Virus record (IMG/VR): IMGVR_UViG_3300032931_000778 | Span: 1 to 55,733 of that record | Source: a virus | Reading direction: 5' to 3' (one strand) | DNA length: 55,733 nucleotides | Shown: piece by piece, positions 1 through 55,733 of the stretch | How the letters are laid out: every line of letters begins with the position of its first letter | Numbering within the stretch: position 1 is the stretch's first letter | Notes under the pieces: generated by a model | Databases searched by the model: none | Seen by the model: only the letters and a program-made list of their open reading frames with translations | What the model was told of the DNA's origin: nothing | Made by a program: the position numbers and the translations under genes

Positions 1-1214
1 GAGTTGCCGGTCAGCGCGTACCGCGTCGTGGGCACCCCGCCGAGGTAGATCTCCGTCGGCGTGTTGCTCCCCGTGACGCCCGACCAGCAGAGGGACCCCG
101 CGCCGATGTACGCCTTGTTGATCGCATCGACGAGCGAGCTGCACGCGAAGACAAAATCCAACACGCCCGCATTCGTCATCGGCAGGGTGGTCACGGGCCC
201 GAACCCACCCGTGTAGCGCCCATCCTCGAGCGTCAGCTCATCATCGCTCTTGACCGCCAACGGCCCCACAGCCGTCACATCAAGCGCGCCGGCCGAGTAA
301 AGGTCTCGCTGGCCCGTGCCCCCCACCTCGAGCGCGTGCCCCGCCGCATCCTCATTCGTGACCTTGACCGCGCCGCCCCCGTCCGGGATCACGATCTCAT
401 TGCCGAGGTCGTAGGCCTCCTGGAGCGAGCCCCCGCCCCGCTGGAGCTTCCAGCGCCAGTGCAGCAGGTCGGGGTCGTTCAGGAAGACCGCGTCGAGCAG
501 GTCCGCCCGCACGTAGGCCGCCCAGCCCTCCACGGCATGGTCCAGCAGCCACTCCGTCCCCGACCACTCCACGAGGTCGTTGACCAGGGCCCCGATCCCC
601 CACCCCGCATGCACGGGGCTCGCCGAGTAATCGAGGATGTACCGATCCCCGACCGTCGGGCTGCCCGGCGGCGCGCCCGTGGGGTCCACGATCGCCAACA
701 CGCGGGGGCGCCGCACACTGACCTCGCCCACGCCCCCGCCCGCGAAGGCGAAGAGCTGGCGCGTCTCCCCCGGCGCGAGGACGCTCGCGTTCCACCACGC
801 GATCGAGCAGTCGTCGAGGACATAGCCCAGGACGCGATAATCGGGGTTGACCGGCACGCCGTTCTGCCACAGCTCTAGGGCGGTCTCCGCGCTCGCCTTC
901 GCCCCGCTGGTCACGCGGGCCACGACCATCCACGCCGGCGTCAGGGCCAAGGGGGCCGCATTGGTGATCGTCAGGTAGCTCTGGAAGGTGCGGCTCGCCA
1001 CCACGCAGGGGCCCAGCAGGCGCAGCTGGTAGCCGCCCCCGCCGGCGGCCTCGACCGTCGCCTGGGGGAGCGCCACGAAGGCCCACGCGTTGCCCTCCAT
1101 GACCCCCAGTAAGGCCGTGTCGATGCTGAGCGCGAAGTCCTGGAAGGTCTCCCACCAGCTCTGCGCGGTGTCCGTGGGGTAGGGCAGCTTGAACCGTGGG
1201 GTCTCCTGGCGCAT
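1..1214 (-). CDS. Tail fibre or baseplate-attached structural protein, C-terminus cut by window edge
   Basis: The frame opens at an ATG two bases beyond the stop of the baseplate J gene and stays open for 404 codons to the left edge, so the C-terminus is missing. Around residues 176-225 the protein has a pattern like DUF2793 of phage fibre proteins: P-x-x-G-D-R-Y-I-L, then W-G-x-x-x-x-L and W-S-G-x-x-W, then W-A-A-Y-V. The rest is rich in Gly, Ala and Val, which suits beta structure. In contractile phages a fibre or fibre-adaptor gene commonly follows the J gene, so a role in the virion at the baseplate periphery is likely. The DUF2793 match is by eye and the receptor is unknown. Confidence 0.6.
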   Translation of the reverse strand, partial: MRQETPRFKLPYPTDTAQSWWETFQDFALSIDTALLGVMEGNAWAFVALPQATVEAAGGGGYQLRLLGPCVVASRTFQSYLTITNAAPLALTPAWMVVARVTSGAKASAETALELWQNGVPVNPDYRVLGYVLDDCSIAWWNASVLAPGETRQLFAFAGGGVGEVSVRRPRVLAIVDPTGAPPGSPTVGDRYILDYSASPVHAGWGIGALVNDLVEWSGTEWLLDHAVEGWAAYVRADLLDAVFLNDPDLLHWRWKLQRGGGSLQEAYDLGNEIVIPDGGGAVKVTNEDAAGHALEVGGTGQRDLYSAGALDVTAVGPLAVKSDDELTLEDGRYTGGFGPVTTLPMTNAGVLDFVFACSSLVDAINKAYIGAGSLCWSGVTGSNTPTEIYLGGVPTTRYALTGN

Positions 1215-1215
1215 T

Positions 1216-3342
1216 TTACTTGATCTCGGTGAGCGCAAACGTCCCGCGCCTGAGGATATAGCTTGCCGGGGGCACCACGTTCCCGTCCGCATCCACGAAG
1301 GCCGCGTGGCCCGGCGCCGCCAGCGTCACGTTGGCGTACTCCATCCCCTTCGTCGCCGCCTTGATGGTGTCATGGACAAACTGCTTGTAGAGGGGCTGCG
1401 CGAAGTCGCGCCCCCGCAACACCTCCAACAGCGCCTGCTCGATGTCGGCCAGCACCTCCGCCGCCACATAGCTCGGCAGCACCTTGACCGCCACCGTCAC
1501 ATCCACCGGCACCAACATGCCGCTGCCATCCACCACCTGCACGAGCTGCGTGACCTCCTTGATCCCCTCCAGGTAGGCCTGCAACCCGTAGATGAGCCCC
1601 GCCGCCGGCGCCACGTAGTCCCCGTCCCCGTTCACGCTCACGATGGGCACCTGCACGTAGTTCGCCTTGCAGTCCGCATCGAACAACGTCGAGAGGTATG
1701 CTTGCAGGTCCACGACCACCGCAAGGATGTCCGCCTGAAGCTGCGCCGCGCTCCCCGGCAGGGGCGCAATGGCCTCAGCCGCATTGCCCACCGTCATCGT
1801 CGTCGAAGTGATGAGATCCTGCAGCACGATCAGGTACTGCGCCAAGGTGACCTGCCCCGCCCCCGTCGGCGTGAGCAGCTGCTGCAACGTGAACCCATAG
1901 CCATCGAGCTTGCCAGCCGCCGCGCTGCCATTGTTCAAGCTCGTGCTGATCGCCCCGCCCTGCGCCGCCAGCGTGTTCGAGTAGTTCGCCAGCGTCGTGT
2001 CGCTCGGATAGGTGGCCTTGAGGTACACGTCCAGGGCCGTCAACGTCGTGCTCATCGACCCATAGGCCGCCTTGCCCGTCGTCATCTCCACCTGGAGCCC
2101 CTGCGCCACGGCCCGCACGTTGGCCGCCTGCACCTCTAAGGCGCTCTTGAGATCCCCCATCGCGACCAACGTCGCCTGCATCTCCACCAGGAGGGCCTGC
2201 GCCGTCGCGATGTCCGCCGCCGCTGCCGCCTCCGCCGGCGCCACGAGCAGCACGTAGTTCGCCAGGTAGCCGTCGATCCGCTCGCACTCCCCCACAATCA
2301 CGGCATCCTCGGCCGACGCCCGCACATTGATCGCATAGCCCTTCGCCACGCGGCCATAGAGGGGGTCGGAGAACCCGTTGACCTGCGCCTGGTAGTCAGC
2401 CTGCGTGATGGCGGCCCCGCGCGCCGCAAAGGCATAGGGCGCCAGCTTGCGGGCCTCGTCCGGGGCCTCGGGGTCCGCCCCGCCGCTCGCCCCCAGGGGG
2501 TTCGTGCCGGCAATCTTGATCGTCGTCCCACCGACGTTCAACACATCCATCACGGTCGTGACCGTGTTCGCCGCGGCCCGCCCCGTGGCCCCGTGAATCA
2601 GCGTGTACTGGACCTTTACGTCCGCCCCGGCCTCCGGGATGTTCCCCGCCACGCCGTCCCCGCACGCCACGGCCGGGGGCTCGAAGAGGTAGTCCACCTC
2701 GTACTGGTTCGTCTTCTCAAAATCGAGGAAGTCGTGCTCCACCCACTCCGCGCCGTCAATCCACACGCGCACGCTGCCCTGCGCCACCCAGACGCCCGCC
2801 TCGGGATCCCCGCCCTGCATGCGGAAGCGCTGGTTCTGCGCCCCGTCGCCCGTGTAGCCCACGGTCCGCGTGTTGCCCTCGCGGCACGCCACGGTGATCG
2901 CCGTGATGCCCGGCGCGAGGAAGGTCGGCGCCACGGTCTCAAAGACCAACCCCGCGGGCCCCCCAAAGCGGAACCCCGCCTGGAGCTGCGCGGGCGCCGG
3001 GATCGCCGGGTCAAACGTCAAGGCAAGGTCGACCGTCGCCGCCGAGGCGGGCCGCATCTTGTAGCCGATCTGCTTGACTAGCTTGGCCACCGCGGAGTGC
3101 GTGCGCGCCGTGTCGAGGTAGCAGTCGCTCGCCACGCGGTCCATGTACCAACAGAGCTGCCCCACCGCGTTCGCCATGAGGTCGATGAGCATGATGCCCA
3201 CCGTGGTCGAGGCATAGTCGTTGTAGATCGTCGCATACTCGACCTTGAGCCGGCGCAGCAGGCTGTCGAAGATCGAGGCGTAATCCTTCGCCGCATACTT
3301 CACGGCGTTCAGAGGCTTGCGGTCCGCTACGGGGACTCCCAT
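1216..3342 (-). CDS. Baseplate J-like wedge protein
   Basis: The protein is 708 aa and resembles the baseplate J family (P2 gpJ, T4 gp6), which builds the wedge ring that opens when the sheath contracts. The N-terminus has the usual A-K-D-Y-x-S-I-F-D segment and a helix with D-L-M-A-N-A-V-G-Q-L, then a beta-rich middle (V-W-I-D-G-A-E-W near residue 190). Residues about 365-555 are an Ala/Leu/Gln-rich, mostly helical insertion that is long for the family and may form a coiled coil. The C-terminus returns to the typical V-D-V-T-V-A-V-K-V strand and Y-K-Q-F-V-H-D-T-I-K-A helix. It sits directly after the gp25-like gene, the usual order. The helical insertion is the one unusual part. Confidence 0.88.
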   Translation of the reverse strand: MGVPVADRKPLNAVKYAAKDYASIFDSLLRRLKVEYATIYNDYASTTVGIMLIDLMANAVGQLCWYMDRVASDCYLDTARTHSAVAKLVKQIGYKMRPASAATVDLALTFDPAIPAPAQLQAGFRFGGPAGLVFETVAPTFLAPGITAITVACREGNTRTVGYTGDGAQNQRFRMQGGDPEAGVWVAQGSVRVWIDGAEWVEHDFLDFEKTNQYEVDYLFEPPAVACGDGVAGNIPEAGADVKVQYTLIHGATGRAAANTVTTVMDVLNVGGTTIKIAGTNPLGASGGADPEAPDEARKLAPYAFAARGAAITQADYQAQVNGFSDPLYGRVAKGYAINVRASAEDAVIVGECERIDGYLANYVLLVAPAEAAAAADIATAQALLVEMQATLVAMGDLKSALEVQAANVRAVAQGLQVEMTTGKAAYGSMSTTLTALDVYLKATYPSDTTLANYSNTLAAQGGAISTSLNNGSAAAGKLDGYGFTLQQLLTPTGAGQVTLAQYLIVLQDLITSTTMTVGNAAEAIAPLPGSAAQLQADILAVVVDLQAYLSTLFDADCKANYVQVPIVSVNGDGDYVAPAAGLIYGLQAYLEGIKEVTQLVQVVDGSGMLVPVDVTVAVKVLPSYVAAEVLADIEQALLEVLRGRDFAQPLYKQFVHDTIKAATKGMEYANVTLAAPGHAAFVDADGNVVPPASYILRRGTFALTEIK

Positions 3343-3355
3343 CGTCAGCTCCTTC

Positions 3356-3772
3356 TCACGGCCCGGTCGGGGCGCCCTGGATCGGCACCTGCTGCTGGTA
3401 CACCTGGTTGTTGATCCGGTACACCACGTCGAGCACGATCGCCGTGTCCTCTAAGCCCACATCCTTGCCCAACCGCGCCTCGACCGACAATACCTCAGCG
3501 CGGGGCTCGAATAAAGCGATCGCCCGCGCCGTCACGGCCGCCACGCGCGCCTGCGTGAGCGGATCGAGGTTGTCAAACACGAAGGCCTGCACGCTCGTCC
3601 CGAGGGCCCCGCGCATCACGCGCTCCCCCACGCTCGTCGTCATCAGCGCCGTGATCGAGTTGAACACCACCGCGTCTAGCCCCTGCACCATCATGGGGAA
3701 GGCCTGGCTCCCCACGCGGAAGGGATACGCGATGCTCCGCAGCACCGTCGGCGTCGTCGTCGGCACCGGCAT
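3356..3772 (-). CDS. gp25-like baseplate wedge protein (GPW_gp25 family)
   Basis: The 138-aa length fits the GPW/gp25 lysozyme-like wedge family, whose members sit at the inner baseplate and help trigger sheath contraction. Seen in the sequence: the early S-I-A-Y-P-F-R-V-G segment, a helix with N-S-I-T-A-L-M-T-T near the start, a central stretch ending L-D-P-L-T-Q-A-R-V, then E-P-R-A-E-V and a closing beta strand I-V-L-D-V-V-Y-R-I. The ATG overlaps the stop of the small proline-rich gene by one base (TGATG), so translation is probably coupled. The spike-to-gp25-to-J order supports the call. Confidence 0.85.
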   Translation of the reverse strand: MPVPTTTPTVLRSIAYPFRVGSQAFPMMVQGLDAVVFNSITALMTTSVGERVMRGALGTSVQAFVFDNLDPLTQARVAAVTARAIALFEPRAEVLSVEARLGKDVGLEDTAIVLDVVYRINNQVYQQQVPIQGAPTGP

Positions 3773-3930
3773 CAGACGGCCGCCTCGTCGGGGTCATCCA
3801 GGGGGCACGTCGGCAGCTTCGGCAGCGCCGGGATCTTGGGCAGCGCGGGGAGGTCGAAGGGGAGCCCCGGCATCGGGATCGCTAGCGCGGGCAGCGCCGG
3901 CAGGGGCGGGATCTTGCACTTGGTCGCCAT
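3772..3930 (-). CDS. Tiny proline-rich protein between spike and gp25
   Basis: This is a 52-aa gene. The start is an ATG preceded by GGAGGACGACG; the stop overlaps the gp25 start. After M-A-T-K-C-K, the protein is a run of P-x-L-P and P-A-L-P units with little else until an acidic tail (D-D-P-D-E). I recognise no named domain. Its place between spike and wedge genes suggests a structural or assembly role in the baseplate, perhaps as an extended linker or a spike-tip-associated peptide. It lacks the PAAR motif expected of a tip protein. That role is inference from context only. Confidence 0.65.
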   Translation of the reverse strand: MATKCKIPPLPALPALAIPMPGLPFDLPALPKIPALPKLPTCPLDDPDEAAV

Positions 3931-3942
3931 CGTCGTCCTCCT

Positions 3943-3960
3943 TGCGCACGCGCGTACGCA
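3943..3960. repeat. Alternating pyrimidine-purine 18-mer, copy 1 (intergenic)
   Basis: TGCGCACGCGCGTACGCA fills half of the 36-bp gap between the spike gene and the proline-rich gene. Confidence 0.6.
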
Positions 3961-3966
3961 GCACCA

Positions 3967-4935
3967 TCACCCGATCGAAACCACCTCGGACAGCTCGTTG
4001 TAGAGCATCGGCGGCGGGGTCGGCCCCGGCGTCGTGGGGGCCCCCGGCGCCGCACAGAGGTGCTGGTGCACAAGGGACCACTGCAAGAACTTCATGCCCC
4101 GCACCGCGGGCTCGAACACCGGGCCGGCCCCGAGGCAGACCTTGCCCGCGTTCAGCCACGCCTTGCCCCCCGCCATCACCGTGGCATCCCCCGGCGCGCT
4201 CAGCGTCGCGGCCTTGCCGTCCAGCGCCAGCATGGCCCCGCTCTGGTTCGCCAGCGTGATCTTGTCCTTGCCCAGCGTGAGCCACGCCGTCACCTGGCTG
4301 GTGGCGGGATCCACGTTCATGATCGTCACGCTCGCGTTCTTCACATCGATCGCGAGGTGCGTGCCGCTCTCCGCCATGAGGAGGATCCCGCCGTCCTTGT
4401 CCAGCGTGATCACGCTCCCGCTCTCCACCCCGCTGCCGTCCCCCTTGGCCAGCGTGATGTGCAGATCCTCCGCCTTGTCGCCGAACCGCAGGTAGTGCCC
4501 CGCCGGCGTCTTGAAGCCCTTGCGGAAGGCCTCCCCGCTCGCCGTCAGGGCCGTCCCCGCGGCGTCCTTGGGCAGCCACCCCCCGAGGTACACGGGCACC
4601 GTCATGTCCCCGTGCTCGAACATCACCCACACGGTGTCCCCCACCTCGGGCGGCACGAAGAGCCCGTGCATCTGCCCCGCCGTCCCCTTCGCGAGCCCCG
4701 GCCAGCAGGGGAGCGCCCAGTAGCCCTTGGGCACCTCGGCCGCCGTCGCCATGCCCAGCGCCGGCACCTGGATGCGGCAGCGCCCCCGCTTCTCCTCGTC
4801 CTTGTTGTCGACCACGAGCCCCGTGTAGAGCCCATAGTAGCGGTTCGCGTGGTTCTCCAACCCATCGGCGTGGATCGCGTCCATCATCCACCCCGCCGGG
4901 TCGTTCTTGCGGCGGCTGTCGGAGAGGTCGAACAC
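3967..4935 (-). CDS. Baseplate central spike protein (gp5/gpV-like OB fold)
   Basis: At 322 aa this protein looks like the central membrane-piercing spike. Residues about 30-130 form an OB-fold-like domain with G-L-V-V-D-N-K-D, G-R-C-R-I-Q-V-P-A-L and V-G-D-T-V-W-V-M-F-E-H-G-D, the usual signature of gp5/VgrG/gpV OB domains. From about residue 150 a series of short strands (I-T-L-A-K-G, V-I-T-L-D-K-D-G, V-T-I-M-N, I-T-L-A-N-Q-S-G) suggests a triple beta-helix needle. The C-terminus ends in a Pro/Thr-rich segment. No lysozyme domain is visible, unlike T4 gp5. The start is GTG with GAGGTCTGAGCC upstream, four bases after the hub gene stop. It should trimerise on the hub. Confidence 0.85.
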   Translation of the reverse strand: MFDLSDSRRKNDPAGWMMDAIHADGLENHANRYYGLYTGLVVDNKDEEKRGRCRIQVPALGMATAAEVPKGYWALPCWPGLAKGTAGQMHGLFVPPEVGDTVWVMFEHGDMTVPVYLGGWLPKDAAGTALTASGEAFRKGFKTPAGHYLRFGDKAEDLHITLAKGDGSGVESGSVITLDKDGGILLMAESGTHLAIDVKNASVTIMNVDPATSQVTAWLTLGKDKITLANQSGAMLALDGKAATLSAPGDATVMAGGKAWLNAGKVCLGAGPVFEPAVRGMKFLQWSLVHQHLCAAPGAPTTPGPTPPPMLYNELSEVVSIG

Positions 4936-4938
4936 GGC

Positions 4939-6351
4939 TCAGACCTCCTTCATGGGCTGCGCCTGCGTCTGCGTCTGCGCCAGGTTGCTCGTCTGCGTGG
5001 AGCCCCACTTCACCAGCTCCAGCACCGTCTTCCAATCCCCCGGCGCGTAGTTGTGCGTGACCTTCCGCACCTGATAAGTCGAATTGATCATTGAGCTGCA
5101 TCCAGCTACGGCCACCGCCATCCCCGGCTGCACATTGGGCAGTCCCAATGTCGTCAGCGTGAGTACGATCGCCATGCGGTCCGCAGCCCCCACCCCTACC
5201 CCCGCGAGTTCTGCCATTGTCTTGACTTGCGCGACCCCCCCCGGCGCCGCCACCGCCCGCTTCGCGGGCACGCCCTTTTTGCCACCTGGATCAATCTTAA
5301 CGTCGGCCTGCACCTCGCCACGTTTGTCGTCCTGCGCCTCGGATGCCACCGCGCTCCCCTTGGGATCGGCCGGCCGATCCAAGTCCTTGGGCCATACCCA
5401 CAGGGGATCCAGCACAAGGCCCGAATCCTTCTCAATCACGATCGCGCGCACCCCCGCCGTGGCCCCTGGCACCCGCACCGCATCCCACTTGCGGCCCTCC
5501 GCCCACATCGCGGCCCCCCCACTGAACGACACGTCTAGGATCGGGTATTGCGGCGGGTCCGCCGCCGGGTCGAAAAGTCCCCGCAGCACCAGCAGGTACA
5601 GGGGCGTCTGCGTCGCCGCGTAGCCCTTGGGGTAGTAGAAAACCGCCGGCTTGAACGTGCTTACCGTTGCAATCGCGTTGCCAAAGTGAAAGTCTAAGTT
5701 GGCCATGCCAAGGATCTTGCGAATCGCCGTCATGTGCGCCGTGGTACCCACTACCCCGTAAACAACGCTCTCCAGATCCTTGCCCCCCATCCTCATTATC
5801 TTCGACATCTCATCCAGTTTCGCCGCGCCATCCCCCAAGGGCACCATCGTGTAACCGATCGCCGTCGCCGTTGCCTCCAAAATCTGCTTCGCCGAGTCTC
5901 CAAACAAGGACTCGTCGGCCTTTATATATTCGGTCTGCCGCACGTCCTGGTAATTTGCCGTCAAGGACCCGCTCAGCTTGTCGCTGCTCAGCGCGAGCCC
6001 ATCCCCGCCCTTGCCCAAGAACCCCCCATAGTCGTTCGTCACCTCCGTCGCGCTCCCCGCGAGGTAGCCGAGGCGCGCCCGCACCTCGTTCAACATGTCG
6101 AAGGCGCCCTGCTCCAGCAGGTAGATGCCCTCCTGATAGGGGGCCTCGATCCCGATCGTTAGGCCCTCATGTGTCCCCGATAAGTCCTGCGTCACACTCA
6201 CTGAGTTCACGAAGGGCCCCCCCATCACGGCCTCGCTCGATGGGGCGTTCCCCGTGGGCCAGCGCCCCACATCGAAGACCCACTCCTTGCCCGCCTTGTT
6301 GCGGATCTCCACCTGCGCGAAGGGGGCGAAGAAGTCTGCGGTCCCCGCCAT
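4939..6351 (-). CDS. Baseplate hub protein (gp27/gpD-like)
   Basis: A 470-aa protein between the gp53-like and spike genes, the standard slot for the hub that joins tail tube to spike. The first 90 residues (F-F-A-P-F-A-Q-V-E-I, S-V-S-V-T-Q-D-L-S-G-T-H-E-G) fit the first tube-like domain of the hub fold. A late-control-D-like section follows: T-A-T-A-I-G-Y-T-M-V around residue 160 and I-R-K-I-L-G-M-A-N-L-D-F near 210. The C-terminal L-P-N-V-Q-P-G-M-A-V-A-V and Y-Q-V-R-K-V-T-H-N-Y-A-P-G-D-W match the closing domain seen in hub proteins. The DNA between about 5080 and 5960 is visibly lower in G+C than its flanks, so part of the gene may have been exchanged. Confidence 0.75.
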   Translation of the reverse strand: MAGTADFFAPFAQVEIRNKAGKEWVFDVGRWPTGNAPSSEAVMGGPFVNSVSVTQDLSGTHEGLTIGIEAPYQEGIYLLEQGAFDMLNEVRARLGYLAGSATEVTNDYGGFLGKGGDGLALSSDKLSGSLTANYQDVRQTEYIKADESLFGDSAKQILEATATAIGYTMVPLGDGAAKLDEMSKIMRMGGKDLESVVYGVVGTTAHMTAIRKILGMANLDFHFGNAIATVSTFKPAVFYYPKGYAATQTPLYLLVLRGLFDPAADPPQYPILDVSFSGGAAMWAEGRKWDAVRVPGATAGVRAIVIEKDSGLVLDPLWVWPKDLDRPADPKGSAVASEAQDDKRGEVQADVKIDPGGKKGVPAKRAVAAPGGVAQVKTMAELAGVGVGAADRMAIVLTLTTLGLPNVQPGMAVAVAGCSSMINSTYQVRKVTHNYAPGDWKTVLELVKWGSTQTSNLAQTQTQAQPMKEV

Positions 6352-6714
6352 CTAGCGGCCCCCCAAGATCTTGTTGCGCACGTAGTCCGCCGCCGGCACA
6401 TAGAGCGTCATCCCCGGATAGATCTCGTTATCGGGCAGGTCGAGCCCATTGCGCAGGGCGAGCACCCACCACAGGGCCTCGTCCTGGTAGTACTCCAGCG
6501 CGATCTGGTCCAGGCGCTTCGCGCGCCCCTCGATCACCACCGCCGACTCGTGGTTCGCCACGTCCGGCAGCGCGGGGGGCACGAACGGCGCGTAGAACCG
6601 CACGTAGGCGTCCGCCTCGCTATCAAACACATATTCCTCGGCCATGCGGCGCATCGGCGAGGAGACCGGCGCCTGGAGCTGCCGCAGCGTGTTGCCCTTC
6701 CCAAGATCTGCCAT
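6352..6714 (-). CDS. gp53-like baseplate wedge protein with LysM-like segment
   Basis: The 120-aa protein has E-G-R-A-K-R-L-D-Q-I-A-L-E-Y-Y-Q-D followed by L-W-W-V-L-A-L-R-N-G and I-Y-P-G-M-T-L-Y-V-P. This is the layout of the LysM-like part of T4 gp53 and related wedge proteins, which clamp wedges around the hub. The N-terminal half is short compared with T4 gp53 (about 196 aa). The stop lies one base before the hub ATG. The gene lies right after tape measure, as in many contractile phages. Peptidoglycan binding is possible in principle, but the structural role is better supported. Confidence 0.75.
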   Translation of the reverse strand: MADLGKGNTLRQLQAPVSSPMRRMAEEYVFDSEADAYVRFYAPFVPPALPDVANHESAVVIEGRAKRLDQIALEYYQDEALWWVLALRNGLDLPDNEIYPGMTLYVPAADYVRNKILGGR

Positions 6715-6722
6715 GCGCTACC

Positions 6723-9700
6723 TCACTTCGGCGGGGGCGCTGCGGCCCCATTGCCCTGCGGGATCTGCGCCCAGCCGCTGCCCGCCCCCGGCGTCCAGCC
6801 CCGGAGCCCCGCCGTGTTGTCCTTGATCTCCGTGAGCACCTTGCGCGTCTCCACGCCGTCCAAGACCACCGCGTTGATCACCCCGTAGAGCCCGCTCATG
6901 TCGAGGCTCGACTTGAGGACCTTCTTGTCGTCCTCGGTCAGGATGCCCGCGTACTGCGCCGTGATCTTCCCAAAGATCTCCTGGTTGATCGGGCTGTTCT
7001 TGAACTCCTCCAGGGCCTTCTTCTGGAAGGCGTCGATCGCGAACACGGCCGATTGCTCCAACACCGTCGCGAAGCCCGTCTCGAAGGCGGCCTGCGCCAC
7101 AAAGATCCCATCCAAAATTTGGTTCAGCACCCCCTGCCCAGCCATAGACAAGAAGGGATCCTTTAGGGGACCAGCGGCCACTGGCGAATGTGGCAGGCCC
7201 TCCACAATGGGAGTGAGCGTGTCGAACATCGCGTCTTCCAGGTAGCTCTTGTTCGCCACCACCCCATCCCCGACCTGCTTAATGATCTCCATGCCCGACG
7301 CGGCCGCCTTGGCGATCAACTCCTGGGGAGCGGTCATGCTCTGGCCATACGCCTCAGCAAGGCGCAACTGCAAGTTCGAGGTCTGGATCATCATCTGGTC
7401 GATGTCCGACTGGCCCTTGACAGCCCACGCTTTTTGCAGCTCCTCCATCTTTGACATGTATAGCATCCCCTTGCGAGCCTCTAGCATCGTAGCCGTAATC
7501 TGCCCCCCTTCCGTCCCGACCGTCCCCAGCTTCCCAGACGCCGCCGCCGCATCTACAGTCTTGCCAACGGATTGAGCCTGCAATTGGAACTGCGCTGTCC
7601 CCTGCACGCGCCGGAATCCCGCAGCCATATCCCGCATCTTGGCAGCTTTGGATAGCGCCGCTGGCGTTCCAATGGCCTCCAATCGCTTCGCGGCATCCTC
7701 CTCCATCACGGCGAAATCCTTCCTCGCCATGATCGCCTTTTTCATTGTGGGATCCATCCCCAAGATGTCCTTCTTGGTCCCCCCGATGCCCGCATCCCCA
7801 AACTTTTCGCGCAAATCCTTGCGCGTCTCCTTAGTGCCCTCCTGCAACCCACGCACGCGCTTATACATGTCATCAATGCGCTTTTCTTGCTGCGCAATGT
7901 TCTTGTCTAACTCTGCATTGAGGTGGTCAAACCACGCATTGATCGCCACCACGCCCACCCCCGTAATGACCGCCCCGAGCCCGAGGATGCCAGGGCTCGC
8001 CGCCGCAATTGTTTTAATGCCGCTAAAGGCAAGATTCAAAGCCCCGCCAACTACCGAATTGATCACCGCCCCCACGCCAGGGATCTTGTTGATCAACACC
8101 CCGATCACGCCGACCATCGCTAGCTTCCCACCGGTTCCCGCGCTGTCCCACATCTTGCCCAGCCACCCCTTAAGCATCACGATCCCCTTGTCGATGGGAC
8201 CGCCCTCCTTGAAGAGATAGGTGAAGGCATCGTCAGCGGCCTTCGCGATCACGGGCCACGCAGTCTTGGTAAACCACCCCGAGAACCCGTCCCACGCCTT
8301 CTCGATTTCCTTAGAAATGGCGGGCCACTGCCGCATAAATTCCGCGCTCACATCTTTCCAAATCGCCTTGAACTGCACGATGAGCTTGTCGCGCTGATCC
8401 TGCGGCATCATGAACCACGCCGCGATGCCCGCCACGGGGGCCGCAATCCCCCCCATGCCCACAGTCTCCATGAGGGGCGCGATCCCCTGTTGCATCTTCA
8501 TGAACCCGTCGGCCGCGGTCCCCGCCACGATGCTGATGCGCTGGAGCTTCTTGGTGTCCCACCCGAGCTGCTTGCCGAAGTGCAAGAAGACGCCCTTGGC
8601 CCCCATCTGGTCGAACACGGAGAAGGTCTTGAGCATCGGCCCCCACGTGGCATCGCTGCCCATGAGCTTGGCTTCCTTGCCCAGCTCGCGCAGCGCCGCC
8701 TTCTCCTCGTTCACAAACTTGATCACCTCGGGCCGCGTGATGCTCCGCATCTGCATGCGGAAGGACTCCCGCGCCATGTCGAGGCCCTCTTGCAGGGTGC
8801 GCCCGCTGGAGTAGGAGTCGTTCGCGAACTTCTTGAGGGCCCCGTCCGCCTTGACCGTGGCCGTGCTCATCTTCTCCAGGGCCGTGGCCCCCTGCGTCGT
8901 GCTCATGGCCAGGTAGACCGCGTTGCTGCCCGCCTCGCCGAAGGTCTCCGTGAGGTCGCCGAGGACCGCGGCGTCGAGCTGCTTCCCGCTCGCCTGCGCG
9001 ACCTTCATCCACTTGCCCATCTCGGCCATGCCGGCCGCGGAGTCCTGCGAGCCGAGGGCGATCATGCGCATCGCCTCCTCGGTCCCCATGCCGAGGGCGC
9101 TTAGCTTCGTGAAGATCTCCGGCATCTCGCCGAGCCCGAGCTGCGCGCGCTCCACGGCCACCTGCCACTCCAGGAACTTGTTGGAGGTCTCCGAGGCCGC
9201 CTTCGAGGCCTCCTCCCCGCTGAGCCCCATCTGGTGGTAGGCCCCCGCGAGGCGCACGGAGGCCTGCACCGTGCTCTGGATCTCGGCCGCCGAGCGCATG
9301 TGCGTGGCCACCTGCTTGGCGAGGATCGTATTGAGGCCGCCCATCTGATCGCCCATCTGGGTGAACATCTGCGCGCCGATCCCGCCCTGGTTGCCCATGG
9401 CGACCATGTACTCCAGGGTCTGCTTGGCCTGCTTGCCCGTGAAGCCCCACGACGCCACGAGGTCCCCGCCCAGGGCCCCGAGCTGCTCCGTGGCCATGCC
9501 CGTGCCCTCGGCGAGCTTCACGAACTCCTGCGTGCTCATCCCCAACGCATCGAACACGCTCTTCGAGGCCGCGCCCGCGTTGCGCAGGGCCCCCATGGTC
9601 TTGACCACGGTCTCCACGCCCACGTTCATGCCGTAGGCCATCCCCGAGGCCTGGCCCGTGAGCTTCTTCAGCTCCGCCCCCGTGGCCCCCATCATCGCCA

Positions 9701-10073
9701 GGGCGGGCCGCGCCTGCTGCGCGTAGCTCGCCCCGATCGACTCCATGCTAGTGCTCAGGTCCCCGCTGTCCTCCGTGAGCCCGCGGATGTTCTGCGCCAT
9801 GCTCGCGAGGTTGAAGCTGTTGACGCGGTTCTGGACGCCCCGCGAGAAGGCCCCCGCGAGGCCCTTGGCCATGCCCCCGACGCCCATCGCGGCCTTGCCC
9901 GCGCCGCCCGCCACGGCCTTGAGGGCCCCCGCAAGCTTGTTCCCCGCCGCGAGGCCGTTCTGCGTGGCCAGCCCCTTGTTGATCTTGGTGATCGAGTCGA
10001 GCGCGGACCCCATGGCCCGGCCCATGCCGTCGTCGCGCGCCCCGAAGCTAAAGGCAAACCCGAGCTTGGCCAT
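6723..10073 (-). CDS. Tail tape measure protein
   Basis: At 1116 aa this is the second-longest reading frame in the window and sits between the assembly chaperone and the baseplate genes. It sets tail length and is probably ejected during infection. At about 1.5 angstrom per residue it predicts a tail near 165 nm (inference). The N-terminal 500 residues are Ala/Gly/Met-rich helices with repeated M-G-x-x-G and G-L-A patterns. Hydrophobic segments lie near residues 538-555 and 650-717, the second containing several Gly-rich membrane-like stretches. Charged helices follow (K-N-I-A-Q-Q-E-K-R-I-D-D). Codon third positions become less G+C-rich between about 7080 and 8400, as if the middle had a separate history. 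No lysozyme or peptidase domain is evident. Confidence 0.87.
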   Translation of the reverse strand: MAKLGFAFSFGARDDGMGRAMGSALDSITKINKGLATQNGLAAGNKLAGALKAVAGGAGKAAMGVGGMAKGLAGAFSRGVQNRVNSFNLASMAQNIRGLTEDSGDLSTSMESIGASYAQQARPALAMMGATGAELKKLTGQASGMAYGMNVGVETVVKTMGALRNAGAASKSVFDALGMSTQEFVKLAEGTGMATEQLGALGGDLVASWGFTGKQAKQTLEYMVAMGNQGGIGAQMFTQMGDQMGGLNTILAKQVATHMRSAAEIQSTVQASVRLAGAYHQMGLSGEEASKAASETSNKFLEWQVAVERAQLGLGEMPEIFTKLSALGMGTEEAMRMIALGSQDSAAGMAEMGKWMKVAQASGKQLDAAVLGDLTETFGEAGSNAVYLAMSTTQGATALEKMSTATVKADGALKKFANDSYSSGRTLQEGLDMARESFRMQMRSITRPEVIKFVNEEKAALRELGKEAKLMGSDATWGPMLKTFSVFDQMGAKGVFLHFGKQLGWDTKKLQRISIVAGTAADGFMKMQQGIAPLMETVGMGGIAAPVAGIAAWFMMPQDQRDKLIVQFKAIWKDVSAEFMRQWPAISKEIEKAWDGFSGWFTKTAWPVIAKAADDAFTYLFKEGGPIDKGIVMLKGWLGKMWDSAGTGGKLAMVGVIGVLINKIPGVGAVINSVVGGALNLAFSGIKTIAAASPGILGLGAVITGVGVVAINAWFDHLNAELDKNIAQQEKRIDDMYKRVRGLQEGTKETRKDLREKFGDAGIGGTKKDILGMDPTMKKAIMARKDFAVMEEDAAKRLEAIGTPAALSKAAKMRDMAAGFRRVQGTAQFQLQAQSVGKTVDAAAASGKLGTVGTEGGQITATMLEARKGMLYMSKMEELQKAWAVKGQSDIDQMMIQTSNLQLRLAEAYGQSMTAPQELIAKAAASGMEIIKQVGDGVVANKSYLEDAMFDTLTPIVEGLPHSPVAAGPLKDPFLSMAGQGVLNQILDGIFVAQAAFETGFATVLEQSAVFAIDAFQKKALEEFKNSPINQEIFGKITAQYAGILTEDDKKVLKSSLDMSGLYGVINAVVLDGVETRKVLTEIKDNTAGLRGWTPGAGSGWAQIPQGNGAAAPPPK

Positions 10074-10094
10074 GATCTCCTCACCGCCCCCGGT

Positions 10095-10112
10095 TGCGCA
10101 TGCGCGTGCGCG
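10095..10112. repeat. Alternating pyrimidine-purine 18-mer, copy 2 (intergenic)
   Basis: TGCGCATGCGCGTGCGCG lies in the 51-bp gap between the frameshifted chaperone stop and the tape measure start. Confidence 0.65.
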
Positions 10113-10124
10113 GGTCGCCCACCC

Positions 10125-11161
10125 CTAGCGCCGGCGCCGCGCCCGCGCCGTGCTCACCTCGCGCTGCCCCGCGCGCCGCTGCTCCATCTCCGCCTTCTCC
10201 CGCAGCAGCCGCTGGCGCCGGCTGTAGGGGAGCGCCATCGCGTCAGCATAGCCCATGCCCCAGTATTCCAAGAGGCCGAACACGTCCGACTCTAGCGCCC
10301 CGACGCTGCCGACGGGAAGAAAAAACCCGGCTGCGACACGTCCAGGCTCGCCGTCCACTCATGTTCGCACGCCACGCACGCGAACTCCACCTTGTCATCG
10401 ATCCCGCCCTCGCGCTCATCGAACGCGATCCGCAGGCGCTCGCGGTCCCGCAGGGGCAGCGCCTTGAGCGCCCGGAGGGTCTCCGCCCACCCACGCTCGC
10501 GGTCCAGCAGCCGCCCATCCACGTGCGTCACGCGGGCCGCCAGCGACAGCGTGGCGAGGTCATCGTCGCTCCCCTTGCGCCGGCGCCCCGCCCACTCCTC
10601 GTCCTCCACCCCCATCACGCGCCACACCGCGGTGCGCCCGCTGGGGAGGGGCTCCTCGAACACCCTCACGCTGCGGTCCGGCATCGGCGTGATGGCCAGC
10701 TCGCTGAGGTCCACCGCGAACGGCGCCTCCTTGCTGCACTTCGGGCAGAGCACCCGCATGTCGTAGAGGTCCCCGAGGGAGGCCCGCCGCACCGCGATCA
10801 GCAGCACCGAGCGGTCCATCGAGGCCAGAGTGTGCGCCACCGCCCGCAGGGCCCCGCGCCCCGTGAGCGATCCCAACTGGACCAGGCAGTTGCCGATCAT
10901 GCGGTTCAGCCGCGCGATCACCGGCCCCTTGCCCGCCAGGATGTCCTCCTCCGTGCCCGACATCTCCTGCACGAGGTAGGAGAAGTGTACCTGCCCCCCC
11001 ACGTCGATGTGCCCGCACGGCAACTCGCCCCCGAGCGTCGCCGCTCGCGGGTCATGCAGGTTCACGCCCGCCTTCCCCTGCTCGACCGTGGGGAGGGGCG
11101 CCTCCCCCTGCTCCGCTTGCTGCGCCTCTGCTTGCTGCGCCTCCGCTTGCTGCTCCGTCAT
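10125..11161 (-). CDS. Tail assembly chaperone, predicted -1 frameshift (GT-type) product
   Basis: A slip back by one base at 10322-10328 joins the first 279 codons of the upstream frame to an open -1 frame ending at 10125, giving about 345 aa. The extension begins F-F-L-P-V-G-S-V-G and continues V-F-G-L-L-E-Y-W-G-M-G-Y-A-D-A-M, then a basic coiled tail (R-R-Q-R-L-L-R-E-K-A-E-M-E-Q-R-R). The Y-W-x-M-x-Y-x-D-A-M pattern looks like a genuine conserved peptide. The extension frame has no good start codon or ribosome site of its own. G/GT chaperone pairs made this way are known in many long-tailed phages. The join is inference; the slip site is seen directly. Confidence 0.68.
10292..11161 (-). 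CDS. Tail assembly chaperone / T4 gp26-type protein, unshifted form
   Basis: This is the 289-aa product of normal decoding. After a Q-A-E repeat N-terminus comes a domain with two CxxC pairs, C-P-K-C near residue 138 and C-V-A-C near residue 263, probably binding one zinc. The segment C-P-K-C-S-K-E-A-P-F-A-V-D-L-S-E-L resembles the family built around T4 gp26 (T4_baseplate). Its place right before tape measure and the frameshift site at its 3' end are the marks of a tail assembly chaperone of the G type, which binds tape measure before tube polymerisation. The ATG overlaps the stop of the ribbon-helix-helix gene (ATGA). Confidence 0.7.
   Translation of the reverse strand: MTEQQAEAQQAEAQQAEQGEAPLPTVEQGKAGVNLHDPRAATLGGELPCGHIDVGGQVHFSYLVQEMSGTEEDILAGKGPVIARLNRMIGNCLVQLGSLTGRGALRAVAHTLASMDRSVLLIAVRRASLGDLYDMRVLCPKCSKEAPFAVDLSELAITPMPDRSVRVFEEPLPSGRTAVWRVMGVEDEEWAGRRRKGSDDDLATLSLAARVTHVDGRLLDRERGWAETLRALKALPLRDRERLRIAFDEREGGIDDKVEFACVACEHEWTASLDVSQPGFFFPSAASGR
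10319..10328 (-). promoter_or_regulatory. Programmed -1 ribosomal frameshift slippery site
   Basis: On the minus strand the site reads GGGTTTTTTC. In the zero frame (CCG GGT TTT TTC) it contains the canonical heptamer G-GGT-TTT and, overlapping it, T-TTT-TTC. Slipping on either leads into the same open -1 frame. I did not identify a clear downstream stimulatory hairpin by eye. Confidence 0.7.
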
Positions 11162-11367
11162 CGCTCGCCGCCTTCCGCTGGTAGCTGTGCCTCGGTCAAC
11201 TGGGTGGGCCCCGCCGTCGCCCGCAGGCGCGCCTCGACCGCGCGCTCCTCCAGGCAGTACGCGTACATGCGCTCGCGCACCACGTCCGAGACCGTGCGCC
11301 CGGAGCGCGCCGCGTGCCGCGTCAGCTCCTCGTAGATGTCCTGCTTGATCTCGACGTTTAACCGCAT
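11158..11367 (-). CDS. Small ribbon-helix-helix-like DNA-binding protein
   Basis: 69 aa. The N-terminal M-R-L-N-V-E-I-K strand followed by helices (I-Y-E-E-L-T-R-H-A-A-R-S-G-R-T and V-S-D-V-V-R-E-R-M-Y) fits an Arc/MetJ-type ribbon-helix-helix fold, in which the strand from each monomer enters the DNA major groove. The tail after residue 45 is disordered-looking. The stop overlaps the chaperone ATG, so it heads the chaperone-tape measure group. It may regulate the late genes or the adjacent antirepressor. The fold call is pattern-based, and targets are unknown. Confidence 0.65.
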   Translation of the reverse strand: MRLNVEIKQDIYEELTRHAARSGRTVSDVVRERMYAYCLEERAVEARLRATAGPTQLTEAQLPAEGGER

Positions 11368-11423
11368 GCGGGGCTCCTTGTGTCGATCTTACTCAAGACC
11401 CCCGCCGGCGGCAAGGATTCTGC

Positions 11424-12362
11424 TCAGGCGTCTTCGGGCGCGACCTCGGCTGCCACGAGGATCGCGGCCTCGCGCTCTACCTCGGCGTCCCCCTCGTCCA
11501 CATCGTAAGCCACCTCGGGCGGGGCCGGCAGCGGGTCGAGCCCCTCCAGCACCGCAATGGCGAAGAACCGACTGTAGAAGTACAGGCGCCCCTTGCCCGT
11601 GATGCGCGTCGTACGGTCGATCACCGCGCTCCCCTCCTGGGTCTCGCGCACGTGCTCCACGATCACCATGATGCGCTGCTCGATGCTGCGCTGTGTGGGT
11701 TCATTGCGCCGCGCCCCCCGCTTGTGGACAAAGCCCTCCTCGCGCAACCACGCGAAAAACACGTTCTGCCCCACGCGCTTGCCCGTGCCCTGCGTGATCG
11801 CCTTGGCCACCTGCCCCACATAGTACGAGGTCGGCGAGTCCATCACGCTCGCTGCGAAGCTCACGAACGGGGCCGAGCGCTCCTGATAGCGCACGAGCTG
11901 CTGTACCTGCACCTCGGCCTCGCGCCGCCCCTTAGCCTCCAACAGCCACGCCTCCGCCGAGGCGATTGGGTCGTTGAAATCGGGCAGCCCCGGCGGCACC
12001 GCACCGGGGGCCGTGTAGTTCCCCGTGCGCCGGATGCTAGGGATCACCTCGCCCGCGATCCACTTCTGGAATGGCAGGGCCCTTTCCATGTTACTGCGGG
12101 ACATGAAGAAATATAGCCCTTGCTCAGAAAGGCTAAGGATCTCCTGCATCCCACCAGGGGTAAGAAACGGTTTCTTACCCTTCCACTCCTCAGGAACATT
12201 TTCGACAAGATTCGTCATGCTGGTAGCTACTGTGCCATCTGGGTATCCAAGGGCCCGAGCTACATCCTTGGCTACCCACCACAGCTCTCCGTCGAACATG
12301 TCGACACGCACCTGGTTGCCCTCAAACTCGAACGCCCGCACGATCGCTGATTGCTCGCTCAT
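11424..12362 (-). CDS. Antirepressor with Bro-N and KilAC domains
   Basis: 312 aa, starting at ATG 12362 with AGGAG seven bases upstream. Residues about 8-110 form a Bro-N domain: V-D-M-F-D-G-E-L-W-W-V-A-K-D-V-A-R-A-L-G-Y, then S-E-Q-G-L-Y-F-F and F-Q-K-W-I-A-G-E-V-I-P-S-I-R. A KilAC (ANT) domain follows from about 165: Y-Y-V-G-Q-V-A-K-A-I-T-Q-G-T, V-F-F-A-W-L-R-E-E-G-F-V-H and N-E-P-T-Q-R-S. Proteins of this design block prophage repressors or alter host transcription. An intrinsic terminator separates it from upstream genes, and an inverted repeat covers its leader, so it is probably expressed separately from the tail operon. A KilAC paralogue lies at 27446-28321. Confidence 0.85.
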   Translation of the reverse strand: MSEQSAIVRAFEFEGNQVRVDMFDGELWWVAKDVARALGYPDGTVATSMTNLVENVPEEWKGKKPFLTPGGMQEILSLSEQGLYFFMSRSNMERALPFQKWIAGEVIPSIRRTGNYTAPGAVPPGLPDFNDPIASAEAWLLEAKGRREAEVQVQQLVRYQERSAPFVSFAASVMDSPTSYYVGQVAKAITQGTGKRVGQNVFFAWLREEGFVHKRGARRNEPTQRSIEQRIMVIVEHVRETQEGSAVIDRTTRITGKGRLYFYSRFFAIAVLEGLDPLPAPPEVAYDVDEGDAEVEREAAILVAAEVAPEDA

Positions 12363-12372
12363 AAACACTCCT

Positions 12373-12411
12373 GTGGTTGTGGGATGGCGTTACCGCAGCC
12401 ATCCCAACCAC
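12373..12411 (-). promoter_or_regulatory. Inverted repeat in the antirepressor leader, abutting its ribosome site
   Basis: Arms at 12373-12388 and 12398-12411 match over 14 positions, with two extra bases in the arm nearer the gene. The repeat ends at the AGGAG of the antirepressor. It could be an operator or an RNA stem that limits initiation. Confidence 0.5.
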
Positions 12412-12442
12412 CCTATCAGCTCGTGCGTCGGAGATCGATAGC

Positions 12443-12479
12443 AAAAAAATGGCCATCGGTGACGGTAACACCGATGGCC
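12443..12479 (-). terminator. Rho-independent terminator upstream of the Bro-N antirepressor
   Basis: On the minus strand a perfect 11-bp stem (GGCCATCGGTG with its complement, 7-nt loop) is followed by A and seven T. It lies after the stop of the basic protein gene and before the antirepressor, so it should end the accessory-island transcript. Confidence 0.88.
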
Positions 12480-12555
12480 GAGCCAGCCTTGCGGCTGTGG
12501 GGATCGTGCCCCGCCTACATACCACATAAATCTCGCGCGTGCAGGGAAAAGTGCG

Positions 12556-13536
12556 TCAGGCCTGCGCGACCGGCTGCTGCCGCGCGCGCCCCGCCGCCGC
12601 CTCGCGGTCGATGGCGGATCCCCGCTTCGTCAGCTCGGCGTCCGCCGCCTTCGCCCGCTGCTTGGCCGCATGCTTGGCCTTCAGGCGCGCCTTCGCCGCC
12701 GTGACGTCCGCCGTGGTGGGGGCCGCCGCCTTCTTCTTAGAGGCCTGGCTGGCCATCGCCTTGCCCGCGTGCTTGCTCGGGCCCGTGCCCCCCGCGGCCC
12801 GGTGCTTGGCGATCAGCTGGAGGGCCGCCGCCGCGGCCTTGACCCGCTTCGCGTCCCCGCGCCCCATGCCCTGCTGCATCATGGAGAGGGCCCGCACCAG
12901 CTCCTTGTCGCCGCCCCGCCGCGCCGCCTTAAGCGCCTTGCCCACCTTCGCGGTGGTCTCCTGCGCCTGGGCCGTCTGATAGGCCGCGTGGACCTGGCCC
13001 GCGCTCGCCTTGACGCCGCGCCCCACCGCCGCGAGCCCGCGCCCCGTGGCCCGCAAGGCCTTGCCGAAGCGCGTCTTCATGAGCTGCTTGCCCTTCTTCT
13101 TGAGGGCCTTCTTGACGACCTTGAGCTTGTGCTTGCCCCGCCGCTTGAGGGCCGCCGCCTTGCCGCCCAGCACCGCGATCTTGTGGCGCATCGCCGGCGA
13201 CATCGCGTCCTTCGCCGCGCCCCAGCCCTTCTTGGCCAGCTGCGCCGTGCCCTTAGCCGCCGCCTTGCCCACCGCGGCGCCCGCCTGGCCCAGGCCCTTG
13301 GCCGCCGCCTTCCCGAGGATGCCCGCCATGCGCGTCCCCACGCCCTCGTTGAGCGCGGCCCCCGCCGGCGTCAGGGCCTCCACGCGCACGAGCCCCCCGC
13401 GCACGCGCATGCGCGCCCCGCGCCCCGGCAGGCGCCCCGCCTGCACGAGCCCCGGCTTGATGGTCCCCGGCCGCTTCCGGGGCATCCGGCTCCCCAACGG
13501 CACCGGGACCCCCGCCACGTTGGCACTCGTGATCAT
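12556..13536 (-). CDS. Very basic Lys/Ala-rich protein, unknown function
   Basis: 326 aa from the ATG that overlaps the stop of the preceding gene (ATGA). An earlier in-frame start exists but would cut far into that gene. The N-terminus has P-R-K-R-P-G-T-I-K-P-G. The remainder is Lys/Arg/Ala/Gly-rich with K-A-A-A-K-G, K-K-A-L-K-K-K-G-K-Q and A-A-K-A-R-L-K-A-K-H repeats, similar in composition to histone H1-like or nucleoid-packing proteins. No catalytic motif is visible. It may condense DNA in the capsid or bind host DNA or RNA; both are guesses from composition. It is the last gene of the accessory island before the terminator. One copy of the alternating 18-mer lies in its coding sequence. 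Confidence 0.7.
   Translation of the reverse strand: MITSANVAGVPVPLGSRMPRKRPGTIKPGLVQAGRLPGRGARMRVRGGLVRVEALTPAGAALNEGVGTRMAGILGKAAAKGLGQAGAAVGKAAAKGTAQLAKKGWGAAKDAMSPAMRHKIAVLGGKAAALKRRGKHKLKVVKKALKKKGKQLMKTRFGKALRATGRGLAAVGRGVKASAGQVHAAYQTAQAQETTAKVGKALKAARRGGDKELVRALSMMQQGMGRGDAKRVKAAAAALQLIAKHRAAGGTGPSKHAGKAMASQASKKKAAAPTTADVTAAKARLKAKHAAKQRAKAADAELTKRGSAIDREAAAGRARQQPVAQA
13399..13416. repeat. Alternating pyrimidine-purine motif, copy 3 (within a gene)
   Basis: GCGCACGCGCATGCGCGC lies within the basic protein gene and encodes A-R-M-R-V-R near residues 40-46. Confidence 0.55.
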
Positions 13537-14243
13537 CCGACATCCTTCTTCTGGATCGCATGCCACGTACCCGCCAGCACCGCCATCGCCTCCTCCGGCG
13601 TGCGCTTGACCTCAAACCCTACGCGAACCCCCTCGGGATGCCCCCCAAAGTCATAGGTCCACATCTTAAAGCCCCGATGCTTGGCCTTGATCCAGGTACG
13701 ATGCCCAAAGTGCTGCAAGAGATACGCCCCTACTTGCTGCTTGGCGTCCAGCAATGCTTCCTTTGCCGTCGCCGAGGTCCCCTTAACATCAACAAAAATT
13801 GTCCCCTGCACCCCCTGCACGGTGATCTCCTTGGGCAAGTGCTGCTTGGCCCACTGCACCACGTCACGCTGAATGGCCTCCACGTCCGAGAAGGGCTCCA
13901 CGGCCGCTTCCTCGATCGCCCGCAGGACCACCGCGGCCCCGCGCCGGTCGCGCTCCACAACGGCCCGCCACCCAGCCTCGCCCTCGAAGCGCCGCGCGAC
14001 CTGCCGCGCCACGGCCCCCGCGTCGTAGCCCTCCAGGACCGCCCGCAGGCCGCCCTCCGCCTCCGTGAAGCGGCAAGCGCGCCCCTTGGTCGCGCGCTCC
14101 GCCTCCATCCGCAGGAGCCGCGCCACGCGCCGCGCCTCGGGCCCCAGCCCCTCCGGGCGCGCCGGGGCCGCCACCTCGGGGGCCCGCGCCGCTTGGGGGG
14201 CCGCCACGATCGCCCGCAGCTTCGATGATAGCCGTCCGCGCAT
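13533..14243 (-). CDS. Unknown island protein with shared N-terminal peptide
   Basis: 236 aa from ATG 14243, preceded by GAGGTGAGC; a GTG five codons upstream is less likely. It begins M-R-G-R-L-S-S-K-L-R-A-I-V, the short amphipathic start seen on many neighbours. A Pro/Ala-rich linker follows, then a helical region and, from about residue 140, a compact alpha/beta part with T-I-F-V-D-V-K-G-T-S and W-I-K-A-K-H-R-G-F-K-M-W-T-Y-D-F-G-G. The last section (V-R-V-G-F-E-V-K-R-T-P) looks like a beta strand. I recognise no family. The DNA of the last third (13550-13800) is less G+C-rich than the front. Confidence 0.7.
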   Translation of the reverse strand: MRGRLSSKLRAIVAAPQAARAPEVAAPARPEGLGPEARRVARLLRMEAERATKGRACRFTEAEGGLRAVLEGYDAGAVARQVARRFEGEAGWRAVVERDRRGAAVVLRAIEEAAVEPFSDVEAIQRDVVQWAKQHLPKEITVQGVQGTIFVDVKGTSATAKEALLDAKQQVGAYLLQHFGHRTWIKAKHRGFKMWTYDFGGHPEGVRVGFEVKRTPEEAMAVLAGTWHAIQKKDVG

Positions 14244-14271
14244 GCTCACCTCATGCACCCCACGCGGGGCG

Positions 14272-15075
14272 CTACTGCTTCGCCTTGCCGCCCTTCACGC
14301 CCCGCTTCGCCGTGGGGCGGAACTTCCCGCTCTTCTTCGTCCAGCCGGGCCGCGCCGGGGACCCGCCCCAGGGCCCGCTGCCGTCCTGCGGGTAGAACAC
14401 GTGCTTGCCCCCCACGGTGCGCCACACGCCCTTCTTGCCCGGCGGCTTCACGTTCCAGACCTTGCCGCCCTTGCCGCTCGGCGTCGTGCTCCACCCCGGC
14501 GTCCGGTACTCCGCCAGGCAGCCCGCGACGATCCCCGCCAGGGCCTCGCTCAGGCGCCGCCCCCCGTAGGCGCGGGCCTCCTGCCGCTTCCGCTTGCCCC
14601 GCCCGAGGCCAGGAAGCCCGAGCTGCCCCTTCTGCGGCATCACGCCCTTGGACGCGCGGAACTTGCCCCCCCGGCCCGTCCAGCCCGGCCGGAACGGCGC
14701 GCCGCCCCAGGGGCCCTCGGGCACGTCCCCGCCCGGCTTATTCGGGAAGAAGAGGCGCTTCCCCTTGACCGTGACCCACTTGCCGTCGACCTCGCCCTTG
14801 GGCCCCGGCATCGTGGCCTCGCCCCCGACGCTCTTGCCCCGCGGCGCATCACGGTCCTGCGCCATCTTCTTGCGCCGCAGCTTGCCCATCTCCGTGCTGT
14901 GGTAGTCGCCGATGGCCGGCGCCAACGCGCGATGCACCGCCGCCCGCTTGCGAAACTCCGCCACCGGCATGCCGGCCGTCGCACTCGGGTGCTGCGGGGC
15001 CTTCGCCTTGGCCGGCCTGCGCGCCTCCGCCACCAGCCCCCGCAAGCCCTCGATCAACTGCCGCATCGTTGCCAT
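14272..15075 (-). CDS. Island protein with a duplicated G-K-x-V/L-F-F/Y-P module
   Basis: 267 aa. The start M-A-T-M-R-Q-L-I-E-G-L-R-G-L-V carries the shared N-terminal peptide. Two copies of one module follow: V-T-V-K-G-K-R-L-F-F-P then G-P-W-G-G-A-P-F-R-P-G-W-T near residues 100-140, and T-V-G-G-K-H-V-F-Y-P then G-P-W-G-G-S-P-A-R-P-G-W-T near 220-255. Each ends K-F-R. Between them is a very basic helical stretch (G-R-G-K-R-K-R-Q). The pI must be high. The repeated aromatic/Gly module could be a small beta fold binding nucleic acid or peptide. No named domain is recognised. Confidence 0.7.
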   Translation of the reverse strand: MATMRQLIEGLRGLVAEARRPAKAKAPQHPSATAGMPVAEFRKRAAVHRALAPAIGDYHSTEMGKLRRKKMAQDRDAPRGKSVGGEATMPGPKGEVDGKWVTVKGKRLFFPNKPGGDVPEGPWGGAPFRPGWTGRGGKFRASKGVMPQKGQLGLPGLGRGKRKRQEARAYGGRRLSEALAGIVAGCLAEYRTPGWSTTPSGKGGKVWNVKPPGKKGVWRTVGGKHVFYPQDGSGPWGGSPARPGWTKKSGKFRPTAKRGVKGGKAKQ

Positions 15076-15143
15076 CGCTCACGCTCCTCGCGTTGGGTCG
15101 TTCTCGTCTCGTTATACCGCGCGCCCCCGCCCCCGTCGCGCTT

Positions 15144-15710
15144 TTAGCCGCGATCTCCTTCAGCCACTTTCACTGGAAAATCTTGGCTAGCGTCCACATG
15201 CTTCCACGTTTTCCGCTTTGAGATCAAAAACACATTGCTTTGATCCATTCCAAAAAAACTGGCGATTCTTTTACAGGAATACCCCATGCCTCTCAGTCTA
15301 AGAATTTCACGAACATCATCCTCGGTTATTTTGCTATTTCCATGTTTGCTACCCCGAGGGATAGACGCAGGTTTCGTCCTTGAACCATGAAAATCACCAC
15401 TCGCACATCGGCCCCTCTTTACCTTGTCGACCATGTTTTCTATGTGCGTTCCAATACGAAGATGATCTGGATTTACACACTTTTCGTTGTCGCACGAATG
15501 TATAACAAGCCCCTCAATATCCGTGCTTCCATTGGCGATTGCAAACGCGATTCGATGAACACGCCGATTCTGACCATTTACATGAAAAACTCCATATCCA
15601 TCCTTGTCAAACGAACCACCACGCCATTCCCAACACCCAGACGCACCGGTCTTGTCAACGGATGCCCAAAACCGTTCCGCCACCTGCTCACTCATCCGCA
15701 AATCAATCAT
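15144..15710 (-). CDS. Free-standing HNH homing endonuclease
   Basis: 188 aa from ATG 15710 (a GTG one codon earlier is possible), preceded by GGGGAAACGG. Residues about 20-85 are an HNH_3 fold: F-W-A-S-V-D-K-T-G-x-x-G-C-W-E-W, Y-G-V-F-H-V-N, V-H-R-I-A-F, then the core H-S-C-D-N-E-K-C-V-N-P-D-H-L-R-I-G-T. A C-terminal helix-turn-helix-like part follows (D-V-R-E-I-L-R-L-R-G-M-G-Y-S and R-I-A-S-F-F-G-M-D-Q-S), probably for DNA recognition. Its G+C is clearly lower than that of the surrounding genes, so it is a recent arrival. It overlaps the end of the endolysin gene. It probably nicks or cuts related phage DNA near this locus. Confidence 0.88.
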   Translation of the reverse strand: MIDLRMSEQVAERFWASVDKTGASGCWEWRGGSFDKDGYGVFHVNGQNRRVHRIAFAIANGSTDIEGLVIHSCDNEKCVNPDHLRIGTHIENMVDKVKRGRCASGDFHGSRTKPASIPRGSKHGNSKITEDDVREILRLRGMGYSCKRIASFFGMDQSNVFLISKRKTWKHVDASQDFPVKVAEGDRG

Positions 15711-16372
15711 CACCGTTTCCCCATCACGATCTCTAATGGATAACGACCATCCGCATGGGATGCGAACGAGCGATGCTCAATCACACCTGGACTAGGCACG
15801 ACTGCCGGTTTGGAATCCCACCCGTCAATCTTTCGCTTCTTCGCGTTTAACCCCGCTGTAGGAAACACAAACGGAATCCCAAGAACCCCACACAACCACG
15901 GAACGAATGCCTTTAACACAGCCATCTGGATGGGCATCGGAAGAACGTACTTCTTCTCTCCTCCGGCCGGTATCCATGTCCACCATTCAGCCGGTATCGT
16001 GGCACCGAATGGTTTTCTAGCGTAGGAGGGGCAAAACGGGTTGACCACCTCGATACCGATCGACGTGGGGTTGAGCTGGTTGCCATGCACCATCACATCC
16101 GTCGCGAGGTCCCCGTGGCAGCTCAGCCGGCCCTCGGGCCCGAGGATGAGCTGCACGCCGTACCCCTTGCGGATCAGCGTGTCCTTGCACCCGCTCGCCG
16201 TGTTCCCGCAGGTCTCGTGCAGGACGAAGTGCTGGAGGGCCCGCACGCGCGGCTTGCGCCGGAACGCGGGCTCCCCGTCGTCCAGGTAGTTGCTCGCGCT
16301 GCCCCCCGCCGCGAAGACCTCGGGAGGCAGGGGCACGCGCGCCCCGTGGATGATCACCGCATGCGATGGCAT
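15710..16372 (-). CDS. N-acetylmuramoyl-L-alanine amidase endolysin (PGRP/amidase_2-like)
   Basis: 220 aa. The core F-V-L-H-E-T-C-G-N-T-A-S-G-C with G-Y-G-V-Q-L-I-L-G-P-E-G-R-L matches zinc amidases of the T7-lysozyme/PGRP fold: the first zinc histidine in V-L-H-E, and N-x-x-S-I-G-I-E-V-V-N later. The second ligand region appears at the C-terminus as E-H-R-S-F-A-S-H-A-D-G-R-Y-P, where an Asp takes the place often held by Cys or another ligand. There is no signal peptide or cell-wall binding domain, so a holin should be needed. AGGAG lies ten bases before the ATG. The 3' half (15714-16050) is lower in G+C than the 5' half. Confidence 0.75.
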   Translation of the reverse strand: MPSHAVIIHGARVPLPPEVFAAGGSASNYLDDGEPAFRRKPRVRALQHFVLHETCGNTASGCKDTLIRKGYGVQLILGPEGRLSCHGDLATDVMVHGNQLNPTSIGIEVVNPFCPSYARKPFGATIPAEWWTWIPAGGEKKYVLPMPIQMAVLKAFVPWLCGVLGIPFVFPTAGLNAKKRKIDGWDSKPAVVPSPGVIEHRSFASHADGRYPLEIVMGKR

Positions 16373-16386
16373 GGCTATCCGTTCTC

Positions 16387-16632
16387 CTAAACTGACCTAA
16401 ACAAGGACACGCCTTGCTCAGTGCTAGGCTCCTGCTTCATCGCGGCTAGTTGCACGAAAGGCTTACGCTTTTCGTCAGCGCTCCCCGCTCCACAGGCTGT
16501 CACCGCCGAACTGGCGGCAAGGATTTCACGTGCGCAATCGTTCCGTTTAACGCCGCATTTTCCAGGAAACGCACGCTTGGTTATCGCGGCGCTACCGGTG
16601 AAAATTGCCTCGTTTGTCAAATCACACGTCAC
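16387..16632 (-). pseudogene. C-terminal remnant of an IS200/IS605-type TnpB
   Basis: An 81-codon open stretch in the 304-bp interval between endolysin and the next gene. It reads G-K-C-G-V-K-R-N-D-C-A-R-E-I-L-A-A, then A-V-T-A-C-G-A-G and M-K-Q-E-P-S near the end. This matches the usual TnpB C-terminus (last Cys pair of the zinc finger, R-D-x-N-A-A-R-x-I-L, then A-C-G and K-Q-E-P). The RuvC core, the rest of TnpB and any TnpA are absent. A short hairpin (CAAGG/CCTTG) follows at about 16404-16418, and the stop runs into the endolysin ribosome site. G+C is below the surroundings. It is probably a decayed insertion; expression as a small peptide cannot be excluded. Confidence 0.5.
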
Positions 16633-16676
16633 GATCGTTCCTGTTTGTCCCTGTTAATCCTACTTTTCCTTCAACT

Positions 16677-16940
16677 CTACACGCCCTTCCTTGCCGCGTC
16701 GGCGCACCACCGCGCCCGCTCCCGCTCCCGCAGGTATTCCAACACGACCGTCAGGGCCGCCGCCTGGGCCGCGACCTGCGTGTACCCTTGAAACTGCTGG
16801 CTCACCACAGGCACACCAGGATCGCCGGCCGCCGCCGCCCGATCAAAGACCGTGACGCGCCAAGTGTTCGACTCCGCATAGTGCACCAGCTTGACGCCAA
16901 CCTCGAACGTGCACTCCCACACCGCCTGCTCCGTGCCCAT
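16677..16940 (-). CDS. Small island protein with the V-H-Y-A-E / W-x-V-T-V-F-D domain
   Basis: 87 aa. The central part V-K-L-V-H-Y-A-E-S-N-T-W-R-V-T-V-F-D is closely similar to a stretch of the next gene upstream (V-E-L-E-H-Y-A-E-T-D-R-W-S-A-T-I-F-D) and more distantly to the product of 19524-19808. A helix then carries A-A-L-T-V-V-L-E-Y-L-R. It lacks the shared M-R-x-L-L N-terminal peptide. I read it as a shortened paralogue. Function unknown. Confidence 0.65.
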   Translation of the reverse strand: MGTEQAVWECTFEVGVKLVHYAESNTWRVTVFDRAAAAGDPGVPVVSQQFQGYTQVAAQAAALTVVLEYLRERERARWCADAARKGV

Positions 16941-16954
16941 CGCAGTCCAGCCTC

Positions 16955-17509
16955 CTAGCCCTGCGCTACGGTGTACAGCGTGCGATCCCCCGCAACCTTG
17001 CGCTCCACATATTCCAGCTCTAACAGGTTGTCGAGCCGCACATCCACCCGCGCAGGATGCGCCTTCACGGCCCGCGCGAGCTGCCCCGCGTCCATCCAGC
17101 GCCCCACCAGCGCCTTCAGCATGCGCCGCTCGATGTCGTCGAGCTTCGCCGCCGGGTCGCTGAAGTCCGTGTCGATCGCCTCGCGCACGGGCCGCCGCTT
17201 CGCGCTCAGGTACTTCAGGGTCACCTCGATCGCGGCCTCCTCGGCCTCGTCCTGCGTGAGCCCCTTGGCAAAGGCCTGCCCGCCCACAATGTAGTCAGGG
17301 CTAAACTCCTCTTCCGCATCGCCATCGAAGATCGTCGCGGACCAACGGTCCGTCTCCGCGTAGTGCTCCAGCTCCACGCTGACCTTCTTCGTGGGATGCG
17401 CGACCAGCTTCTTGTCTGGCCCGAAGCTCGCATGGCCCAGCTTGGCTGGCTTGAAGGTAAACTGATAGCGCCCCGTGAGGCGCTCCAATAACGCACGCAT
17501 CGTGCCCAT
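16955..17509 (-). CDS. Island protein: shared N-terminal peptide, beta domain, C-terminal winged-helix-like part
   Basis: 184 aa from the ATG at 17509, three bases after the TGA that closes the previous frame. It begins M-G-T-M-R-A-L-L-E-R-L-T-G. Residues about 45-65 carry E-H-Y-A-E-T-D-R-W-S-A-T-I-F-D, followed by a helix with A-A-I-E-V-T-L-K-Y-L. The last 60 residues (L-D-D-I-E-R-R-M-L-K-A-L-V-G-R-W-M-D-A-G-Q-L, then V-D-V-R-L-D-N-L-L-E-L-E-Y-V-E-R) look like a winged helix. A translation that continues from the upstream gene without a break is also open, but the real boundary is marked by GGAGCG and a stop in the adjacent frame. Confidence 0.7.
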   Translation of the reverse strand: MGTMRALLERLTGRYQFTFKPAKLGHASFGPDKKLVAHPTKKVSVELEHYAETDRWSATIFDGDAEEEFSPDYIVGGQAFAKGLTQDEAEEAAIEVTLKYLSAKRRPVREAIDTDFSDPAAKLDDIERRMLKALVGRWMDAGQLARAVKAHPARVDVRLDNLLELEYVERKVAGDRTLYTVAQG

Positions 17510-17511
17510 GG

Positions 17512-18055
17512 TCACGCTCCTTCGATCCGCTGCGCCGCGATCACCTGCTCCTCGGCCGTCTCCAGATCGCCCGCCCGTAGCGCCTTGAGCGCCGCGAGCG
17601 CCGCCTTCTGCGCCTTGGGACCACTCCGCCAGCCAGTTGTCCCCCGCGCCCACCTGCCCATGGAAGGCCCGCATCGCGTTGAGCGCCTTGGCCTCCGCGG
17701 CCGTCAGCACCTCCCCCGCCGCCGGCCCCATGCGCCCGCCCCACTGGTTGCCCGCCCTCTCGATCAGAGAGCCCATCGTGCCCATGTCGGCGTCTTCCTT
17801 CCACGCGGCGGCGAAGTCCTGCTTGCGCACCCTCGGCATGGACTGTATCAATTTGCGCACCTCGCGCCCCTTTCCGACCTTGGCAAAGTTCTTACCTCGC
17901 TTCTTGACCAAGCGACCGAACACCATCTTGTAGCCCGGCGGCACCTTGCGCTCGCCGTCCTGCGCCGCCAGATCCTCCGGGGCGTGCTTCTGCGCCACGT
18001 CCCGCATCGTCATCGCCTCTTGGAGGTCCTCGATCAACCGCCTCATGCTTCTCAT
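17512..18055 (-). pseudogene. Island protein interrupted by a +1 frameshift at a C run
   Basis: Starts at ATG 18055 (M-R-S-M-R-R-L-I-E-D-L, ribosome site GAGGA). The frame codes well as far as D-N-W-L-A-E-W-S near 17620. Beyond 17617-17619 (a CCC run on the minus strand) the same frame becomes Gly/Arg/Ala-rich with no protein-like character. The neighbouring frame instead reads K-A-Q-K-A-A-L-A-A-L-K-A-L-R and E-E-Q-V-I-A-A-Q-R, then a TGA at 17512 just before the next ATG. Removing one C restores a gene of about 180 aa. A second internal start-like motif, M-G-T-M-G-S-L-I-E-R-A, lies near 17780, as if two island genes had fused. Sequencing error, mutation or programmed shift are all possible. 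Confidence 0.55.
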
Positions 18056-18062
18056 GGCATCC

Positions 18063-18518
18063 TCACACGGCCTTGAGGCCGCTCGCAAAGGCGCGATCCC
18101 GCGCCGGTTGGGTCCGCTCCGTGCGGTAGGCCCGGTTGAGACTCTTGCGGATCACGCTCCGGTCCACGCTGCGCCCCACGTCCGCGAGCACCGCCGCGAG
18201 CCGGCCATCCCCCGCCAGGGCCTCCGCGTCCCGCAGGCGCCAGCGCGCCGTCCACCAGTAGCCCAGGGGGCGCCGCGTCCACCGCAGGAGCACCCAGGGG
18301 GCGCCGCCCGCCCAGCGCGGGGCCCGCACCGTCAGGCGCAGCTCGCCCATCCCCAAGCGCCCCCGGATCGGGGCCCGCAGGCGCCCCTGCACCCAGCCCG
18401 GCGTGCGCTCCAGCGGCGCCGTCCAGCGCGCGGGCGCATTCGGGCGCACGCGCCCCGCGTGCGTCAGCACGGTGAGCACGTGGTCCAGGGCCAGCTGCAC
18501 AGCGGCGTCCGGGGTCAA
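18063..18518 (-). CDS. Basic island protein, unknown function
   Basis: 151 aa. The best start is TTG 18518 with GGAGG five bases upstream; no ATG or GTG fits better. The N-terminus D-A-A-V-Q-L-A-L-D-H-V-L-T-V-L is an amphipathic helix. The middle is Trp/Arg/Gly-rich (R-A-P-R-W-A-G-G-A-P-W and G-Y-W-W-T-A-R-W-R-L-R). The end is helical and basic, with R-S-V-I-R-K-S-L-N-R-A-Y-R. No family recognised. It lacks the shared peptide but lies inside the cluster that carries it. Confidence 0.6.
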   Translation of the reverse strand: MTPDAAVQLALDHVLTVLTHAGRVRPNAPARWTAPLERTPGWVQGRLRAPIRGRLGMGELRLTVRAPRWAGGAPWVLLRWTRRPLGYWWTARWRLRDAEALAGDGRLAAVLADVGRSVDRSVIRKSLNRAYRTERTQPARDRAFASGLKAV

Positions 18519-18528
18519 GACATCCTCC

Positions 18529-18912
18529 TCAACGCATGCTGTCCGGCGGCCAGTCGATCCGGTAGGCCGGATCGCGCGGCTGCTTGGGCTCCTCGTGCTC
18601 CACCGTCACCTCGATGCCCTCGCGTCCGGGGAGCTTGATGGGCCGCTTGCCCGCCAGCATCCGCTGGATCGCGGCCTCCTCGACGTTCTCGTTCTCTAGC
18701 GCGTCGTGAATCTCATCCTCGTCCACCGGCCACTGCGTGACGTGGCCCTCGTTGACATCGTAGATCTTCTCGTCGCGCAGGTCCGCCACCCACCCGTCGT
18801 GCCGATCCCAGAGCAGATCGAAGACCTTCACCCGCGTGTGGCTCGTCACCGTCTCCATGCGCCCCCCGCGCCCCTCGACCAGCGCCCGCAGGCGGCTGCT
18901 CAGCATGCCCAT
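18529..18912 (-). CDS. Acidic island protein with shared N-terminal peptide
   Basis: 127 aa. Begins M-G-M-L-S-S-R-L-R-A-L-V-E-G-R, matching its neighbours. After residue 25 a beta-rich part reads V-K-V-F-D-L-L-W-D-R-H-D-G-W-V-A-D-L. An acidic helix follows (V-D-E-D-E-I-H-D-A-L-E-N-E-N-V-E-E-A-A-I-Q-R-M-L). The C-terminal tail is Glu/Pro-rich. No named domain. The short gaps on both sides suggest it belongs to one transcript with the other island genes. Confidence 0.68.
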   Translation of the reverse strand: MGMLSSRLRALVEGRGGRMETVTSHTRVKVFDLLWDRHDGWVADLRDEKIYDVNEGHVTQWPVDEDEIHDALENENVEEAAIQRMLAGKRPIKLPGREGIEVTVEHEEPKQPRDPAYRIDWPPDSMR

Positions 18913-18921
18913 ACCGGCCTC

Positions 18922-19527
18922 CTACATGCCGCGGGCGTCGCCCGCCGCGTTCTTGCCCGCCGTCGTGAGGCTCAGGGCCCCCGCCTTGTTCTTGGCCACC
19001 AGCTTCTTGGCCACCAGGGCGTCGACCTCGTCCGGCGTCACCTTGTTGTCCGCGAACAGCTCCTTCCGGTATGCCGAGGTGAACCCCAGCATCGCCAGGA
19101 TGCGCTGCTCCCGCTCCGTCACGTCCGCCTTGCCCGGCAGGAGGGGCGCCAGCGCGCTCGGGTGCACCGAGATGCTCGCCGAGGTGCCATGGTAGCCCGA
19201 GGTCCCCACGATCGCCGCGCCGTCCGGCGGCAGGGGGTAGCTCGCCTGCGCGGTGTCGATCGACCGGGCCACAAACATGTTGGCCCCGCCCCACGAGCCC
19301 TCCGAGGCCTTGTAGACCCCCGTCGCCAGGTTGACGACCACGGCGAAGCCCTTCTGCCCCTCCCCCGCGTAGGGGTTCAGGTCAACCTCCGCGCGCGCCG
19401 ACACGTTGATGTCGCGCCGCCCATAGCCCACGCTCTTGAGGGCCTTCTGCAGGACCTCCGGTAGCTCCTTCACCTGAACCACGGTCCCGTGCAAGCCCTC
19501 TTCTAGTCGCTCCAATAACGCTCTCAT
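18922..19527 (-). CDS. Island protein with shared N-terminal peptide and C-terminal winged-helix-like part
   Basis: 201 aa. Starts M-R-A-L-L-E-R-L-E-E-G-L, nearly identical to the start of the gene at 16955-17509. A middle section has V-S-A-R-A-E-V-D-L-N-P-Y and G-F-A-V-V-V-N-L-A-T-G, probably strands. The C-terminal 70 residues read V-T-E-R-E-Q-R-I-L-A-M-L-G-F-T-S then V-T-P-D-E-V-D-A-L-V-A-K-K-L-V and G-A-L-S-L-T-T-A-G, resembling a winged helix with its turn-helix and wing. Its ATG overlaps the stop of the gene at 19524 (ATGA). Function unknown; nucleic acid binding is a reasonable guess. Confidence 0.68.
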   Translation of the reverse strand: MRALLERLEEGLHGTVVQVKELPEVLQKALKSVGYGRRDINVSARAEVDLNPYAGEGQKGFAVVVNLATGVYKASEGSWGGANMFVARSIDTAQASYPLPPDGAAIVGTSGYHGTSASISVHPSALAPLLPGKADVTEREQRILAMLGFTSAYRKELFADNKVTPDEVDALVAKKLVAKNKAGALSLTTAGKNAAGDARGM

Positions 19528-19808
19528 AGCTTCCTCTCCGCGCTCCCGTGCATAAACTGGGCAAGCAGCGTGGCGCCCACGCGCTCGGCCTCCGCCTGCG
19601 TCGCTACGGGCAGCACCTCGCGCTTGACCGTCTCCCCACGCTCGTGGGCGTAATCAAACACCGAGACCACCCAGCCCTGGCCCTTGTTGTGCGGGTAGAG
19701 CCGCACCTGGATGTCAGGATCGGCCGTGTCCGCCACGATCCACCCGCCCTTAATGGGCCGGAAGACCAGCGCATGCGCCGCTTCAAGCTGCATCAACAGG
19801 GCGCGCAT
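19524..19808 (-). CDS. Small island protein with shared N-terminal peptide and beta domain
   Basis: 94 aa from ATG 19808. The open frame extends further upstream, but that part overlaps the next gene and has no protein-like character. It begins M-R-A-L-L-M-Q-L-E-A-A-H. The body has G-G-W-I-V-A-D-T-A-D-P-D then V-R-L-Y-P-H-N-K-G-Q-G-W-V-V-S-V-F-D, a weaker form of the W-x-V-x-V-F-D signature of two other island genes. A helix with Q-A-E-A-E-R-V-G-A-T-L-L follows. Likely paralogous to those proteins. Function unknown. Confidence 0.65.
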   Translation of the reverse strand: MRALLMQLEAAHALVFRPIKGGWIVADTADPDIQVRLYPHNKGQGWVVSVFDYAHERGETVKREVLPVATQAEAERVGATLLAQFMHGSAERKL

Positions 19809-19813
19809 CGCGC

Positions 19814-20080
19814 TCAGTAGCCCCCGCCCATGAAGGCCTCGTCGTCCCGCGCCGCCTGGAACTCCCGCCACGCCTTGTCCTTGTTGGCGCCCGCCAGGAT
19901 GAGCTTGTCGTTGGGGTAGTAGAGGACCTCCTCGCCCTTCTTGTAGGCCAGGCCCTTAGCGTCCGTTCCTGCCGCCTTCGCCTTCATGAGGTAGGGATCG
20001 CGCCCCCGCCCGCTGCTGCGCCCGCCCCACTCCACAATCGTCCGCAGGTCCGCAGCCAACGCCCGTAGATTCCGTGCCAT
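19814..20080 (-). CDS. Small island protein with extended shared N-terminal peptide
   Basis: 88 aa. Starts M-A-R-N-L-R-A-L-A-A-D-L-R-T-I-V, a variant of the island peptide. It then has G-R-G-R-D-P-Y-L-M-K-A-K and K-K-G-E-E-V-L-Y-Y-P-N-D-K, recalling the G-K-x-V-F-Y-P module of the gene at 14272-15075. The end is helical (A-W-R-E-F-Q-A-A-R-D-D-E). It is the first island gene after the holin-like gene. No family recognised. Confidence 0.65.
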   Translation of the reverse strand: MARNLRALAADLRTIVEWGGRSSGRGRDPYLMKAKAAGTDAKGLAYKKGEEVLYYPNDKLILAGANKDKAWREFQAARDDEAFMGGGY

Positions 20081-20093
20081 CGCCCATACTCCT

Positions 20094-20111
20094 TGCGCAT
20101 GCGCGTGCGCA
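20094..20111. repeat. Alternating pyrimidine-purine 18-mer, copy 4 (intergenic)
   Basis: TGCGCATGCGCGTGCGCA occupies half of the 37-bp gap at the head of the accessory island. Confidence 0.7.
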
Positions 20112-20117
20112 ACGCCG

Positions 20118-20546
20118 TTACTTCTTTTCGACTAGCAACCGATGATTGAGGCTCGCAATGACCGTGCGATCCGACGAGATGCTGGCCTCTTGATCCACCG
20201 CCGCCTGATCCGCCACGTCCATGGCGCTCGTGTCCGCCCACTGGGGCTGCGCCACGTCGGGATCGCTAGGCGCCCCCGCGGGGGCCCGGCTCAGGGCCGC
20301 CGTAACCGCTGTGGCCACGGCCTCCCCCTGCTTGGCCGCCCGGCGCACCGCGATGGCTGCGCCCTGCTGCCCATGATCCGCGATGCCCTGCGCGAGGAGC
20401 CACGCCCCCACGAGCCCGAGCACCGTCAACATGGTCGCCTCATCGATCCGCTTGCCCGTCAGCGCGTTCGCCAAATAGGCCGCCACGCTGAGGAGCATCA
20501 CGATCAGCTTCCGGCTCTCAATCTTCAGCTTCGCCAACCACGCCAT
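20118..20546 (-). CDS. Two-helix membrane protein, candidate holin
   Basis: 142 aa. After a basic start (K-L-K-I-E-S-R-K) there are two hydrophobic segments, about residues 14-29 (L-I-V-M-L-L-S-V-A-A-Y-L-A-N-A-L) and 39-55 (M-L-T-V-L-G-L-V-G-A-W-L-L-A-Q-G), joined by a short loop with K-R-I-D-E. G-I-A-D-H-G follows, a pattern I associate with small phage membrane proteins. The C-terminal half is soluble and acidic. The arrangement suits a small holin or a tail-associated membrane protein. The amidase lies 4 kb downstream in the same transcript. No direct evidence of lysis function. Confidence 0.5.
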   Translation of the reverse strand: MAWLAKLKIESRKLIVMLLSVAAYLANALTGKRIDEATMLTVLGLVGAWLLAQGIADHGQQGAAIAVRRAAKQGEAVATAVTAALSRAPAGAPSDPDVAQPQWADTSAMDVADQAAVDQEASISSDRTVIASLNHRLLVEKK

Positions 20547-20558
20547 ACGCGCACCTCA

Positions 20559-21239
20559 TCACCCTGCCGTTTTGATCAACGCCGCGATACCTAAGCCGAT
20601 GGGCGCCGCCGCCGCCATCATGTCCGACTTGCTCGCCCCCAACACGATCTCCTCGACCGCGTGGGGCTGCAACTCCAGCTCCATCATGCTCACATCCGCG
20701 CTGTTCCCGTCAAAGTCACTTCCCGCCTTGTAACGCGTGGGCAAACATGACCACAGCACCCAAACGCGCCCCGGCACGAACGAGGCCCCCTCCCACGTCT
20801 CCAGGGGGGCCGGGAGGTCGAGGCTGTAGCCCCCGGCCTCCTGAAAGGCATTGACGCCCGTGTAGTGGATGAGGAGCAGGGTGCGCTGCACCATGTCGGA
20901 ACCGCGCATCGCCCGCTTCACCCAGTCATAGAACGTGTCGTCGTTCATGCGGGCCCCACGCGTCAACGAGATCGGCCCGCAGCCCCCCCCCTCGTAGGCC
21001 ACCGTGGTCCACATGGAGTTGAGCTGCTTGATCTCCCGCGTCTGTAAAGTGATCTCCGGGGCCGTGATGCTCGCAAACCCATACATGGGCGAGCCCAATA
21101 CGAAGAACGGGAAGGTCGTCGAGGGGATCAGGTCCAACAGCCAGAAGCGGTGCGTCTGCAACAGGTCGAACATGCGACTCTTGCTGACCGCCTTGAGCGT
21201 GTTCCGCACATCGCCTGCTACCTGCCGCACATTTGCCAC
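20559..21239 (-). CDS. Second tail-tube-like (gp19-family) protein
   Basis: 226 aa, GTG start with AGGTAGGCA upstream. It shares the tube-family outline with the next gene upstream: a strand and loop near I-T-A-P-E-I-T-L-Q-T-R-E-I, then V-A-Y-E-G-G-G-C-G-P-I-S-L-T-R-G-A-R and D-D-T-F-Y-D-W-V-K, with a late strand D-V-S-M-M-E-L-E-L-Q-P. The S-L-T-R-G and D-x-x-F-x-x-W elements align with V-T-L-T-R-G and D-F-W-R-W of the main tube. It could be a tube initiator, terminator or tail-end cap; which one cannot be told. The hydrophobic C-terminus (A-P-I-G-L-G-I-A-A-L-I) is unusual for a tube subunit. Confidence 0.6.
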   Translation of the reverse strand: MANVRQVAGDVRNTLKAVSKSRMFDLLQTHRFWLLDLIPSTTFPFFVLGSPMYGFASITAPEITLQTREIKQLNSMWTTVAYEGGGCGPISLTRGARMNDDTFYDWVKRAMRGSDMVQRTLLLIHYTGVNAFQEAGGYSLDLPAPLETWEGASFVPGRVWVLWSCLPTRYKAGSDFDGNSADVSMMELELQPHAVEEIVLGASKSDMMAAAAPIGLGIAALIKTAG

Positions 21240-21287
21240 TGCCTACCTCGCTGCCCCAGGCCCCCACCGCGCAGGGGGCGGCGGGGA

Positions 21288-21806
21288 TCAGACCGTCTCG
21301 TCGTTGATCTTCATCTGGACCGATTCGACCGCGAGGCCGAACTCCGCGATCGACACGTCGCCGCTCGTCGCGTCCATGTCCGCCGCGATCTTCACGCGGA
21401 TCGGCACGCACCCGTAGCAGATGTACTCGCGCGTCGCGCCGCTGGCCGCCACGAGGTTGGCGCCGAAGGCGTCCTCGCGGCTGAAGTGCAGGATCTGGAG
21501 GTCGGCGCGGTACTCGCCGCCCTTCGCCGCGTTCTGGCCCCAGCGCCAGAAGTCGCTGTCTTTGGCCGTGACGCCGCGCGTCAGCGTGACCTCGCTGAAC
21601 GTCGGGATGCCGCTGAACTTCATCGTGAAGATCGTGGTGCCCTCCCGGTACTCCACGGCGTCCATCGTCAGCTCGGGGATGCTCAGTGTATTGAAGCCCG
21701 CCTGGACCTTGAACACGTCCCCCTGCGAGCCGATGGGCGAGCCGTCGATGACCCGCGCGTGGTAGCGGAAGTTCTGGAAAAAGTCCGTCGAGATTGCCCG
21801 TGCCAT
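21288..21806 (-). CDS. Major tail tube protein (gp19-like)
   Basis: 172 aa, close to T4 gp19 in length and placed just after sheath. It carries the family pattern: N-F-R-Y-H-A-R-V near the start, I-P-E-L-T-M-D-A-V-E-Y-R-E-G, then I-P-T-F-S-E-V-T-L-T-R-G, D-S-D-F-W-R-W-G, and a late A-E-F-G-L-A-V-E-S-V strand. It should polymerise into the inner tube on the baseplate, filled by tape measure. The extra Cys pair (I-C-Y-G-C) near residue 130 is a local feature. Confidence 0.82.
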   Translation of the reverse strand: MARAISTDFFQNFRYHARVIDGSPIGSQGDVFKVQAGFNTLSIPELTMDAVEYREGTTIFTMKFSGIPTFSEVTLTRGVTAKDSDFWRWGQNAAKGGEYRADLQILHFSREDAFGANLVAASGATREYICYGCVPIRVKIAADMDATSGDVSIAEFGLAVESVQMKINDETV

Positions 21807-21837
21807 GTCTGCTCCTTTGTCGTATCTAGCCCGGCCC

Positions 21838-22299
21838 TCAGCCCGGCAGCGTTTCCGTCCCGATCACGCCCGGCAGCGTCTGTTGCCAGCCCCTGAACGC
21901 GCACACCGTCACGCGCCCCAGGGCCGTGCAGGCGAGCGAACTCTCCACCTTGAGCTTCCACCCCGGCGGCACGAAGAGCCCGTTGCTGCCGAAGCGCACC
22001 GAGCCCGTCCCCGCCGCGAGGCTCTCGATCTTGTAGACGATGTTGTCGCCGTCCACGAGGCTCACGGTGATCGTCGGGGAGCCCCCCGAGGGGAGGTTCC
22101 ACGCCACGTACTCCACCCGCATGCCGAGGCGGGCGTGCGCCGGGAACAGCCCGCCCTTGGTCCCTGCCGTGAACACCTGGATGCGCCCGCGCTCGATCGT
22201 CTCCTCGGTCCCCACGCCGTCCGTGGCCGTCCCGTTGATGTGCCCCGAGATCGCCACCTCGTGGACCGTCTGCACCGCAAATACATCCGTCATGATCAT
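21838..22299 (-). CDS. Unknown beta-rich virion protein between sheath and tube
   Basis: 153 aa; ATG 22299 follows GAGGGC, and an in-frame ATG two codons on is the alternative. The whole protein is strand-like: V-H-E-V-A-I-S-G-H-I-N-G, I-Q-V-F-T-A-G-T-K, G-M-R-V-E-Y-V-A-W-N-L and W-K-L-K-V-E-S-S. Length and composition fit a small structural or decorative domain. A gene in this slot is usually tail-related. No family recognised. Confidence 0.62.
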   Translation of the reverse strand: MIMTDVFAVQTVHEVAISGHINGTATDGVGTEETIERGRIQVFTAGTKGGLFPAHARLGMRVEYVAWNLPSGGSPTITVSLVDGDNIVYKIESLAAGTGSVRFGSNGLFVPPGWKLKVESSLACTALGRVTVCAFRGWQQTLPGVIGTETLPG

Positions 22300-22394
22300 G
22301 CCCTCACGTCTCGACGACCTCGACCGCGACCATGGCCGCCTCTAATGCCGGAACTACTTTTTTTCCACGTTTCAACAGTCAGCCCTCCGCGCTC

Positions 22395-22423
22395 ATAATA
22401 CAAACAAAAACAACACTATACAA
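22395..22423 (-). promoter_or_regulatory. Weak sigma70-like promoter candidate downstream of sheath
   Basis: TATTAT (5/6 of consensus) at 22395-22400 and TTGTAT at 22418-22423 with 17 bp between, in an unusually AT-rich 116-bp gap. The -35 is poor. Confidence 0.25.
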
Positions 22424-24965
22424 GCGCGCGCTGGGAGAAACGGAATACCACAAACTCGGCCGGCTTGTTCGGCGCGAGGCCCACGTCGACGAACATGAGG
22501 CCCTGGTCGACGGTGTTCTGCGGGTTGTTGGTCTTGTCGCAGATCACGAAGAAGGCCTCCTTGGGCGAGGTGCCCGCGAAGTAATTCTGCTGAAAGAGCC
22601 CGAGCAGGAACGTGTCGAGCTGGAGCTTCACGCGCCCCCACAACTGCGGGCCGTTGTTCTCGAAGACGTGGACGTGCGTGGCATTGAAGACGCTCTTCTC
22701 GACGAACTGGAAGAGGCGCGTCATCTGGATGTACGGCCACTCGCCGCCCGCGATGTCGAGCGTCCGGGCGCCCCAGATCACGCGGCCCGTCGCCGGCCAG
22801 CTCACGAGGCAGTTCAGCTTGTCCTGATAGCAAACGCCCACCTGCGCAGGCGTGAGGTCGCGCTCCAAGCCGATCTGCCAGCTCAACGCGCCATCTCCCG
22901 TGCCCGCGGGGGCCTTGCCGACGTTCTTGTTGATGTCGGTGGCCGCATAGCGCCCCGCCACGTGGCCGCCACAGGGCAGGTTGATCGCCGCCTGCGTCAC
23001 GGGGTCGATGACGCGAATATGCGGATAGTACACCGCGGCGTACTTCGTGAAGCGCGAGAGGGTGAACTTCTTCCAATTCACGGCCTCTTGCGGCTCCAGG
23101 CCCTCGGGGGCCGTGAAGATCGCGAACTTGTCCTTGCGTAACATGCAGTAGTCGATGACGTCCGAGCAGACCAACTCGTCGGTCTGGAAGTCCGCCACCA
23201 CCAACGACATGATGGCGTCCACCTGGTCGAAGGCATAGAGCCCCTTGTAGTCCGCGACGAGCGTGGCGCCCGTGACATCGCTGCGATCCAGGGCCGAACC
23301 GTCGGCGCCGCCAAAGAACTGCTCCACCACGGCCAGGCCGGGCTGCGTGTAGTAGGTCGCGGTCTGCGCCTTCGTGATCGGCGCCTGGGCGGGATAGGTG
23401 TCTGCCGTGGGGCCCGCCGCCGGGTTGCCCGCGATCTTCCAGGTCAGCGTGCAGGCGCCCGTGGTGTAGTCCACGCGGTTCGTGCCGTTGCTGTTGAGGG
23501 CATAGGTCCCGCAGGGGCGCTGCAGGCTGAGGTTGCCGTTGCCGTCGTCGATCACAACGGGCCCGTAATAGAGCTGCGTAACGCGCACCGCCGCCACCCC
23601 GTCGAACGTGTCGGCAAGCCCGCTCACATCGAGGCTCAGGGCGCCCGTCAGGTAGTTCACGGTGCCCACGATGGCGCCCGTGCAGTTGCCCGCGATGACC
23701 AGCTTGAGGTTGCCCGCACCGTCGTCGCCCGCGATCTTGGCGCCATCCCCGTCCAGGGTGAAGCTCACGAGCACGCCCGCCGCCACCGAGGTCTTCGCGG
23801 CCGAGGTGTTGGGGTGGAGCTGGGTCGACGTCGCCGGGGCCCAGGCCCACGTGGTGTCCGTGATGAGCGGGATGGTCGTGATGATGGGCAGGGGGCTGTG
23901 CTTGAAGCCAAACTGCATCGCCAGCGTGGTCTTCGCCACCGAGGTGCCGATCAGGTACACGAACTCCTTGTTGGCGCCGTTGTAGACCGGAGAGCTGCTG
24001 ACGTCCTTGGCCGCATAGTGCGTGCCCGCCAGCTCCGGCGGCAACTCGCGGTTATAGGCCACGACCGCCGCGATCTCCGACCCAGCATTGAGGTCGTTCA
24101 TCACCGTAGCAATGAACTGCGGGCTGCTCGCATCATCGAGCACGACCCCCTGGTAGGTCTCGATCGTGTTCCAGCCCTGGATCTTCTCGACGTACTCGTC
24201 AATGGTCACATCGAAACGCTGGTAGCTCGCCGTCGCAGCCACGTAGTAGTCAGGCGTCCCGCTCACCACGACGCGGTAGCTGTTGCCCGCGAGCCCCGAC
24301 CACTTCAGGTCAAAGTGGAAGGTCTCATAGACCCAGCTCGCCGTGAGGAACTGGCCCGCCGGGAAATCGGCGGGCGTCCCGAAGGTGAGATAGACCTCGC
24401 CGGTCTCATAGTCGATCGAGCCCGTGGTATCCACGCCATCGTCGAATCCGCCCGTGCCCGTGATGGTAAACGTCCCATCGCCATTGTCCGTGAAGGTGCC
24501 GATCTTCGGCACGACCTCGCCATCCGTCGTCGTCAGTACCAGGGAGGCGGCCAGCGTGTAGGGGCTGGGACCGTAGCTGCCGTGCGGGACTACCGGGGTC
24601 TTGGGCAGGCTGAAGCTGTAGGTCGCGGCGCTATCGCCCTCCACGACCTCCATGTCCTGCACCTCTTTGGTCAGGAAGCAGCGCGCCTTCACGGCATCGG
24701 CCTCGTGCACCACGCGCACGAAGTACAGCGTGGATCCGCCGTTCTGGAAGAAGGCGAAGGCCTCGGTCGGCGCCAGCGAGGCCGCCGTGAAGTCCCCGAA
24801 CTTGGCCGTGAACTCCTGGAAGGAGGTCACAAGGATCGGCTGGTTCGTGGGGCCCTTCTTGGAGAACCCGATCAGGCCGAGGTTGCTGGTGCTCACGCCC
24901 TGGATGGGGCCCGGCCCGCTGCTGCGCTCCTCGATGTACACGCCCGGATAGTTACGCTCTGGCAT
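22416..24965 (-). CDS. Tail sheath protein (gp18-like)
   Basis: 849 aa. The N-terminus Y-P-G-V-Y-I-E-E-R then G-V-S-T-S-N-L-G-L-I-G-F-S-K-K-G-P and F-G-D-F is the classic sheath start. The conserved contractile C-terminal part reads W-K-K-F-T-L-S-R-F, L-G-R-V-K-L-Q-L-D-T-F-L-L-G-L-F and F-F-V-I-C-D-K-T-N-N, ending V-F-R-F-S-Q-R. The middle (about residues 130-480) is a long beta-rich insertion, making the protein longer than T4 gp18 (659 aa); such insertions project from the sheath surface. It contracts to drive the tube through the envelope. Confidence 0.92.
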   Translation of the reverse strand: MPERNYPGVYIEERSSGPGPIQGVSTSNLGLIGFSKKGPTNQPILVTSFQEFTAKFGDFTAASLAPTEAFAFFQNGGSTLYFVRVVHEADAVKARCFLTKEVQDMEVVEGDSAATYSFSLPKTPVVPHGSYGPSPYTLAASLVLTTTDGEVVPKIGTFTDNGDGTFTITGTGGFDDGVDTTGSIDYETGEVYLTFGTPADFPAGQFLTASWVYETFHFDLKWSGLAGNSYRVVVSGTPDYYVAATASYQRFDVTIDEYVEKIQGWNTIETYQGVVLDDASSPQFIATVMNDLNAGSEIAAVVAYNRELPPELAGTHYAAKDVSSSPVYNGANKEFVYLIGTSVAKTTLAMQFGFKHSPLPIITTIPLITDTTWAWAPATSTQLHPNTSAAKTSVAAGVLVSFTLDGDGAKIAGDDGAGNLKLVIAGNCTGAIVGTVNYLTGALSLDVSGLADTFDGVAAVRVTQLYYGPVVIDDGNGNLSLQRPCGTYALNSNGTNRVDYTTGACTLTWKIAGNPAAGPTADTYPAQAPITKAQTATYYTQPGLAVVEQFFGGADGSALDRSDVTGATLVADYKGLYAFDQVDAIMSLVVADFQTDELVCSDVIDYCMLRKDKFAIFTAPEGLEPQEAVNWKKFTLSRFTKYAAVYYPHIRVIDPVTQAAINLPCGGHVAGRYAATDINKNVGKAPAGTGDGALSWQIGLERDLTPAQVGVCYQDKLNCLVSWPATGRVIWGARTLDIAGGEWPYIQMTRLFQFVEKSVFNATHVHVFENNGPQLWGRVKLQLDTFLLGLFQQNYFAGTSPKEAFFVICDKTNNPQNTVDQGLMFVDVGLAPNKPAEFVVFRFSQRALV

Positions 24966-25092
24966 CTGTCGTTCCTCCCGTCACCCGCGCCATCCGGGCG
25001 GGTCGTCTTGCTAGTTCCCGCGCCGCACGCGCGCGCTGTTGCCCGTCGTCTCTCGCTTGCGCCGCCGCCCCCCCCTCGGGGCCCTCTGCCAC
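24952..25092 (-). CDS. Possible small Arg/Ala-rich protein overlapping the sheath start
   Basis: A 46-codon frame from GTG 25092 (GGGGAC just upstream) to a TAA inside the sheath start. It would fill a 136-bp gap otherwise empty in a densely packed genome. Composition is Ala/Arg/Gly with R-A-R-A-A-R-E-L-A-R-R. Nothing in it is recognisable. In G+C-rich DNA such frames are often chance. Confidence 0.25.
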   Translation of the reverse strand: MAEGPEGGAAAQARDDGQQRARAARELARRPARMARVTGGTTDARA

Positions 25093-25101
25093 GTCCCCGT
25101 C

Positions 25102-25494
25102 CTACGCTGGCCGCTCCTGATCCACCGTATCACCAGACGGCGGGGCGATCACGTTTTCCCCCGCCGCCATGGCCTGCTCCAACGCCGTGGGCTCAACCGT
25201 GCCCGCACTCACCGGGGGCAGCTCGGGATTGCGCGTGATGCCGCGCTCCGAGAAGTACCCCGCAAACTTCGTGGGCTGCAACGCGGCCCCGCCGCCATCC
25301 ACCTTCGCGGGATGCACCCCCAGCTTCGCCTCCATCGGTTTGCCACAGGGGCGCAGCACCCCGCGCTTCACCATGGACTCCGTGCTCGGCACGAGCTGGT
25401 GAACCTCTACCTTGCCATACGGGGGCACCGCCACCGTGTTGCCTAGCCCCGTTGCGACCGATTGCACCCGACTGCCCGTGTAGAGATACCACAT
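25102..25494 (-). CDS. Small protein upstream of sheath, unknown
   Basis: 130 aa from ATG 25494, whose first base is shared with the stop of the preceding gene (TGATG); the frame continues upstream only as a shadow. It begins M-W-Y-L-Y-T-G-S-R-V, then V-A-V-P-P-Y-G-K-V-E-V-H. The middle has P-C-G-K-P-M-E-A-K-L-G-V. The C-terminus is Pro/Glu/Ala-rich and probably disordered. The location between a tail-completion candidate and sheath suggests a small virion component. No family recognised. Confidence 0.65.
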   Translation of the reverse strand: MWYLYTGSRVQSVATGLGNTVAVPPYGKVEVHQLVPSTESMVKRGVLRPCGKPMEAKLGVHPAKVDGGGAALQPTKFAGYFSERGITRNPELPPVSAGTVEPTALEQAMAAGENVIAPPSGDTVDQERPA

Positions 25495-26210
25495 CAGAAT
25501 CGCGCTCCTTGCCCGCCCGCCGCAGGCCGGTAGTTGTACATCGCCAAATCGACAACCTGCAGCGCCGGCCAATGCTCCGACTCGCACAGGTCGACTTCCG
25601 CCCGCACCGTCCAGGACACCGTGAAGCCCACCGCGCGGTTCGCGATGTCCGTGAGGTCGGACACGTCCGAAATATTCAGGTCGCCCGTATCGTAGTGCCG
25701 CACGTCCCCCTTGCTGTCGATGACGGACAGCGCAAACCACGGCGGCTTGCACGCCCGCAGGATCTGCATGAGCATCCGCGTGGCATCTGTGCGCAGGCGC
25801 GCGAAGCCCTGCACGTCATAAGCGAAGTTGAAGGGGTGTGCGTTCCAGCGCTCCGCGTACTGGTCGTACCCACGCTCGCCCGTGGGGAGGACCACGGGGC
25901 GTGCCCCCGGCGCGGCCATGCGCTCGGTGCCGTACCACGGCGCCCGATCGTAGGCCACGTCCATGTTGTTGCGCTTGATCACGTACGACGGCAGGAGGTG
26001 GTGCTGGTACGCGTCATCCGGGGCGCCCCAGTAGATGGGCACGCGCCCCCCGAGGTGGGCGAGATCCGTGGGGCAGTCGCGCACCGCTACCGCGTAGGCC
26101 TGACGCGGCGTGCCATCTACGGCATAGCTCACGAGCTCGCCGCCAAAGGCCCGCATCACGCCCTCATCAAAGGCGCGGATGCCCACGGTGCTAAACGCGC
26201 TCTCGACCAC
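25494..26210 (-). CDS. Tail-completion or sheath-terminator candidate
   Basis: 238 aa, GTG start with AGGAG upstream. A compact alpha/beta protein with V-P-I-Y-W-G-A-P-D-D-A-Y-Q and L-P-S-Y-V-I-K-R-N-N-M-D-V-A-Y, then F-N-F-A-Y-D-V-Q-G-F-A-R and R-M-L-M-Q-I-L. The end has V-S-W-T-V-R-A-E-V-D-L. Strand-rich proteins of this size just upstream of sheath are commonly tail terminators (compare T4 gp15 or gp3 positions). I do not see a sequence match to those, so the role rests on position. Confidence 0.45.
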   Translation of the reverse strand: MVESAFSTVGIRAFDEGVMRAFGGELVSYAVDGTPRQAYAVAVRDCPTDLAHLGGRVPIYWGAPDDAYQHHLLPSYVIKRNNMDVAYDRAPWYGTERMAAPGARPVVLPTGERGYDQYAERWNAHPFNFAYDVQGFARLRTDATRMLMQILRACKPPWFALSVIDSKGDVRHYDTGDLNISDVSDLTDIANRAVGFTVSWTVRAEVDLCESEHWPALQVVDLAMYNYRPAAGGQGARF

Positions 26211-26230
26211 CTCAACTCCTCACCGCGAGC

Positions 26231-26248
26231 CGCGCACGCGCATGCGCA
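26231..26248. repeat. Alternating pyrimidine-purine 18-mer, copy 5 (intergenic)
   Basis: CGCGCACGCGCATGCGCA, ending two bases before the stop of the small acidic gene, in the 40-bp gap before the tail-completion candidate. Confidence 0.65.
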
Positions 26249-26250
26249 AC

Positions 26251-26424
26251 CTATTCTTCGTCGTCTTCTTCGTCGTCCTCATCCTCATCGTCATCCGCGT
26301 CCTCGTCCCCCTCCTCGCCGGTCGCCACCGCGAGCGCCGTCTGCAGCGCGCCGTTCTGGCGCCGTAGCAACTCCGTCTCGATGTCCCCGAGCGTACGATT
26401 CAACTGGTCCAACTTGTTCGGCAT
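26251..26424 (-). CDS. Small protein with coiled-coil start and polyacidic tail
   Basis: 57 aa from ATG 26424 with AGGAG seven bases upstream; an upstream in-frame TTG is weaker. Residues 4-32 are a heptad-like helix (L-D-Q-L-N-R-T-L-G-D-I-E-T-E-L-L-R-R). The last 20 or so residues are nearly all Asp and Glu. Small acidic phage proteins act as prohead core parts (T4 gp67 is similarly acidic), DNA mimics or tail chaperones. Its place in the connector region fits an assembly factor. Which one is unknown. Confidence 0.6.
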   Translation of the reverse strand: MPNKLDQLNRTLGDIETELLRRQNGALQTALAVATGEEGDEDADDDEDEDDEEDDEE

Positions 26425-26462
26425 GATGCGCTCCTTGCTGTGCAACCCGACAACTGTCCACC

Positions 26463-27389
26463 TTAGAACTTCCGGCGCGGCGCAAACGGCGCGATCCGCC
26501 GTGTAAAGGCCTCCGCCGCCCCGCCCAGATCACTTATACCGAGGGAATCCGCCTGCGGCAACGAATGGCCCGTCCAACGCCCCGTTTCTACATAGCGCAC
26601 GTAGGCCTTCAGCAGCTTTGGAATGGCCTTCCCGAGGGCCTCCAGCGCGGGACGCCAGTGCGCCTGGCCCTCGCCCCCGCCCAGCCCGAACTCGGCCCGC
26701 AGCACCGCCCACGCGACATCCGCGTGCACCTCGGCCCCCACGCCCTCACCCGGCGGCGCGACCTTGGCGTTGATCACGCCCATCGCGCGCAAGCTCGCCT
26801 CGATGAGGTCCGCCTCGCGCCGGCGCTCCGCGACGAAGTACGCCACCTCGTCGGGACGGGCAGCCCGCGCCACGAGCGTCGCGTCCTGGGGGTCCGGCCG
26901 GATCGGCAGCCAGTCCGGGGGCCACGGGCTGTACTTGGCCAGCACCTCGACGAAGGGGCGCGCGCCGGGCCGCGGCACCACGAACAGCAGCGTGGTCCCC
27001 ACCTGCTGCTCCGTCAGCCCCTCGGGCTGCCCCTCGAAGTACACCGCGACGCCCTCCCCCGCGTCCACGCCCTCCAGCAGGGCGATCTGGAGCTGCTCCG
27101 CGTAGGGGATCGTCCCGAGGCTCGGGGCGCGCCCCCGCACCTCCTCGCGCAGCACCTCGGCCAGCGCCAGCAGGAACAGCTCGCGCCCCTTCGCCATGCG
27201 CTTGGGGTAGAGCGTGAAGAACTTCTTGATGTCCCGCCCCGTCTGGGGGGCCCACCCAAAGACGGGCACGGGCGAGATGGCCGCGCGCGGGGCGTTCCCC
27301 GCCTTGGTCCCCGCCGGGGGGCGGATGCGCTTGAGCGGGACGTTCTTGCCCTTGAACTTCTGCCCCGTGCCCTTGAATGCGGTGGTCAT
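26463..27389 (-). CDS. Virion-associated or connector candidate, unknown family
   Basis: 308 aa. A basic N-terminus (K-F-K-G-K-N-V-P-L-K-R-I-R) is followed by an alpha-helical block with F-F-T-L-Y-P-K-R-M-A-K-G-R-E-L-F. A strand-rich part reads G-V-A-V-Y-F-E-G and T-T-L-L-F-V-V-P. Further helices follow, and an L-K-A-Y-V-R-Y-V-E-T-G-R-W stretch lies near the C-terminus. It lies first after the KilAC antirepressor and before the tail genes. A head-tail joining or tail-completion role is possible but not shown by sequence. Confidence 0.5.
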   Translation of the reverse strand: MTTAFKGTGQKFKGKNVPLKRIRPPAGTKAGNAPRAAISPVPVFGWAPQTGRDIKKFFTLYPKRMAKGRELFLLALAEVLREEVRGRAPSLGTIPYAEQLQIALLEGVDAGEGVAVYFEGQPEGLTEQQVGTTLLFVVPRPGARPFVEVLAKYSPWPPDWLPIRPDPQDATLVARAARPDEVAYFVAERRREADLIEASLRAMGVINAKVAPPGEGVGAEVHADVAWAVLRAEFGLGGGEGQAHWRPALEALGKAIPKLLKAYVRYVETGRWTGHSLPQADSLGISDLGGAAEAFTRRIAPFAPRRKF

Positions 27390-27445
27390 GGGGCCAGCGT
27401 AGCACCCGCGCGCTGCAACCCACTAGCGGTTTCCGTGCCGGGGCG

Positions 27446-28321
27446 TCAGGGGATCGCGGGCGGGGTGGCCTGCGCGGGGCGGCCCGCCGCCACCGCCGCA
27501 TCGTAGAACAGGCGATAAAAATACACCAGACCCTTGCCGGTGATCTTCGGCGTGCGCGTCACCAGGTCATCGCCCACGGTGCGCACCTGCAGGACCATCC
27601 AGCCGCCGTCGAGGCAGCGCTGCGCGGGCTCGTTCTTCTGGCTGCCGCCCCGGTGCAGGAACCCGTGCTCGCGCAGCCACGCGAAGAGGCGGTTCTGCCC
27701 CATCGGCGTCGCCGTGCCCTGCTGGATCGCCTTGGCCACCTGGCCCACGAGGTAGGTCGCACTGGCCAACTCGATCCGATGGCTAAACTGCACGCGCGGC
27801 GCATCCTCGGCGACCTTCGCCACGAGCTGGTTGTTCTGCATCTCAGCCGCCTTGCGCGCCTTGTACTGCTCTGCCCACGCAATCGCCGCCTCTGCCGGAT
27901 CCGTAAAGTCCGGCAGCGCCAGGGCACTCGCTTGCATGCGCGGATTCACCGCCGATCCCTTTGTCCAGTAGTCCCACAAGGCGTCGTCGCACTCGTTTTG
28001 GTAGATCAAGACCTTCTCGGCCACGGCGGCATCCATGCGCGAGGGCTGCAGCCCCATCAGCCACCCCGTCAGCTTTTTCAAAGGCATACAAAGCATCTCT
28101 CTGTCGAATCCATCGCCTCCATGGTCTATCACCATCATGGTGATGCTCCAGCGATCCGAATCATCCGTGAGCTTCCGGTGTTGGGGCTGCCACGCCAGCC
28201 CCATCCCCTCGACTACCGGCTTCATCGCCACGTAGGGCCTACTGTCCCGATCGATCACCGTCAACGCCTGGCCGTAGAAATCCACGGGGGCCAAGGCCCG
28301 CACCACGCTCTTGTCGTTCAT
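27446..28321 (-). CDS. Antirepressor with P22_AR_N and KilAC domains
   Basis: 291 aa from ATG 28321 with GAGG upstream; the frame extends further but only as a shadow. Residues about 10-120 fit the P22 antirepressor N-terminal family: V-D-F-Y-G-Q-A-L-T-V-I, Y-V-A-M-K-P-V-V-E-G-M-G-L-A-W-Q-P-Q-H-R-K-L, then M-L-C-M-P-L-K-K-L-T-G-W-L and Y-Q-N-E-C-D-D-A-L-W-D-Y-W. KilAC follows (Y-L-V-G-Q-V-A-K-A-I-Q-Q-G-T, L-F-A-W-L-R-E-H-G-F-L-H and N-E-P-A-Q-R-C). A terminator isolates it from upstream genes. It shares its C-terminal domain with the gene at 11424-12362 but has a different N-terminal domain. Confidence 0.85.
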   Translation of the reverse strand: MNDKSVVRALAPVDFYGQALTVIDRDSRPYVAMKPVVEGMGLAWQPQHRKLTDDSDRWSITMMVIDHGGDGFDREMLCMPLKKLTGWLMGLQPSRMDAAVAEKVLIYQNECDDALWDYWTKGSAVNPRMQASALALPDFTDPAEAAIAWAEQYKARKAAEMQNNQLVAKVAEDAPRVQFSHRIELASATYLVGQVAKAIQQGTATPMGQNRLFAWLREHGFLHRGGSQKNEPAQRCLDGGWMVLQVRTVGDDLVTRTPKITGKGLVYFYRLFYDAAVAAGRPAQATPPAIP

Positions 28322-28405
28322 GTCGTCCCTCGCTTGGTTGGCTGACCACGGCAACCACGCCTCCGGCCAGGCCCTGATACTACGCGCAGATCGACGGGGT
28401 GGCAC

Positions 28406-28443
28406 AAAAAAATGGGCCGCACCGTGTGGTTCCAGTGCGACCC
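28406..28443 (-). terminator. Rho-independent terminator upstream of the P22_AR_N antirepressor
   Basis: Minus-strand stem GGGTCGCACTG pairs with CGGTGCGGCCC (11 bp, two G-U pairs, 8-nt loop), followed by A and seven T. Same architecture as the one at 12443. Confidence 0.82.
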
Positions 28444-28481
28444 GGGGCCCTGTTGCAGGGCTGAGGGATGACCGCGTGACT

Positions 28482-29174
28482 CTACGCGCTTTGCGGCCCG
28501 CGCGCCACCCGTTTCTTGCCAGGCGCCGCCGCCTGCGCCTTCAGCGCGCGCCGCGTCTCGTGCCCCTTCACCGCCGCCGCACTCCGCTTGGCCGCCAGGG
28601 CCTGCGCCGCCAGCGCCTTGGCCGCCCGCTTCTGCGCGCGCTGCGCGCTGATCAGCTTGGCCGCCATCGTGACGCGCCCCGCCCGCTGCTTGTCGGCCGG
28701 CTTCTGCTTCTCCAGGCCCATGCGCCGCGAGGCGCCCCGGAGGTGCTGGCGGATGCCCTCCATCATGCTCTGGTGCTTCGTGCGCTTGGGCCGGTAGCCG
28801 TAGTGCCGCTTCACCTGGTTCTTCCAGAACCGCATGGCCTGCTCGTAGTTCGGCTTGCCCTTGGCCACGATCCGCCCCTCCGTCGCCATGCGCGCCACCG
28901 CGCTCCACCAGAAGGTCGCGGAGTCCGGGAAGGGGATCTGCGCGGGGTCGATCAGGTACCACGGGGGCTGCAAGTAGCGCCCGTACTTGGCCTTGGCCTG
29001 CTCCACCGTCAGCTGCTCGGGCCGGGGGTTGCGCGTCGGCATCCGGGGCTTGATCGCCCGCTCCTCCAACAGCGCCGCCAGTTGCCCCGCAAGCCCCTCG
29101 TTGCGCACGCGCATGCGCAGGGGCGCCCCCACGATCGCCCGTAAGATCCCCGCGAGCTGCCCCGCCGTCCTCAC
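28482..29174 (-). CDS. Basic protein with shared N-terminal peptide, outside the island
   Basis: 230 aa, GTG start overlapping the previous stop (GTGA). It opens M-R-T-A-G-Q-L-A-G-I-L-R-A-I-V, the island peptide, although it lies 8 kb from the main cluster. The middle is Trp/Tyr-containing and folded-looking (Y-L-Q-P-P-W-Y-L-I-D-P, F-W-W-S-A-V-A-R-M, A-M-R-F-W-K-N-Q-V). The last 70 residues are a Lys/Arg/Ala helix (Q-R-A-Q-K-R-A-A-K-A-L-A-A-Q), much like the gene at 12556-13536. Both basic proteins directly precede a terminator plus an antirepressor. DNA packing or binding is a guess. Confidence 0.65.
   Translation of the reverse strand: MRTAGQLAGILRAIVGAPLRMRVRNEGLAGQLAALLEERAIKPRMPTRNPRPEQLTVEQAKAKYGRYLQPPWYLIDPAQIPFPDSATFWWSAVARMATEGRIVAKGKPNYEQAMRFWKNQVKRHYGYRPKRTKHQSMMEGIRQHLRGASRRMGLEKQKPADKQRAGRVTMAAKLISAQRAQKRAAKALAAQALAAKRSAAAVKGHETRRALKAQAAAPGKKRVARGPQSA
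29102..29119. repeat. Alternating pyrimidine-purine 18-mer, copy 6 (within a gene)
   Basis: TGCGCACGCGCATGCGCA, encoding L-R-M-R-V-R-N directly after the shared N-terminal peptide of the 28482-29174 protein. Confidence 0.6.
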
Positions 29175-29545
29175 GGCTGCACCGCCGGCATCGGTACGTG
29201 CTGGGGCAGGGGACGGCCATCCGTCCGCGCCTGCGCCACATATAGGGGCACCAGGGGTTCATGCCCCGCACACACCCCGATCAGGCCAGGCTGGCCCACC
29301 ACGCGGACCCCCGCGTGCGAGGCCGCCCCGCATAGGAAGCAGTAGCCCGCGAGGTGCCCGAGGAGCGGCCCCGCATACCACGGATAGGTGCCCCCACCCC
29401 AGGGGCCGCAGCAGGCCTCCCCGCGCGCCGTGGCCTCGCAGTAGGGCAACCCGCGCTCACGCCCCCACCAGTAGCGGTCGCACATCGCGCACGTCCACAC
29501 GACGCCCTCGCGGATCGCCGCCCCCACGTCCCGCCCCGCGCTCAC
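29171..29545 (-). CDS. Cysteine-rich small protein, possible zinc-binding
   Basis: 124 aa from GTG 29545, overlapping the previous stop (GTGA). It has W-T-C-A-M-C-D-R-Y-W near residue 20, then Y-C-E-A, E-A-C-C-G-P-W-G-G-G, and G-Y-C-F-L-C-G-A-A-S-H-A-G plus V-C-A-G-H-E later. Two CxxC pairs and further Cys/His residues suggest one or two zinc sites. The C-terminal tail is Pro-rich. I recognise no family. It lies among small proteins between the spanin-like pair and the terminator. Confidence 0.62.
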   Translation of the reverse strand: MSAGRDVGAAIREGVVWTCAMCDRYWWGRERGLPYCEATARGEACCGPWGGGTYPWYAGPLLGHLAGYCFLCGAASHAGVRVVGQPGLIGVCAGHEPLVPLYVAQARTDGRPLPQHVPMPAVQP

Positions 29546-29844
29546 GTAAACCTCGCGCTCACACGGAACCGTGCGGTGTCCCCATGCCCCCGCCACCCCG
29601 CCATCTCCACGTAGGCCTGCACACGGTAATCCCCTGCCTGGTCCCAATCCCCCGCCTGCACGAAGTAGGCGATGCTCGTGGTACCCTCCAGGGCGCCCAC
29701 CCACGTCACCAACGTGCCGTCCGGCTTCTGCACATGTAGATCACGCGTGGTCGCCGTCGTGATGTCCACACAGGCGTCTACAACGATCTTCGTACCGATG
29801 TCGCCGACGTAGTATTTCGAGATGCCATCGCAACAATCAACCAT
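29542..29844 (-). CDS. Small Ig-like or beta-sandwich phage protein
   Basis: 100 aa. Y-Y-V-G-D-I-G-T-K-I-V-V-D, V-Q-K-P-D-G-T-L-V-T-W, S-I-A-Y-F-V-Q-A-G-D-W-D-Q-A-G-D-Y-R-V-Q-A-Y-V-E follow one another in the order seen in a common family of small phage proteins near tail and host-interaction genes, with a BppU/Ig-like look. The odd part is the Cys-Cys at the start (V-D-C-C-D-G). It probably acts as a small structural domain on the virion. I recall the pattern; I could not run a search. Confidence 0.68.
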   Translation of the reverse strand: MVDCCDGISKYYVGDIGTKIVVDACVDITTATTRDLHVQKPDGTLVTWVGALEGTTSIAYFVQAGDWDQAGDYRVQAYVEMAGWRGHGDTARFRVSARFT

Positions 29845-30025
29845 CGGCCGGATCCTCCTCTAGCCCGAGCTTCGAGCACGCGGTCCACATAGGCGCCGCG
29901 CATCCCACCAGCGCCATCGCCAGGGCCACGGGGCCTCGCATCGCCACCAACGTAGCGCAGGGCGAGCACGCGGCCAAGGTTTGCGCCACGCACGAGGTCA
30001 GGCACAGGGTGTCTTGCTCTTCCAT
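29837..30025 (-). CDS. Tiny cysteine-rich protein
   Basis: 62 aa, ATG with GGTGAG upstream; its start lies inside the end of the preceding gene and its end overlaps the next start. It has seven Cys residues, as in L-C-L-T-S-C-V-A-Q-T-L-A-A-C-S-P-C and M-W-T-A-C, with a moderately hydrophobic stretch V-A-L-A-M-A-L-V-G-C-A-A between. This could be a disulphide-bonded peptide or a metal binder. No family recognised. Confidence 0.55.
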   Translation of the reverse strand: MEEQDTLCLTSCVAQTLAACSPCATLVAMRGPVALAMALVGCAAPMWTACSKLGLEEDPADG

Positions 30026-30165
30026 TCACTCACCAGCCCCAGGCGCAGCGCGATCTTTGAACACAGCCGGAGGATCTCCCGCAGACGCCCCGTCCAAGAT
30101 CCTGCGTAGCCCTGCGTCGCCATCAAACTCTTGGGGCCAAGCCCGCGCGTCACGATCCGGTTCAC
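29998..30165 (-). CDS. Small conserved-type phage protein
   Basis: 55 aa, GTG start that overlaps the previous stop (GTGA). It reads N-R-I-V-T-R-G-L-G-P-K-S-L-M-A-T-Q-G-Y then basic, helical residues (L-R-E-I-L-R-L-C-S-K-I-A-L-R-L). The I-V-T-R-G-L-G start is familiar from small phage proteins beside tail-fibre-linked genes. Function unknown. Too short for most gene finders, but the overlaps at both ends argue that it is translated. Confidence 0.58.
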   Translation of the reverse strand: MNRIVTRGLGPKSLMATQGYAGSWTGRLREILRLCSKIALRLGLVSEWKSKTPCA

Positions 30166-30641
30166 GCGGGCACCCGCTCGAAAACATTTTCCATCGTGGG
30201 AAGCCCCGCCTGATCCTTCAGATCGAACGTCAGGATGGGCGTCACGTCATCAGTCCCGTAGAAGATCATCTGGTCCCCAATGATGCGCCACCGCCCCGTC
30301 TCCACCTGGCGGATCAACGCGAGGTCCGCCTGGAGCGCGAGGTCATGCACCATCACGTCCTCCGTCACCAGACACGTCACGTCGTTCGCGTCGATGAGCT
30401 GGTACTCCGCCACGTACTGGTTCACGCCCAGCATCGGCGGAACCCACACGTACCGCCAGACGCTCGAGGCCCCCACCTGCACGAGGTCCGTCAACACGAG
30501 GTCCTCGGTCTCGACGCCCCCCGCCACATGGTAGACGCGCACCGCCGCCGCTACGACATCGAGCTTGGGCGTCCCGTCCAGGTCCACCGCGAGCACCTGG
30601 AGCACGATCTGCGTGGGGTTCGGCCGGAACAGTAAGCCCAT
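30162..30641 (-). CDS. Small virion protein of a tail-fibre-linked family
   Basis: 159 aa from ATG 30641 (GAGGTGACC upstream); earlier codons in frame are a shadow. A beta-rich first half has V-R-V-Y-H-V-A-G-G-V-E and W-R-Y-V-W-V-P-P, then Y-V-A-E-Y-Q-L-I-D-A-N-D. A helix follows (D-L-A-L-Q-A-D-L-A-L-I-R-Q-V-E-T-G-R-W), then I-F-Y-G-T-D-D-V-T-P-I-L-T-F-D-L-K-D. The last two segments form a pattern found in fibre-associated phage proteins. Host-interaction role inferred from context. Confidence 0.62.
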   Translation of the reverse strand: MGLLFRPNPTQIVLQVLAVDLDGTPKLDVVAAAVRVYHVAGGVETEDLVLTDLVQVGASSVWRYVWVPPMLGVNQYVAEYQLIDANDVTCLVTEDVMVHDLALQADLALIRQVETGRWRIIGDQMIFYGTDDVTPILTFDLKDQAGLPTMENVFERVPA

Positions 30642-30648
30642 GGTCACC

Positions 30649-31131
30649 TCAGCGCGACAGCGCCATCCCTGTAACGACCGCCCCGAGTACGACCGCGCAG
30701 CCACCTAGCACACCCGCGAAAACCCCCAGGCGCCGCGCTCGCGCGTGTTCCGCGTCCGCCTTCGCCCGCGCCTCGCGCGCCCGCTCCTGCGCGATGGCCT
30801 CCCGTGCCAAGGCCGCATCCGCCGCGCCCTTCTGCACCATCGCCTCGCCCTCGTTCAACGCCGCCCGCGCCACCTGAGTGGCGTACAGCGCCTCGGCCCG
30901 GGGCGCCCAATCGAGCAGGACGCGGTAGTCCAACACGAGGTGCCCCAAATCCTTCCACTCGTCGAGCGTGAAACACTTCTGGTCCACCGTGCCGATGTGA
31001 CAGATCGCCCCCGGCGGGACCGGCCGCTCAGCGTTTGGACGCGGGGGGAGCACCTCCTGTGCCCACGTGTTCCCGGCCATACAACACAACATCCACACCA
31101 CCAATACTGGTCGCATCATCGATCGCATCAT
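30649..31131 (-). CDS. Spanin-like protein: N-terminal signal, coiled coil, C-terminal membrane anchor
   Basis: 160 aa from ATG 31131 with AGGAGG upstream. The N-terminus is a signal peptide (L-V-V-W-M-L-C-C-M-A-G-N-T-W-A then Q-E). The Cys pair hints at a lipoprotein, but the lipobox is not canonical. A periplasm-like part with P-P-R-P and two Cys leads into a charged alpha-helical coil (Q-E-R-A-R-E-A-R-A-K-A-D-A-E-H). A C-terminal membrane segment follows (V-F-A-G-V-L-G-G-C-A-V-V-L-G-A-V-V-T-G). Signal at one end and anchor at the other is the design of a unimolecular spanin. Its 5' end overlaps the gene at 31028-31396 by 104 bp, like Rz/Rz1. Confidence 0.5.
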   Translation of the reverse strand: MMRSMMRPVLVVWMLCCMAGNTWAQEVLPPRPNAERPVPPGAICHIGTVDQKCFTLDEWKDLGHLVLDYRVLLDWAPRAEALYATQVARAALNEGEAMVQKGAADAALAREAIAQERAREARAKADAEHARARRLGVFAGVLGGCAVVLGAVVTGMALSR

Positions 31132-31396
31132 GGCCCTCCTTCGTGCGCGTCGCATCCGCCGCTGCCCCCGCCCGCGTCGCCGCGTCCACCGCGTCCAGCG
31201 CGACCTCGGCTTCCTTGATCGGCCCCAAGACCGGCGTGGGGTCGTACGGGGGCACCACCGGCGGCGGGACGACTGGCGTGGGCTTGCGTAGCCTATGCCA
31301 CGCCGTCACCGCGATCAAGAGCCCCGCAAACAGTCCCCCCGCCGCCGACGTGAGCACCTGCCAGTGCCGCTTCGCCCAGGCCCACACCTTCTTCAT
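31028..31396 (-). CDS. Small inner-membrane protein overlapping the spanin-like gene
   Basis: 122 aa from ATG 31396. A basic start (M-K-K-V-W-A-W-A-K-R-H-W) precedes a single membrane segment, about residues 15-33 (T-S-A-A-G-G-L-F-A-G-L-L-I-A-V). Next is a Pro-rich linker (P-V-V-P-P-P-V-V-P-P-Y-D-P), then an Ala/Asp helix. The topology is that of an i-spanin, though without a long coiled coil. Its 3' third is read in another frame by the spanin-like gene. The start overlaps the VanZ-like gene's stop. Confidence 0.52.
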   Translation of the reverse strand: MKKVWAWAKRHWQVLTSAAGGLFAGLLIAVTAWHRLRKPTPVVPPPVVPPYDPTPVLGPIKEAEVALDAVDAATRAGAAADATRTKEGHDAIDDATSIGGVDVVLYGREHVGTGGAPPASKR

Positions 31397-31749
31397 GCAC
31401 GCTTCCTCCGCGACGGGATCGACCCCGTCTGTCCGACATTTCCACGTTTCCGCAACAACCACCAGATCGCGAGCCCGCCCAACGTGTTCGCAATCATGTC
31501 CCGCCAACTCGCGCCGTACCGAAAGCACCCATCCCACAAGATCTCCCACGGCCCCATCATCACCGCCCATCCCACGACCGGCCCCCAGATCTTCCCCAAC
31601 CAACGGCTCAGCACCCAGCCGAGGAGAAACACGATCAAGAAGTGCATCAGCTTGTCAGGCAGGACGAGATTCCAATCCGCCGGGAGCCCCAGCTCGTCGA
31701 GCCGCAGCATCTCCCACCAGTAGTCCTCTTGTTCCCAGCGAAACTGCAT
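31393..31749 (-). CDS. VanZ-like small membrane protein
   Basis: 118 aa from ATG 31749 (TGATG with the previous stop). It has P-D-K-L-M-H-F-L-I-V-F-L-L-G-W-V-L, then W-G-P-V-V-G-W-A-V-M-M-G-P-W-E, then S-W-R-D-M-I-A-N-T-L-G-G-L-A-I-W-W. D-K-x-x-H-F, a Glu in the second helix and D-x-x-A-N-x-x-G follow the outline of VanZ-like proteins. Two to three membrane helices. It may help lysis (holin-like) or modify the envelope. The family call is by eye. Confidence 0.55.
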   Translation of the reverse strand: MQFRWEQEDYWWEMLRLDELGLPADWNLVLPDKLMHFLIVFLLGWVLSRWLGKIWGPVVGWAVMMGPWEILWDGCFRYGASWRDMIANTLGGLAIWWLLRKRGNVGQTGSIPSRRKRA

Positions 31750-32258
31750 CACGTTGGCCCCTTCCTTATCAGCTCAAAATCCTGCGGCCGCGCCCGACAA
31801 AAGTCTCGAATGTCCTCGGGCGTCGTCAACTCCGGTGGCAGATCCCCCGCCACCGCCACCCCCGCCTCCCGCAAAAAGATCGCCACCAACTCCGAGCACT
31901 TCACCGCCGCGGTCCGCCACCGCCACCGCGTCACCTTCACGCGGAACCACTCCTTGAGCACCAGCACCCACGCGATCACGAACAGCCCGCCATAGTCGTA
32001 CCGCTGCCCCACCTCGTCCGAAATCGCCGCGAGCCCCGTCCGCGCGCCAAACTGACAGCGGTACTCGGCCACCACGTGGTGCCGCGCCCGGATCGACGGC
32101 ACCATGCGCACGCCCCCGATGCGGGCCTCGGCCACCATGCGCCGCCCCCACACGGGGAACTCGATCATGCAGTGCGACACCGGGCTACGGGTGATCCACC
32201 GGATCACCGCGCCCAGCGGCGTCTGCGAGGCGGTCAGCACGATGCGCACGTCGTCCAT
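31749..32258 (-). CDS. Permuted papain-like (YiiX/NlpC-P60 type) hydrolase
   Basis: 169 aa from ATG 32258 (GAGGTGATC upstream). V-I-R-W-I-T-R-S-P-V-S-H-C-M-I-E-F gives the expected early histidine, and V-K-C-S-E-L-V-A-I-F-L-R-E-A-G gives the later cysteine. His before Cys is the order of circularly permuted papain-fold enzymes such as YiiX/YaeF and LRAT. These cut amide or acyl bonds in peptidoglycan peptides or lipids. No signal peptide. It may be virion-carried or act in lysis. Upstream and downstream genes overlap or abut it. Confidence 0.65.
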   Translation of the reverse strand: MDDVRIVLTASQTPLGAVIRWITRSPVSHCMIEFPVWGRRMVAEARIGGVRMVPSIRARHHVVAEYRCQFGARTGLAAISDEVGQRYDYGGLFVIAWVLVLKEWFRVKVTRWRWRTAAVKCSELVAIFLREAGVAVAGDLPPELTTPEDIRDFCRARPQDFELIRKGPT

Positions 32259-32260
32259 GA

Positions 32261-33208
32261 TCACCTCAACGGATTGACCAACCCTCGGTACAGCATGGCC
32301 ACCAGTTGCAACGTCTTGGCCGTCGAATTGTGCACGGTCACGCGGTGCTTCCAGTGCGGCAGGATCAAGATCGGGCGCACTGCGGGCACCGTCAACGGGA
32401 AGTGGTCGCTCCCCATGATCGACACCCGCGTGATGAACCGCGCCAGCGTCACCTCGTAATCACAGAGGTGGTACGCCCCATGCCCCGTCGCATTGAGAAC
32501 CACGGCGCCCGTCTCGAGGTTGTGGTCGAAGTACCCATTGAGCCCCGGCGCGGGCACCGGCCGCACCTTGGTGAACGCGACGTTGGCGTTCTCCTTAGCG
32601 GTCAGGTCGAGATCCCAGTTCCCCGACCCCGGCACCGCCGGTACGAAGACGTTCGCCCCTGCGCCCACCTGCACCTTGTTGTAGTTGCCTGCCCCCGGAT
32701 TCGATACGCCCGCCGTCGCGGGCACGACGCTCGTGAAGTCGATCCAGTCGCCAAACACCGCCCCACTGTACTGGAGGTGTCCCCCGGCCAGGTAGCTGGT
32801 CAAAATGAACTGGAACGCCTTGACGTTATCCTCGACAGTCGTCGACTCGAACGCCAGTGAGTCGGTGCCCACGACGCCGTTGGTCACGTCATCGGCGGCG
32901 CCCGTAAAATTAGTCAGCGTCCCTAGCGGCCACATGTCGGGGGACACGTATAGCTTCCCGTCCGCCGTGCGCACCTCGGTCACGGTGGGCCATGGCGCCC
33001 CGCTGTGTGCCGCAACGAGCCCCTCCAGCACCGCCTCGTCCCCCACCGACAGGTCCGCCTTGAACACGATGTCGCACACGTCCCCGGACGTGCTGATGCC
33101 GTCCAGCGCGGTAACGATGGCGCTCTCCGCGATCTCGGTGGTGAGCCGGTCGGACGCCACGGCGTGATTGGGGAAATCCTCCTGAATCGAAAACACATAA
33201 CTGGCCAT
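32261..33208 (-). CDS. Virion protein, fibre region
   Basis: 315 aa. The first 110 residues (F-P-N-H-A-V-A-S-D-R-L-T-T-E-I, then V-C-D-I-V-F-K-A-D-L-S and L-Y-V-S-P-D-M-W) form an alpha/beta part. The rest is strand-rich: F-V-P-A-V-P-G-S-G-N-W-D-L-D-L, G-Y-F-D-H-N-L-E-T-G-A-V and W-K-H-R-V-T-V-H-N-S-T. The C-terminal beta part resembles in style the small paralogues just upstream. A capsid- or fibre-surface role is likely from context. No family recognised. Confidence 0.6.
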   Translation of the reverse strand: MASYVFSIQEDFPNHAVASDRLTTEIAESAIVTALDGISTSGDVCDIVFKADLSVGDEAVLEGLVAAHSGAPWPTVTEVRTADGKLYVSPDMWPLGTLTNFTGAADDVTNGVVGTDSLAFESTTVEDNVKAFQFILTSYLAGGHLQYSGAVFGDWIDFTSVVPATAGVSNPGAGNYNKVQVGAGANVFVPAVPGSGNWDLDLTAKENANVAFTKVRPVPAPGLNGYFDHNLETGAVVLNATGHGAYHLCDYEVTLARFITRVSIMGSDHFPLTVPAVRPILILPHWKHRVTVHNSTAKTLQLVAMLYRGLVNPLR

Positions 33209-33217
33209 CCGTTCCTC

Positions 33218-33643
33218 CTAGACTCGCGTCTCCATGGCAATGATGGAAAGCCCCTCGGGGAGCGCCGACGGGCGACACCGCAACGTGCCCTCCCCCGCCG
33301 CCCCAATGCGCCACCGCACGTCCACGGTATGCGCCCCGGCTGTCAGCGCGACCGCCCGATGCACCATGGACCCGGTCTGTGCAATGTCGAACTCCTCTTC
33401 CCCCGCGAACAACACCACCGTCCCGTCCACCCGCAACTGCAAGCGGTACTCGTTCGTCGCACTCGGCGTGAACGTCATGCAGTAGCTCACCCAGATCAAG
33501 AGGTTCGAGCTGGCCAACGTCGTCACGCTCAGCGAGAGCACCGTCGCATACGTGGTCGAGGCGATGGTCTTATCGACAGCCAACGTGGCGCTCACCGTCT
33601 GCACCACGTTGGGATCCACCACCTGCGCATTGCTCAGCGGCAT
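33218..33643 (-). CDS. Beta-sandwich virion protein, tandem paralogue 3
   Basis: 141 aa. Shares with the two genes upstream: V-S-A-T-L-A-V-D-K-T-I near the start, a strand with R-L-Q-L-R-V-D-G-T-V-V, an S-M-V-H-R-A-V-A-L-T-A-G-A-H-T-V-D-V-R-W segment, and G-T-L-R-C-R-P before the final I-I-A-M-E-T. The layout is that of a jelly-roll or TNF-like head. This copy has the longest N-terminal arm. Confidence 0.65.
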   Translation of the reverse strand: MPLSNAQVVDPNVVQTVSATLAVDKTIASTTYATVLSLSVTTLASSNLLIWVSYCMTFTPSATNEYRLQLRVDGTVVLFAGEEEFDIAQTGSMVHRAVALTAGAHTVDVRWRIGAAGEGTLRCRPSALPEGLSIIAMETRV

Positions 33644-33644
33644 C

Positions 33645-34055
33645 TCACGTCACCTCGGTCGTCAGCAACGACGCCTGCTCGGCCTGCGTCACCGGGCGAC
33701 ACCGCAACGTGTTCCCCGCCGCCGTCTGCCAGTCCAAATTCACGGTATGCGGTCCCGCTGTCACAGGCCCTACCAGCGTGCAAATCGACCCCGACTGGAT
33801 GCACGTGAAGATCTCTGCCCCCCCAAGAGCGACCGTGTTTCCGTCTACCGTAACGCGGAAGGAGTTTTGCGCAGACAACGACGCGCTGTCCGAGGTCGAG
33901 AACGAGGCGCGAATCACCAGAAAGCTGCCCTCCTGCGTCAGGATCTCCTGCGTCAACAGGTTCTCGTAACTGGTCGCCGTGGTCGTTCGATCCACCGCCA
34001 GCGCCGTAAACGCCGTCTGCGAGACCAAGACCGGCAGGTCTGGGAAGAGTGGCAT
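33645..34055 (-). CDS. Beta-sandwich virion protein, tandem paralogue 2
   Basis: 136 aa. Its core reads T-A-L-A-V-D-R-T-T-T-A-T-S-Y, then F-R-V-T-V-D-G-N-T-V-A, V-T-A-G-P-H-T-V-N-L-D-W, N-T-L-R-C-R-P and A-S-L-L-T-T-E-V. Residue order is the same as in both flanking genes. Only one base separates its stop from the next start. Likely a trimeric knob or decoration domain (inference). Confidence 0.65.
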   Translation of the reverse strand: MPLFPDLPVLVSQTAFTALAVDRTTTATSYENLLTQEILTQEGSFLVIRASFSTSDSASLSAQNSFRVTVDGNTVALGGAEIFTCIQSGSICTLVGPVTAGPHTVNLDWQTAAGNTLRCRPVTQAEQASLLTTEVT

Positions 34056-34061
34056 CTGTCA

Positions 34062-34496
34062 TCAACCCTTCGTCTCGATGACCACGAGCGACGCATGCTC
34101 GGGCTGGTTCGCGATGGTGCCACCCGCACAGCGCAACGTCCCCCCGGTCGTGGTCCGCCACTGGAGCCGCACCGTCTTGGCCCCCGCCGCCAACACCCCG
34201 GACACCGCGAACAACGCCCCGCTCTCCGTGACCGGCCACTGCTCGCTCCCGCCCTGCGCCAACACCGTCGCATCCACCACGATCTGGAAGTAGTCCTGCT
34301 CCGTCCCGGCCCGGTCCACCGCATTGCTCGTCGCAAAACTCGCGTACACCTCCAACCGCGAGCTGCCCCCCGTCGTGATCGCACAGGTCAACAGATCCAC
34401 ATAGGTGATGGAGGTCGTCGTGGTGTTCGCTGTCAACCGCGCCGAGGCCGTCTGGATGATCCCCCCCGCCTCGGGATATGGAAGATGCAGCCCCAT
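34062..34496 (-). CDS. Beta-sandwich virion protein, tandem paralogue 1
   Basis: 144 aa, the most diverged of the three. Matching elements are S-A-R-L-T-A-N-T-T-T-T-S-I-T-Y, F-Q-I-V-V-D-A-T-V-L, V-L-A-A-G-A-K-T-V-R-L-Q-W, G-T-L-R-C-A-G-G and A-S-L-V-V-I-E-T. It directly follows the repeat-containing fibre protein. Confidence 0.65.
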   Translation of the reverse strand: MGLHLPYPEAGGIIQTASARLTANTTTTSITYVDLLTCAITTGGSSRLEVYASFATSNAVDRAGTEQDYFQIVVDATVLAQGGSEQWPVTESGALFAVSGVLAAGAKTVRLQWRTTTGGTLRCAGGTIANQPEHASLVVIETKG

Positions 34497-34497
34497 C

Positions 34498-36135
34498 CTA
34501 CTGCGTCACCTGCGTCACCAGGGCCGCCCCGTTCGCCGCCGCCCAGTACCCATTGATCTGCCCACTGTACCCAAAGGGCACCTCGTAATAGGCGTTGGGC
34601 GTCATGCGCACCGTGTAGGAGGCCGCGCTCGCCCCGGTGCCCAACTTGAGGTACAGGATGGCCGTGCTCGCGTTCGCCACAGACGCTCCCATGCGCGACG
34701 CATTCGCGGCCAGCAAGGTCGTATCCGCCACCGCCGCCGCCACGCTCGCCACCGTCGCCGCCGTCGCCGGGGCGTCCCGCATGGCGATCACGCTCTGATC
34801 CGAGGCCAACGTCACCGCGAGGCTCGCCGCCATGGCCTTCTGCCCTAACGTCGCAGGCAGCTTCGTAGACACCGCCGAGAGCGTCGTCTCGGTGGACGCG
34901 CCCGTCGGAAGGGGCAACGCTGTGGCGTCGATGGTCAACGACCCCCCGCCATCCGCCACTGGCACCGCACTCTGATCCGACGCCAGCGTCACGGGCACCG
35001 ACCCCGCCATGGCCTTCTGCCCCAGCGTGGCCAGCTTCCCGTCGATGTTACTCAGCGACGTGTTGCCCGTACCCTGAAGCGCCGACGTCGCGGCCCCACT
35101 GGGCAACACCGGGGTGTTGTTCGGCGACACGGCGACCACCAACGCGGGATCCGCTGCCACCGCCGCCGTCGAGGCCGCCTTGACCGCCGCCACATTGGTG
35201 CCATCGGTGACCTTGGCGGGCCAGCCCCCCGCCGCCGCCGCCGCCGTCCCCTGCGCCGCCGTCACCACGTCCGCCGACGTGAGCGCCCGCACCTGCGTGG
35301 GATCCTTGGCCGCCCCGCCGTGCATGATCTGCACATCAAGGGCCTGGTGGTCCGCACCCTCCGCCGTCGAGGTCACATCCGCTGCGGCGGTCGCACCCTT
35401 CGCCCCGCCCCGTACAATAGCCTTCTGTGTCCCCCCTGTCAGCGTGGCATCGAGAGCCAACGATCCAGACGTGCCGATGTTCGCTGTGACCGCGCCATCG
35501 ACCGTCAAACTTCCGCCGTTGTCCGACACCGGGAACGGTCCTGTCCCTGCGTTCGCCGTCACCACATCCGACGCCGTGAGCGCCCGGATCTGCGTGGGAT
35601 CCTTCGCCGCGCCCCCGTGCATGATCTGCACGTCCAACGCCTGGTGATCGGCGCCCTCCGCCGTCGAGGTCACATCCGCCGCTACCGTCGTCCCCTTGGC
35701 CCCGCCCCGCACGATGGCCTTCTGCGTGCCGCCCGTGAGCGTGGCGTCGAGCGCGAGCGATCCTGACGTGCCGATGTTCGCCGTCACCGCGCCATCAACC
35801 GTGAGACTCCCGCCGTTATCCGACACCGGGAACGGCCCCGTGCCTGCGTTCGCCGTCACGGTCCCATCGACGGTGATCGACCCCCCGCCATCGGACACCG
35901 GCTGCGGCGTCCCCCCAGATACGCCCTGGACCGAAAGCACATCGGCCGAAGGCGTGCCCGCCGTCCCCAGGGCAGGCTGCTTCGCCGCCGTCGCGGCTCC
36001 AGTCGGCAGGGGCAGCGCCGTGGCCGACACCGGCTGCGTCGTGGTCCCCGTCGGGTCCACGCGCACGGGATTGGCGACCGTCGCGATCTCGGTCCCCGAC
36101 GTGTTGTGTAAAATGGAAACTGGAGAGTCGCCCAT
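34498..36135 (-). CDS. Repeat-rich fibre-like virion protein
   Basis: 545 aa, low in Cys and aromatic residues, made of short beta motifs such as V-S-D-G-G-G-S-I-T-V-D-G, V-T-A-N-x-G-T and V-P-V-T-L-A-S-D-Q-S. Two nearly identical 99-aa blocks lie at residues 94-192 and 193-291. The C-terminal 90 residues (L-Y-L-K-L-G-T-G-A-S-A, Y-T-V-R-M-T-P-N-A-Y-Y-E-V-P) form a separate cap. V-S-D-x-G-G-S-x-T-V-D repeats are common in phage side-fibre or capsid-fibre proteins. Probably an extended trimeric fibre. Confidence 0.68.
   Translation of the reverse strand: MGDSPVSILHNTSGTEIATVANPVRVDPTGTTTQPVSATALPLPTGAATAAKQPALGTAGTPSADVLSVQGVSGGTPQPVSDGGGSITVDGTVTANAGTGPFPVSDNGGSLTVDGAVTANIGTSGSLALDATLTGGTQKAIVRGGAKGTTVAADVTSTAEGADHQALDVQIMHGGAAKDPTQIRALTASDVVTANAGTGPFPVSDNGGSLTVDGAVTANIGTSGSLALDATLTGGTQKAIVRGGAKGATAAADVTSTAEGADHQALDVQIMHGGAAKDPTQVRALTSADVVTAAQGTAAAAAGGWPAKVTDGTNVAAVKAASTAAVAADPALVVAVSPNNTPVLPSGAATSALQGTGNTSLSNIDGKLATLGQKAMAGSVPVTLASDQSAVPVADGGGSLTIDATALPLPTGASTETTLSAVSTKLPATLGQKAMAASLAVTLASDQSVIAMRDAPATAATVASVAAAVADTTLLAANASRMGASVANASTAILYLKLGTGASAASYTVRMTPNAYYEVPFGYSGQINGYWAAANGAALVTQVTQ
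35263..35856 (-). repeat. Two tandem 297-bp repeats in the fibre-like gene
   Basis: Units 35560-35856 and 35263-35559 encode the two 99-aa blocks. They differ mainly at third positions, showing the duplication is old enough to drift but kept under selection. Confidence 0.8.
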
Positions 36136-36145
36136 GCTTTACCCC

Positions 36146-36667
36146 TTAGCTGATCGCGCGGGTCCGAGAGGTCTCGAACACGCCACTGTAGGACACCGTA
36201 TCGCTGACCGTCACCAACAGCGTCTCGCTGGCGTCGTACATCTTCCAGGTGATCGTCGTCGGAAATGCGCCAGCATAAGAGATCGTCTTCTCCACGATCT
36301 TCTTCTTCCCCGCCCCGGCCTGGTCGTACCAGACGATCGCCGTGGGGAACACCGTCCCCGTCATCTCCCGGTACGCCCCGCTGGCGAAGCCATCAGCGGG
36401 ACCATGGTCGATAAAATGTATCAGGTGGCGCAGCGCCTTGTGCTGGTCCACCGTGATCCCCTGGCCGCTCACCGTCGCCCACGTCACCGGGCTGTCGTCC
36501 ACCAGCATCCACACCGAGTTGTCATCGAGCTGGCGGGCGAACTTCCCCACGTCGGCCGGGAGCAGGCCCGTCGCGCCCTCGCGCGTGGCCGTGTCCGTGT
36601 ACGAAAACGACAGCGGCGCATGGATCTGCTCGGGGATGAGGTCTTTATGGAGCGAGGTACTCGGCAT
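36146..36667 (-). CDS. Fibre-associated virion protein
   Basis: 173 aa from ATG 36667 (TGATG with the previous stop). L-S-F-S-Y-T-D-T-A-T-R-E-G-A-T-G-L-L-P-A-D-V-G-K-F-A-R-Q-L-D and S-V-W-M-L-V-D-D-S-P-V-T-W form a small domain seen in phage fibre gene groups. The C-terminal half has repeated T-I-S-Y-A-G-A-F-P-T-T-I-T-W-K and T-V-S-Y-S-G-V-F strands. Likely a fibre component or adaptor. Partner unknown. Confidence 0.62.
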   Translation of the reverse strand: MPSTSLHKDLIPEQIHAPLSFSYTDTATREGATGLLPADVGKFARQLDDNSVWMLVDDSPVTWATVSGQGITVDQHKALRHLIHFIDHGPADGFASGAYREMTGTVFPTAIVWYDQAGAGKKKIVEKTISYAGAFPTTITWKMYDASETLLVTVSDTVSYSGVFETSRTRAIS

Positions 36668-37011
36668 CACGGCTCCTTCTTCACGATGAAACGACCCTGG
36701 TTGTTATACACCAGCCCGCCCCACGTCGTAATAATCAAGATCCCCGGATCGAACGCGCTGGCCTCCCCCTCCAACAACTGGGTCAGCGTGTATGGCCCCC
36801 CCGCCACCTTGTCCGCGAAAAGCATGTCGTCGGTCGCGTCATCCCGCCCGATCCACACGTCCTCATCGTCCGAGGTCGTGCTCTGGATGGTGACCCCGTG
36901 CGCGTCGAGGTAGTCCTCGCTGGGATCCGTCGAGGTCGGCCCGAAGTCCGTCTCCACGCCCCCCGTGCCGGGATCCTCAAGCTTGAGAGGCTGGACGCGA
37001 TCCTTAGCCAC
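36667..37011 (-). CDS. Small fibre-associated virion protein
   Basis: 114 aa, GTG start with AGGAGG upstream. The N-terminus V-Q-P-L-K-L-E-D-P-G-T-G-G is a pattern common at the start of small phage structural proteins. An acidic middle follows (D-P-S-E-D-Y-L-D-A-H-G-V, S-D-D-E-D-V-W). The end G-L-V-Y-N-N-Q-G-R-F-I-V-K-K is strand-like. Nine bases separate it from the HNH gene. Confidence 0.62.
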   Translation of the reverse strand: MAKDRVQPLKLEDPGTGGVETDFGPTSTDPSEDYLDAHGVTIQSTTSDDEDVWIGRDDATDDMLFADKVAGGPYTLTQLLEGEASAFDPGILIITTWGGLVYNNQGRFIVKKEP

Positions 37012-37019
37012 GATGCCTC

Positions 37020-37880
37020 CTAGTCGATGACGTGCGCATGCGTGCGCCGCTGAAGGACATTATACACAGTCATCGGCGAGACACAGAAGATCTGGGCCAG
37101 GTCGCTCGCGGAATGGGTGCCCTGTGCCATCGACGTGCGGATGTACTGTACGTCTTCATCCAAAAGGAAATAATTGCGCCCGCGCCCCTTCATAACCTTG
37201 TCCTGCATGTTTTCAGCCTGCGTACCCAGTGACAAATGCGCTGGATTCACACACGACGGATTGTCGCACCGATGCAAGATCACCCGCCTATCAGGAATTG
37301 ATCCGTTATGAATCTCCCAAGAAACACGATGCGCCAGCAACTTCCGCTTCCGCTCCGAATCGTAAATCATGCCATACCCAATCCCATTCGTGCTACCCAT
37401 CCACGACCAGCACCCCTCCCCGCGCTCCACGTACTTCCAAAACCGCTCCTGCACAGGAACCGCATCCGGCCCCGTATGCGACCCATTGATCCGCCGCGAT
37501 GTTAGGATCTTCTGGACGTGCTCAGCGGATAACGTCACCCCGCTATGCCAGTGCCGATCCCCCTTGTAAGTCCGGCTCTCCTCGAAAATCCCCAACCGCT
37601 TCAGTTGCCCCAAGATGCGCCTGCGCGTGGTCCCAAAGTGATCCGACAACGCCTGCGGCGACTTGCCACCCTGATACAACGCGGTCAGCTCACCCGCATC
37701 GACGTCCTGCGTCTTGAGCAACATGATGGCCTCCTTACGCGACCGCACCGGAATGCCGTGCCGCCGCAGCTCCTTGCGCACTGAATTTGGAAGCACACCG
37801 ATCTCTGTACCGATCTCAACAGCGCTGCGCTGCTCCTCCACATAACGCTGCAACAGGAATTCACGAGTCAGGGTGGGCAT
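37020..37880 (-). CDS. HNH homing endonuclease with helix-turn-helix domains
   Basis: 286 aa. Two helix-turn-helix-like segments occupy the N-terminal 110 residues (S-A-V-E-I-G-T-E-I-G-V-L-P-N-S-V-R-K and S-P-Q-A-L-S-D-H-F-G-T-T-R-R-R-I). The HNH_3 core follows, about residues 150-225: F-W-K-Y-V-E, G-C-W-S-W, Y-G-M-I-Y, A-H-R-V-S-W, then L-H-R-C-D-N-P-S-C-V-N-P-A-H-L-S-L-G-T. A last helix-turn-helix reads S-A-S-D-L-A-Q-I-F-C-V-S. It resembles the gene at 15144-15710 in its core but has more DNA-binding parts. The start codon and ribosome site lie in a hairpin with a promoter just upstream. Confidence 0.88.
   Translation of the reverse strand: MPTLTREFLLQRYVEEQRSAVEIGTEIGVLPNSVRKELRRHGIPVRSRKEAIMLLKTQDVDAGELTALYQGGKSPQALSDHFGTTRRRILGQLKRLGIFEESRTYKGDRHWHSGVTLSAEHVQKILTSRRINGSHTGPDAVPVQERFWKYVERGEGCWSWMGSTNGIGYGMIYDSERKRKLLAHRVSWEIHNGSIPDRRVILHRCDNPSCVNPAHLSLGTQAENMQDKVMKGRGRNYFLLDEDVQYIRTSMAQGTHSASDLAQIFCVSPMTVYNVLQRRTHAHVID
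37033..37048. repeat. Alternating pyrimidine-purine motif, copy 7 (shortened)
   Basis: TGCGCATGCGTGCGCC, two bases shorter than the others, in the last codons of the HNH gene (R-T-H-A-H). Confidence 0.45.
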
Positions 37881-37912
37881 CTTCTCCTCCTTGGTTTTTC
37901 AGAGGAGAAGAT
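37878..37912 (-). promoter_or_regulatory. Hairpin burying the ribosome site and start codon of the HNH gene
   Basis: CTTCTCCTC (37902-37910) pairs perfectly with GAGGAGAAG (37881-37889) across a 12-nt loop. Two more A-T pairs and a wobble draw in the ATG. The whole ribosome site is in the stem, so a read-through transcript should translate poorly. Confidence 0.75.
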
Positions 37913-37939
37913 ACTGAGCGGGTGTTTCTAATTTGTCAA
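37911..37939 (-). promoter_or_regulatory. Promoter candidate for the HNH gene
   Basis: Perfect TTGACA at 37934-37939, 17-bp spacer, CAGTAT at 37911-37916. The expected start, about 37904, falls inside the 5' arm of the hairpin, so this transcript would lack most of that arm. The -10 is weak. Confidence 0.5.
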
Positions 37940-37955
37940 TGGTAACTAGGCGGAA

Positions 37956-39362
37956 TTATATCTTTTTCCCCATGTATTGCTTCTGGACTAAGAGAGATCG
38001 CACCGCGCAGGTGAAGCCCATCTGCATGACGTGCTTGCCACCGCCCGGCACGACTTTGGTCAGGCCGCCCGTGGCCGCGACGTACCAGCGGTCGCCCATC
38101 GTCTGATCGGACCCGAACACCGCCGCTGCCACGCCGTCGATCACGACGGGGCAGGTGAACCCATCCGCCCCGCCGAGGTGCGCGATGCCGCACGCGAACG
38201 CCTTGGCGTCGGTATCGGCCCGCGCCTTGGACACCTTGCCTGCGGCTGTCAGGTAGACGGGATCGCCCAGGGCGATGGCCCCGTCGGCGACGAAGTCGTA
38301 CTCCACGCGCTCGGACTCGCCCGCGCCCGGATGGCTATGCAGCGTGGTCGAGCTGCCGTCCACCAACTCGGTCAGGTTGTCCGCCGTGACCAGCGGATCC
38401 ACCGCTGTCCCGCCGATGGTGAACGACGTGGGGAGGCCCAGCACCTTCACGCCGTCGGAGGTGAGCCCCAGGGTGGCGTCGCTGTCCGTGTTGTCCACGA
38501 GGATCGTGAGGCCGTAGGTCGAGGTCTGGTAGCGCGCCAGACCACCGGCAGCCGCCACGGCGACCCGCAGCTTGCCCGAGGCGGTATCCGCATCGAACTC
38601 CAAGCCGGACTTCCGCGAAGCCGTCGGGGCGCCCGCCCCTTGCGCATCCGCGTTGCCGTCGAGTTCGACGTAGACGCTGTTCACGTCGCGCTTGAGGCCC
38701 TGGTCGTAGGTGAGCCCCGGTGCCCCGCTGAACTGGGCGAACTTCAGCGCCGTGGTCTCCATCGTGATCGGCAGTGGCGTCACGAGGGTCCAGCCCGTGT
38801 TCTTGAGCGTGCTGCCGTCCGTGACGAACACGTACAGGCCGGTCGCCATCTCGCCCGCCGCCGCCTGGTCCGCGTCCGTGGCGCGCGTCAACTGGAAGGC
38901 CACATCGACGCCGTTGCCCAGCGCTGAGACGGTGTACACGCCGTTGTCGATATCCGCCGTCGCATCGTCGCCCCCCTGCATGGACACCAACACGCGCTGC
39001 CCGATCGTGGTCAGCAGGTACCCGTCGATGGTGTTGTGCGCCACGGTGAAGTCCGGCGCGGTCAAGGTGTGCCCGACGCCCGTGCCGCCGCCCGACACGT
39101 AGCTCGTCAACTCGGCAGGCGTCTTGACGATGACCGCCTCATGGGGCGTGAGCCCCGAGGCGATGGCATCCACGTAGTTCTTGTTGACCGCCGAATCGCC
39201 CTCGGTGGGGTACGAGATGTTCTTGACCTCGTTGCCGCCGAGGTCGATGTCGCCCCCGAAGGTGGTGCTGGGCAACTGGAGGATGTCCGATCCGGTCGTG
39301 GCCGGATCCAACTCGGACGGATACCCATCCGCATGCAGCTTCAGGACATAGATGTTTGCCAT
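37956..39362 (-). CDS. Fibre-like virion protein
   Basis: 468 aa. The N-terminus I-Y-V-L-K-L-H-A-D-G-Y-P, then F-G-G-D-I-D-L-G-G-N-E-V-K-N-I-S-Y-P and D-S-A-V-N-K-N-Y-V-D-A, is the typical head of phage fibre proteins, where the last motif precedes the shaft. A beta-rich shaft follows (Y-L-L-T-T-I-G-Q-R-V-L-V, G-V-Y-T-V-S-A-L-G). The end, G-F-T-C-P-V-V-I-D-G-V-A-A-A-V and R-W-Y-V-A-A-T-G-G-L-T, resembles fibre or appendage tips. It lies far from the baseplate genes, in the head-neck half of the window, so a neck or capsid fibre is possible. Confidence 0.68.
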   Translation of the reverse strand: MANIYVLKLHADGYPSELDPATTGSDILQLPSTTFGGDIDLGGNEVKNISYPTEGDSAVNKNYVDAIASGLTPHEAVIVKTPAELTSYVSGGGTGVGHTLTAPDFTVAHNTIDGYLLTTIGQRVLVSMQGGDDATADIDNGVYTVSALGNGVDVAFQLTRATDADQAAAGEMATGLYVFVTDGSTLKNTGWTLVTPLPITMETTALKFAQFSGAPGLTYDQGLKRDVNSVYVELDGNADAQGAGAPTASRKSGLEFDADTASGKLRVAVAAAGGLARYQTSTYGLTILVDNTDSDATLGLTSDGVKVLGLPTSFTIGGTAVDPLVTADNLTELVDGSSTTLHSHPGAGESERVEYDFVADGAIALGDPVYLTAAGKVSKARADTDAKAFACGIAHLGGADGFTCPVVIDGVAAAVFGSDQTMGDRWYVAATGGLTKVVPGGGKHVMQMGFTCAVRSLLVQKQYMGKKI

Positions 39363-39401
39363 GATGCAACTCCCTTGGCAGCGGCACGCGGCACGTTGCC
39401 T

Positions 39402-39905
39402 CTACGACGAGCGACCCTCCGGCGTCTCCGCACGGTGCCCGTCCATGTTTTTCGACGGATCCACGATTCGGTTCAACGTCCCCACATCGGGGTTGAACGT
39501 GTACTCACTCAAGACGATCCCATAGGCGCGTTCGATGTCCTGTTGCACCCCCAGGTACGCCTCCTTCGCCCGCGCCATCTCCTGTACCAACTGCGCCAGC
39601 GTCGTCGTCCGGCGCTGCGTCAGCTCCCGGATCTGACTATCAAAAGACAACGTGTACGCGGTCTGTTGCGACTGCAACTTCTCCACCACCATCTGAGCAT
39701 AGGCCAACCGCAACACACGCACATGGTCCACGATCCCTCCCATCATCGGCGGGAAATCCGCCGCATCAGGGGGCAACGTGGGCTCTAGCACCGGCAGCAC
39801 ATCACTGACCCGTCCGACCAGATCGGCATCGGTCTTCGCGCCCCCCACCGTCGGGAACAACTTCACCCGCTTCGCCAACTTGGCTAGACTATCTTTCCTC
39901 GGCAT
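39402..39905 (-). CDS. Helical virion or assembly protein, unknown
   Basis: 167 aa from ATG 39905 with AGGAGG upstream. Residues about 75-140 are helical with coiled-coil character (V-R-V-L-R-L-A-Y-A-Q-M-V-V-E-K-L-Q, then L-T-Q-R-R-T-T-T-L-A-Q-L-V-Q-E-M-A-R-A-K). The end is polar. Its size and coiled coil would suit a fibre-anchoring or assembly protein for the fibre gene next to it. No family recognised. Confidence 0.6.
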   Translation of the reverse strand: MPRKDSLAKLAKRVKLFPTVGGAKTDADLVGRVSDVLPVLEPTLPPDAADFPPMMGGIVDHVRVLRLAYAQMVVEKLQSQQTAYTLSFDSQIRELTQRRTTTLAQLVQEMARAKEAYLGVQQDIERAYGIVLSEYTFNPDVGTLNRIVDPSKNMDGHRAETPEGRSS

Positions 39906-39990
39906 CACACCCTCCTTCAACGTGCTCGCACGCAACCTTCAACCCATGTCATCCACTATTTCCCTTGCCACAACACTAGGCATATCAGCG

Positions 39991-40470
39991 TCAACCAACA
40001 AGCGTGCCTTCCACCGTGATCATCACGCGCGCCGTCGCCGTGGTGTCTGCGCTGGTCACCGTGCCGTATAGCACCGCATCCCCCGCAATGGCCGGCATGA
40101 CCCCACTCGCGGGCGCGAGGGGCAAGCTCTTGCCCGCCGCCGTGACGCCCGTCAGCGCCGTCGCCGCAAGGATGTCCACCCCGCTCACTGTAGTGCCCAC
40201 GGAAACCTCCGCATCGCCCGTCCCCACGGTCAGGCCCGTCGCCACGAGGCGCGAGGGCACGAACTTGCGGGCCTTCTCCCCCTTGAGCTGCAGCGTGAAG
40301 GCGCCCGTCCCACCCGTGAGGACGCTGGCCGCCACGGCCGCGACCTCGATGACCAGCTTGCCGCCCACGCTGGGCACCTCGAACAGCATCGTCTGGGCTG
40401 CCGCCGAAGCGTCGGGATCATCGCTGAAGTGGTGCGTCGGATTGAACAACTCGAATCGCTTGTCTGGCAT
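39991..40470 (-). CDS. Small beta-rich virion protein
   Basis: 159 aa. After a polar start (F-E-L-F-N-P-T-H-H-F) comes K-L-V-I-E-V-A-A-V-A-A-S-V-L-T-G-G, F-T-L-Q-L-K-G-E-K and a late A-R-V-M-I-T-V-E-G strand. It is Ala/Val/Thr-rich with Gly turns. The composition matches decoration or small structural proteins near the capsid gene. No family recognised. Confidence 0.6.
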   Translation of the reverse strand: MPDKRFELFNPTHHFSDDPDASAAAQTMLFEVPSVGGKLVIEVAAVAASVLTGGTGAFTLQLKGEKARKFVPSRLVATGLTVGTGDAEVSVGTTVSGVDILAATALTGVTAAGKSLPLAPASGVMPAIAGDAVLYGTVTSADTTATARVMITVEGTLVG

Positions 40471-40515
40471 AACGGCCTCCTGTTGGCCCAGACGCCCGTC
40501 ACGTCGGGGACGTTG

Positions 40516-40947
40516 TCACCCTTGCACAATAGCCCGTTGCGTCAACTGACCCATTTCACCCGTTAAAAATAGCACGTCCCCCGCCACCGGTGCACCGATT
40601 CTCTGGACAATTACCGCGGCAACGTAAGAACCAGGACAGGTCTGCGTGGGGCGCCCATCGAGCCCCACCCACACGAGGCGCACCGGATTGAGCCCACTGT
40701 AGAGCCCGCGCACCATCCCCACGCGCTGCATGATCCCCGTCGTCGGCGTATTCTTGCGAATCAACACCCCAATCGCGGGCATCCGCGTCCCCTGTGTGGG
40801 ATCCGCCCGCGTCACGCGCCAGCGCCCCGTCCCGGTCGCGACGTCACGCAGCGCCAGGCAGTCGCCCACGGCATCGCTCGAGAGGCAGGCCACCGGGATG
40901 GCCTCCTCCGCGTCGGTCCCGAAGCCGAAGCGCGCAACAACCGCCAC
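40516..40947 (-). CDS. Small virion protein, unknown
   Basis: 143 aa, GTG start with AGGGG upstream. A beta-rich sequence with A-V-G-D-C-L-A-L-R-D-V-A, W-R-V-T-R-A-D-P-T and L-N-P-V-R-L-V-W-V-G-L-D-G, then G-S-Y-V-A-A-V-I-V-Q-R-I-G. It may form a compact barrel. Located among neck and completion candidates. No family recognised. Confidence 0.58.
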   Translation of the reverse strand: MAVVARFGFGTDAEEAIPVACLSSDAVGDCLALRDVATGTGRWRVTRADPTQGTRMPAIGVLIRKNTPTTGIMQRVGMVRGLYSGLNPVRLVWVGLDGRPTQTCPGSYVAAVIVQRIGAPVAGDVLFLTGEMGQLTQRAIVQG

Positions 40948-40971
40948 ACTGCGCCCCTGTCCGCGCCCGCC

Positions 40972-41475
40972 CTATGGCAGGCGGCGCTCCGGCGCGAAGT
41001 GCTCGCGCCGCTTGACGTTGATCGTCCACGCCACCGTCGTCGGCGTGTCCAGGACATTCCCGCTGCGGCCCACCTTCACGACGTCCCAGTAGTGCTCGAA
41101 CACCGCCACCACGTCGTCCTCCTTGGGGGTCGCGCCCATAGGGGCCGCCTGCTCCCAGGCGAGGGCCGCCACGCGTAGGATCGCGTCGTACTCGACCTCC
41201 TGCCCCTCCTCGCGCACGCTGGGCTCGCGGTTCTCGCTCTCCTGGTACTCAACTAGGCACACCACGTCAAAGGGCGCGAACCAGCCCCAGGCCTCGCGGC
41301 CCGGCGCGGGGCCCCCGCCGTACACGGGGTCGCTCGGCTCGTTGTAGAGCGCGTCCACGTGGGCCCCACGGTTCAGGCGGTAGTACTCCGCCGTCGGGCC
41401 CGTCATGGCCTGCCGCTCGGCCTCCAGCTTCTTGAGGTAGGCCGCATCCTCCGCGCCCCGGCACTTGATCGGCAC
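40972..41475 (-). CDS. Head-completion or neck candidate
   Basis: 167 aa, GTG start. The N-terminal helix A-A-Y-L-K-K-L-E-A-E-R-Q-A-M-T-G then A-E-Y-Y-R-L-N-R-G-A-H-V-D-A-L-Y-N-E-P is distinctive and looks like a conserved virion pattern. A beta-rich part follows with F-D-V-V-C-L-V-E-Y-Q-E, V-F-E-H-Y-W-D-V-V-K and T-V-A-W-T-I-N-V-K. Adjacent genes are also small virion proteins. Position suggests a role at the head-tail junction. Confidence 0.52.
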   Translation of the reverse strand: MPIKCRGAEDAAYLKKLEAERQAMTGPTAEYYRLNRGAHVDALYNEPSDPVYGGGPAPGREAWGWFAPFDVVCLVEYQESENREPSVREEGQEVEYDAILRVAALAWEQAAPMGATPKEDDVVAVFEHYWDVVKVGRSGNVLDTPTTVAWTINVKRREHFAPERRLP

Positions 41476-41484
41476 GCGCGCCCC

Positions 41485-41934
41485 CTATGCGTCGAGCAGG
41501 TCTTTGGCCAGCGCGGTGAGCCGCTGCACCACGTCCGGGCGATCCCGCAGCACCGCCGGCATCACGTGAACCGAATACTGCTCGGTCTCCGGCACCAGCG
41601 ACAGCTGCACCTGCCCCGGCAACAGCCAGATCAGCGCCGTGCTGTAGAGCACCTCGGCCTGCTGCCCCATGGGAAAGCGGAAGACCAGCTCGCCGTCCGC
41701 CCACTTGCCCTGCAAGTTCGGCATCGGCTTCGCCTGCACGAGCTTGTTGTCGCCGTGCCAGTACTGGTCGCTCTGGGGCGCGTCCGGCACCTCCTGCAAG
41801 AGGCGGCTCGGGCCGCCCCGCTCCTCGCGCGGCACCGGGGCCACCGCGTCCCCAAGGGCCGCCCGGACATCCGGGGGCAGCGCCGCGTAGGCCGCGTCCA
41901 CATCGCCCATCCAATCATGCACCGGCAATACCAT
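41485..41934 (-). CDS. Small virion protein next to the neck gene
   Basis: 149 aa from ATG 41934 (GAGGTG upstream); an in-frame GTG two codons earlier is less likely. The C-terminal half has L-V-F-R-F-P-M-G-Q-Q-A-E-V-L-Y and W-L-L-P-G-Q-V-Q-L-S-L-V, strands of a barrel-like fold. The N-terminus is helical. No family recognised. Ten bases separate it from the next gene. Confidence 0.55.
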   Translation of the reverse strand: MVLPVHDWMGDVDAAYAALPPDVRAALGDAVAPVPREERGGPSRLLQEVPDAPQSDQYWHGDNKLVQAKPMPNLQGKWADGELVFRFPMGQQAEVLYSTALIWLLPGQVQLSLVPETEQYSVHVMPAVLRDRPDVVQRLTALAKDLLDA

Positions 41935-41949
41935 GGTCACACCTCGCCC

Positions 41950-41967
41950 TGCGCATGCGCATGCGCA
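41950..41967. repeat. Alternating pyrimidine-purine 18-mer, copy 8 (intergenic)
   Basis: TGCGCATGCGCATGCGCA, a perfect palindrome, in the 39-bp gap before the neck gene's downstream neighbour. Confidence 0.7.
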
Positions 41968-41973
41968 GTGTCG

Positions 41974-42684
41974 TCATCCCATAAAGAGCGGGATCGGCGG
42001 CGCCAGCTGGCGCGCCTTCTCCTCGCACTTGTCGATCAGCTGCTGCGCATTGCTCAGCAGCGTGTCCCCGTTCATGCTCGTCGACCCGCTCGCCGTTGGG
42101 ATCTCCGCGAACTTCGTGCGGATGTACCCGAGCGTCTCCATGGATTGCGCCAGCGCGTAGTCGAGGAGCAGCTGCTGCTCGTAGCCCTTGAGGTAGCTCA
42201 GCGCGATCGTCGTGGCCAGGTAGAACACCATCACGCGCTCCCCGCTCGCCGGGGCCGGGCTCACGATCAGCTTGCGCCGCGCCCGGTCGTAATCCCACGC
42301 GCGCTCCGCGCTCAGCAACCGCTTGCCCAGCTCTAGGTACTGCATGCGCTGCGCGATGTCGACGTAGCCCTGGTTGGGGGACAGCGCCATGAGATCCGTC
42401 GCGTTCACCTCGACGCCCGCCCACCGGAACATGTCAAACAGGCTGTCGCTCTGCGCCTCGAACACAACGTCCACGGGGACCTCGCAGTCCACCGGCAGAT
42501 CCACCTCCGAGCCGTTGGTGAACGTGATCACCGTCGCCTTCTGGTGCCCCACCCACTGCTGGAGCCACAGGGAGGCGCGCATCACGGCGTCCGCGAGCTG
42601 GTCGTCCGTCAACTCGACGCAGACCACGCCGTCGCCGAGCTTGCGCTTGATGTAGTCGTGCACGGCCTGCTCGGTGAGTGCCAT
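41974..42684 (-). CDS. Neck protein candidate (gp13-like)
   Basis: 236 aa. The opening A-V-H-D-Y-I-K-R-K-L-G-D-G-V-V-C-V-E-L-T-D then D-Q-L-A-D-A-V-M-R-A-S-L-W-L is the helix-rich start seen in head-tail connector and gp13-like neck proteins of myoviruses. V-I-T-F-T-N-G-S-E-V-D-L-P and V-P-V-D-V-V-F-E follow, then helices near L-K-G-Y-E-Q-Q-L-L-L-D-Y-A-L-A-Q-S-M-E. The protein is shorter than T4 gp13 (309 aa). It would sit under the portal and close the head. Confidence 0.55.
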   Translation of the reverse strand: MALTEQAVHDYIKRKLGDGVVCVELTDDQLADAVMRASLWLQQWVGHQKATVITFTNGSEVDLPVDCEVPVDVVFEAQSDSLFDMFRWAGVEVNATDLMALSPNQGYVDIAQRMQYLELGKRLLSAERAWDYDRARRKLIVSPAPASGERVMVFYLATTIALSYLKGYEQQLLLDYALAQSMETLGYIRTKFAEIPTASGSTSMNGDTLLSNAQQLIDKCEEKARQLAPPIPLFMG

Positions 42685-42693
42685 CGAGGCTCC

Positions 42694-43362
42694 TTACTGG
42701 GCGCCCAGCGCGTCCATCGCCGCCGCCGCATCGGTCACAGCACCCTCCGCGTCCGCGCCCTCCGCCTCGGCCTCCTCGTCGCCCGCGCCCTCCGCCTCGG
42801 CCTCCTCATCCCCCGCCGCATCCGCCGCGGCCTGCGCCGCCTCGTCCGCGACCTTGGCCGCCTCCGCCGCGTACTTGCCCACGACGCCCATCACGGCCTT
42901 CTGGATGTTGTCCACGATGCCGTAGAGGTCCTCGGCCGGCGCGCCGCCCCGCTTGAGGGCGCCCATCGCCGCCTCGCCCACGGCCGCGAGCACGAGCTGC
43001 ACGCCATCCTCGCCGAACTGGGCCTGCGGGGACACCGCCTGCTGGATGTCCGTCGGGAGATCCTCCGCCGACACCGGGCTGTCGCCCTCCGGCGTCTCCT
43101 TCGCGCTCTGCTCGCGCAGCACCGCGCGGTCCACCCAGAGGTGGCGCGGCACGTCCCCCTCGGGCGCGCGCGGCAGGAACAGGTAGACGTCCTCCCGAAA
43201 GAAGCCCGCCCCGTTGCCGCCCCGCACCACGAGGCCCACGGGCGAGGACATCTCGACCACGCCCTCCGCCACGGGGTACCCGAGCCGCGTCACCACGGTC
43301 ACGCGCTCCCCCGCACCCAGGGTGGCCGCCGCCACCGCCCCATCTAGGCGCCTGCGCCCCAT
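42694..43362 (-). CDS. Virion protein with acidic repeat tail
   Basis: 222 aa. Residues 1-85 form a small beta domain (V-T-V-V-T-R-L-G-Y-P-V-A-E-G-V-V, V-Y-L-F-L-P-R). A helical middle follows. Near the end the unit G-D-E-E-A-E-A-E-G-A occurs twice within an Ala/Asp/Glu tail. The acidic tail may be a flexible linker or serve assembly. No family recognised. Confidence 0.6.
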   Translation of the reverse strand: MGRRRLDGAVAAATLGAGERVTVVTRLGYPVAEGVVEMSSPVGLVVRGGNGAGFFREDVYLFLPRAPEGDVPRHLWVDRAVLREQSAKETPEGDSPVSAEDLPTDIQQAVSPQAQFGEDGVQLVLAAVGEAAMGALKRGGAPAEDLYGIVDNIQKAVMGVVGKYAAEAAKVADEAAQAAADAAGDEEAEAEGAGDEEAEAEGADAEGAVTDAAAAMDALGAQ

Positions 43363-43365
43363 CGC

Positions 43366-43767
43366 CTAGCTCCTGCGCCGCGCAGCCCGAGCCGCCTTCG
43401 CAACATCCTCAGGCGCTGCTTCAACAACCGGCGTGGACTCCAGATCCGGCGCTGGGGCTGGTTCCGGCTCCGGGGCTGGTTCCGACTCCGGGACTGACAC
43501 TGGTTCCGGATCCGGGGCTAGCGCTGGCGTAGCCAGGGGCACGACCGCCACAACGGCCGCCTTGAACTGCGCGGCCGCATCGTACACCTCGACCAATAGC
43601 CCCGCCTGGACCCACTGCCCCAGATCGTACGCGGTCTCCACGACCTCGCCGGGCCGCACCATGACGTCCTTGCGCACCGTCACCGCATAGGAAAGCCCCG
43701 GCCGCGTCTCCTGCACGTTTACCGCAAGCGACTGCGCCTTGACCCCCTCAGCCAGTTTGTATTTCAT
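43366..43767 (-). CDS. Small protein with Pro-Glu repeat tail
   Basis: 133 aa from ATG 43767. The first 75 residues are strand-rich (S-L-A-V-N-V-Q-E-T, S-Y-A-V-T-V-R-K-D-V-M-V). Then P-E-P, E-P-A-P and P-A-P repeats run for about 35 residues, and a basic end A-A-R-A-A-R-R-R-S closes it. Such Pro-rich arms are stiff spacers. It is the first gene after the promoter candidate at 43817. Confidence 0.6.
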   Translation of the reverse strand: MKYKLAEGVKAQSLAVNVQETRPGLSYAVTVRKDVMVRPGEVVETAYDLGQWVQAGLLVEVYDAAAQFKAAVVAVVPLATPALAPDPEPVSVPESEPAPEPEPAPAPDLESTPVVEAAPEDVAKAARAARRRS

Positions 43768-43816
43768 CACAACCGCTCCTCGTCATGCGCCCCGCGTAGG
43801 GCCTGCGTCTTTGCCC

Positions 43817-43845
43817 ACTATAGCCGCCCCCGCGCGCCTTGTCTA
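43817..43845 (-). promoter_or_regulatory. Sigma70-like promoter between capsid and neck genes
   Basis: TAGACA at 43840-43845, 17-bp spacer, TATAGT at 43817-43822: five of six consensus bases in each hexamer. It lies in the 166-bp gap after the major capsid gene. A short GC hairpin (CCCCC/GGGGG, 43862-43875) without a T run precedes it. Confidence 0.55.
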
Positions 43846-43933
43846 ACAAGCACGCGCCGCACCCCCTCGCGGGGGCGGGCCGGCAGGCTGGAATAAACGA
43901 GGGGAAATCACGCCGCAATGGCGCGAGGATGGC

Positions 43934-45526
43934 TCAGAAGTTCGAGGTCACGGTCGGGAGCCCGCTGACGGTCACGACGCCGTAGTACTCCGGGCGGAGC
44001 AGCTTGGTGGCGAAGCGCGAGGCGAAGCCCTTTTTGAAGGTGAAGGTGTGCGGGTCCTGCCAGGTCGGGGTGACCTGCAGCGGGATGTACGGCGCGAACA
44101 CGTAGCCCGCGTCGAGGAAGTTGGCACCGCGGAGCCCGACGAGCACCTTGTTGTCGTCCAGGAACGGATCCTGGTAGACCGTGAACTTCCGCATCATCGT
44201 GCCGACCATCTGGATGCCGTAGTCGCTCGTGAGCGGCCCGTAGCTCGGGGGCACGATCTGGCTGGCCCCCATGTCGAAGTCGTGGTGGCTCGTGAGCTGG
44301 CTGAGCAGCGACACGACGGCCGGGCTGGCGACGATGAAGTTCGCCGGCGCGCGCAGCGTGGACTTGTGGATCTTCGCGGCCACCGCGTCGATCTGGGTCA
44401 GGAACGAGCGGATGTTCTCGATCTCGCCCGGCACCGTCGCGCTGTAGCTGAAGGTCGCCTGGTGGGCGGCGCCCGCCACGAGGTCCGTGATGACCTTGCG
44501 GTCGATTTCCAGGGCGATCTCGTTGCTCAGGCCGGCGACCAGCTCGGCCTCCATGTTGAGGCCGTGGAGGGCCCGCAGGTCGTCCATGGCTTCCTGCGAC
44601 CAGCTGGCGCGCAGCTTGTAGGCCTCGGCCGTCACGGTCGACATGGCCATGTCCATGGACACGCCCGGCACCGCGGCGCCGGAGGTCGTGTTCACGAGTT
44701 CCCAGTTCACGTAGTACTGGGCATAGATGACGTGGTTCGCGCTGAAGTTGCAGCCCGCGCCCCCCGCGGTCTTCGGCGTCAGCGTCCAGGCGCCCGTGGA
44801 GGCGACGAAGGTGCCAACGGCATTGCCATGGTTGTCGGTGAGGGCCGTGGAGCCGCCCGTCGGGTCGAGGGTGGCGACCTTGTTCTCGCTGCCCGCCTCG
44901 ACCGTGCGGTAGAAGAGCTTCACCGAGAAGGTGCGCTGGCCGCTGGTGCCCGGCGTGCGGATCGGCTTCCAAGCCGGGATGCGGCAGTTGCCGGCGCCCT
45001 GGTTGAGGGTGCCCGTGGCCGCGCCGGTGTCCGTGCAGAGCACGTCGTAGTCAACGTACTCGGAGGCGTAGTTCTTCGCGAAGTTGCGGATGAGGGCGTC
45101 GCCCGCGCTCAGCTCGCCGTCGTAGCCCTGGCTGTAGGGATAGTCCGTGATGCCGTTGGCCGGGATCTTCGAGCCCTTGCGGCCCTCGTACTTGTAATCC
45201 CAGGTGAAGACCGCGCCGACCGGGGCCGACAGCGGCTGGACCGACGTGATCTGGTTGGCGATCAGGTTGGGGAACACCCGGCGCAGCACCGGGAAGATGT
45301 ACTTGGTGAACGAGCCGACGTTCGTGCTCAGCGCATCCTCGCTGAGGTTCTTCATGTACGTGGCCTGGTTCTCCAGGAGGATGGCGGCGACGCCCTTGGT
45401 GTAGGGGTTGCGCACGCCGTCGGTGCCCTCCAGCAGCTGGCCCCACTTGCGGCTGAGCTGGGAGACGTAGGACTTGTCGGCGACGGTCTTGCCGCCACTC
45501 TCGGTCAGGATGTTGCGAGCTTCCAT
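43934..45526 (-). CDS. Major capsid protein (gp23-like)
   Basis: 530 aa, about the T4 gp23 size. After an N-terminal region with L-L-E-N-Q-A-T-Y-M-K-N comes I-F-P-V-L-R-R-V-F-P-N-L-I-A-N-Q-I-T-S-V-Q-P-L, the clearest gp23 signature. W-D-Y-K-Y-E-G follows, then the late HK97-fold parts: E-A-E-L-V-A-G-L-S-N-E-I, L-Y/V-G-L-R-G-A-N-F-L-D-A-G-Y and P-Y-I-P-L-Q-V-T-P. The first 60 or so residues may be removed by the protease encoded next door, as in T4. GAGAGG lies upstream of the ATG. It builds the capsid shell. Confidence 0.92.
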   Translation of the reverse strand: MEARNILTESGGKTVADKSYVSQLSRKWGQLLEGTDGVRNPYTKGVAAILLENQATYMKNLSEDALSTNVGSFTKYIFPVLRRVFPNLIANQITSVQPLSAPVGAVFTWDYKYEGRKGSKIPANGITDYPYSQGYDGELSAGDALIRNFAKNYASEYVDYDVLCTDTGAATGTLNQGAGNCRIPAWKPIRTPGTSGQRTFSVKLFYRTVEAGSENKVATLDPTGGSTALTDNHGNAVGTFVASTGAWTLTPKTAGGAGCNFSANHVIYAQYYVNWELVNTTSGAAVPGVSMDMAMSTVTAEAYKLRASWSQEAMDDLRALHGLNMEAELVAGLSNEIALEIDRKVITDLVAGAAHQATFSYSATVPGEIENIRSFLTQIDAVAAKIHKSTLRAPANFIVASPAVVSLLSQLTSHHDFDMGASQIVPPSYGPLTSDYGIQMVGTMMRKFTVYQDPFLDDNKVLVGLRGANFLDAGYVFAPYIPLQVTPTWQDPHTFTFKKGFASRFATKLLRPEYYGVVTVSGLPTVTSNF

Positions 45527-45587
45527 GGGTCAGTTCCTCTCGTTGCGATCAAGGTCGTTGTTGTGATGCCGCGCCCCGTGCCCGCCC

Positions 45588-47192
45588 TCATGACAGGCCG
45601 GAGAGCTGCCGCATCATTGCGGGGTCCAGGCCGAAGTCGGCCAAGTCGCCCGCGCCCGCCGTGCCTGCCCCGCGTGGGGCCACGGCCTCCTCCTCCAGCG
45701 TCGCCGGCCGCGCCTGGGCCCGCGTCAGCTGCGCGCGCATGCGCTCCAGCTGCCCGTCGCCCATCGTCGTCCGTCCCCGCTGCCGCACCAGCCGATCGAC
45801 CTCATCTGTGCTCGCAACGCCCTCTAGCAACTCAATCAACTCGCGCCCGTTCGTCAACCCTGCGACGCTCTCGGCCTTGTACGCCGCGAGGTCCGCCGTG
45901 GCCCGCGCCTCGGCCAGATCCCGCTGTAGCGTGGCGACGCGCTGCTCAGCTCCCCGTGCGCGCGCCTCCAGGCCCTCGCCGCCTTCAACAGCCAGCTTCA
46001 ACTGCATCTGCTTCTCGGCCAGTCTCCCGTGCAATTCCTTCGACTCCGCGAAGAGCCGCTTGCGCTCGCCCTCCCAGCGCCGCGTGGCCTCGGCCAGCGG
46101 GTTGGGGGCAGGGGGCAGCACCTCTAGCTGCCGCAGCACGCCACGCACGCGCGTGCGCACCTCGGCCTCGTCCTCTAACAGCCCGGCGTCAGCCAATAGC
46201 TCGCGCGCCATCGCCGCATGGGGATGGTTCGCCACGAGGCGCTCCGCCAGGAGCTGGTAGCCTGCCTCGCGGGCCACCCCGCGATAGGCCTCCGCCTGCT
46301 CGCGCAGCCCCGTGATCTCCGCGCGCTGGGCCTGCAGGGCCGCCGCCACGTGGTCCTCGGGAACCGTCGGCAGGTAGGGCCGCAGGAGCTGCGCCACCGT
46401 GGCCAGCACGGCGCCCGCGCCGTCTGCCTCAGCCTCCTCGCGCAGCTCGGCCCGCACCTCGGCCCGCAGCCCCTGTAGGGCCTCGAGGAGCCCGCGCTCG
46501 AAGCGCTCGCGCTCCTCCTCACGGGCCTCCACCACCGCCGCCTCAACGTCCGTGCTCGCCGCCGCCTGAAGCTGCGCCTGCGCCTTCGCCAGCGCGCGCT
46601 CCACCATGCCCTCCTCCAACGCCGCGAGGGCCTCGGGGATCTGCGCCTTCAGGCCCTCCGCATCGTACGGATCGTTCACATCCTCCGTGAATACCTCGGG
46701 GTACGCCGTCTTCATCGCAGGGTCTGCCACGAAGTCCCACGTCTTGAGGTTGTAGTCCTCGCAGACGTCCTCGCCGTCCCCGGTCTCGCTCGGCTTCGTG
46801 CTCCCAAAGCCCCGCGAGCTGACGCCAATCTCCACCCGATGGCGCATCAGCGCCGCCAAAATGCGGCCGTTCGGCGTATCCAAGATCTCGGCGGCCCCCA
46901 TCACACGGCCATCCTCCTCGACCCGCGCCTCGGTGATCAGCGCTGCGGCCTTCATCAAGGAAGATTTTCCCGATTCTGGATGATCGAGTTCACTGAGCAC
47001 GCGCCGCCGCTTGATGTCCTCCTGGAGCTTCTTGACCTCGCGCTCATAGATGGCCTTGGGATAGCGCCGCCCGTTCTGCGTCGGGGTGTCGTAACGCCCA
47101 AACTCGCCGCGCGCTACGAGCTTGCCCGTGCCCTTGTCCTCGGTCAGGGTGAACGTCGTGGTGATCGTCTCAGTCAGCAGCTTGCCGCTCAT
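45588..47192 (-). CDS. Prohead protease fused to scaffold-like coiled-coil region
   Basis: 534 aa. Residues about 10-190 resemble T4 gp21-type prohead proteases: F-G-R-Y-D-T-P-T-Q-N-G-R-R-Y-P, L-S-E-L-D-H-P-E (likely catalytic His), and I-G-V-S-S-R-G-F-G-S (likely catalytic Ser), then W-D-F-V-A-D-P-A. From about 205 to 480 the chain is Glu/Ala/Arg/Leu-rich coiled coil (A-L-A-K-A-Q-A-Q-L-Q, E-E-E-R-E-R-F-E-R), as expected of a scaffold core like gp22. In T4 these are separate genes; here one polypeptide carries both. The protease would free itself and cut scaffold and capsid during maturation. Confidence 0.8.
   Translation of the reverse strand: MSGKLLTETITTTFTLTEDKGTGKLVARGEFGRYDTPTQNGRRYPKAIYEREVKKLQEDIKRRRVLSELDHPESGKSSLMKAAALITEARVEEDGRVMGAAEILDTPNGRILAALMRHRVEIGVSSRGFGSTKPSETGDGEDVCEDYNLKTWDFVADPAMKTAYPEVFTEDVNDPYDAEGLKAQIPEALAALEEGMVERALAKAQAQLQAAASTDVEAAVVEAREEERERFERGLLEALQGLRAEVRAELREEAEADGAGAVLATVAQLLRPYLPTVPEDHVAAALQAQRAEITGLREQAEAYRGVAREAGYQLLAERLVANHPHAAMARELLADAGLLEDEAEVRTRVRGVLRQLEVLPPAPNPLAEATRRWEGERKRLFAESKELHGRLAEKQMQLKLAVEGGEGLEARARGAEQRVATLQRDLAEARATADLAAYKAESVAGLTNGRELIELLEGVASTDEVDRLVRQRGRTTMGDGQLERMRAQLTRAQARPATLEEEAVAPRGAGTAGAGDLADFGLDPAMMRQLSGLS
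46143..46159. repeat. Alternating pyrimidine-purine motif, copy 9 (within a gene)
   Basis: ACGCACGCGCGTGCGCA in the scaffold-like part of the protease gene, encoding V-R-T-R-V-R. Confidence 0.45.
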
Positions 47193-47326
47193 CGCGTCCC
47201 CTTCTTCAGCCCGGCCTCGCGCCGGAGCGCCATCCGTACCACCTGCCCGAACCGCACCCGCCGGCTGGTCTTACGCGGCCCGCGGTCGGTCAAGCGAAAG
47301 ACACGGTCAGCGGGCCGCACTCCCAT
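47189..47326 (-). CDS. Small basic protein before the protease
   Basis: 45 aa from ATG 47326; the stop overlaps the protease ATG (ATGA), which argues that it is translated. A longer product beginning at a CTG just after the previous gene (about 69 aa) is possible, since the frame is open across the gap. It is Arg-rich: F-R-L-T-D-R-G-P-R-K-T-S-R-R-V-R-F-G and V-V-R-M-A-L-R-R-E. No family recognised. It may bind DNA or the acidic scaffold. Confidence 0.5.
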   Translation of the reverse strand: MGVRPADRVFRLTDRGPRKTSRRVRFGQVVRMALRREAGLKKGTR

Positions 47327-47391
47327 GAGCGCCTGCCGCTGACCGGCCGTCCGTCCCTTCCACTGCGGGCCCTCTAACAGGCCAGCCCGCG

Positions 47392-48453
47392 TCAGTTTCC
47401 CGACTCGTCCTCGTCGTCCTCGTCGTCGCCCTCTTCGCCGAGGTAGTCGAAGTCGACCTCGCCGTCCTCGATCGACTCCATGATGCGCGTCACGAGGTTG
47501 AAGCACGGGGCCAGCGTGGCCACGAACTCGTCCTCGTTCAGGGCGTCCTCGACCAAGGTGCCCGCGTTGGCGCGCTCGATCACGGGGATCAGCGCCTCCT
47601 CGAGCACGGCATCGACCTCGGGGGAGTCGTACATCTCGGCCATGAGGGTGAAGATGTTGTTCAGGCGCTCCACGATCTCCGCCCGCGTCCCGGCCTGCAC
47701 GCGGCTCTCATGGAGCACGCTGCGGAGGTCGTTCGCGATCTCGCTGTCCGCCGAGGCGCCCAGGCTGCCGAAGCCGCCGACGGGGCCGCGCTTGCCGGCG
47801 CCGAGGAGCTTGCGGAAGGGCTTGGCCGCGATCCGAGCCGCGAGCTTGTTGCCGCGGGCGCCTAGCTTGGCCGCGCGGATCTTCTGCACATTCTTGTACC
47901 AGGCCTTCGCCTCACGCTTTACGTCCGCGCGCTTGTCCTGGGCCTTGTGCGTCTTGCGGCGCTTCTTCGCCTTGAGGTTGGCCATGCGGGCCTTGGTGCC
48001 CGTGCGGCGGTGCTTCGTGGTCATCCGGCCGCTCTTCGCCCCGAAGGTGCGGAAGGCCATGCCCTCTTCGAGCTTGCCCTTCGTCCGCAGCAGCATCTCG
48101 ACGACCTCCTGCGCGCGCGCCGTCAACGCGGCGTCGCCCTCAGGCAGGTCCTTCTTGCCCAGCTCCTCGAGCAGCGCATCGAGATCCTCGACGCTCATGT
48201 TCTCGAAGGGGAGGGCCGCGATCCGGTTGAACAGCTCGCGCGTCACCACGGGGCCCTCAATCGGGTCGTGGGCCTCGGTCTGCGCCTGGCCGCTCACCGC
48301 GATGGTGTCGAGGCGCTTGACGCCGCCGCCCATCACGCTGTCCTCGGTGAGGACGTTCATGCCCGCGAGGGTGCGCTGGTCCTCGACCATCGTCGAGAGC
48401 CCGAGGGCCGCCATGTCCTGCTCAAACGTGCTGTCAATGATCCGTTGTGCCAT
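47392..48453 (-). CDS. Head-module protein with basic core and acidic tail
   Basis: 353 aa. The N-terminal 120 residues are acidic and helical (M-S-V-E-D-L-D-A-L-L-E-E-L). Residues about 140-215 are very basic (M-T-T-K-H-R-R-T-G-T-K-A-R, L-K-A-K-K-R-R-K-T-H-K). A helical C-terminal domain ends in D-D-E-D-D-E-D-E-S. The alternating charge pattern suits a prohead core or internal head protein that holds DNA or scaffold. It lies between the portal-linked gene and protease. No family recognised. Confidence 0.6.
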   Translation of the reverse strand: MAQRIIDSTFEQDMAALGLSTMVEDQRTLAGMNVLTEDSVMGGGVKRLDTIAVSGQAQTEAHDPIEGPVVTRELFNRIAALPFENMSVEDLDALLEELGKKDLPEGDAALTARAQEVVEMLLRTKGKLEEGMAFRTFGAKSGRMTTKHRRTGTKARMANLKAKKRRKTHKAQDKRADVKREAKAWYKNVQKIRAAKLGARGNKLAARIAAKPFRKLLGAGKRGPVGGFGSLGASADSEIANDLRSVLHESRVQAGTRAEIVERLNNIFTLMAEMYDSPEVDAVLEEALIPVIERANAGTLVEDALNEDEFVATLAPCFNLVTRIMESIEDGEVDFDYLGEEGDDEDDEDESGN

Positions 48454-49321
48454 CGTCGCCGTCTCCTTGTTCGTTGGGGTCGCGGCCCCGCCCTGCGAGG
48501 TAGCCCGCGACGATCATCATGTGCCTGGCCCGCTCCGCGCACGTCCCATGCGCTCTTGCCATCCGCGCGACATCCCGTGGGGTGTCCTCCAACATCAACC
48601 GTTCGGCACGTGTGAGCGCGGCCACCATGGCCTCCGCCTCGCCGATCAACGAACTCCTGATGGCGTCCAGGTCCGCTTCGCCCTTATCAAATCGCACGGA
48701 TCGGCCCTCGTCAAGGATTTGGGCGTACGCCGCCTTGAGCCCCTCGACCGCCATCCGCAGTTCCCCCACCGGGATCCCCGCGTCGGGGCGCCCCACAAAG
48801 AGCCCCGGATCGGGGACGCGCGCCTCGCGCGCCCGCACCTCGCCCCACATGCGCCGCCGGATGCGCTCCGCATCCGCCATGTACCAGCGCTGCCATGCCG
48901 CGTCCTGCGCCGCCTCGATCTCGGCCACCACATCGACGAGCCAGTAGCGCTCCCCCGCCTCGACGAGGTGGGCCAGGTCGCGCATGCGCGTGCGCGACTC
49001 GGGGCCCGCGCACCGCCCCTCAGCGACGTCCCGCACGAGGGCCCGCACCTGCCCCGCCACGTAGCGCGGGACCTCGGCCTCGCCCAGCGCCGCCACCGCA
49101 TAGGGCGCGTGCCCCCGCAGCGCAACCACGCCGTCCGCGCAGACATAGTCCACGCGCGCAAATTGCTCTGCGTCATCCACAACGACCGCGCGATCCGCCC
49201 ACGTCGCGATGGCCCGCACGGGGCGCCGCAGGACCACGCTCGCCGCCCGCTCGATCTGGTCGATCAGCGCCTCGTAGCTCCCCGCCCGCATCTCCGCCAG
49301 TTGCGCCTCGGTAATGTACAT
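48434..49321 (-). CDS. Head-module helical protein, unknown
   Basis: 295 aa, starting three bases after the portal stop and overlapping the next gene by 20 bp. It begins Y-I-T-E-A-Q-L-A-E-M-R-A-G-S-Y-E. A short beta section (Y-V-C-A-D-G-V-V-A-L-R) is followed by helices, including R-R-R-M-W-G-E-V-R-A-R-E-A-R and A-M-V-A-A-L-T-R-A-E-R-L. It is Ala/Arg/Glu-rich. Its place suggests a head assembly role. No family recognised. Confidence 0.58.
   Translation of the reverse strand: MYITEAQLAEMRAGSYEALIDQIERAASVVLRRPVRAIATWADRAVVVDDAEQFARVDYVCADGVVALRGHAPYAVAALGEAEVPRYVAGQVRALVRDVAEGRCAGPESRTRMRDLAHLVEAGERYWLVDVVAEIEAAQDAAWQRWYMADAERIRRRMWGEVRAREARVPDPGLFVGRPDAGIPVGELRMAVEGLKAAYAQILDEGRSVRFDKGEADLDAIRSSLIGEAEAMVAALTRAERLMLEDTPRDVARMARAHGTCAERARHMMIVAGYLAGRGRDPNEQGDGDDGTTDH
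48980..48997. repeat. Alternating pyrimidine-purine 18-mer, copy 10 (within a gene)
   Basis: CGCGCATGCGCGTGCGCG-type sequence in the helical head-protein gene, encoding R-T-R-M-R. Confidence 0.5.
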
Positions 49322-49324
49322 CGC

Positions 49325-51172
49325 CTAATCCGTTCTGCTATAGCCGGCCGCACGCCGATCCCGCCGATCCCGCCGCGCCTGCCGCTCCATCGCCCGATCG
49401 ATCCCCTCGACCCGCGCCGCCATGCGCTCCGTGAGCCGCGTCACGCGGCTGTGCTCATTCAGCAGGCGGTCCAGGCGCGCCTTTACCGCCGCGTCCCCAT
49501 CAAGGGCCCAGCCCCGATCCTCGACCCCCTCGGGCACCCCCGCCTCAGCTGCCCCCGCCTCTGGCGGCATCCCGCCCTCGGCCCCCATCGGGCCCATCAC
49601 GGTCTCGGGGTACTCGCGGATGATCTCCGCCTGCGTCGCCGCGTCGCCCTTCATGGACCCGCGCTTGTCCTTGCGCGCCTCGTCCGTCACGTAGATGGCC
49701 TCGTCCTGCGAGAAGCCAAACACATGCTGGAGGATCCAGGGCTGCGGCACCAGCTCGCCCAGGCCCTGCGCGAGCTGCGCCTGCTGCAACCGCACCTCCA
49801 ACTGCGCCAGCTCGAAGATGTACGAGGGCACCGTCATGTGGAGGTCGAAGGCCACGCCGTCAGGGTCGATACCGAGGGCCGCGAGGTGGATCCGGCAGAT
49901 CTGCTTCACGCCGTTGCGCACCTCGCGCTGCACCCGCATGGCCGCCCGCGCAAACCGCACGTCGTCCCCGCTCGCGATGCGCCCCGTGGTCTCCTCCATC
50001 CCGAGGAGGCGCTTGGGGGTCTGCGCCGCGGCGAGCACCTTGTTGCGGAAGTACTCCAGGATGTCGAGGTCCTGCGAGTCCACGCCCTGCAGCACGTCCA
50101 CGCGCGTCGAGTCCTTGCCCCCGCGCGTGGGGAGCCAGAGATCCTCCAATCCATTGCCAATATTGTAGCGAAAGTCGATCTGCCCCGTGCTCGGGTTAAA
50201 GACCTTCTTGCGCGTGTACTGCTGCTGGATCTTCTTGACGTGCGCCCACCCCTCGGCCGGCGGCAGGTCGCCCGTGTCAATGTAAAAGGCGTTCCGCGAG
50301 GGCCCACGCGTCAGCTTGGTCACCAGCGCGGTGTCCTCCATCATCATGAGGCGCTTCCAGGCCCAGCGCCCGCCATCGAGCACGCTCACGCCATAGACCG
50401 CCGTGGTGTCCTTCTGCCGCAGGCGCCAGTGCACAACCTCCCAGGGCTCGAAGACCACGCACCCATTGACGGGCTTGCGCTGGTCACGCGCGATCTTCAA
50501 TGCCGCATCGAACTCGCGCTGCATGAGCTTGAACTGCCCCGTGGGGTCCTGGATGAAGCCCAGCGTGGTTCCGTGGTTGTCCTGCACGCGCCGCATCGTG
50601 GGGGGCGCCAGGAAGTTGATCCCGACGACGCCCATCTTGCCCACGAGCACCTCGCCGAAGCGATTGCCGTACTTGGCCAGCGTGCGGGCGAGCCCATGCA
50701 CATCGTCCTCGACCCGCAGGCGCCGCGTGAGGAGGTCCTCCAGCACGTCGCGCACCAGCTTGTCCTTCGAGGAGGCCCAGATGCTGCGCCCCGTGTTGCT
50801 GTCCGGGATCGAGGCGTCGTCCGCGTAGAGCGTGAAGATCGACGAGGTGAGGTCATAGTCGTCCATGTCCTCAGAATCGCGGTACCGCTGCATGAGGTCG
50901 TCGGAGAGCTGGAGGGCCTGCGCGACGGGGCTGTTCGCATCGAAGTTGCCGCCGGTCTGCAGGGCGAGGGCTCCTACATAGCCATCCTTGGCGAGGAGGG
51001 GGTTGTCCTGGTGCTTGCCCGCGATCTCAGCGCCCTGCGTCACGCCGCGGGGCGCCGTGGGGCCCTCCTGCGCCGGGCCGGATCCGCGCCCCAGCCACCC
51101 CCGGATCTTGCCCCAGAGGCCGTCGCCCTTGCCCCCGGCATCGGTCGCTTGCTGCTGCTTGGGATCCGCCAT
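49325..51172 (-). CDS. Portal protein (gp20-like)
   Basis: 615 aa. The gp20-type pattern runs through the protein: L-S-D-D-L-M-Q-R-Y-R-D-S-E-D-M-D near 90, S-S-I-F-T-L-Y-A-D-D-A, L-A-R-T-L-A-K-Y-G-N-R-F, then W-E-V-V-H-W-R-L-R, the stem-like A-F-Y-I-D-T-G-D-L-P-P, Y-N-I-G-N-G-L-E-D-L-W-L-P and L-D-I-L-E-Y-F-R-N-K. Twelve copies would form the ring through which terminase packs DNA. The C-terminal 60 residues are Arg-rich (R-Q-A-R-R-D-R-R-D-R-R). The 299-bp gap before it holds a transposon-like remnant. Confidence 0.9.
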   Translation of the reverse strand: MADPKQQQATDAGGKGDGLWGKIRGWLGRGSGPAQEGPTAPRGVTQGAEIAGKHQDNPLLAKDGYVGALALQTGGNFDANSPVAQALQLSDDLMQRYRDSEDMDDYDLTSSIFTLYADDASIPDSNTGRSIWASSKDKLVRDVLEDLLTRRLRVEDDVHGLARTLAKYGNRFGEVLVGKMGVVGINFLAPPTMRRVQDNHGTTLGFIQDPTGQFKLMQREFDAALKIARDQRKPVNGCVVFEPWEVVHWRLRQKDTTAVYGVSVLDGGRWAWKRLMMMEDTALVTKLTRGPSRNAFYIDTGDLPPAEGWAHVKKIQQQYTRKKVFNPSTGQIDFRYNIGNGLEDLWLPTRGGKDSTRVDVLQGVDSQDLDILEYFRNKVLAAAQTPKRLLGMEETTGRIASGDDVRFARAAMRVQREVRNGVKQICRIHLAALGIDPDGVAFDLHMTVPSYIFELAQLEVRLQQAQLAQGLGELVPQPWILQHVFGFSQDEAIYVTDEARKDKRGSMKGDAATQAEIIREYPETVMGPMGAEGGMPPEAGAAEAGVPEGVEDRGWALDGDAAVKARLDRLLNEHSRVTRLTERMAARVEGIDRAMERQARRDRRDRRAAGYSRTD

Positions 51173-51186
51173 CTAGTTCCCGACGC

Positions 51187-51453
51187 GGGGGCTGCCTGCT
51201 TTAGCTGGCAGCGGAAGCGCCGTCCTCCATGTTGCAAACGTGACGAACCGACAATCGTTTGGCTTAATATCTCGCGTTAACCGCTTTCCGCTTTGCAACG
51301 CATGCAGGCTGACGGGCAGCGCGTTCAGTTGGCTTCGTACGACCAGATCCTTCGATCCACTCTCGCCTACGCTAGTCTTCCGTTTAACTCGCTCGTTTCG
51401 CACTGGCTCTGCTACTCCTCACAAGCCGCCCGCTTTAGCGGACGGTGGTTGAC
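51187..51453 (+). mobile_element. IS200/IS605-type MITE/PATE candidate between terminase and portal
   Basis: The 299-bp gap carries two palindromes in the same orientation. The left one (51191-51212) is GCTGCC..GGCAGC around GC-TTTA-GC. The right one (51426-51445) is CCGCCCGCTTTAGCGGACGG, followed by TGGTTGAC. Hairpins with a central CTTTAG, oriented alike, with GGTTGAC after the right one, are how IS200/IS605 ends (and the 3' end of TnpB guide RNA) usually look. No transposase or intact TnpB is present between them; weak I-K-P-N-D-C similarity to the fragment at 16387 exists on the minus strand. G+C is below the flanks. Probably a small non-autonomous copy. Confidence 0.48.
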
Positions 51454-51471
51454 GCCTCACGCTCCTCGCGC

Positions 51472-54400
51472 CTAACCCATCAGGAAGGGCAAAATGGGGA
51501 TCTCGCCGTCGCCCTCGGGGCCCGGCTGCCCGGTCACCCACGCGAAATCCTCGGCCTCTGCGCGCCCCTCGCCTGGTTGTAGCACCCCCAGGGGCACCCT
51601 CGGAACTTTTTTGATGAGCCCCGCTACAACGCCAGAAACACTATCAGCGCAGTCCTTGCTGCCCGCCACACTATGATCCACCTTGCCCCGCAGACGATCA
51701 TGCTCCAGGGCCTTCAGCTCAAACAGGAGAGGCGCGTGCGGGTACAGCTCGATCCGCCGCTCGTAGATCGCACTGCGTAGGGCCTCATAGGGCACCATCG
51801 TGGCATCCACACTGAGGATCTCCGAAGCCACCCCGCGCCGCCGCATCGCCTGCAACGTATCGGCCGACTGATAAGAATCTGTAGAGAACCCAATGAGGGA
51901 GAACCCGTGCGCCTGGAGGTCGTAGACCACCGCCCGGATGTCCGCGAGCTGGATCTGCTCCCCCGGCGGGGGCCGCACCTGCAACACGAGGTCGATCACA
52001 AAGAACGGCGCGAGGTCCGTGTAGTGGTCCCCCTCAGGGGTCCGCCGCACCACCTCTACCCAATGCGCAATGTGTCCCATACAAATCCCCGTTGCATCCC
52101 CTGACAGCGAGGTGTCGATGTGCACGTAGCGCAGGGCCCGCGGGTTGCGCAGGGGCGTCCAGGTCTCCTCCTCGAACCCGCCCGGGAGGCGCCGCACCGC
52201 GGCCTTCGCGAGCTTGTGCCAGTGGATCACCAGGGGCTCCCCGTACTGCCAGGTCTGGCGGTCGGCGGGGTGGCTCCGCTGGGGGTCCACCGCCTCCTGG
52301 ATCTTCTCCGTGCGCTGGATGAACACGCTGATCGCCGTCGTGGGGACGCCCGCGATGTCGCGGATCGCGTCCTCCAGGTTGGACTCGAAGTCCACGCGGT
52401 ACTCCTCGGGCACCGCGATCACGCGCGCCTCGTCAGGCAGGGTCTCCATGTTGACCGCCTCGTCAGGGGCCAAGATGCGGCTGCGCAGGGAGCTGCCCCC
52501 GCAGAGCACGCGGAAGGTGCGCCCGCTGAAGGAGCCCGGCGGCTTGACCTCCCACGTGGCCATCTCCATGGCGTAGATCGAGGGGTCACGGTGGGCCGCC
52601 GCGAGGCGCCGATCGATGAAGCTCCCCACCGTGTTCGCGCTCGACACCATCACGATCATGCCGGGGAGGTCCCCGCTGGCCTGCACGAAGCGCGACTTGA
52701 TGCGGCGCTCCAGGGAGCGGTAGGTGACCTCGGCGTGGTCATAGTGCGCGAGGCTCTTCTGCGCGCCGTCCGCCGTGCGGATCTTCTGCTTGGTCGAGCG
52801 CACAAAGTTGGTGTTGTGCACCACCACGCCATCCGCCACGAAGGTCTGAAACTCCGTCTCGATCGCGTAGGTCTGCTCCGGTGGCAACGGCATCACCGCC
52901 GTCACGCGGGCTAGTCGGAGATCGGCGGGGAGGGCGTCGACACGGATGGACTCGGGTCGGGCACCTCTAGCGGCGGCGCACATGCCATCCATCGCCGCCG
53001 CACGCGCATCTGAGCAAGCCCATCCATAAACGCCTGATTGACGAACGGCCCCTCCCATGCGGACGGAACCATGGCCCCGTTGATCACTATCAGGAAGGGA
53101 TGCCCATGCCGTTGGCAATGATCCCACATCGCAAACAACCTCGCCTGTGCGCGAGGCATGTAAAACGATGTCTTGTCCTTCCCCTCGACCACCACCGTCA
53201 CACCGTCGGCACGATCCACCTCGAAGTCCGCCACCGTCAAGCGTGGCTGCCCCCCAATCTCGTACGGCACAAACGGCAACTGATCCTCGCCCCGAATTGC
53301 CACCACCCCCGGTTGCGTCATCAAGGCCTGCACCAGCAGCAACTCTGCCTCCGACCGACATGGAACCTGTTGCCCATCCGGCCCCGTCACCCAGTGCTTG
53401 TACGTCCGCTTGCGATCCCGGATCGCACGCATGTTGCCCTCGGAGATGTTCTGCTTCGATGCCTCCGTGTGCGGCGTGCCCGGCTTGCCCAGCCGTGCCT
53501 CGCGCAACCGCCGCTTGTGCTGCCTGCTGAGCGGCTTGCCATAGCGCGGATTGTCCGCACCCCGCATCACGGGCGGGAGGTGCGTGACGCGGCCCTCTGC
53601 CCGTGCAGCCCGTGCAGTTATAGACATGGCAGCCCGCCATGCCAACGTGCACCGGCGTTTTGAGGCCTCGCTCATCTTCTGCCTGGTCTCCGCCGAGATG
53701 ACACGCCCCCGTAACGCATCGCCGATCTTTTGTTTGGTCTCCTCCGAATGTTGCCACCCCGTACGCCGCTTGGCGATCTCGCTCTTGCGTCGCCGTTGTT
53801 CCTCGTTCGGGATCCACCCCGGCCGTCCCCGTCGCGTCTCGGACATCTTGCGCCGCGTCTCCTCGCTGGCCGTCCGCCCCGTGTTGATCGCACGCAACTT
53901 TGCGCGCGTCTCCTCGGTATGCGTCCGCCCCCGCTGCGCCTCGGACATCTTGCGCAATGTATCCTCGGTATGACGCCGCCCCTTGCCCGCCTCGCTCAGC
54001 TTTGCACGCGTCTCCGCCGAGATCTCGCACCCCGCGCGTGCCTCGCGCATCTTCTGCTTGGCCTCCTCCGAGTGCTTCTTGCCCTTGCGCGCCTCGCTGA
54101 TCTTGCGCCGCGTCTCCTCGCTGAACACGCGCCCCTTGCCCGCCTCGCTCACCTTCGCGCGATGTTCGTCCGTCAGCTTCTTCCCGCGCTTCGCCGCACT
54201 GATCTTCTCCCGCGCCTCTGCGCTCAACGTCCCGCCCTTCTTCGGCATCCTGCACCTCAACAACCAGCTCGTCCCCGACCCGCACGTCCCGGGCATAGCG
54301 ATATACCAGCCACGCCCCGTCGCGCACCAATACCGGGTGGTGCAACGACGGCGCTATCGCCCCCCCGTCATAGGTCAACTCCACGATGGATTGGACGGTC

Positions 54401-55236
54401 GAGGGACGAATCTCAAAACGGCCATACCGCACACGCTGCGTCGCGTGGTCGAGGCACTTCACCCGCCAATGGGCCCGCTCCTCTGGCGGCATTGCCAACA
54501 GGGCGCCCACTGACAGGTTTTCTTGTAACATGCCGCGTTTACAAGGCAAAGAAGAAGTTGATCGAACACACTCGTCTAAAACCGCGCTGAACGCGTTCGT
54601 GCCGATGGTGCGTTCCGCCAGGTACGATGCCACGATCAGCTGCACATTGTACGGGTAGAACGTCGCCTCGGTGTGCACATCGGGCTTGAAGTGCTCTTGA
54701 AAGTAGGGGCTCAACGCGATCTTGCTATCCACCGCAGCCTTGAGGACCTGCCGCGCCAAGATCAGGTTCTTGCTCACCAACACCAAGGACATCTCGGAGC
54801 CCGGCGACATCCCGTAGGAGGCCTGCGGATTCACGAGGCAACTCAACTCGTACAGCAAGCGGCATACAATAATCGACAGGCAATATGTTTTTCCGTACCC
54901 CGTGCTGCCCCCCAGGATCACCTCGCGGTAGTGCGCGCCCGGCTCAAAGATCTCGATGAGCTTGCGCCGCAAGATCGGGTAGAGCGTCTGGCAGGACTCC
55001 CCCAGGTAATAGGGGTCGTCGACGAAGGTCGTCATGTCGACGGGGGCCATGCGGTAGCGCTTCTCGTAGCACTCGTTGACGATCTCGGGACGCCCCGCCT
55101 GCTCCTCGTACAGGAGGGCCTCAAAGAGGCGCCGCTCATCGGGAGGCAGGGCCCCCAGGCGCCGCAGGAGGGCGGCCCGGCGCTCGGCCGGCGTGCGGAC
55201 GGTCCGCGCGCGCCCCTCGGGGGTGCGGACGATCAC
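51472..55236 (-). CDS. Large terminase interrupted by an intein
   Basis: 1254 codons, GTG start overlapping the preceding stop (GTGA). The mature extein is about 668 aa. Walker A is G-G-S-T-G-Y-G-K-T near residue 109. Walker B is V-L-D-E at 219-222, directly followed by the intein; after it the chain resumes T-N-F-V-R-S-T-K-Q-K. Motif III-like V-M-V-S-S-A-N-T and the nuclease domain follow: H-I-D-T-S-L-S-G-D-A-T-G, F-S-T-D-S-Y-Q and S-K-D-C-A-D-S-V-S-G supply the acidic residues of an RNase H fold. It powers DNA packaging and cuts concatemers. Function requires the intein to be removed, since it splits the ATPase centre. Confidence 0.88.
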   Translation of the reverse strand: MIVRTPEGRARTVRTPAERRAALLRRLGALPPDERRLFEALLYEEQAGRPEIVNECYEKRYRMAPVDMTTFVDDPYYLGESCQTLYPILRRKLIEIFEPGAHYREVILGGSTGYGKTYCLSIIVCRLLYELSCLVNPQASYGMSPGSEMSLVLVSKNLILARQVLKAAVDSKIALSPYFQEHFKPDVHTEATFYPYNVQLIVASYLAERTIGTNAFSAVLDECVRSTSSLPCKRGMLQENLSVGALLAMPPEERAHWRVKCLDHATQRVRYGRFEIRPSTVQSIVELTYDGGAIAPSLHHPVLVRDGAWLVYRYARDVRVGDELVVEVQDAEEGRDVERRGAGEDQCGEAREEADGRTSREGERGGQGARVQRGDAAQDQRGAQGQEALGGGQAEDARGTRGVRDLGGDACKAERGGQGAASYRGYIAQDVRGAAGADAYRGDARKVACDQHGADGQRGDAAQDVRDATGTAGVDPERGTTATQERDRQAAYGVATFGGDQTKDRRCVTGACHLGGDQAEDERGLKTPVHVGMAGCHVYNCTGCTGRGPRHAPPARDAGCGQSALWQAAQQAAQAAVARGTAGQAGHAAHGGIEAEHLRGQHACDPGSQADVQALGDGAGWATGSMSVGGRVAAGAGLDDATGGGGNSGRGSVAVCAVRDWGAATLDGGGLRGGSCRRCDGGGRGEGQDIVLHASRTGEVVCDVGSLPTAWASLPDSDQRGHGSVRMGGAVRQSGVYGWACSDARAAAMDGMCAAARGARPESIRVDALPADLRLARVTAVMPLPPEQTYAIETEFQTFVADGVVVHNTNFVRSTKQKIRTADGAQKSLAHYDHAEVTYRSLERRIKSRFVQASGDLPGMIVMVSSANTVGSFIDRRLAAAHRDPSIYAMEMATWEVKPPGSFSGRTFRVLCGGSSLRSRILAPDEAVNMETLPDEARVIAVPEEYRVDFESNLEDAIRDIAGVPTTAISVFIQRTEKIQEAVDPQRSHPADRQTWQYGEPLVIHWHKLAKAAVRRLPGGFEEETWTPLRNPRALRYVHIDTSLSGDATGICMGHIAHWVEVVRRTPEGDHYTDLAPFFVIDLVLQVRPPPGEQIQLADIRAVVYDLQAHGFSLIGFSTDSYQSADTLQAMRRRGVASEILSVDATMVPYEALRSAIYERRIELYPHAPLLFELKALEHDRLRGKVDHSVAGSKDCADSVSGVVAGLIKKVPRVPLGVLQPGEGRAEAEDFAWVTGQPGPEGDGEIPILPFLMG
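52813..54570 (-). other. Intein in the terminase Walker B site
   Basis: 586 codons, residues 223-808 of the precursor. It starts with Cys 223 (C-V-R-S-T-S-S-L). Block B is I-A-P-S-L-H-H-P-V-L-V, then W-L-V-Y-R-Y-A-R-D-V-R-V-G-D-E-L. Block F is R-V-T-A-V-M-P and T-Y-A-I-E-T-E-F-Q-T-F-V-A-D-G. Block G is V-V-V-H-N with Thr as the first C-extein residue. Recognisable splicing parts total about 107 + 33 residues, a mini-intein. The 446 codons between them are Gly/Arg/Asp/Gln-rich, without fold-like pattern, because that DNA encodes an endonuclease in another frame. Confidence 0.88.
52911..54248 (-). CDS. NUMOD3-repeat homing endonuclease nested out of frame in the intein
   Basis: 445 aa from ATG 54248 with GAGGTG six bases upstream, in the +1 frame relative to terminase. 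About eleven 17-aa NUMOD3 units fill residues 8-200 (for example F-S-E-E-T-R-R-K-I-S-E-A-R-K-G-K-K), followed by two more degenerate units. The C-terminal 130 residues look like a PD-(D/E)XK nuclease: R-S-E-A-E-L-L, then V-A-D-F-E-V, then V-V-V-E-G-K-D-K. Repeats read DNA; the nuclease domain cuts. The gene ends exactly where intein block F begins. It probably promotes spread of the intein into uninterrupted terminase genes. Confidence 0.8.
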   Translation of the reverse strand: MPKKGGTLSAEAREKISAAKRGKKLTDEHRAKVSEAGKGRVFSEETRRKISEARKGKKHSEEAKQKMREARAGCEISAETRAKLSEAGKGRRHTEDTLRKMSEAQRGRTHTEETRAKLRAINTGRTASEETRRKMSETRRGRPGWIPNEEQRRRKSEIAKRRTGWQHSEETKQKIGDALRGRVISAETRQKMSEASKRRCTLAWRAAMSITARAARAEGRVTHLPPVMRGADNPRYGKPLSRQHKRRLREARLGKPGTPHTEASKQNISEGNMRAIRDRKRTYKHWVTGPDGQQVPCRSEAELLLVQALMTQPGVVAIRGEDQLPFVPYEIGGQPRLTVADFEVDRADGVTVVVEGKDKTSFYMPRAQARLFAMWDHCQRHGHPFLIVINGAMVPSAWEGPFVNQAFMDGLAQMRVRRRWMACAPPLEVPDPSPSVSTPSPPISD

Positions 55237-55733
55237 GGCGCCGGAGCCTCGGCCTGCCCCGCCACCCCCGCGATGTCGATGATCTCGCCCCCATACAGGT
55301 CCCCGTCGTCGTCCACAGCCAGGGCCTTGAACTCCTCCAACAGGGCGAGCACGCGCCCCCGCGCCGCGGGCCGCTGCAGCACGGCCGCCACCTCGTCCCC
55401 GAAGCGCTGCTGCACGTTGACCACGACGCTCTGGTTCATGACCACCGACGCACCCTTGCCGCCGTGGTTGAAGCCGTACGCCTCCTTGATCGTATGCATG
55501 CGGCAGATCGTGTCGAGGACTAGATGGGCGGCCTGCGCGACCACCGGGATGGGCACCCCCACCTTCTGCTCATAGGCGAGGCCCATGTCCACCCGGCTCT
55601 TCAGGATGCGGTACATCTCCTCCAGCCGGCCGAACTCCAACTCCTCGTCCTCCATGCGCTTGCGCAGCCACCCCGCCATGCGGAGCTGCGCGGCCCCCAC
55701 GAACATCGCGCTGGGCATGTAGTTGGTGCGGTA
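55233..55733 (-). CDS. Gene upstream of large terminase, N-terminus may lie outside the window
   Basis: The frame is open to the right edge; ATG codons at about 55718 and 55706 are possible starts, so completeness is uncertain. The visible 161-166 residues are helical: A-G-W-L-R-K-R-M-E-D-E-E-L-E-F-G-R-L-E-E-M-Y-R, then V-V-A-Q-A-A-H-L-V-L-D-T-I-C-R-M. An S-V-V-M-N-Q-S-V-V-V-N-V-Q-Q strand and an acidic C-terminus follow. Position directly before terminase, with a coupled stop-start, suggests the small terminase subunit. I see no helix-turn-helix to confirm it. Confidence 0.45.
   Translation of the reverse strand, partial: YRTNYMPSAMFVGAAQLRMAGWLRKRMEDEELEFGRLEEMYRILKSRVDMGLAYEQKVGVPIPVVAQAAHLVLDTICRMHTIKEAYGFNHGGKGASVVMNQSVVVNVQQRFGDEVAAVLQRPAARGRVLALLEEFKALAVDDDGDLYGGEIIDIAGVAGQAEAPAP

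Follow-up and report, generated by a model that had tools for sequence, protein, structure and literature searches.

A shared N-terminal leader on unrelated proteins of a T4-superfamily phage as a probable capsid-targeting propeptide

The locus raises the question of why a series of small genes with differing bodies begin with variants of one short peptide. The window, i.e., the whole stretch of DNA analyzed, is a 55.7 kb virus record that covers a late region with nearly all genes on the minus strand. The gene order was terminase, portal, protease, capsid protein, head-tail adaptor, sheath, tubes, the island of leader genes, tape measure, and baseplate; the tape measure and baseplate genes were named by size and position. 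The lineage is known from metagenomes only, and 335 relatives of its capsid protein were found in IMG/VR. The nearest capsid proteins of known phages were approximately 30% identical to that of the window, and no DNA similarity to known phages was found for the sheath-tube region.

The head genes were recognized by Pfam search, and all three lie on the minus strand. The major capsid protein (43934..45526), with the N-terminus MEARNILTE, was assigned to the Gp23 family (E 9e-64), the prohead protease (45588..47192) to Peptidase_S77, i.e., the T4 gp21 family (E 6e-17), and the portal protein (49325..51172) to Portal_T4, i.e., the T4 gp20 family (E 4e-49), each above the cut-off. One tube protein was assigned as gp19, also by Pfam. 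Because the capsid protein, protease, and portal belong to these three families, the phage is placed in the T4 superfamily by its head proteins. The conserved histidine and serine motifs of T4 gp21 (HP and GVSSRG) were also present in the window protease, which is presumed to be the enzyme that removes the leaders. The protease gene is fused to a long coiled-coil-like extension, which possibly serves as a scaffold.

Nine leader genes were listed, all on the minus strand. The earlier note had given their low coordinates as gene starts. On the minus strand those positions are the 3' ends, and the N-termini lie at the high coordinates. Gene 1 (13533..14243, 236 aa) starts at 14243 with the leader MRGRLSSKLRAIVAA, and the N-terminal part of its body is kept in the relatives G006-G013. 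Gene 2 (14272..15075, 267 aa) starts at 15075 with MATMRQLIEGLRGLVAEA, and its body contains short, repeated Gly/Pro/Trp motifs. Gene 3 (16955..17509, 184 aa) starts at 17509 with MGTMRALLERLTG and showed a weak winged-helix match at the C-terminus of the body. Further upstream in coding direction are gene 5 (18529..18912, 127 aa, start 18912, MGMLSSRLRALVEG), gene 6 (18922..19527, 201 aa, start 19527, MRALLERLEEGLH), gene 7 (19524..19808, 94 aa, start 19808, MRALLMQLEAAH), and gene 8 (19814..20080, 88 aa, start 20080, MARNLRALAADLRTIVEWG). Gene 9 (28482..29174, 230 aa) has a GTG start at 29174 and the leader MRTAGQLAGILRAIVGA.

Gene 4 (17512..18055) differs from the description in the earlier note, where 17512 was counted as a separate leader gene. 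The leader MRSMRRLIEDLQEAM was found at 18055, where a two-domain protein starts, and the 17512 gene is the second domain of that protein. Inside it, a leader-like segment was placed at 17785 (MGTMGSLIERAGNQ / MGTMGSLIERAG). The intact two-domain counterpart, G002:104676, has an internal MRAMIEAEG; compared with it, the window is shifted in frame by one base near 17620, and this shift also joins the two-domain protein in frame with the next gene (16955..17509).

The aligned window leaders take the form [RG]-x-L-x-x-x-L-R-x-[LI]-V or M-R-x-L-[LI]-E-x-L, and the core R-x-[LM]-[LIV]-[E/A/G] is common to both. By a position-specific scoring matrix (PSSM), the eight called window genes scored 21-24 bits, in-sample, and the next best window gene scored 4.6, which bears out the shared peptide on at least eight genes. 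The leader was absent from the portal, terminase, and tail proteins of the window in the same search. When each leader was left out in turn, eight leaders scored 9-18.5 bits, and a score of 10 bits is attained by approximately 0.03% of internal 11-mers. The leader of gene 7, at 19808, scored 6.0 bits and is the weakest accepted. The segment at 17785 scored -2.7 bits, so it is unsupported on its own.

Likeness by chance among Arg/Leu-rich starts must be weighed here, because the genome is of high GC and Arg/Leu-rich, and the segment at 17785 fails the leave-one-out scoring. However, the LxxxLRx[IL]V form was found at five gene starts of the window against 0.05 expected (p 3e-9). The comparison was extended to related genomes. 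Genes were called with a simple caller, in which the choice of start rested on codon score, start codon, and the strength of the ribosome site. With the pattern M-x(0-3)-[RK]-x-[LMI]-[ILVM]-E, fixed from the window, matches at gene starts were counted against a background of internal start codons from the respective genome, and each related genome was treated separately. It was found 11 times in G006 against 0.21 expected (p 6e-16), 13 times against 0.60 in G002, and 12 times against 1.8 in G008, although G007, G008, and G013 are closely related and hence not independent in these tests. Three genomes were scanned only once the pattern had been fixed, and gave counts of 18 against 1.4 in G025 (p 2e-14), eight against 0.78 in G026, and five against 0.70 in G024. 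Thus, searching for the peptide across relatives recovered the same N-termini. In the more distant G028, a Phycisphaerae MAG contig, the scan with the window pattern gave no excess and no such leader, and in G022 it gave the leader in two genes at most.

The more distant relatives G017 and G021 carry a different leader, [LI]SxQLQEA, on as many as 20 genes. In the form [LI]-[SA]-x-Q-L-x-E-A, it was counted 19 times against 0.25 expected in G017, the genome of its discovery, and nine times against 0.28 in G021. De novo search for N-terminal motifs, with one gene per body family, rose above shuffles in G002, G017, G025, and G026 and did not separate from shuffles in G006 and G020. The expectation-maximization (EM) motif search was uninformative for the window alone, which is too small to tell from shuffles. 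The EM search also misses the leaders of T4, because these are few, whereas a directed pattern finds them. With 5-18 matches seen against 0.2-1.8 expected from internal start codons, and with shuffled N-termini that did not produce the motif, the chance reading is refuted for the leader set as a whole and is practically untenable. The earlier note had itself set chance similarity of such starts against its proposal, and the counts decide in favor of a real peptide.

The bodies behind the leaders differ, as had been noticed before. With the leader removed, the eight called leader ORFs of the window fell into eight body families. Across relatives, 143 leader proteins fell into 82 families; the lists had been curated manually following the pattern search, with nine chance-like entries taken out. 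Among the close relatives, G001 (161 kb) has 16 leader genes and G002 (168 kb) has 26, arranged in several clusters.

Such clusters resemble cassette arrays, and the shared start could in principle be a DNA or mRNA feature, i.e., a recombination cassette or a ribosome loading site, or the trace of recent duplication, with no working peptide. The unrelated bodies speak against this. The codon match at identical leader residues was no higher than codon usage predicts (e.g., 0.52 vs 0.60; 0.37 vs 0.42), and the upstream DNA was conserved only in the last 10 bases before the start, i.e., the ribosome site. Because residues are shared without codon excess and the DNA upstream of the ribosome site is not conserved, selection acts on the leader peptide and not on the DNA. 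A nucleic acid feature or duplication is therefore extremely unlikely as the explanation.

The body of gene 6 (18922..19527) begins near residue 17, and its homologs were found in 27 viral contigs. It stands behind other leaders, i.e., MRALLERLEEGL, MRHLIERVERIMEA, MRYLIERINRLLEA, and MTTLRSKLIRLAHSDPSLRPHLLPLLKEAA, and behind two further short N-terminal extensions. It also occurs as part of longer proteins, adjoining a leader in L331 and preceded by both a leader and a further domain in L318-L320. In leaderless homologs, the start codon lies 1-8 residues ahead of the domain. At least nine unrelated genes (11 matches) of LR745208, a phage of 485 kb, bear the LRSKLIRLAH...LLPLLKEA leader, which is also present in genes of other large contigs. 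No S77 protease or Gp23 was detected in LR745208, the leader of which swaps with that of the window. Further bodies with different leaders were the pairs G009:13423/G017:98736, G006:53274/G017:82211, G002:45708/G021:164183, and G017:150523/LR745208. Because one body occurs with several leaders or with none, the leader can be regarded as a module separable from its cargo.

Two structure models of the gene 6 protein were made. The first, from five close sequences, was of too poor quality for use. The second, from 17 sequences, had a mean pLDDT of 78.5, with leader residues 1-10 at 59. The PDB fold search with the second model gave no match (best E 0.06), and its one structural match was an unnamed viral protein, so no function was assigned. 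The body of the 19814 gene is one part of G021:30004, a 991-aa multi-domain protein with six L/M-x-E-A sites against 0.9 expected; cutting by the protease at these internal sites is a guess.

A short Arg/Leu-rich helix could bind membranes or nucleic acid, and the leader might then be an uncut anchor or interaction helix within the infected cell, attached to the membrane, the nucleoid, or a common partner. A helix was predicted for the leader with low confidence in the one usable model. However, bodies of the same family occur without any leader, an [LIVM]xE site is present in most leaders, and a similar core is found on the major capsid protein (MCP). An anchor of this kind is highly unlikely.

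Within 24 residues of the start, the [LIMVF]xE site was present in 54/60, 29/29, and 28/29 leaders, respectively, of three groups (111/118). These counts are descriptive only, because the pattern used for finding the leaders already favors E in two of the groups. Against shuffles, [LIVM]xE-type sites were enriched at N-termini in G002 (z 6.2), G021, and G017. In the window alone the enrichment was weak, i.e., seven observed against 2.6 in shuffles and 4.7 at internal positions, and the three window leaders of 13533, 19524, and 28482 have no clear [LIVM]xE. Among leaders of the MRxLIER type in G006 and G008, E is often followed by Arg or Lys, whereas in T4 it is followed by Ala. The capsid protein N-terminus is MEARxLLE in several relatives, similar to the leader core, and in G026 the MCP itself fits the leader pattern.

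These sites also bear on the destination of the proteins. In the window, G010, and G012, the island lies between the tube and tape measure genes, as might be expected if the leader targeted the tail, i.e., the tube lumen or the tape measure, and not the head. In G002, however, the large leader clusters (41.8-54 kb and 142-143 kb) are well separated from the tail genes. The leader core is similar to the capsid protein N-terminus, and no such similarity is seen for tube, sheath, or tape measure. Most leaders also hold a site of the prohead-protease type. Tail targeting is thus considered very unlikely.

The shared N-terminus is, with good confidence, a capsid-targeting propeptide removed by the protease of a T4-superfamily phage, like that of the T4 internal proteins. 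This reading fits the sequence tests, i.e., the T4-type head set, the conservation of the peptide, its fixed position, its recurrence in relatives, its separability from cargo, and the [LIVM]-x-E in most leaders. Points against it are the unlike sequence of the T4 leader, the window leaders with no clear site and the weak enrichment of the site in the window, the lack of S77 and Gp23 matches in LR745208, the missing leader in G028, and the scarcity of family matches among the cargo. From one tag on unrelated proteins and relatives with their own tags, packing of the tagged proteins into the head and their delivery to the host are most likely. By analogy, we infer packaging, cleavage, and injection in the following course. 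The island would be expressed late together with the head and tail genes, as its same-strand context suggests, and the short leader would bind the core of the assembling prohead. The S77 prohead protease, present with its candidate sites, would cut after [LIVM]-x-E as T4 gp21 does. The body would stay in the head with the DNA and, as in T4, be ejected into the next host, where the bodies may act at once, at least some of them against immunity. In this reading, leaders differ by phage lineage, and cargo domains move between lineages, bearing the tag of the carrier phage.

The earlier note had also suggested an anti-defence island. In a Pfam scan of 85 leader proteins, good scores were obtained for Tad6, RelA_SpoT, SprT-like, and DUF3175, with little else. 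The Tad6 domain, a type I Thoeris inhibitor, was found in the tagged protein G008:193860 (E 2e-20), where the leader stands before the C-terminal half of the Tad6 profile. A leaderless homolog is present in G005 (G005:37282), and a further homolog, YerA41_059, is a 'structural protein' by annotation alone. In the YerA41 paper, 63 particle-associated proteins are reported by LC-MS/MS. In the window, no recognized function was found for the cargo, and tblastn of the 13533 and 28482 bodies gave no hits among known phages. Nearly all tagged cargo is without family match. The suggestion is partly supported, by the domain behind a leader in one relative, and at least some tagged proteins probably disarm host defences.

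Should the reading be right, the proteins injected by such phages as infection begins could be listed from sequence alone by means of a short peptide pattern, and the tags would reveal injected effectors directly, anti-defence genes included. Approximately 80 body families have been gathered, nearly all without known function, and one is a known anti-defence domain. One cargo domain behind several tags makes a clean set for mapping the tag parts needed for head packing, and the leaders would offer natural tags by which proteins could be loaded into phage heads. What is known chiefly from T-even phages would be extended to a deep, widespread metagenomic group. The wider proposal, held at slightly better than even confidence, is that T4-superfamily and huge phage lineages, mostly undescribed, have virion delivery in general, each with its own cleavable head tag and tens of interchangeable effectors, some of them multi-domain with leader-like or LxEA sites between domains.

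The capsid targeting sequence (CTS) of T4, with the internal proteins (IPs) IPI-III and Alt, was reportedly described by Mullaney and Black in 1996. Both systems have a short N-terminal leader on non-homologous accessory proteins, a Gp23 and S77 protease head, and accessory genes in hotspots, and most leaders here hold an [LI]-x-E type site like that of T4. The known cargo of T4 is anti-restriction, to which the putative anti-defence cargo here may be likened. The comparison with the T4 leader made earlier stands for layout and enzyme family; the window leader has no sequence similarity to MKTYQEFIAEA. The system would work like the T4 CTS, of which it is a candidate member with a different leader sequence and a cut site that is not clear in every leader. 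In T4, the only part common to the internal proteins is a CTS of 10-20 residues at the N-terminus, which leads them into the core of the prohead and is then cleaved by gp21 (PMC3012670, PMC5694885, PMC12373910).

Two other systems are similar in part. In phage P1, the N-terminal 30 residues of DarB suffice for entry of a reporter into the capsid, and the anti-restriction cargo is delivered at infection (PMC9024508). Unlike the leaders here, this packaging signal was shown for a single large protein, and no family of many small proteins with one common tag was described (PMC9024508). In the giant phages SPN3US and phiKZ, the prohead protease cuts several ejected head proteins after x-x-E, and gp53 and gp54 have an identical 15-residue N-terminus (PMC5694885). 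These phages differ in that several propeptides exceed 100 residues, the motif is A-x-E in SPN3US, and few proteins share a tag.

Compared with the open-licence papers, the size of the tagged set, the lineage-specific tags on common cargo, and the tagged multi-domain proteins are new. The two long close relatives have 16 and 26 tagged genes, whereas T4 has three IPs and Alt, and at least 10 IPs are known from T-even phages together. Unlike T4, these phages put lineage-specific leaders on common cargo and have tagged multi-domain proteins with internal leader-like sites.

The multi-domain protein G021:30004 (991 aa), encoded by a phage relative (in L109), is divided into segments by six LxEA sites, and some of these segments were found elsewhere as stand-alone genes carrying a leader, a shared N-terminal peptide. 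RelA/SpoT and SprT-like domains and HExxH metalloprotease-like motifs were recognized among the leader-bearing proteins G021:104884, G017:97927, G002:45708, and G009:13423 of the relatives.

In the leader island, comparison with the intact two-domain counterpart G002:104676 showed that a one-base frame shift near 17620 joins two leader genes into one ORF; either a sequencing error or a real mutation could have produced it. The Lys/Ala-rich basic protein adjoining the island (12556-13536) has an N-terminus similar to leaderless neighbours in relatives G006, G009, and G012. The late gene region also includes two differing antirepressor-type proteins, i.e., Bro-N/ANT (11424-12368) and P22_AR_N/ANT (27446-28405).

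The S77 prohead protease carries a long extension in the lineage of the window phage (45588-47192; G001:24440-27202; G026:60349-63120). The extension is apparently a coiled coil, and the whole is possibly a protease-scaffold fusion. In relatives G001, G004, and G026, a large insert in the same reading frame, which is probably an intein, breaks the protease at approximately residue 73. Relatives of the window phage's capsid protein and protease are encoded on a 183-kb contig, L188 (JAJDDX010000500.1), in a Phycisphaerae MAG, which may hint at the host or may be a binning error.

A different N-terminal peptide of 28-30 residues, LRSKLIRLAHxNPxLRPxLLPLLKxA, was found on at least nine unrelated genes of the 485-kb phage LR745208.1 (L175-L183) and at gene starts in several other large phage contigs (L335-L347). 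Neither Gp23 nor the S77 protease was detectable in LR745208.1.

The terminase ORF of the window (51472-55236) is split by a probable intein, with cysteine as the first residue of the candidate and HN|T as its end. In its middle, another frame encodes a repeat-rich protein (52911-54248), which looks like a NUMOD3-type homing endonuclease.

Follow-up and report, generated by a model that had tools for sequence, protein, structure and literature searches.

The HNH gene and its neighbours

The genes and leader features considered here are collected in Table 1. All lie on the minus strand of the window, by which we mean the whole 55,733-nucleotide stretch of virus record IMGVR_UViG_3300032931_000778. 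The product of the central gene comprises an N-terminal HTH-like region, an HNH_3 domain and a C-terminal HTH, and the residues that are invariant among its HNH relatives are all kept. With a nuclease domain whose key residues are intact, accompanied by DNA-binding domains, it is by its domain content a free-standing HNH homing endonuclease. The G+C content of the gene is low, at 57.8%, and its GC3 of 0.725 is the lowest of the gene calls listed (middle value 0.88), as would be expected if the gene were a late arrival. A repeat search around the gene gave nothing convincing by way of direct repeats or element ends flanking it.

Table 1. Genes and leader features at the HNH locus of the window
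Feature	Position	Strand	Basis
Upstream gene, 468 aa, head decoration / tail fibre-like	37956..39362	-	PHROGs head decoration E 1.2e-14, tail fiber E 2.7e-9
-35 hexamer TTGACA, 17-bp spacer to CAGTAT	37934..37939	-	Sequence
-10 hexamer CAGTAT, 3/6 match, weak; overlaps base of 5' arm	37911..37916	-	Sequence
Alternative -10 TATCTT, without a good -35	37913-37908	-	Sequence
Predicted transcription start, 7 nt past -10, within 5' arm	37904..37904	-	Inferred from promoter spacing
5' (anti-RBS) arm, GUAUCUUCUCCUCU	37901..37914	-	RNAfold, 14 pairs; 11 perfect Watson-Crick pairs
Hairpin loop, 10 nt, GAAAAACCAA	37891..37900	-	RNAfold
3' arm: most of the Shine-Dalgarno and the whole AUG	37877..37890	-	RNAfold
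Shine-Dalgarno AGGAGG, 5 nt 5' of ATG	37886..37891	-	Sequence; anti-SD duplex energy -10.9 kcal/mol
HNH_3 endonuclease gene, 286 aa	37020..37880	-	Pfam HNH_3 E 1.5e-13 and HTH_38; PHROGs
Downstream gene, 114 aa, 8 nt past the HNH gene	36667..37011	-	Gene calls

The upstream virion gene ends 75 nt 5' of the HNH start, with no terminator called between the two, and is presumed to be the source of read-through RNA. At that distance, a ribosome terminating on the upstream gene would probably be too far off to unfold the stem described below.

The window holds a second HNH_3 gene (15713-15144, minus strand), which overlaps its upstream neighbour; its starts open at 8-10 kcal/mol, and no hairpin or leader of the present kind was found there. 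Elsewhere, perfect inverted repeats at 12158-12180, 12380-12406 and 12451-12479, with stems of 10, 9 and 11 bp, fall within about 320 bases and are possibly terminators or structured RNA.

A predicted hairpin over the start codon

The leader of the HNH gene contains a perfect 11-bp inverted repeat, whose right arm takes in the ribosome site and the first two letters (AT) of the ATG. Positions 37912-37902 pair with 37889-37879 in a contiguous Watson-Crick stem, which the predicted RNA fold extends to its full 14 pairs once G-U and flanking pairs are counted. The fold has a z of -3.2, and an equally good one arose in one of 200 shuffles. Perfect 11-bp stems are not rare as such, about 0.7 being expected per 55.7 kb and two being seen; the stem is remarkable for its position on the start codon, not for its length. 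Opening the Shine-Dalgarno and start codon of the HNH gene is calculated to cost 21.0 kcal/mol, the highest value among the 59 gene calls of the window (mean 8.0, sd 3.3). When the upstream 46 nt were permuted with dinucleotides kept, none of 2000 shuffles reached the observed cost, and 18 of them reached 15 kcal/mol. On read-through RNA, according to this modelling, the ribosome-binding site and start codon are sequestered in a stable stem.

A putative promoter in the 5' arm

The -35 hexamer of the window promoter is perfect, and the promoter is absent from the strict scan list. At 9.1, its score at the HNH position nevertheless exceeds that of every other gene call among the 59 (mean -0.3, sd 2.9); the shuffle p is only 0.04 because the -10 is weak. 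This -10 begins at -36 from the ATG, where the -10 of related HNH leaders most often starts. That sigma70 is used at this site is an assumption. A T4-type late promoter (TATAAATA) was sought at the window leader and not found, TTGACA-17-CAGTAT standing there instead.

An RNA starting at 37904 would need 5.0 kcal/mol to open the start codon, against 17-21 for one starting at 37912 or farther upstream, and shortening the RNA beyond 37904 hardly alters the cost. Since opening costs drop at this point, the predicted start coincides with the place where the hairpin stops forming. Judged on sequence only, the gene appears to possess its own promoter, so placed that the resulting RNA misses enough of the 5' arm. 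The sequence-only reading had already named these promoter elements, and they lie where it put them, with the start, predicted from spacing, inside the arm. It had also described nine perfect pairs plus about three through the ATG: the stem over the ribosome site and ATG is there, and its extent had been understated.

The same site in related viruses

Four viral contigs (L002-L005) lack an intact HNH gene and have its flanking genes, with a DNA identity of about 87-95%. In L002 (IMGVR_UViG_3300036761_001135, about 6401-6575) the leader is kept as far as CAGTA and is fused, at a second CAGTA, to the last 42 HNH codons. By this alignment, L002 is a deletion between 5-bp CAGTA repeats that took out the hairpin and most of the HNH gene, and it retains TGACA and CAGTA at unchanged spacing although the gene is lost. 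In the remaining three contigs the 3' end of the HNH gene persists in decayed form, and none of 300 shuffles aligned as well. In farther relatives the two flanking genes are directly adjacent, the 114-aa gene standing next to the 468-aa gene. No comparable hairpin is found at the site in relatives without the HNH gene.

The gene is thus present or absent at a single site among close relatives, with 3' remnants remaining; as relatives show the site without an intact gene, it is a mobile or dispensable insert among the phage genes of the virion cluster. Direct scans of viral and genome contigs yielded no close relatives of the whole HNH protein, and the exact leader of the window is without an intact homologue, the gene being lost in all four relatives of the locus.

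A perfect TATAAT (37064-37059, minus strand) falls within the HNH gene at its 3' end, some 47 nt ahead of the 114-aa gene that follows, and is retained in relatives where the HNH gene is otherwise deleted or decayed (L002 6531, L003 6497). It may serve the 114-aa gene as a promoter carried within endonuclease coding sequence, an arrangement known from T4.

Hairpin leaders before other HNH genes

The frequency of such leaders was assessed in a first sample of 80 viral loci with HNH relatives, collected before the pattern was known. An opening cost of at least 18 kcal/mol was found for 15 of 79 HNH genes (a set that takes in six from named phages) and for one of 98 control ORFs at the same loci. 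When the viral genes of this sample were clustered, the hairpin was present in 12/74 clusters at 70% identity and 7/32 at 50%. Two further scans brought the total to 175 non-redundant genes; as these were queried with hairpin-bearing genes, the resulting prevalence of strong hairpins, 29/175 (16.6%), is biased upwards. Among control ORFs, which were defined mechanically with start codons chosen by Shine-Dalgarno strength, the figure is 7/665 (1.05%; Fisher p 5e-15), which gives HNH genes about a 16-fold excess of such hairpins over controls on the same contigs. The layout therefore recurs before related HNH genes, where the sequence-only reading had proposed looking for it, and some 77-83% of the relatives are without it. 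Among nine HNH genes in eight records of named phages, the leader was found only in MW202691 (ctkAd229). Mapped on the HNH tree, which is poorly resolved, the hairpin takes 21 changes, compared with 36.5 in shuffles; it is thus clustered, though still scattered over the tree.

The promoter goes with the hairpin. With the hairpin cut set at 15 kcal/mol, there were 40 hairpin genes and 135 HNH genes without one, and each was searched for a sigma70-like promoter whose -10 lay from -47 to -20 relative to the ATG. A promoter at p<0.05 was present in 65% of the former, 10% of the latter and 5-6% of controls; scores of hairpin genes and controls differ with a Mann-Whitney p of 4e-16. Where the -10 was picked blind to the -35, the spacing at which the -35 score peaked was exactly 17 bp: it was the choice of 10 of 32 genes, and the other spacings had 0-3 each. 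For the 26 genes having both hairpin and promoter, the start would on average cost 20.8 kcal/mol to open on read-through RNA and 5.0 on local RNA. The earlier proposition that read-through RNA hides the start and local RNA cannot do so fits the energetics of the window leader and is backed by the pairing of hairpin with internal promoter across the independent survey.

The -10 showed no sharply preferred distance from the outermost paired base across the hairpin leaders, since some put it at the stem base and others near the loop; the test was accordingly recast as -10 distance from the ATG plus -35 spacing. Two sub-layouts are seen. In one, that of the window, the -10 lies at the stem base, most often starting at -36 to -33. 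In the other, the spacer between -35 and -10 is itself the 5' arm and transcription would start in the loop (L200, L131, L143). Most hairpin leaders have the layout in common but not the sequence. One 39-nt leader is identical in L054, L216 and L226, whose HNH proteins are only 42-69% identical and whose upstream DNA is also alike (76-84%), which suggests either faster divergence of the coding part or its exchange downstream of an unchanging leader. A TAAC-like motif occurs in many hairpin loops (L054, L136, L092, L074, L052, L146).

The genomic position of hairpin genes is also distinctive. A same-strand upstream gene precedes 36 of the 40, with a gap of 45-88 nt in 33 (median of the 36, 62 nt); the median gap for HNH genes without a hairpin is 9 nt, many of them overlapping or abutting the preceding gene. 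In about 30 of these 36 cases the upstream gene codes for a major head protein (SU10-type in 21, P22-type in 7, and others), as against about 2/65 and 10/42 in two sets of non-hairpin HNH genes. With about 21 of the 36 sharing one capsid family, not all are independent events. In MW202691 the gene order is scaffold, P22 coat, hairpin HNH gene, tail genes. The window gene differs in that its upstream neighbour is a head-decoration or tail-fibre-like gene, although the 75-nt gap is of the same size class.

Alternative explanations

Given that the perfect inverted repeat overlaps the promoter, it could be a DNA operator at which the HNH protein, through its HTH regions, or another phage protein represses transcription; autorepression of I-TevI at its own operator is established (PMC2988022). 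Several observations make this unlikely as the explanation of the hairpin. Across relatives the arms vary in sequence and are tied to the Shine-Dalgarno and AUG, the 3' arm being simply the ribosome-binding site. Within the stems, moreover, G-U pairs number 39 and A-C mismatches 3, a 13-fold preference, compared with 29 and 15 in controls (p 0.003), which points to selection acting on the RNA rather than on a palindrome in the DNA. An additional role as operator would be compatible with all this. Improbable to a slightly greater degree is an ordinary mRNA element, such as an attenuator, an RNase III site or an element stabilising the 3' end of the message from the upstream structural gene, whose overlap with the ribosome-binding site is accidental. 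The hairpin does lie between two same-strand genes of which the upstream one is a virion gene, but a scan between them gave neither a terminator call nor a U-run at the hairpin. Relatives without the HNH gene have no such hairpin at the site, and an ordinary element would account neither for the roughly 16-fold excess of hairpins before HNH genes nor for the promoters that they carry.

Least probable of all, in our estimation, is a coincidental meeting of a purine-rich ribosome-binding site with a pyrimidine tract and a TTGACA. The expectation of 0.7 perfect 11-bp stems in a sequence of this size, together with the weak -10 and the modest p of the window promoter, would allow it. Against it stand the failure of all 2000 upstream shuffles to match the opening cost, the top rank of that cost among the 59 genes, and the fact that relatives repeat both parts of the layout at an equal distance from the ATG.

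Comparison with known systems

A hairpin that sequesters the ribosome-binding site, combined with a promoter whose RNA cannot form it, is described for I-TevI, I-TevII, I-TevIII, segB and Aeh1 mobE (PMC2988022 section 12; PMC3014915), the promoter of I-TevI being a late one (PMC2988022; PMC3014915). The closest of these in kind is Aeh1 mobE (Gibb and Edgell 2007, 2009), which, as summarised in the two reviews (PMC2988022, PMC3014915), is like the window gene a free-standing HNH homing-endonuclease gene with a hairpin over its ribosome-binding site and a local RNA without the 5' part of that hairpin. On the same summary it differs in having a T4-type late promoter and lying inside nrdA of a T4-like phage, whereas the window gene has a sigma70-like promoter and lies in a virion cluster of a phage not of T4 type. 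An HNH gene with this layout, which the sequence-only reading took to suggest convergence or a mobile control cassette, is indeed what the window holds, but it has a precedent in mobE, and segB, I-TevII and I-TevIII share the layout.

T4 I-TevI, in the td intron, and segB resemble the window gene in that the promoter lies at the base of the 5' arm and the start codon is paired with the arm. They encode GIY-YIG proteins, however, expressed late from T4 late promoters, and I-TevI sits in an intron; the promoter class of the window gene, an HNH gene, suggests early or constitutive expression instead. The likeness to I-TevI noted from the sequence accords with the reviews and is recovered by calculation: the start costs 14.5 kcal/mol to open in I-TevI and 15.9 in segB, against 6.2 for 20 other T4 genes, two of which also exceed 16. 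HNH_3 / zf-His_Me free-standing phage endonucleases (PHROGs 1872, 826, 59) form the family of the window protein and, unlike it, most members examined are without a hairpin leader.

In IS10 and IS50, read-through RNA folds over the ribosome-binding site of the transposase gene, and RNA from the gene's own sigma70 promoter cannot. This fold-back, which shields the transposase start from outside transcription, was reportedly described by Davis, Simons and Kleckner in 1985 and by Krebs and Reznikoff in 1986. The hairpin there is formed by transposon ends and the gene is that of a transposase, whereas the window has no such ends and a homing endonuclease. Transposase control of the IS10/IS50 type was considered for the window gene and rejected, the protein being of the HNH type and convincing flanking repeat pairs being absent.

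The logic of the switch is therefore already known, as the T4 and Aeh1 endonucleases and IS10/IS50 use the same trick. What appears to be new is the sigma70-type promoter, the occurrence in phages unlike T4, the breadth and the linkage to capsid genes. In the open literature searched, the precedents were T4-like only, and no account was found of a sigma70-type version outside T4-like phages, of its frequency or of the capsid link, although a subscription paper could have escaped the search. Of convergence and a mobile control cassette, the two origins first suggested, there has probably been some of both: one 39-nt leader is shared, while most leaders share layout only.

A proposed switch

We consider it likely that the window leader acts as a switch of the promoter-in-hairpin kind for a free-standing homing-endonuclease gene. 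Transcripts entering from the upstream virion gene would contain both arms, and their ribosome-binding site and AUG would be locked in the 14-bp stem; RNA begun at the sigma70-like promoter on the base of the 5' arm would lack most of that arm and leave the ribosome-binding site open. For this to hold, the promoter must be active, the stem must prevent initiation in vivo, and read-through RNA must be abundant late. The endonuclease gene would then be expressed at a low level, and perhaps early, from a weak promoter of its own, when the incoming DNA is transcribed by host-type RNA polymerase, and would be almost silent on the abundant late structural mRNA. Such near-silence would allow the gene to sit in a highly transcribed operon without a flood of nuclease. 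As the promoter looks sigma70-type rather than T4-late, the timing may be the reverse of that of I-TevI.

More tentatively, the window gene may belong to a widespread class of free-standing HNH genes, mostly behind major capsid genes of unrelated families, whose sigma70-type promoter-in-hairpin leaves them on early, or constantly at a low level, and off on late capsid mRNA. This would be a time-reversed and general form of the I-TevI logic, kept by selection despite divergence of the leaders; we regard it as a possibility a little short of probable. If true, hiding the start codon from read-through RNA would be a general strategy of phage homing endonucleases and not a peculiarity of T4, and an ordinary bacterial-type promoter would suffice to run the switch. 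It would explain how a nuclease gene can live beside the most strongly expressed genes of a phage, and would yield both a searchable sequence signature and a compact natural module that is silent unless self-transcribed.
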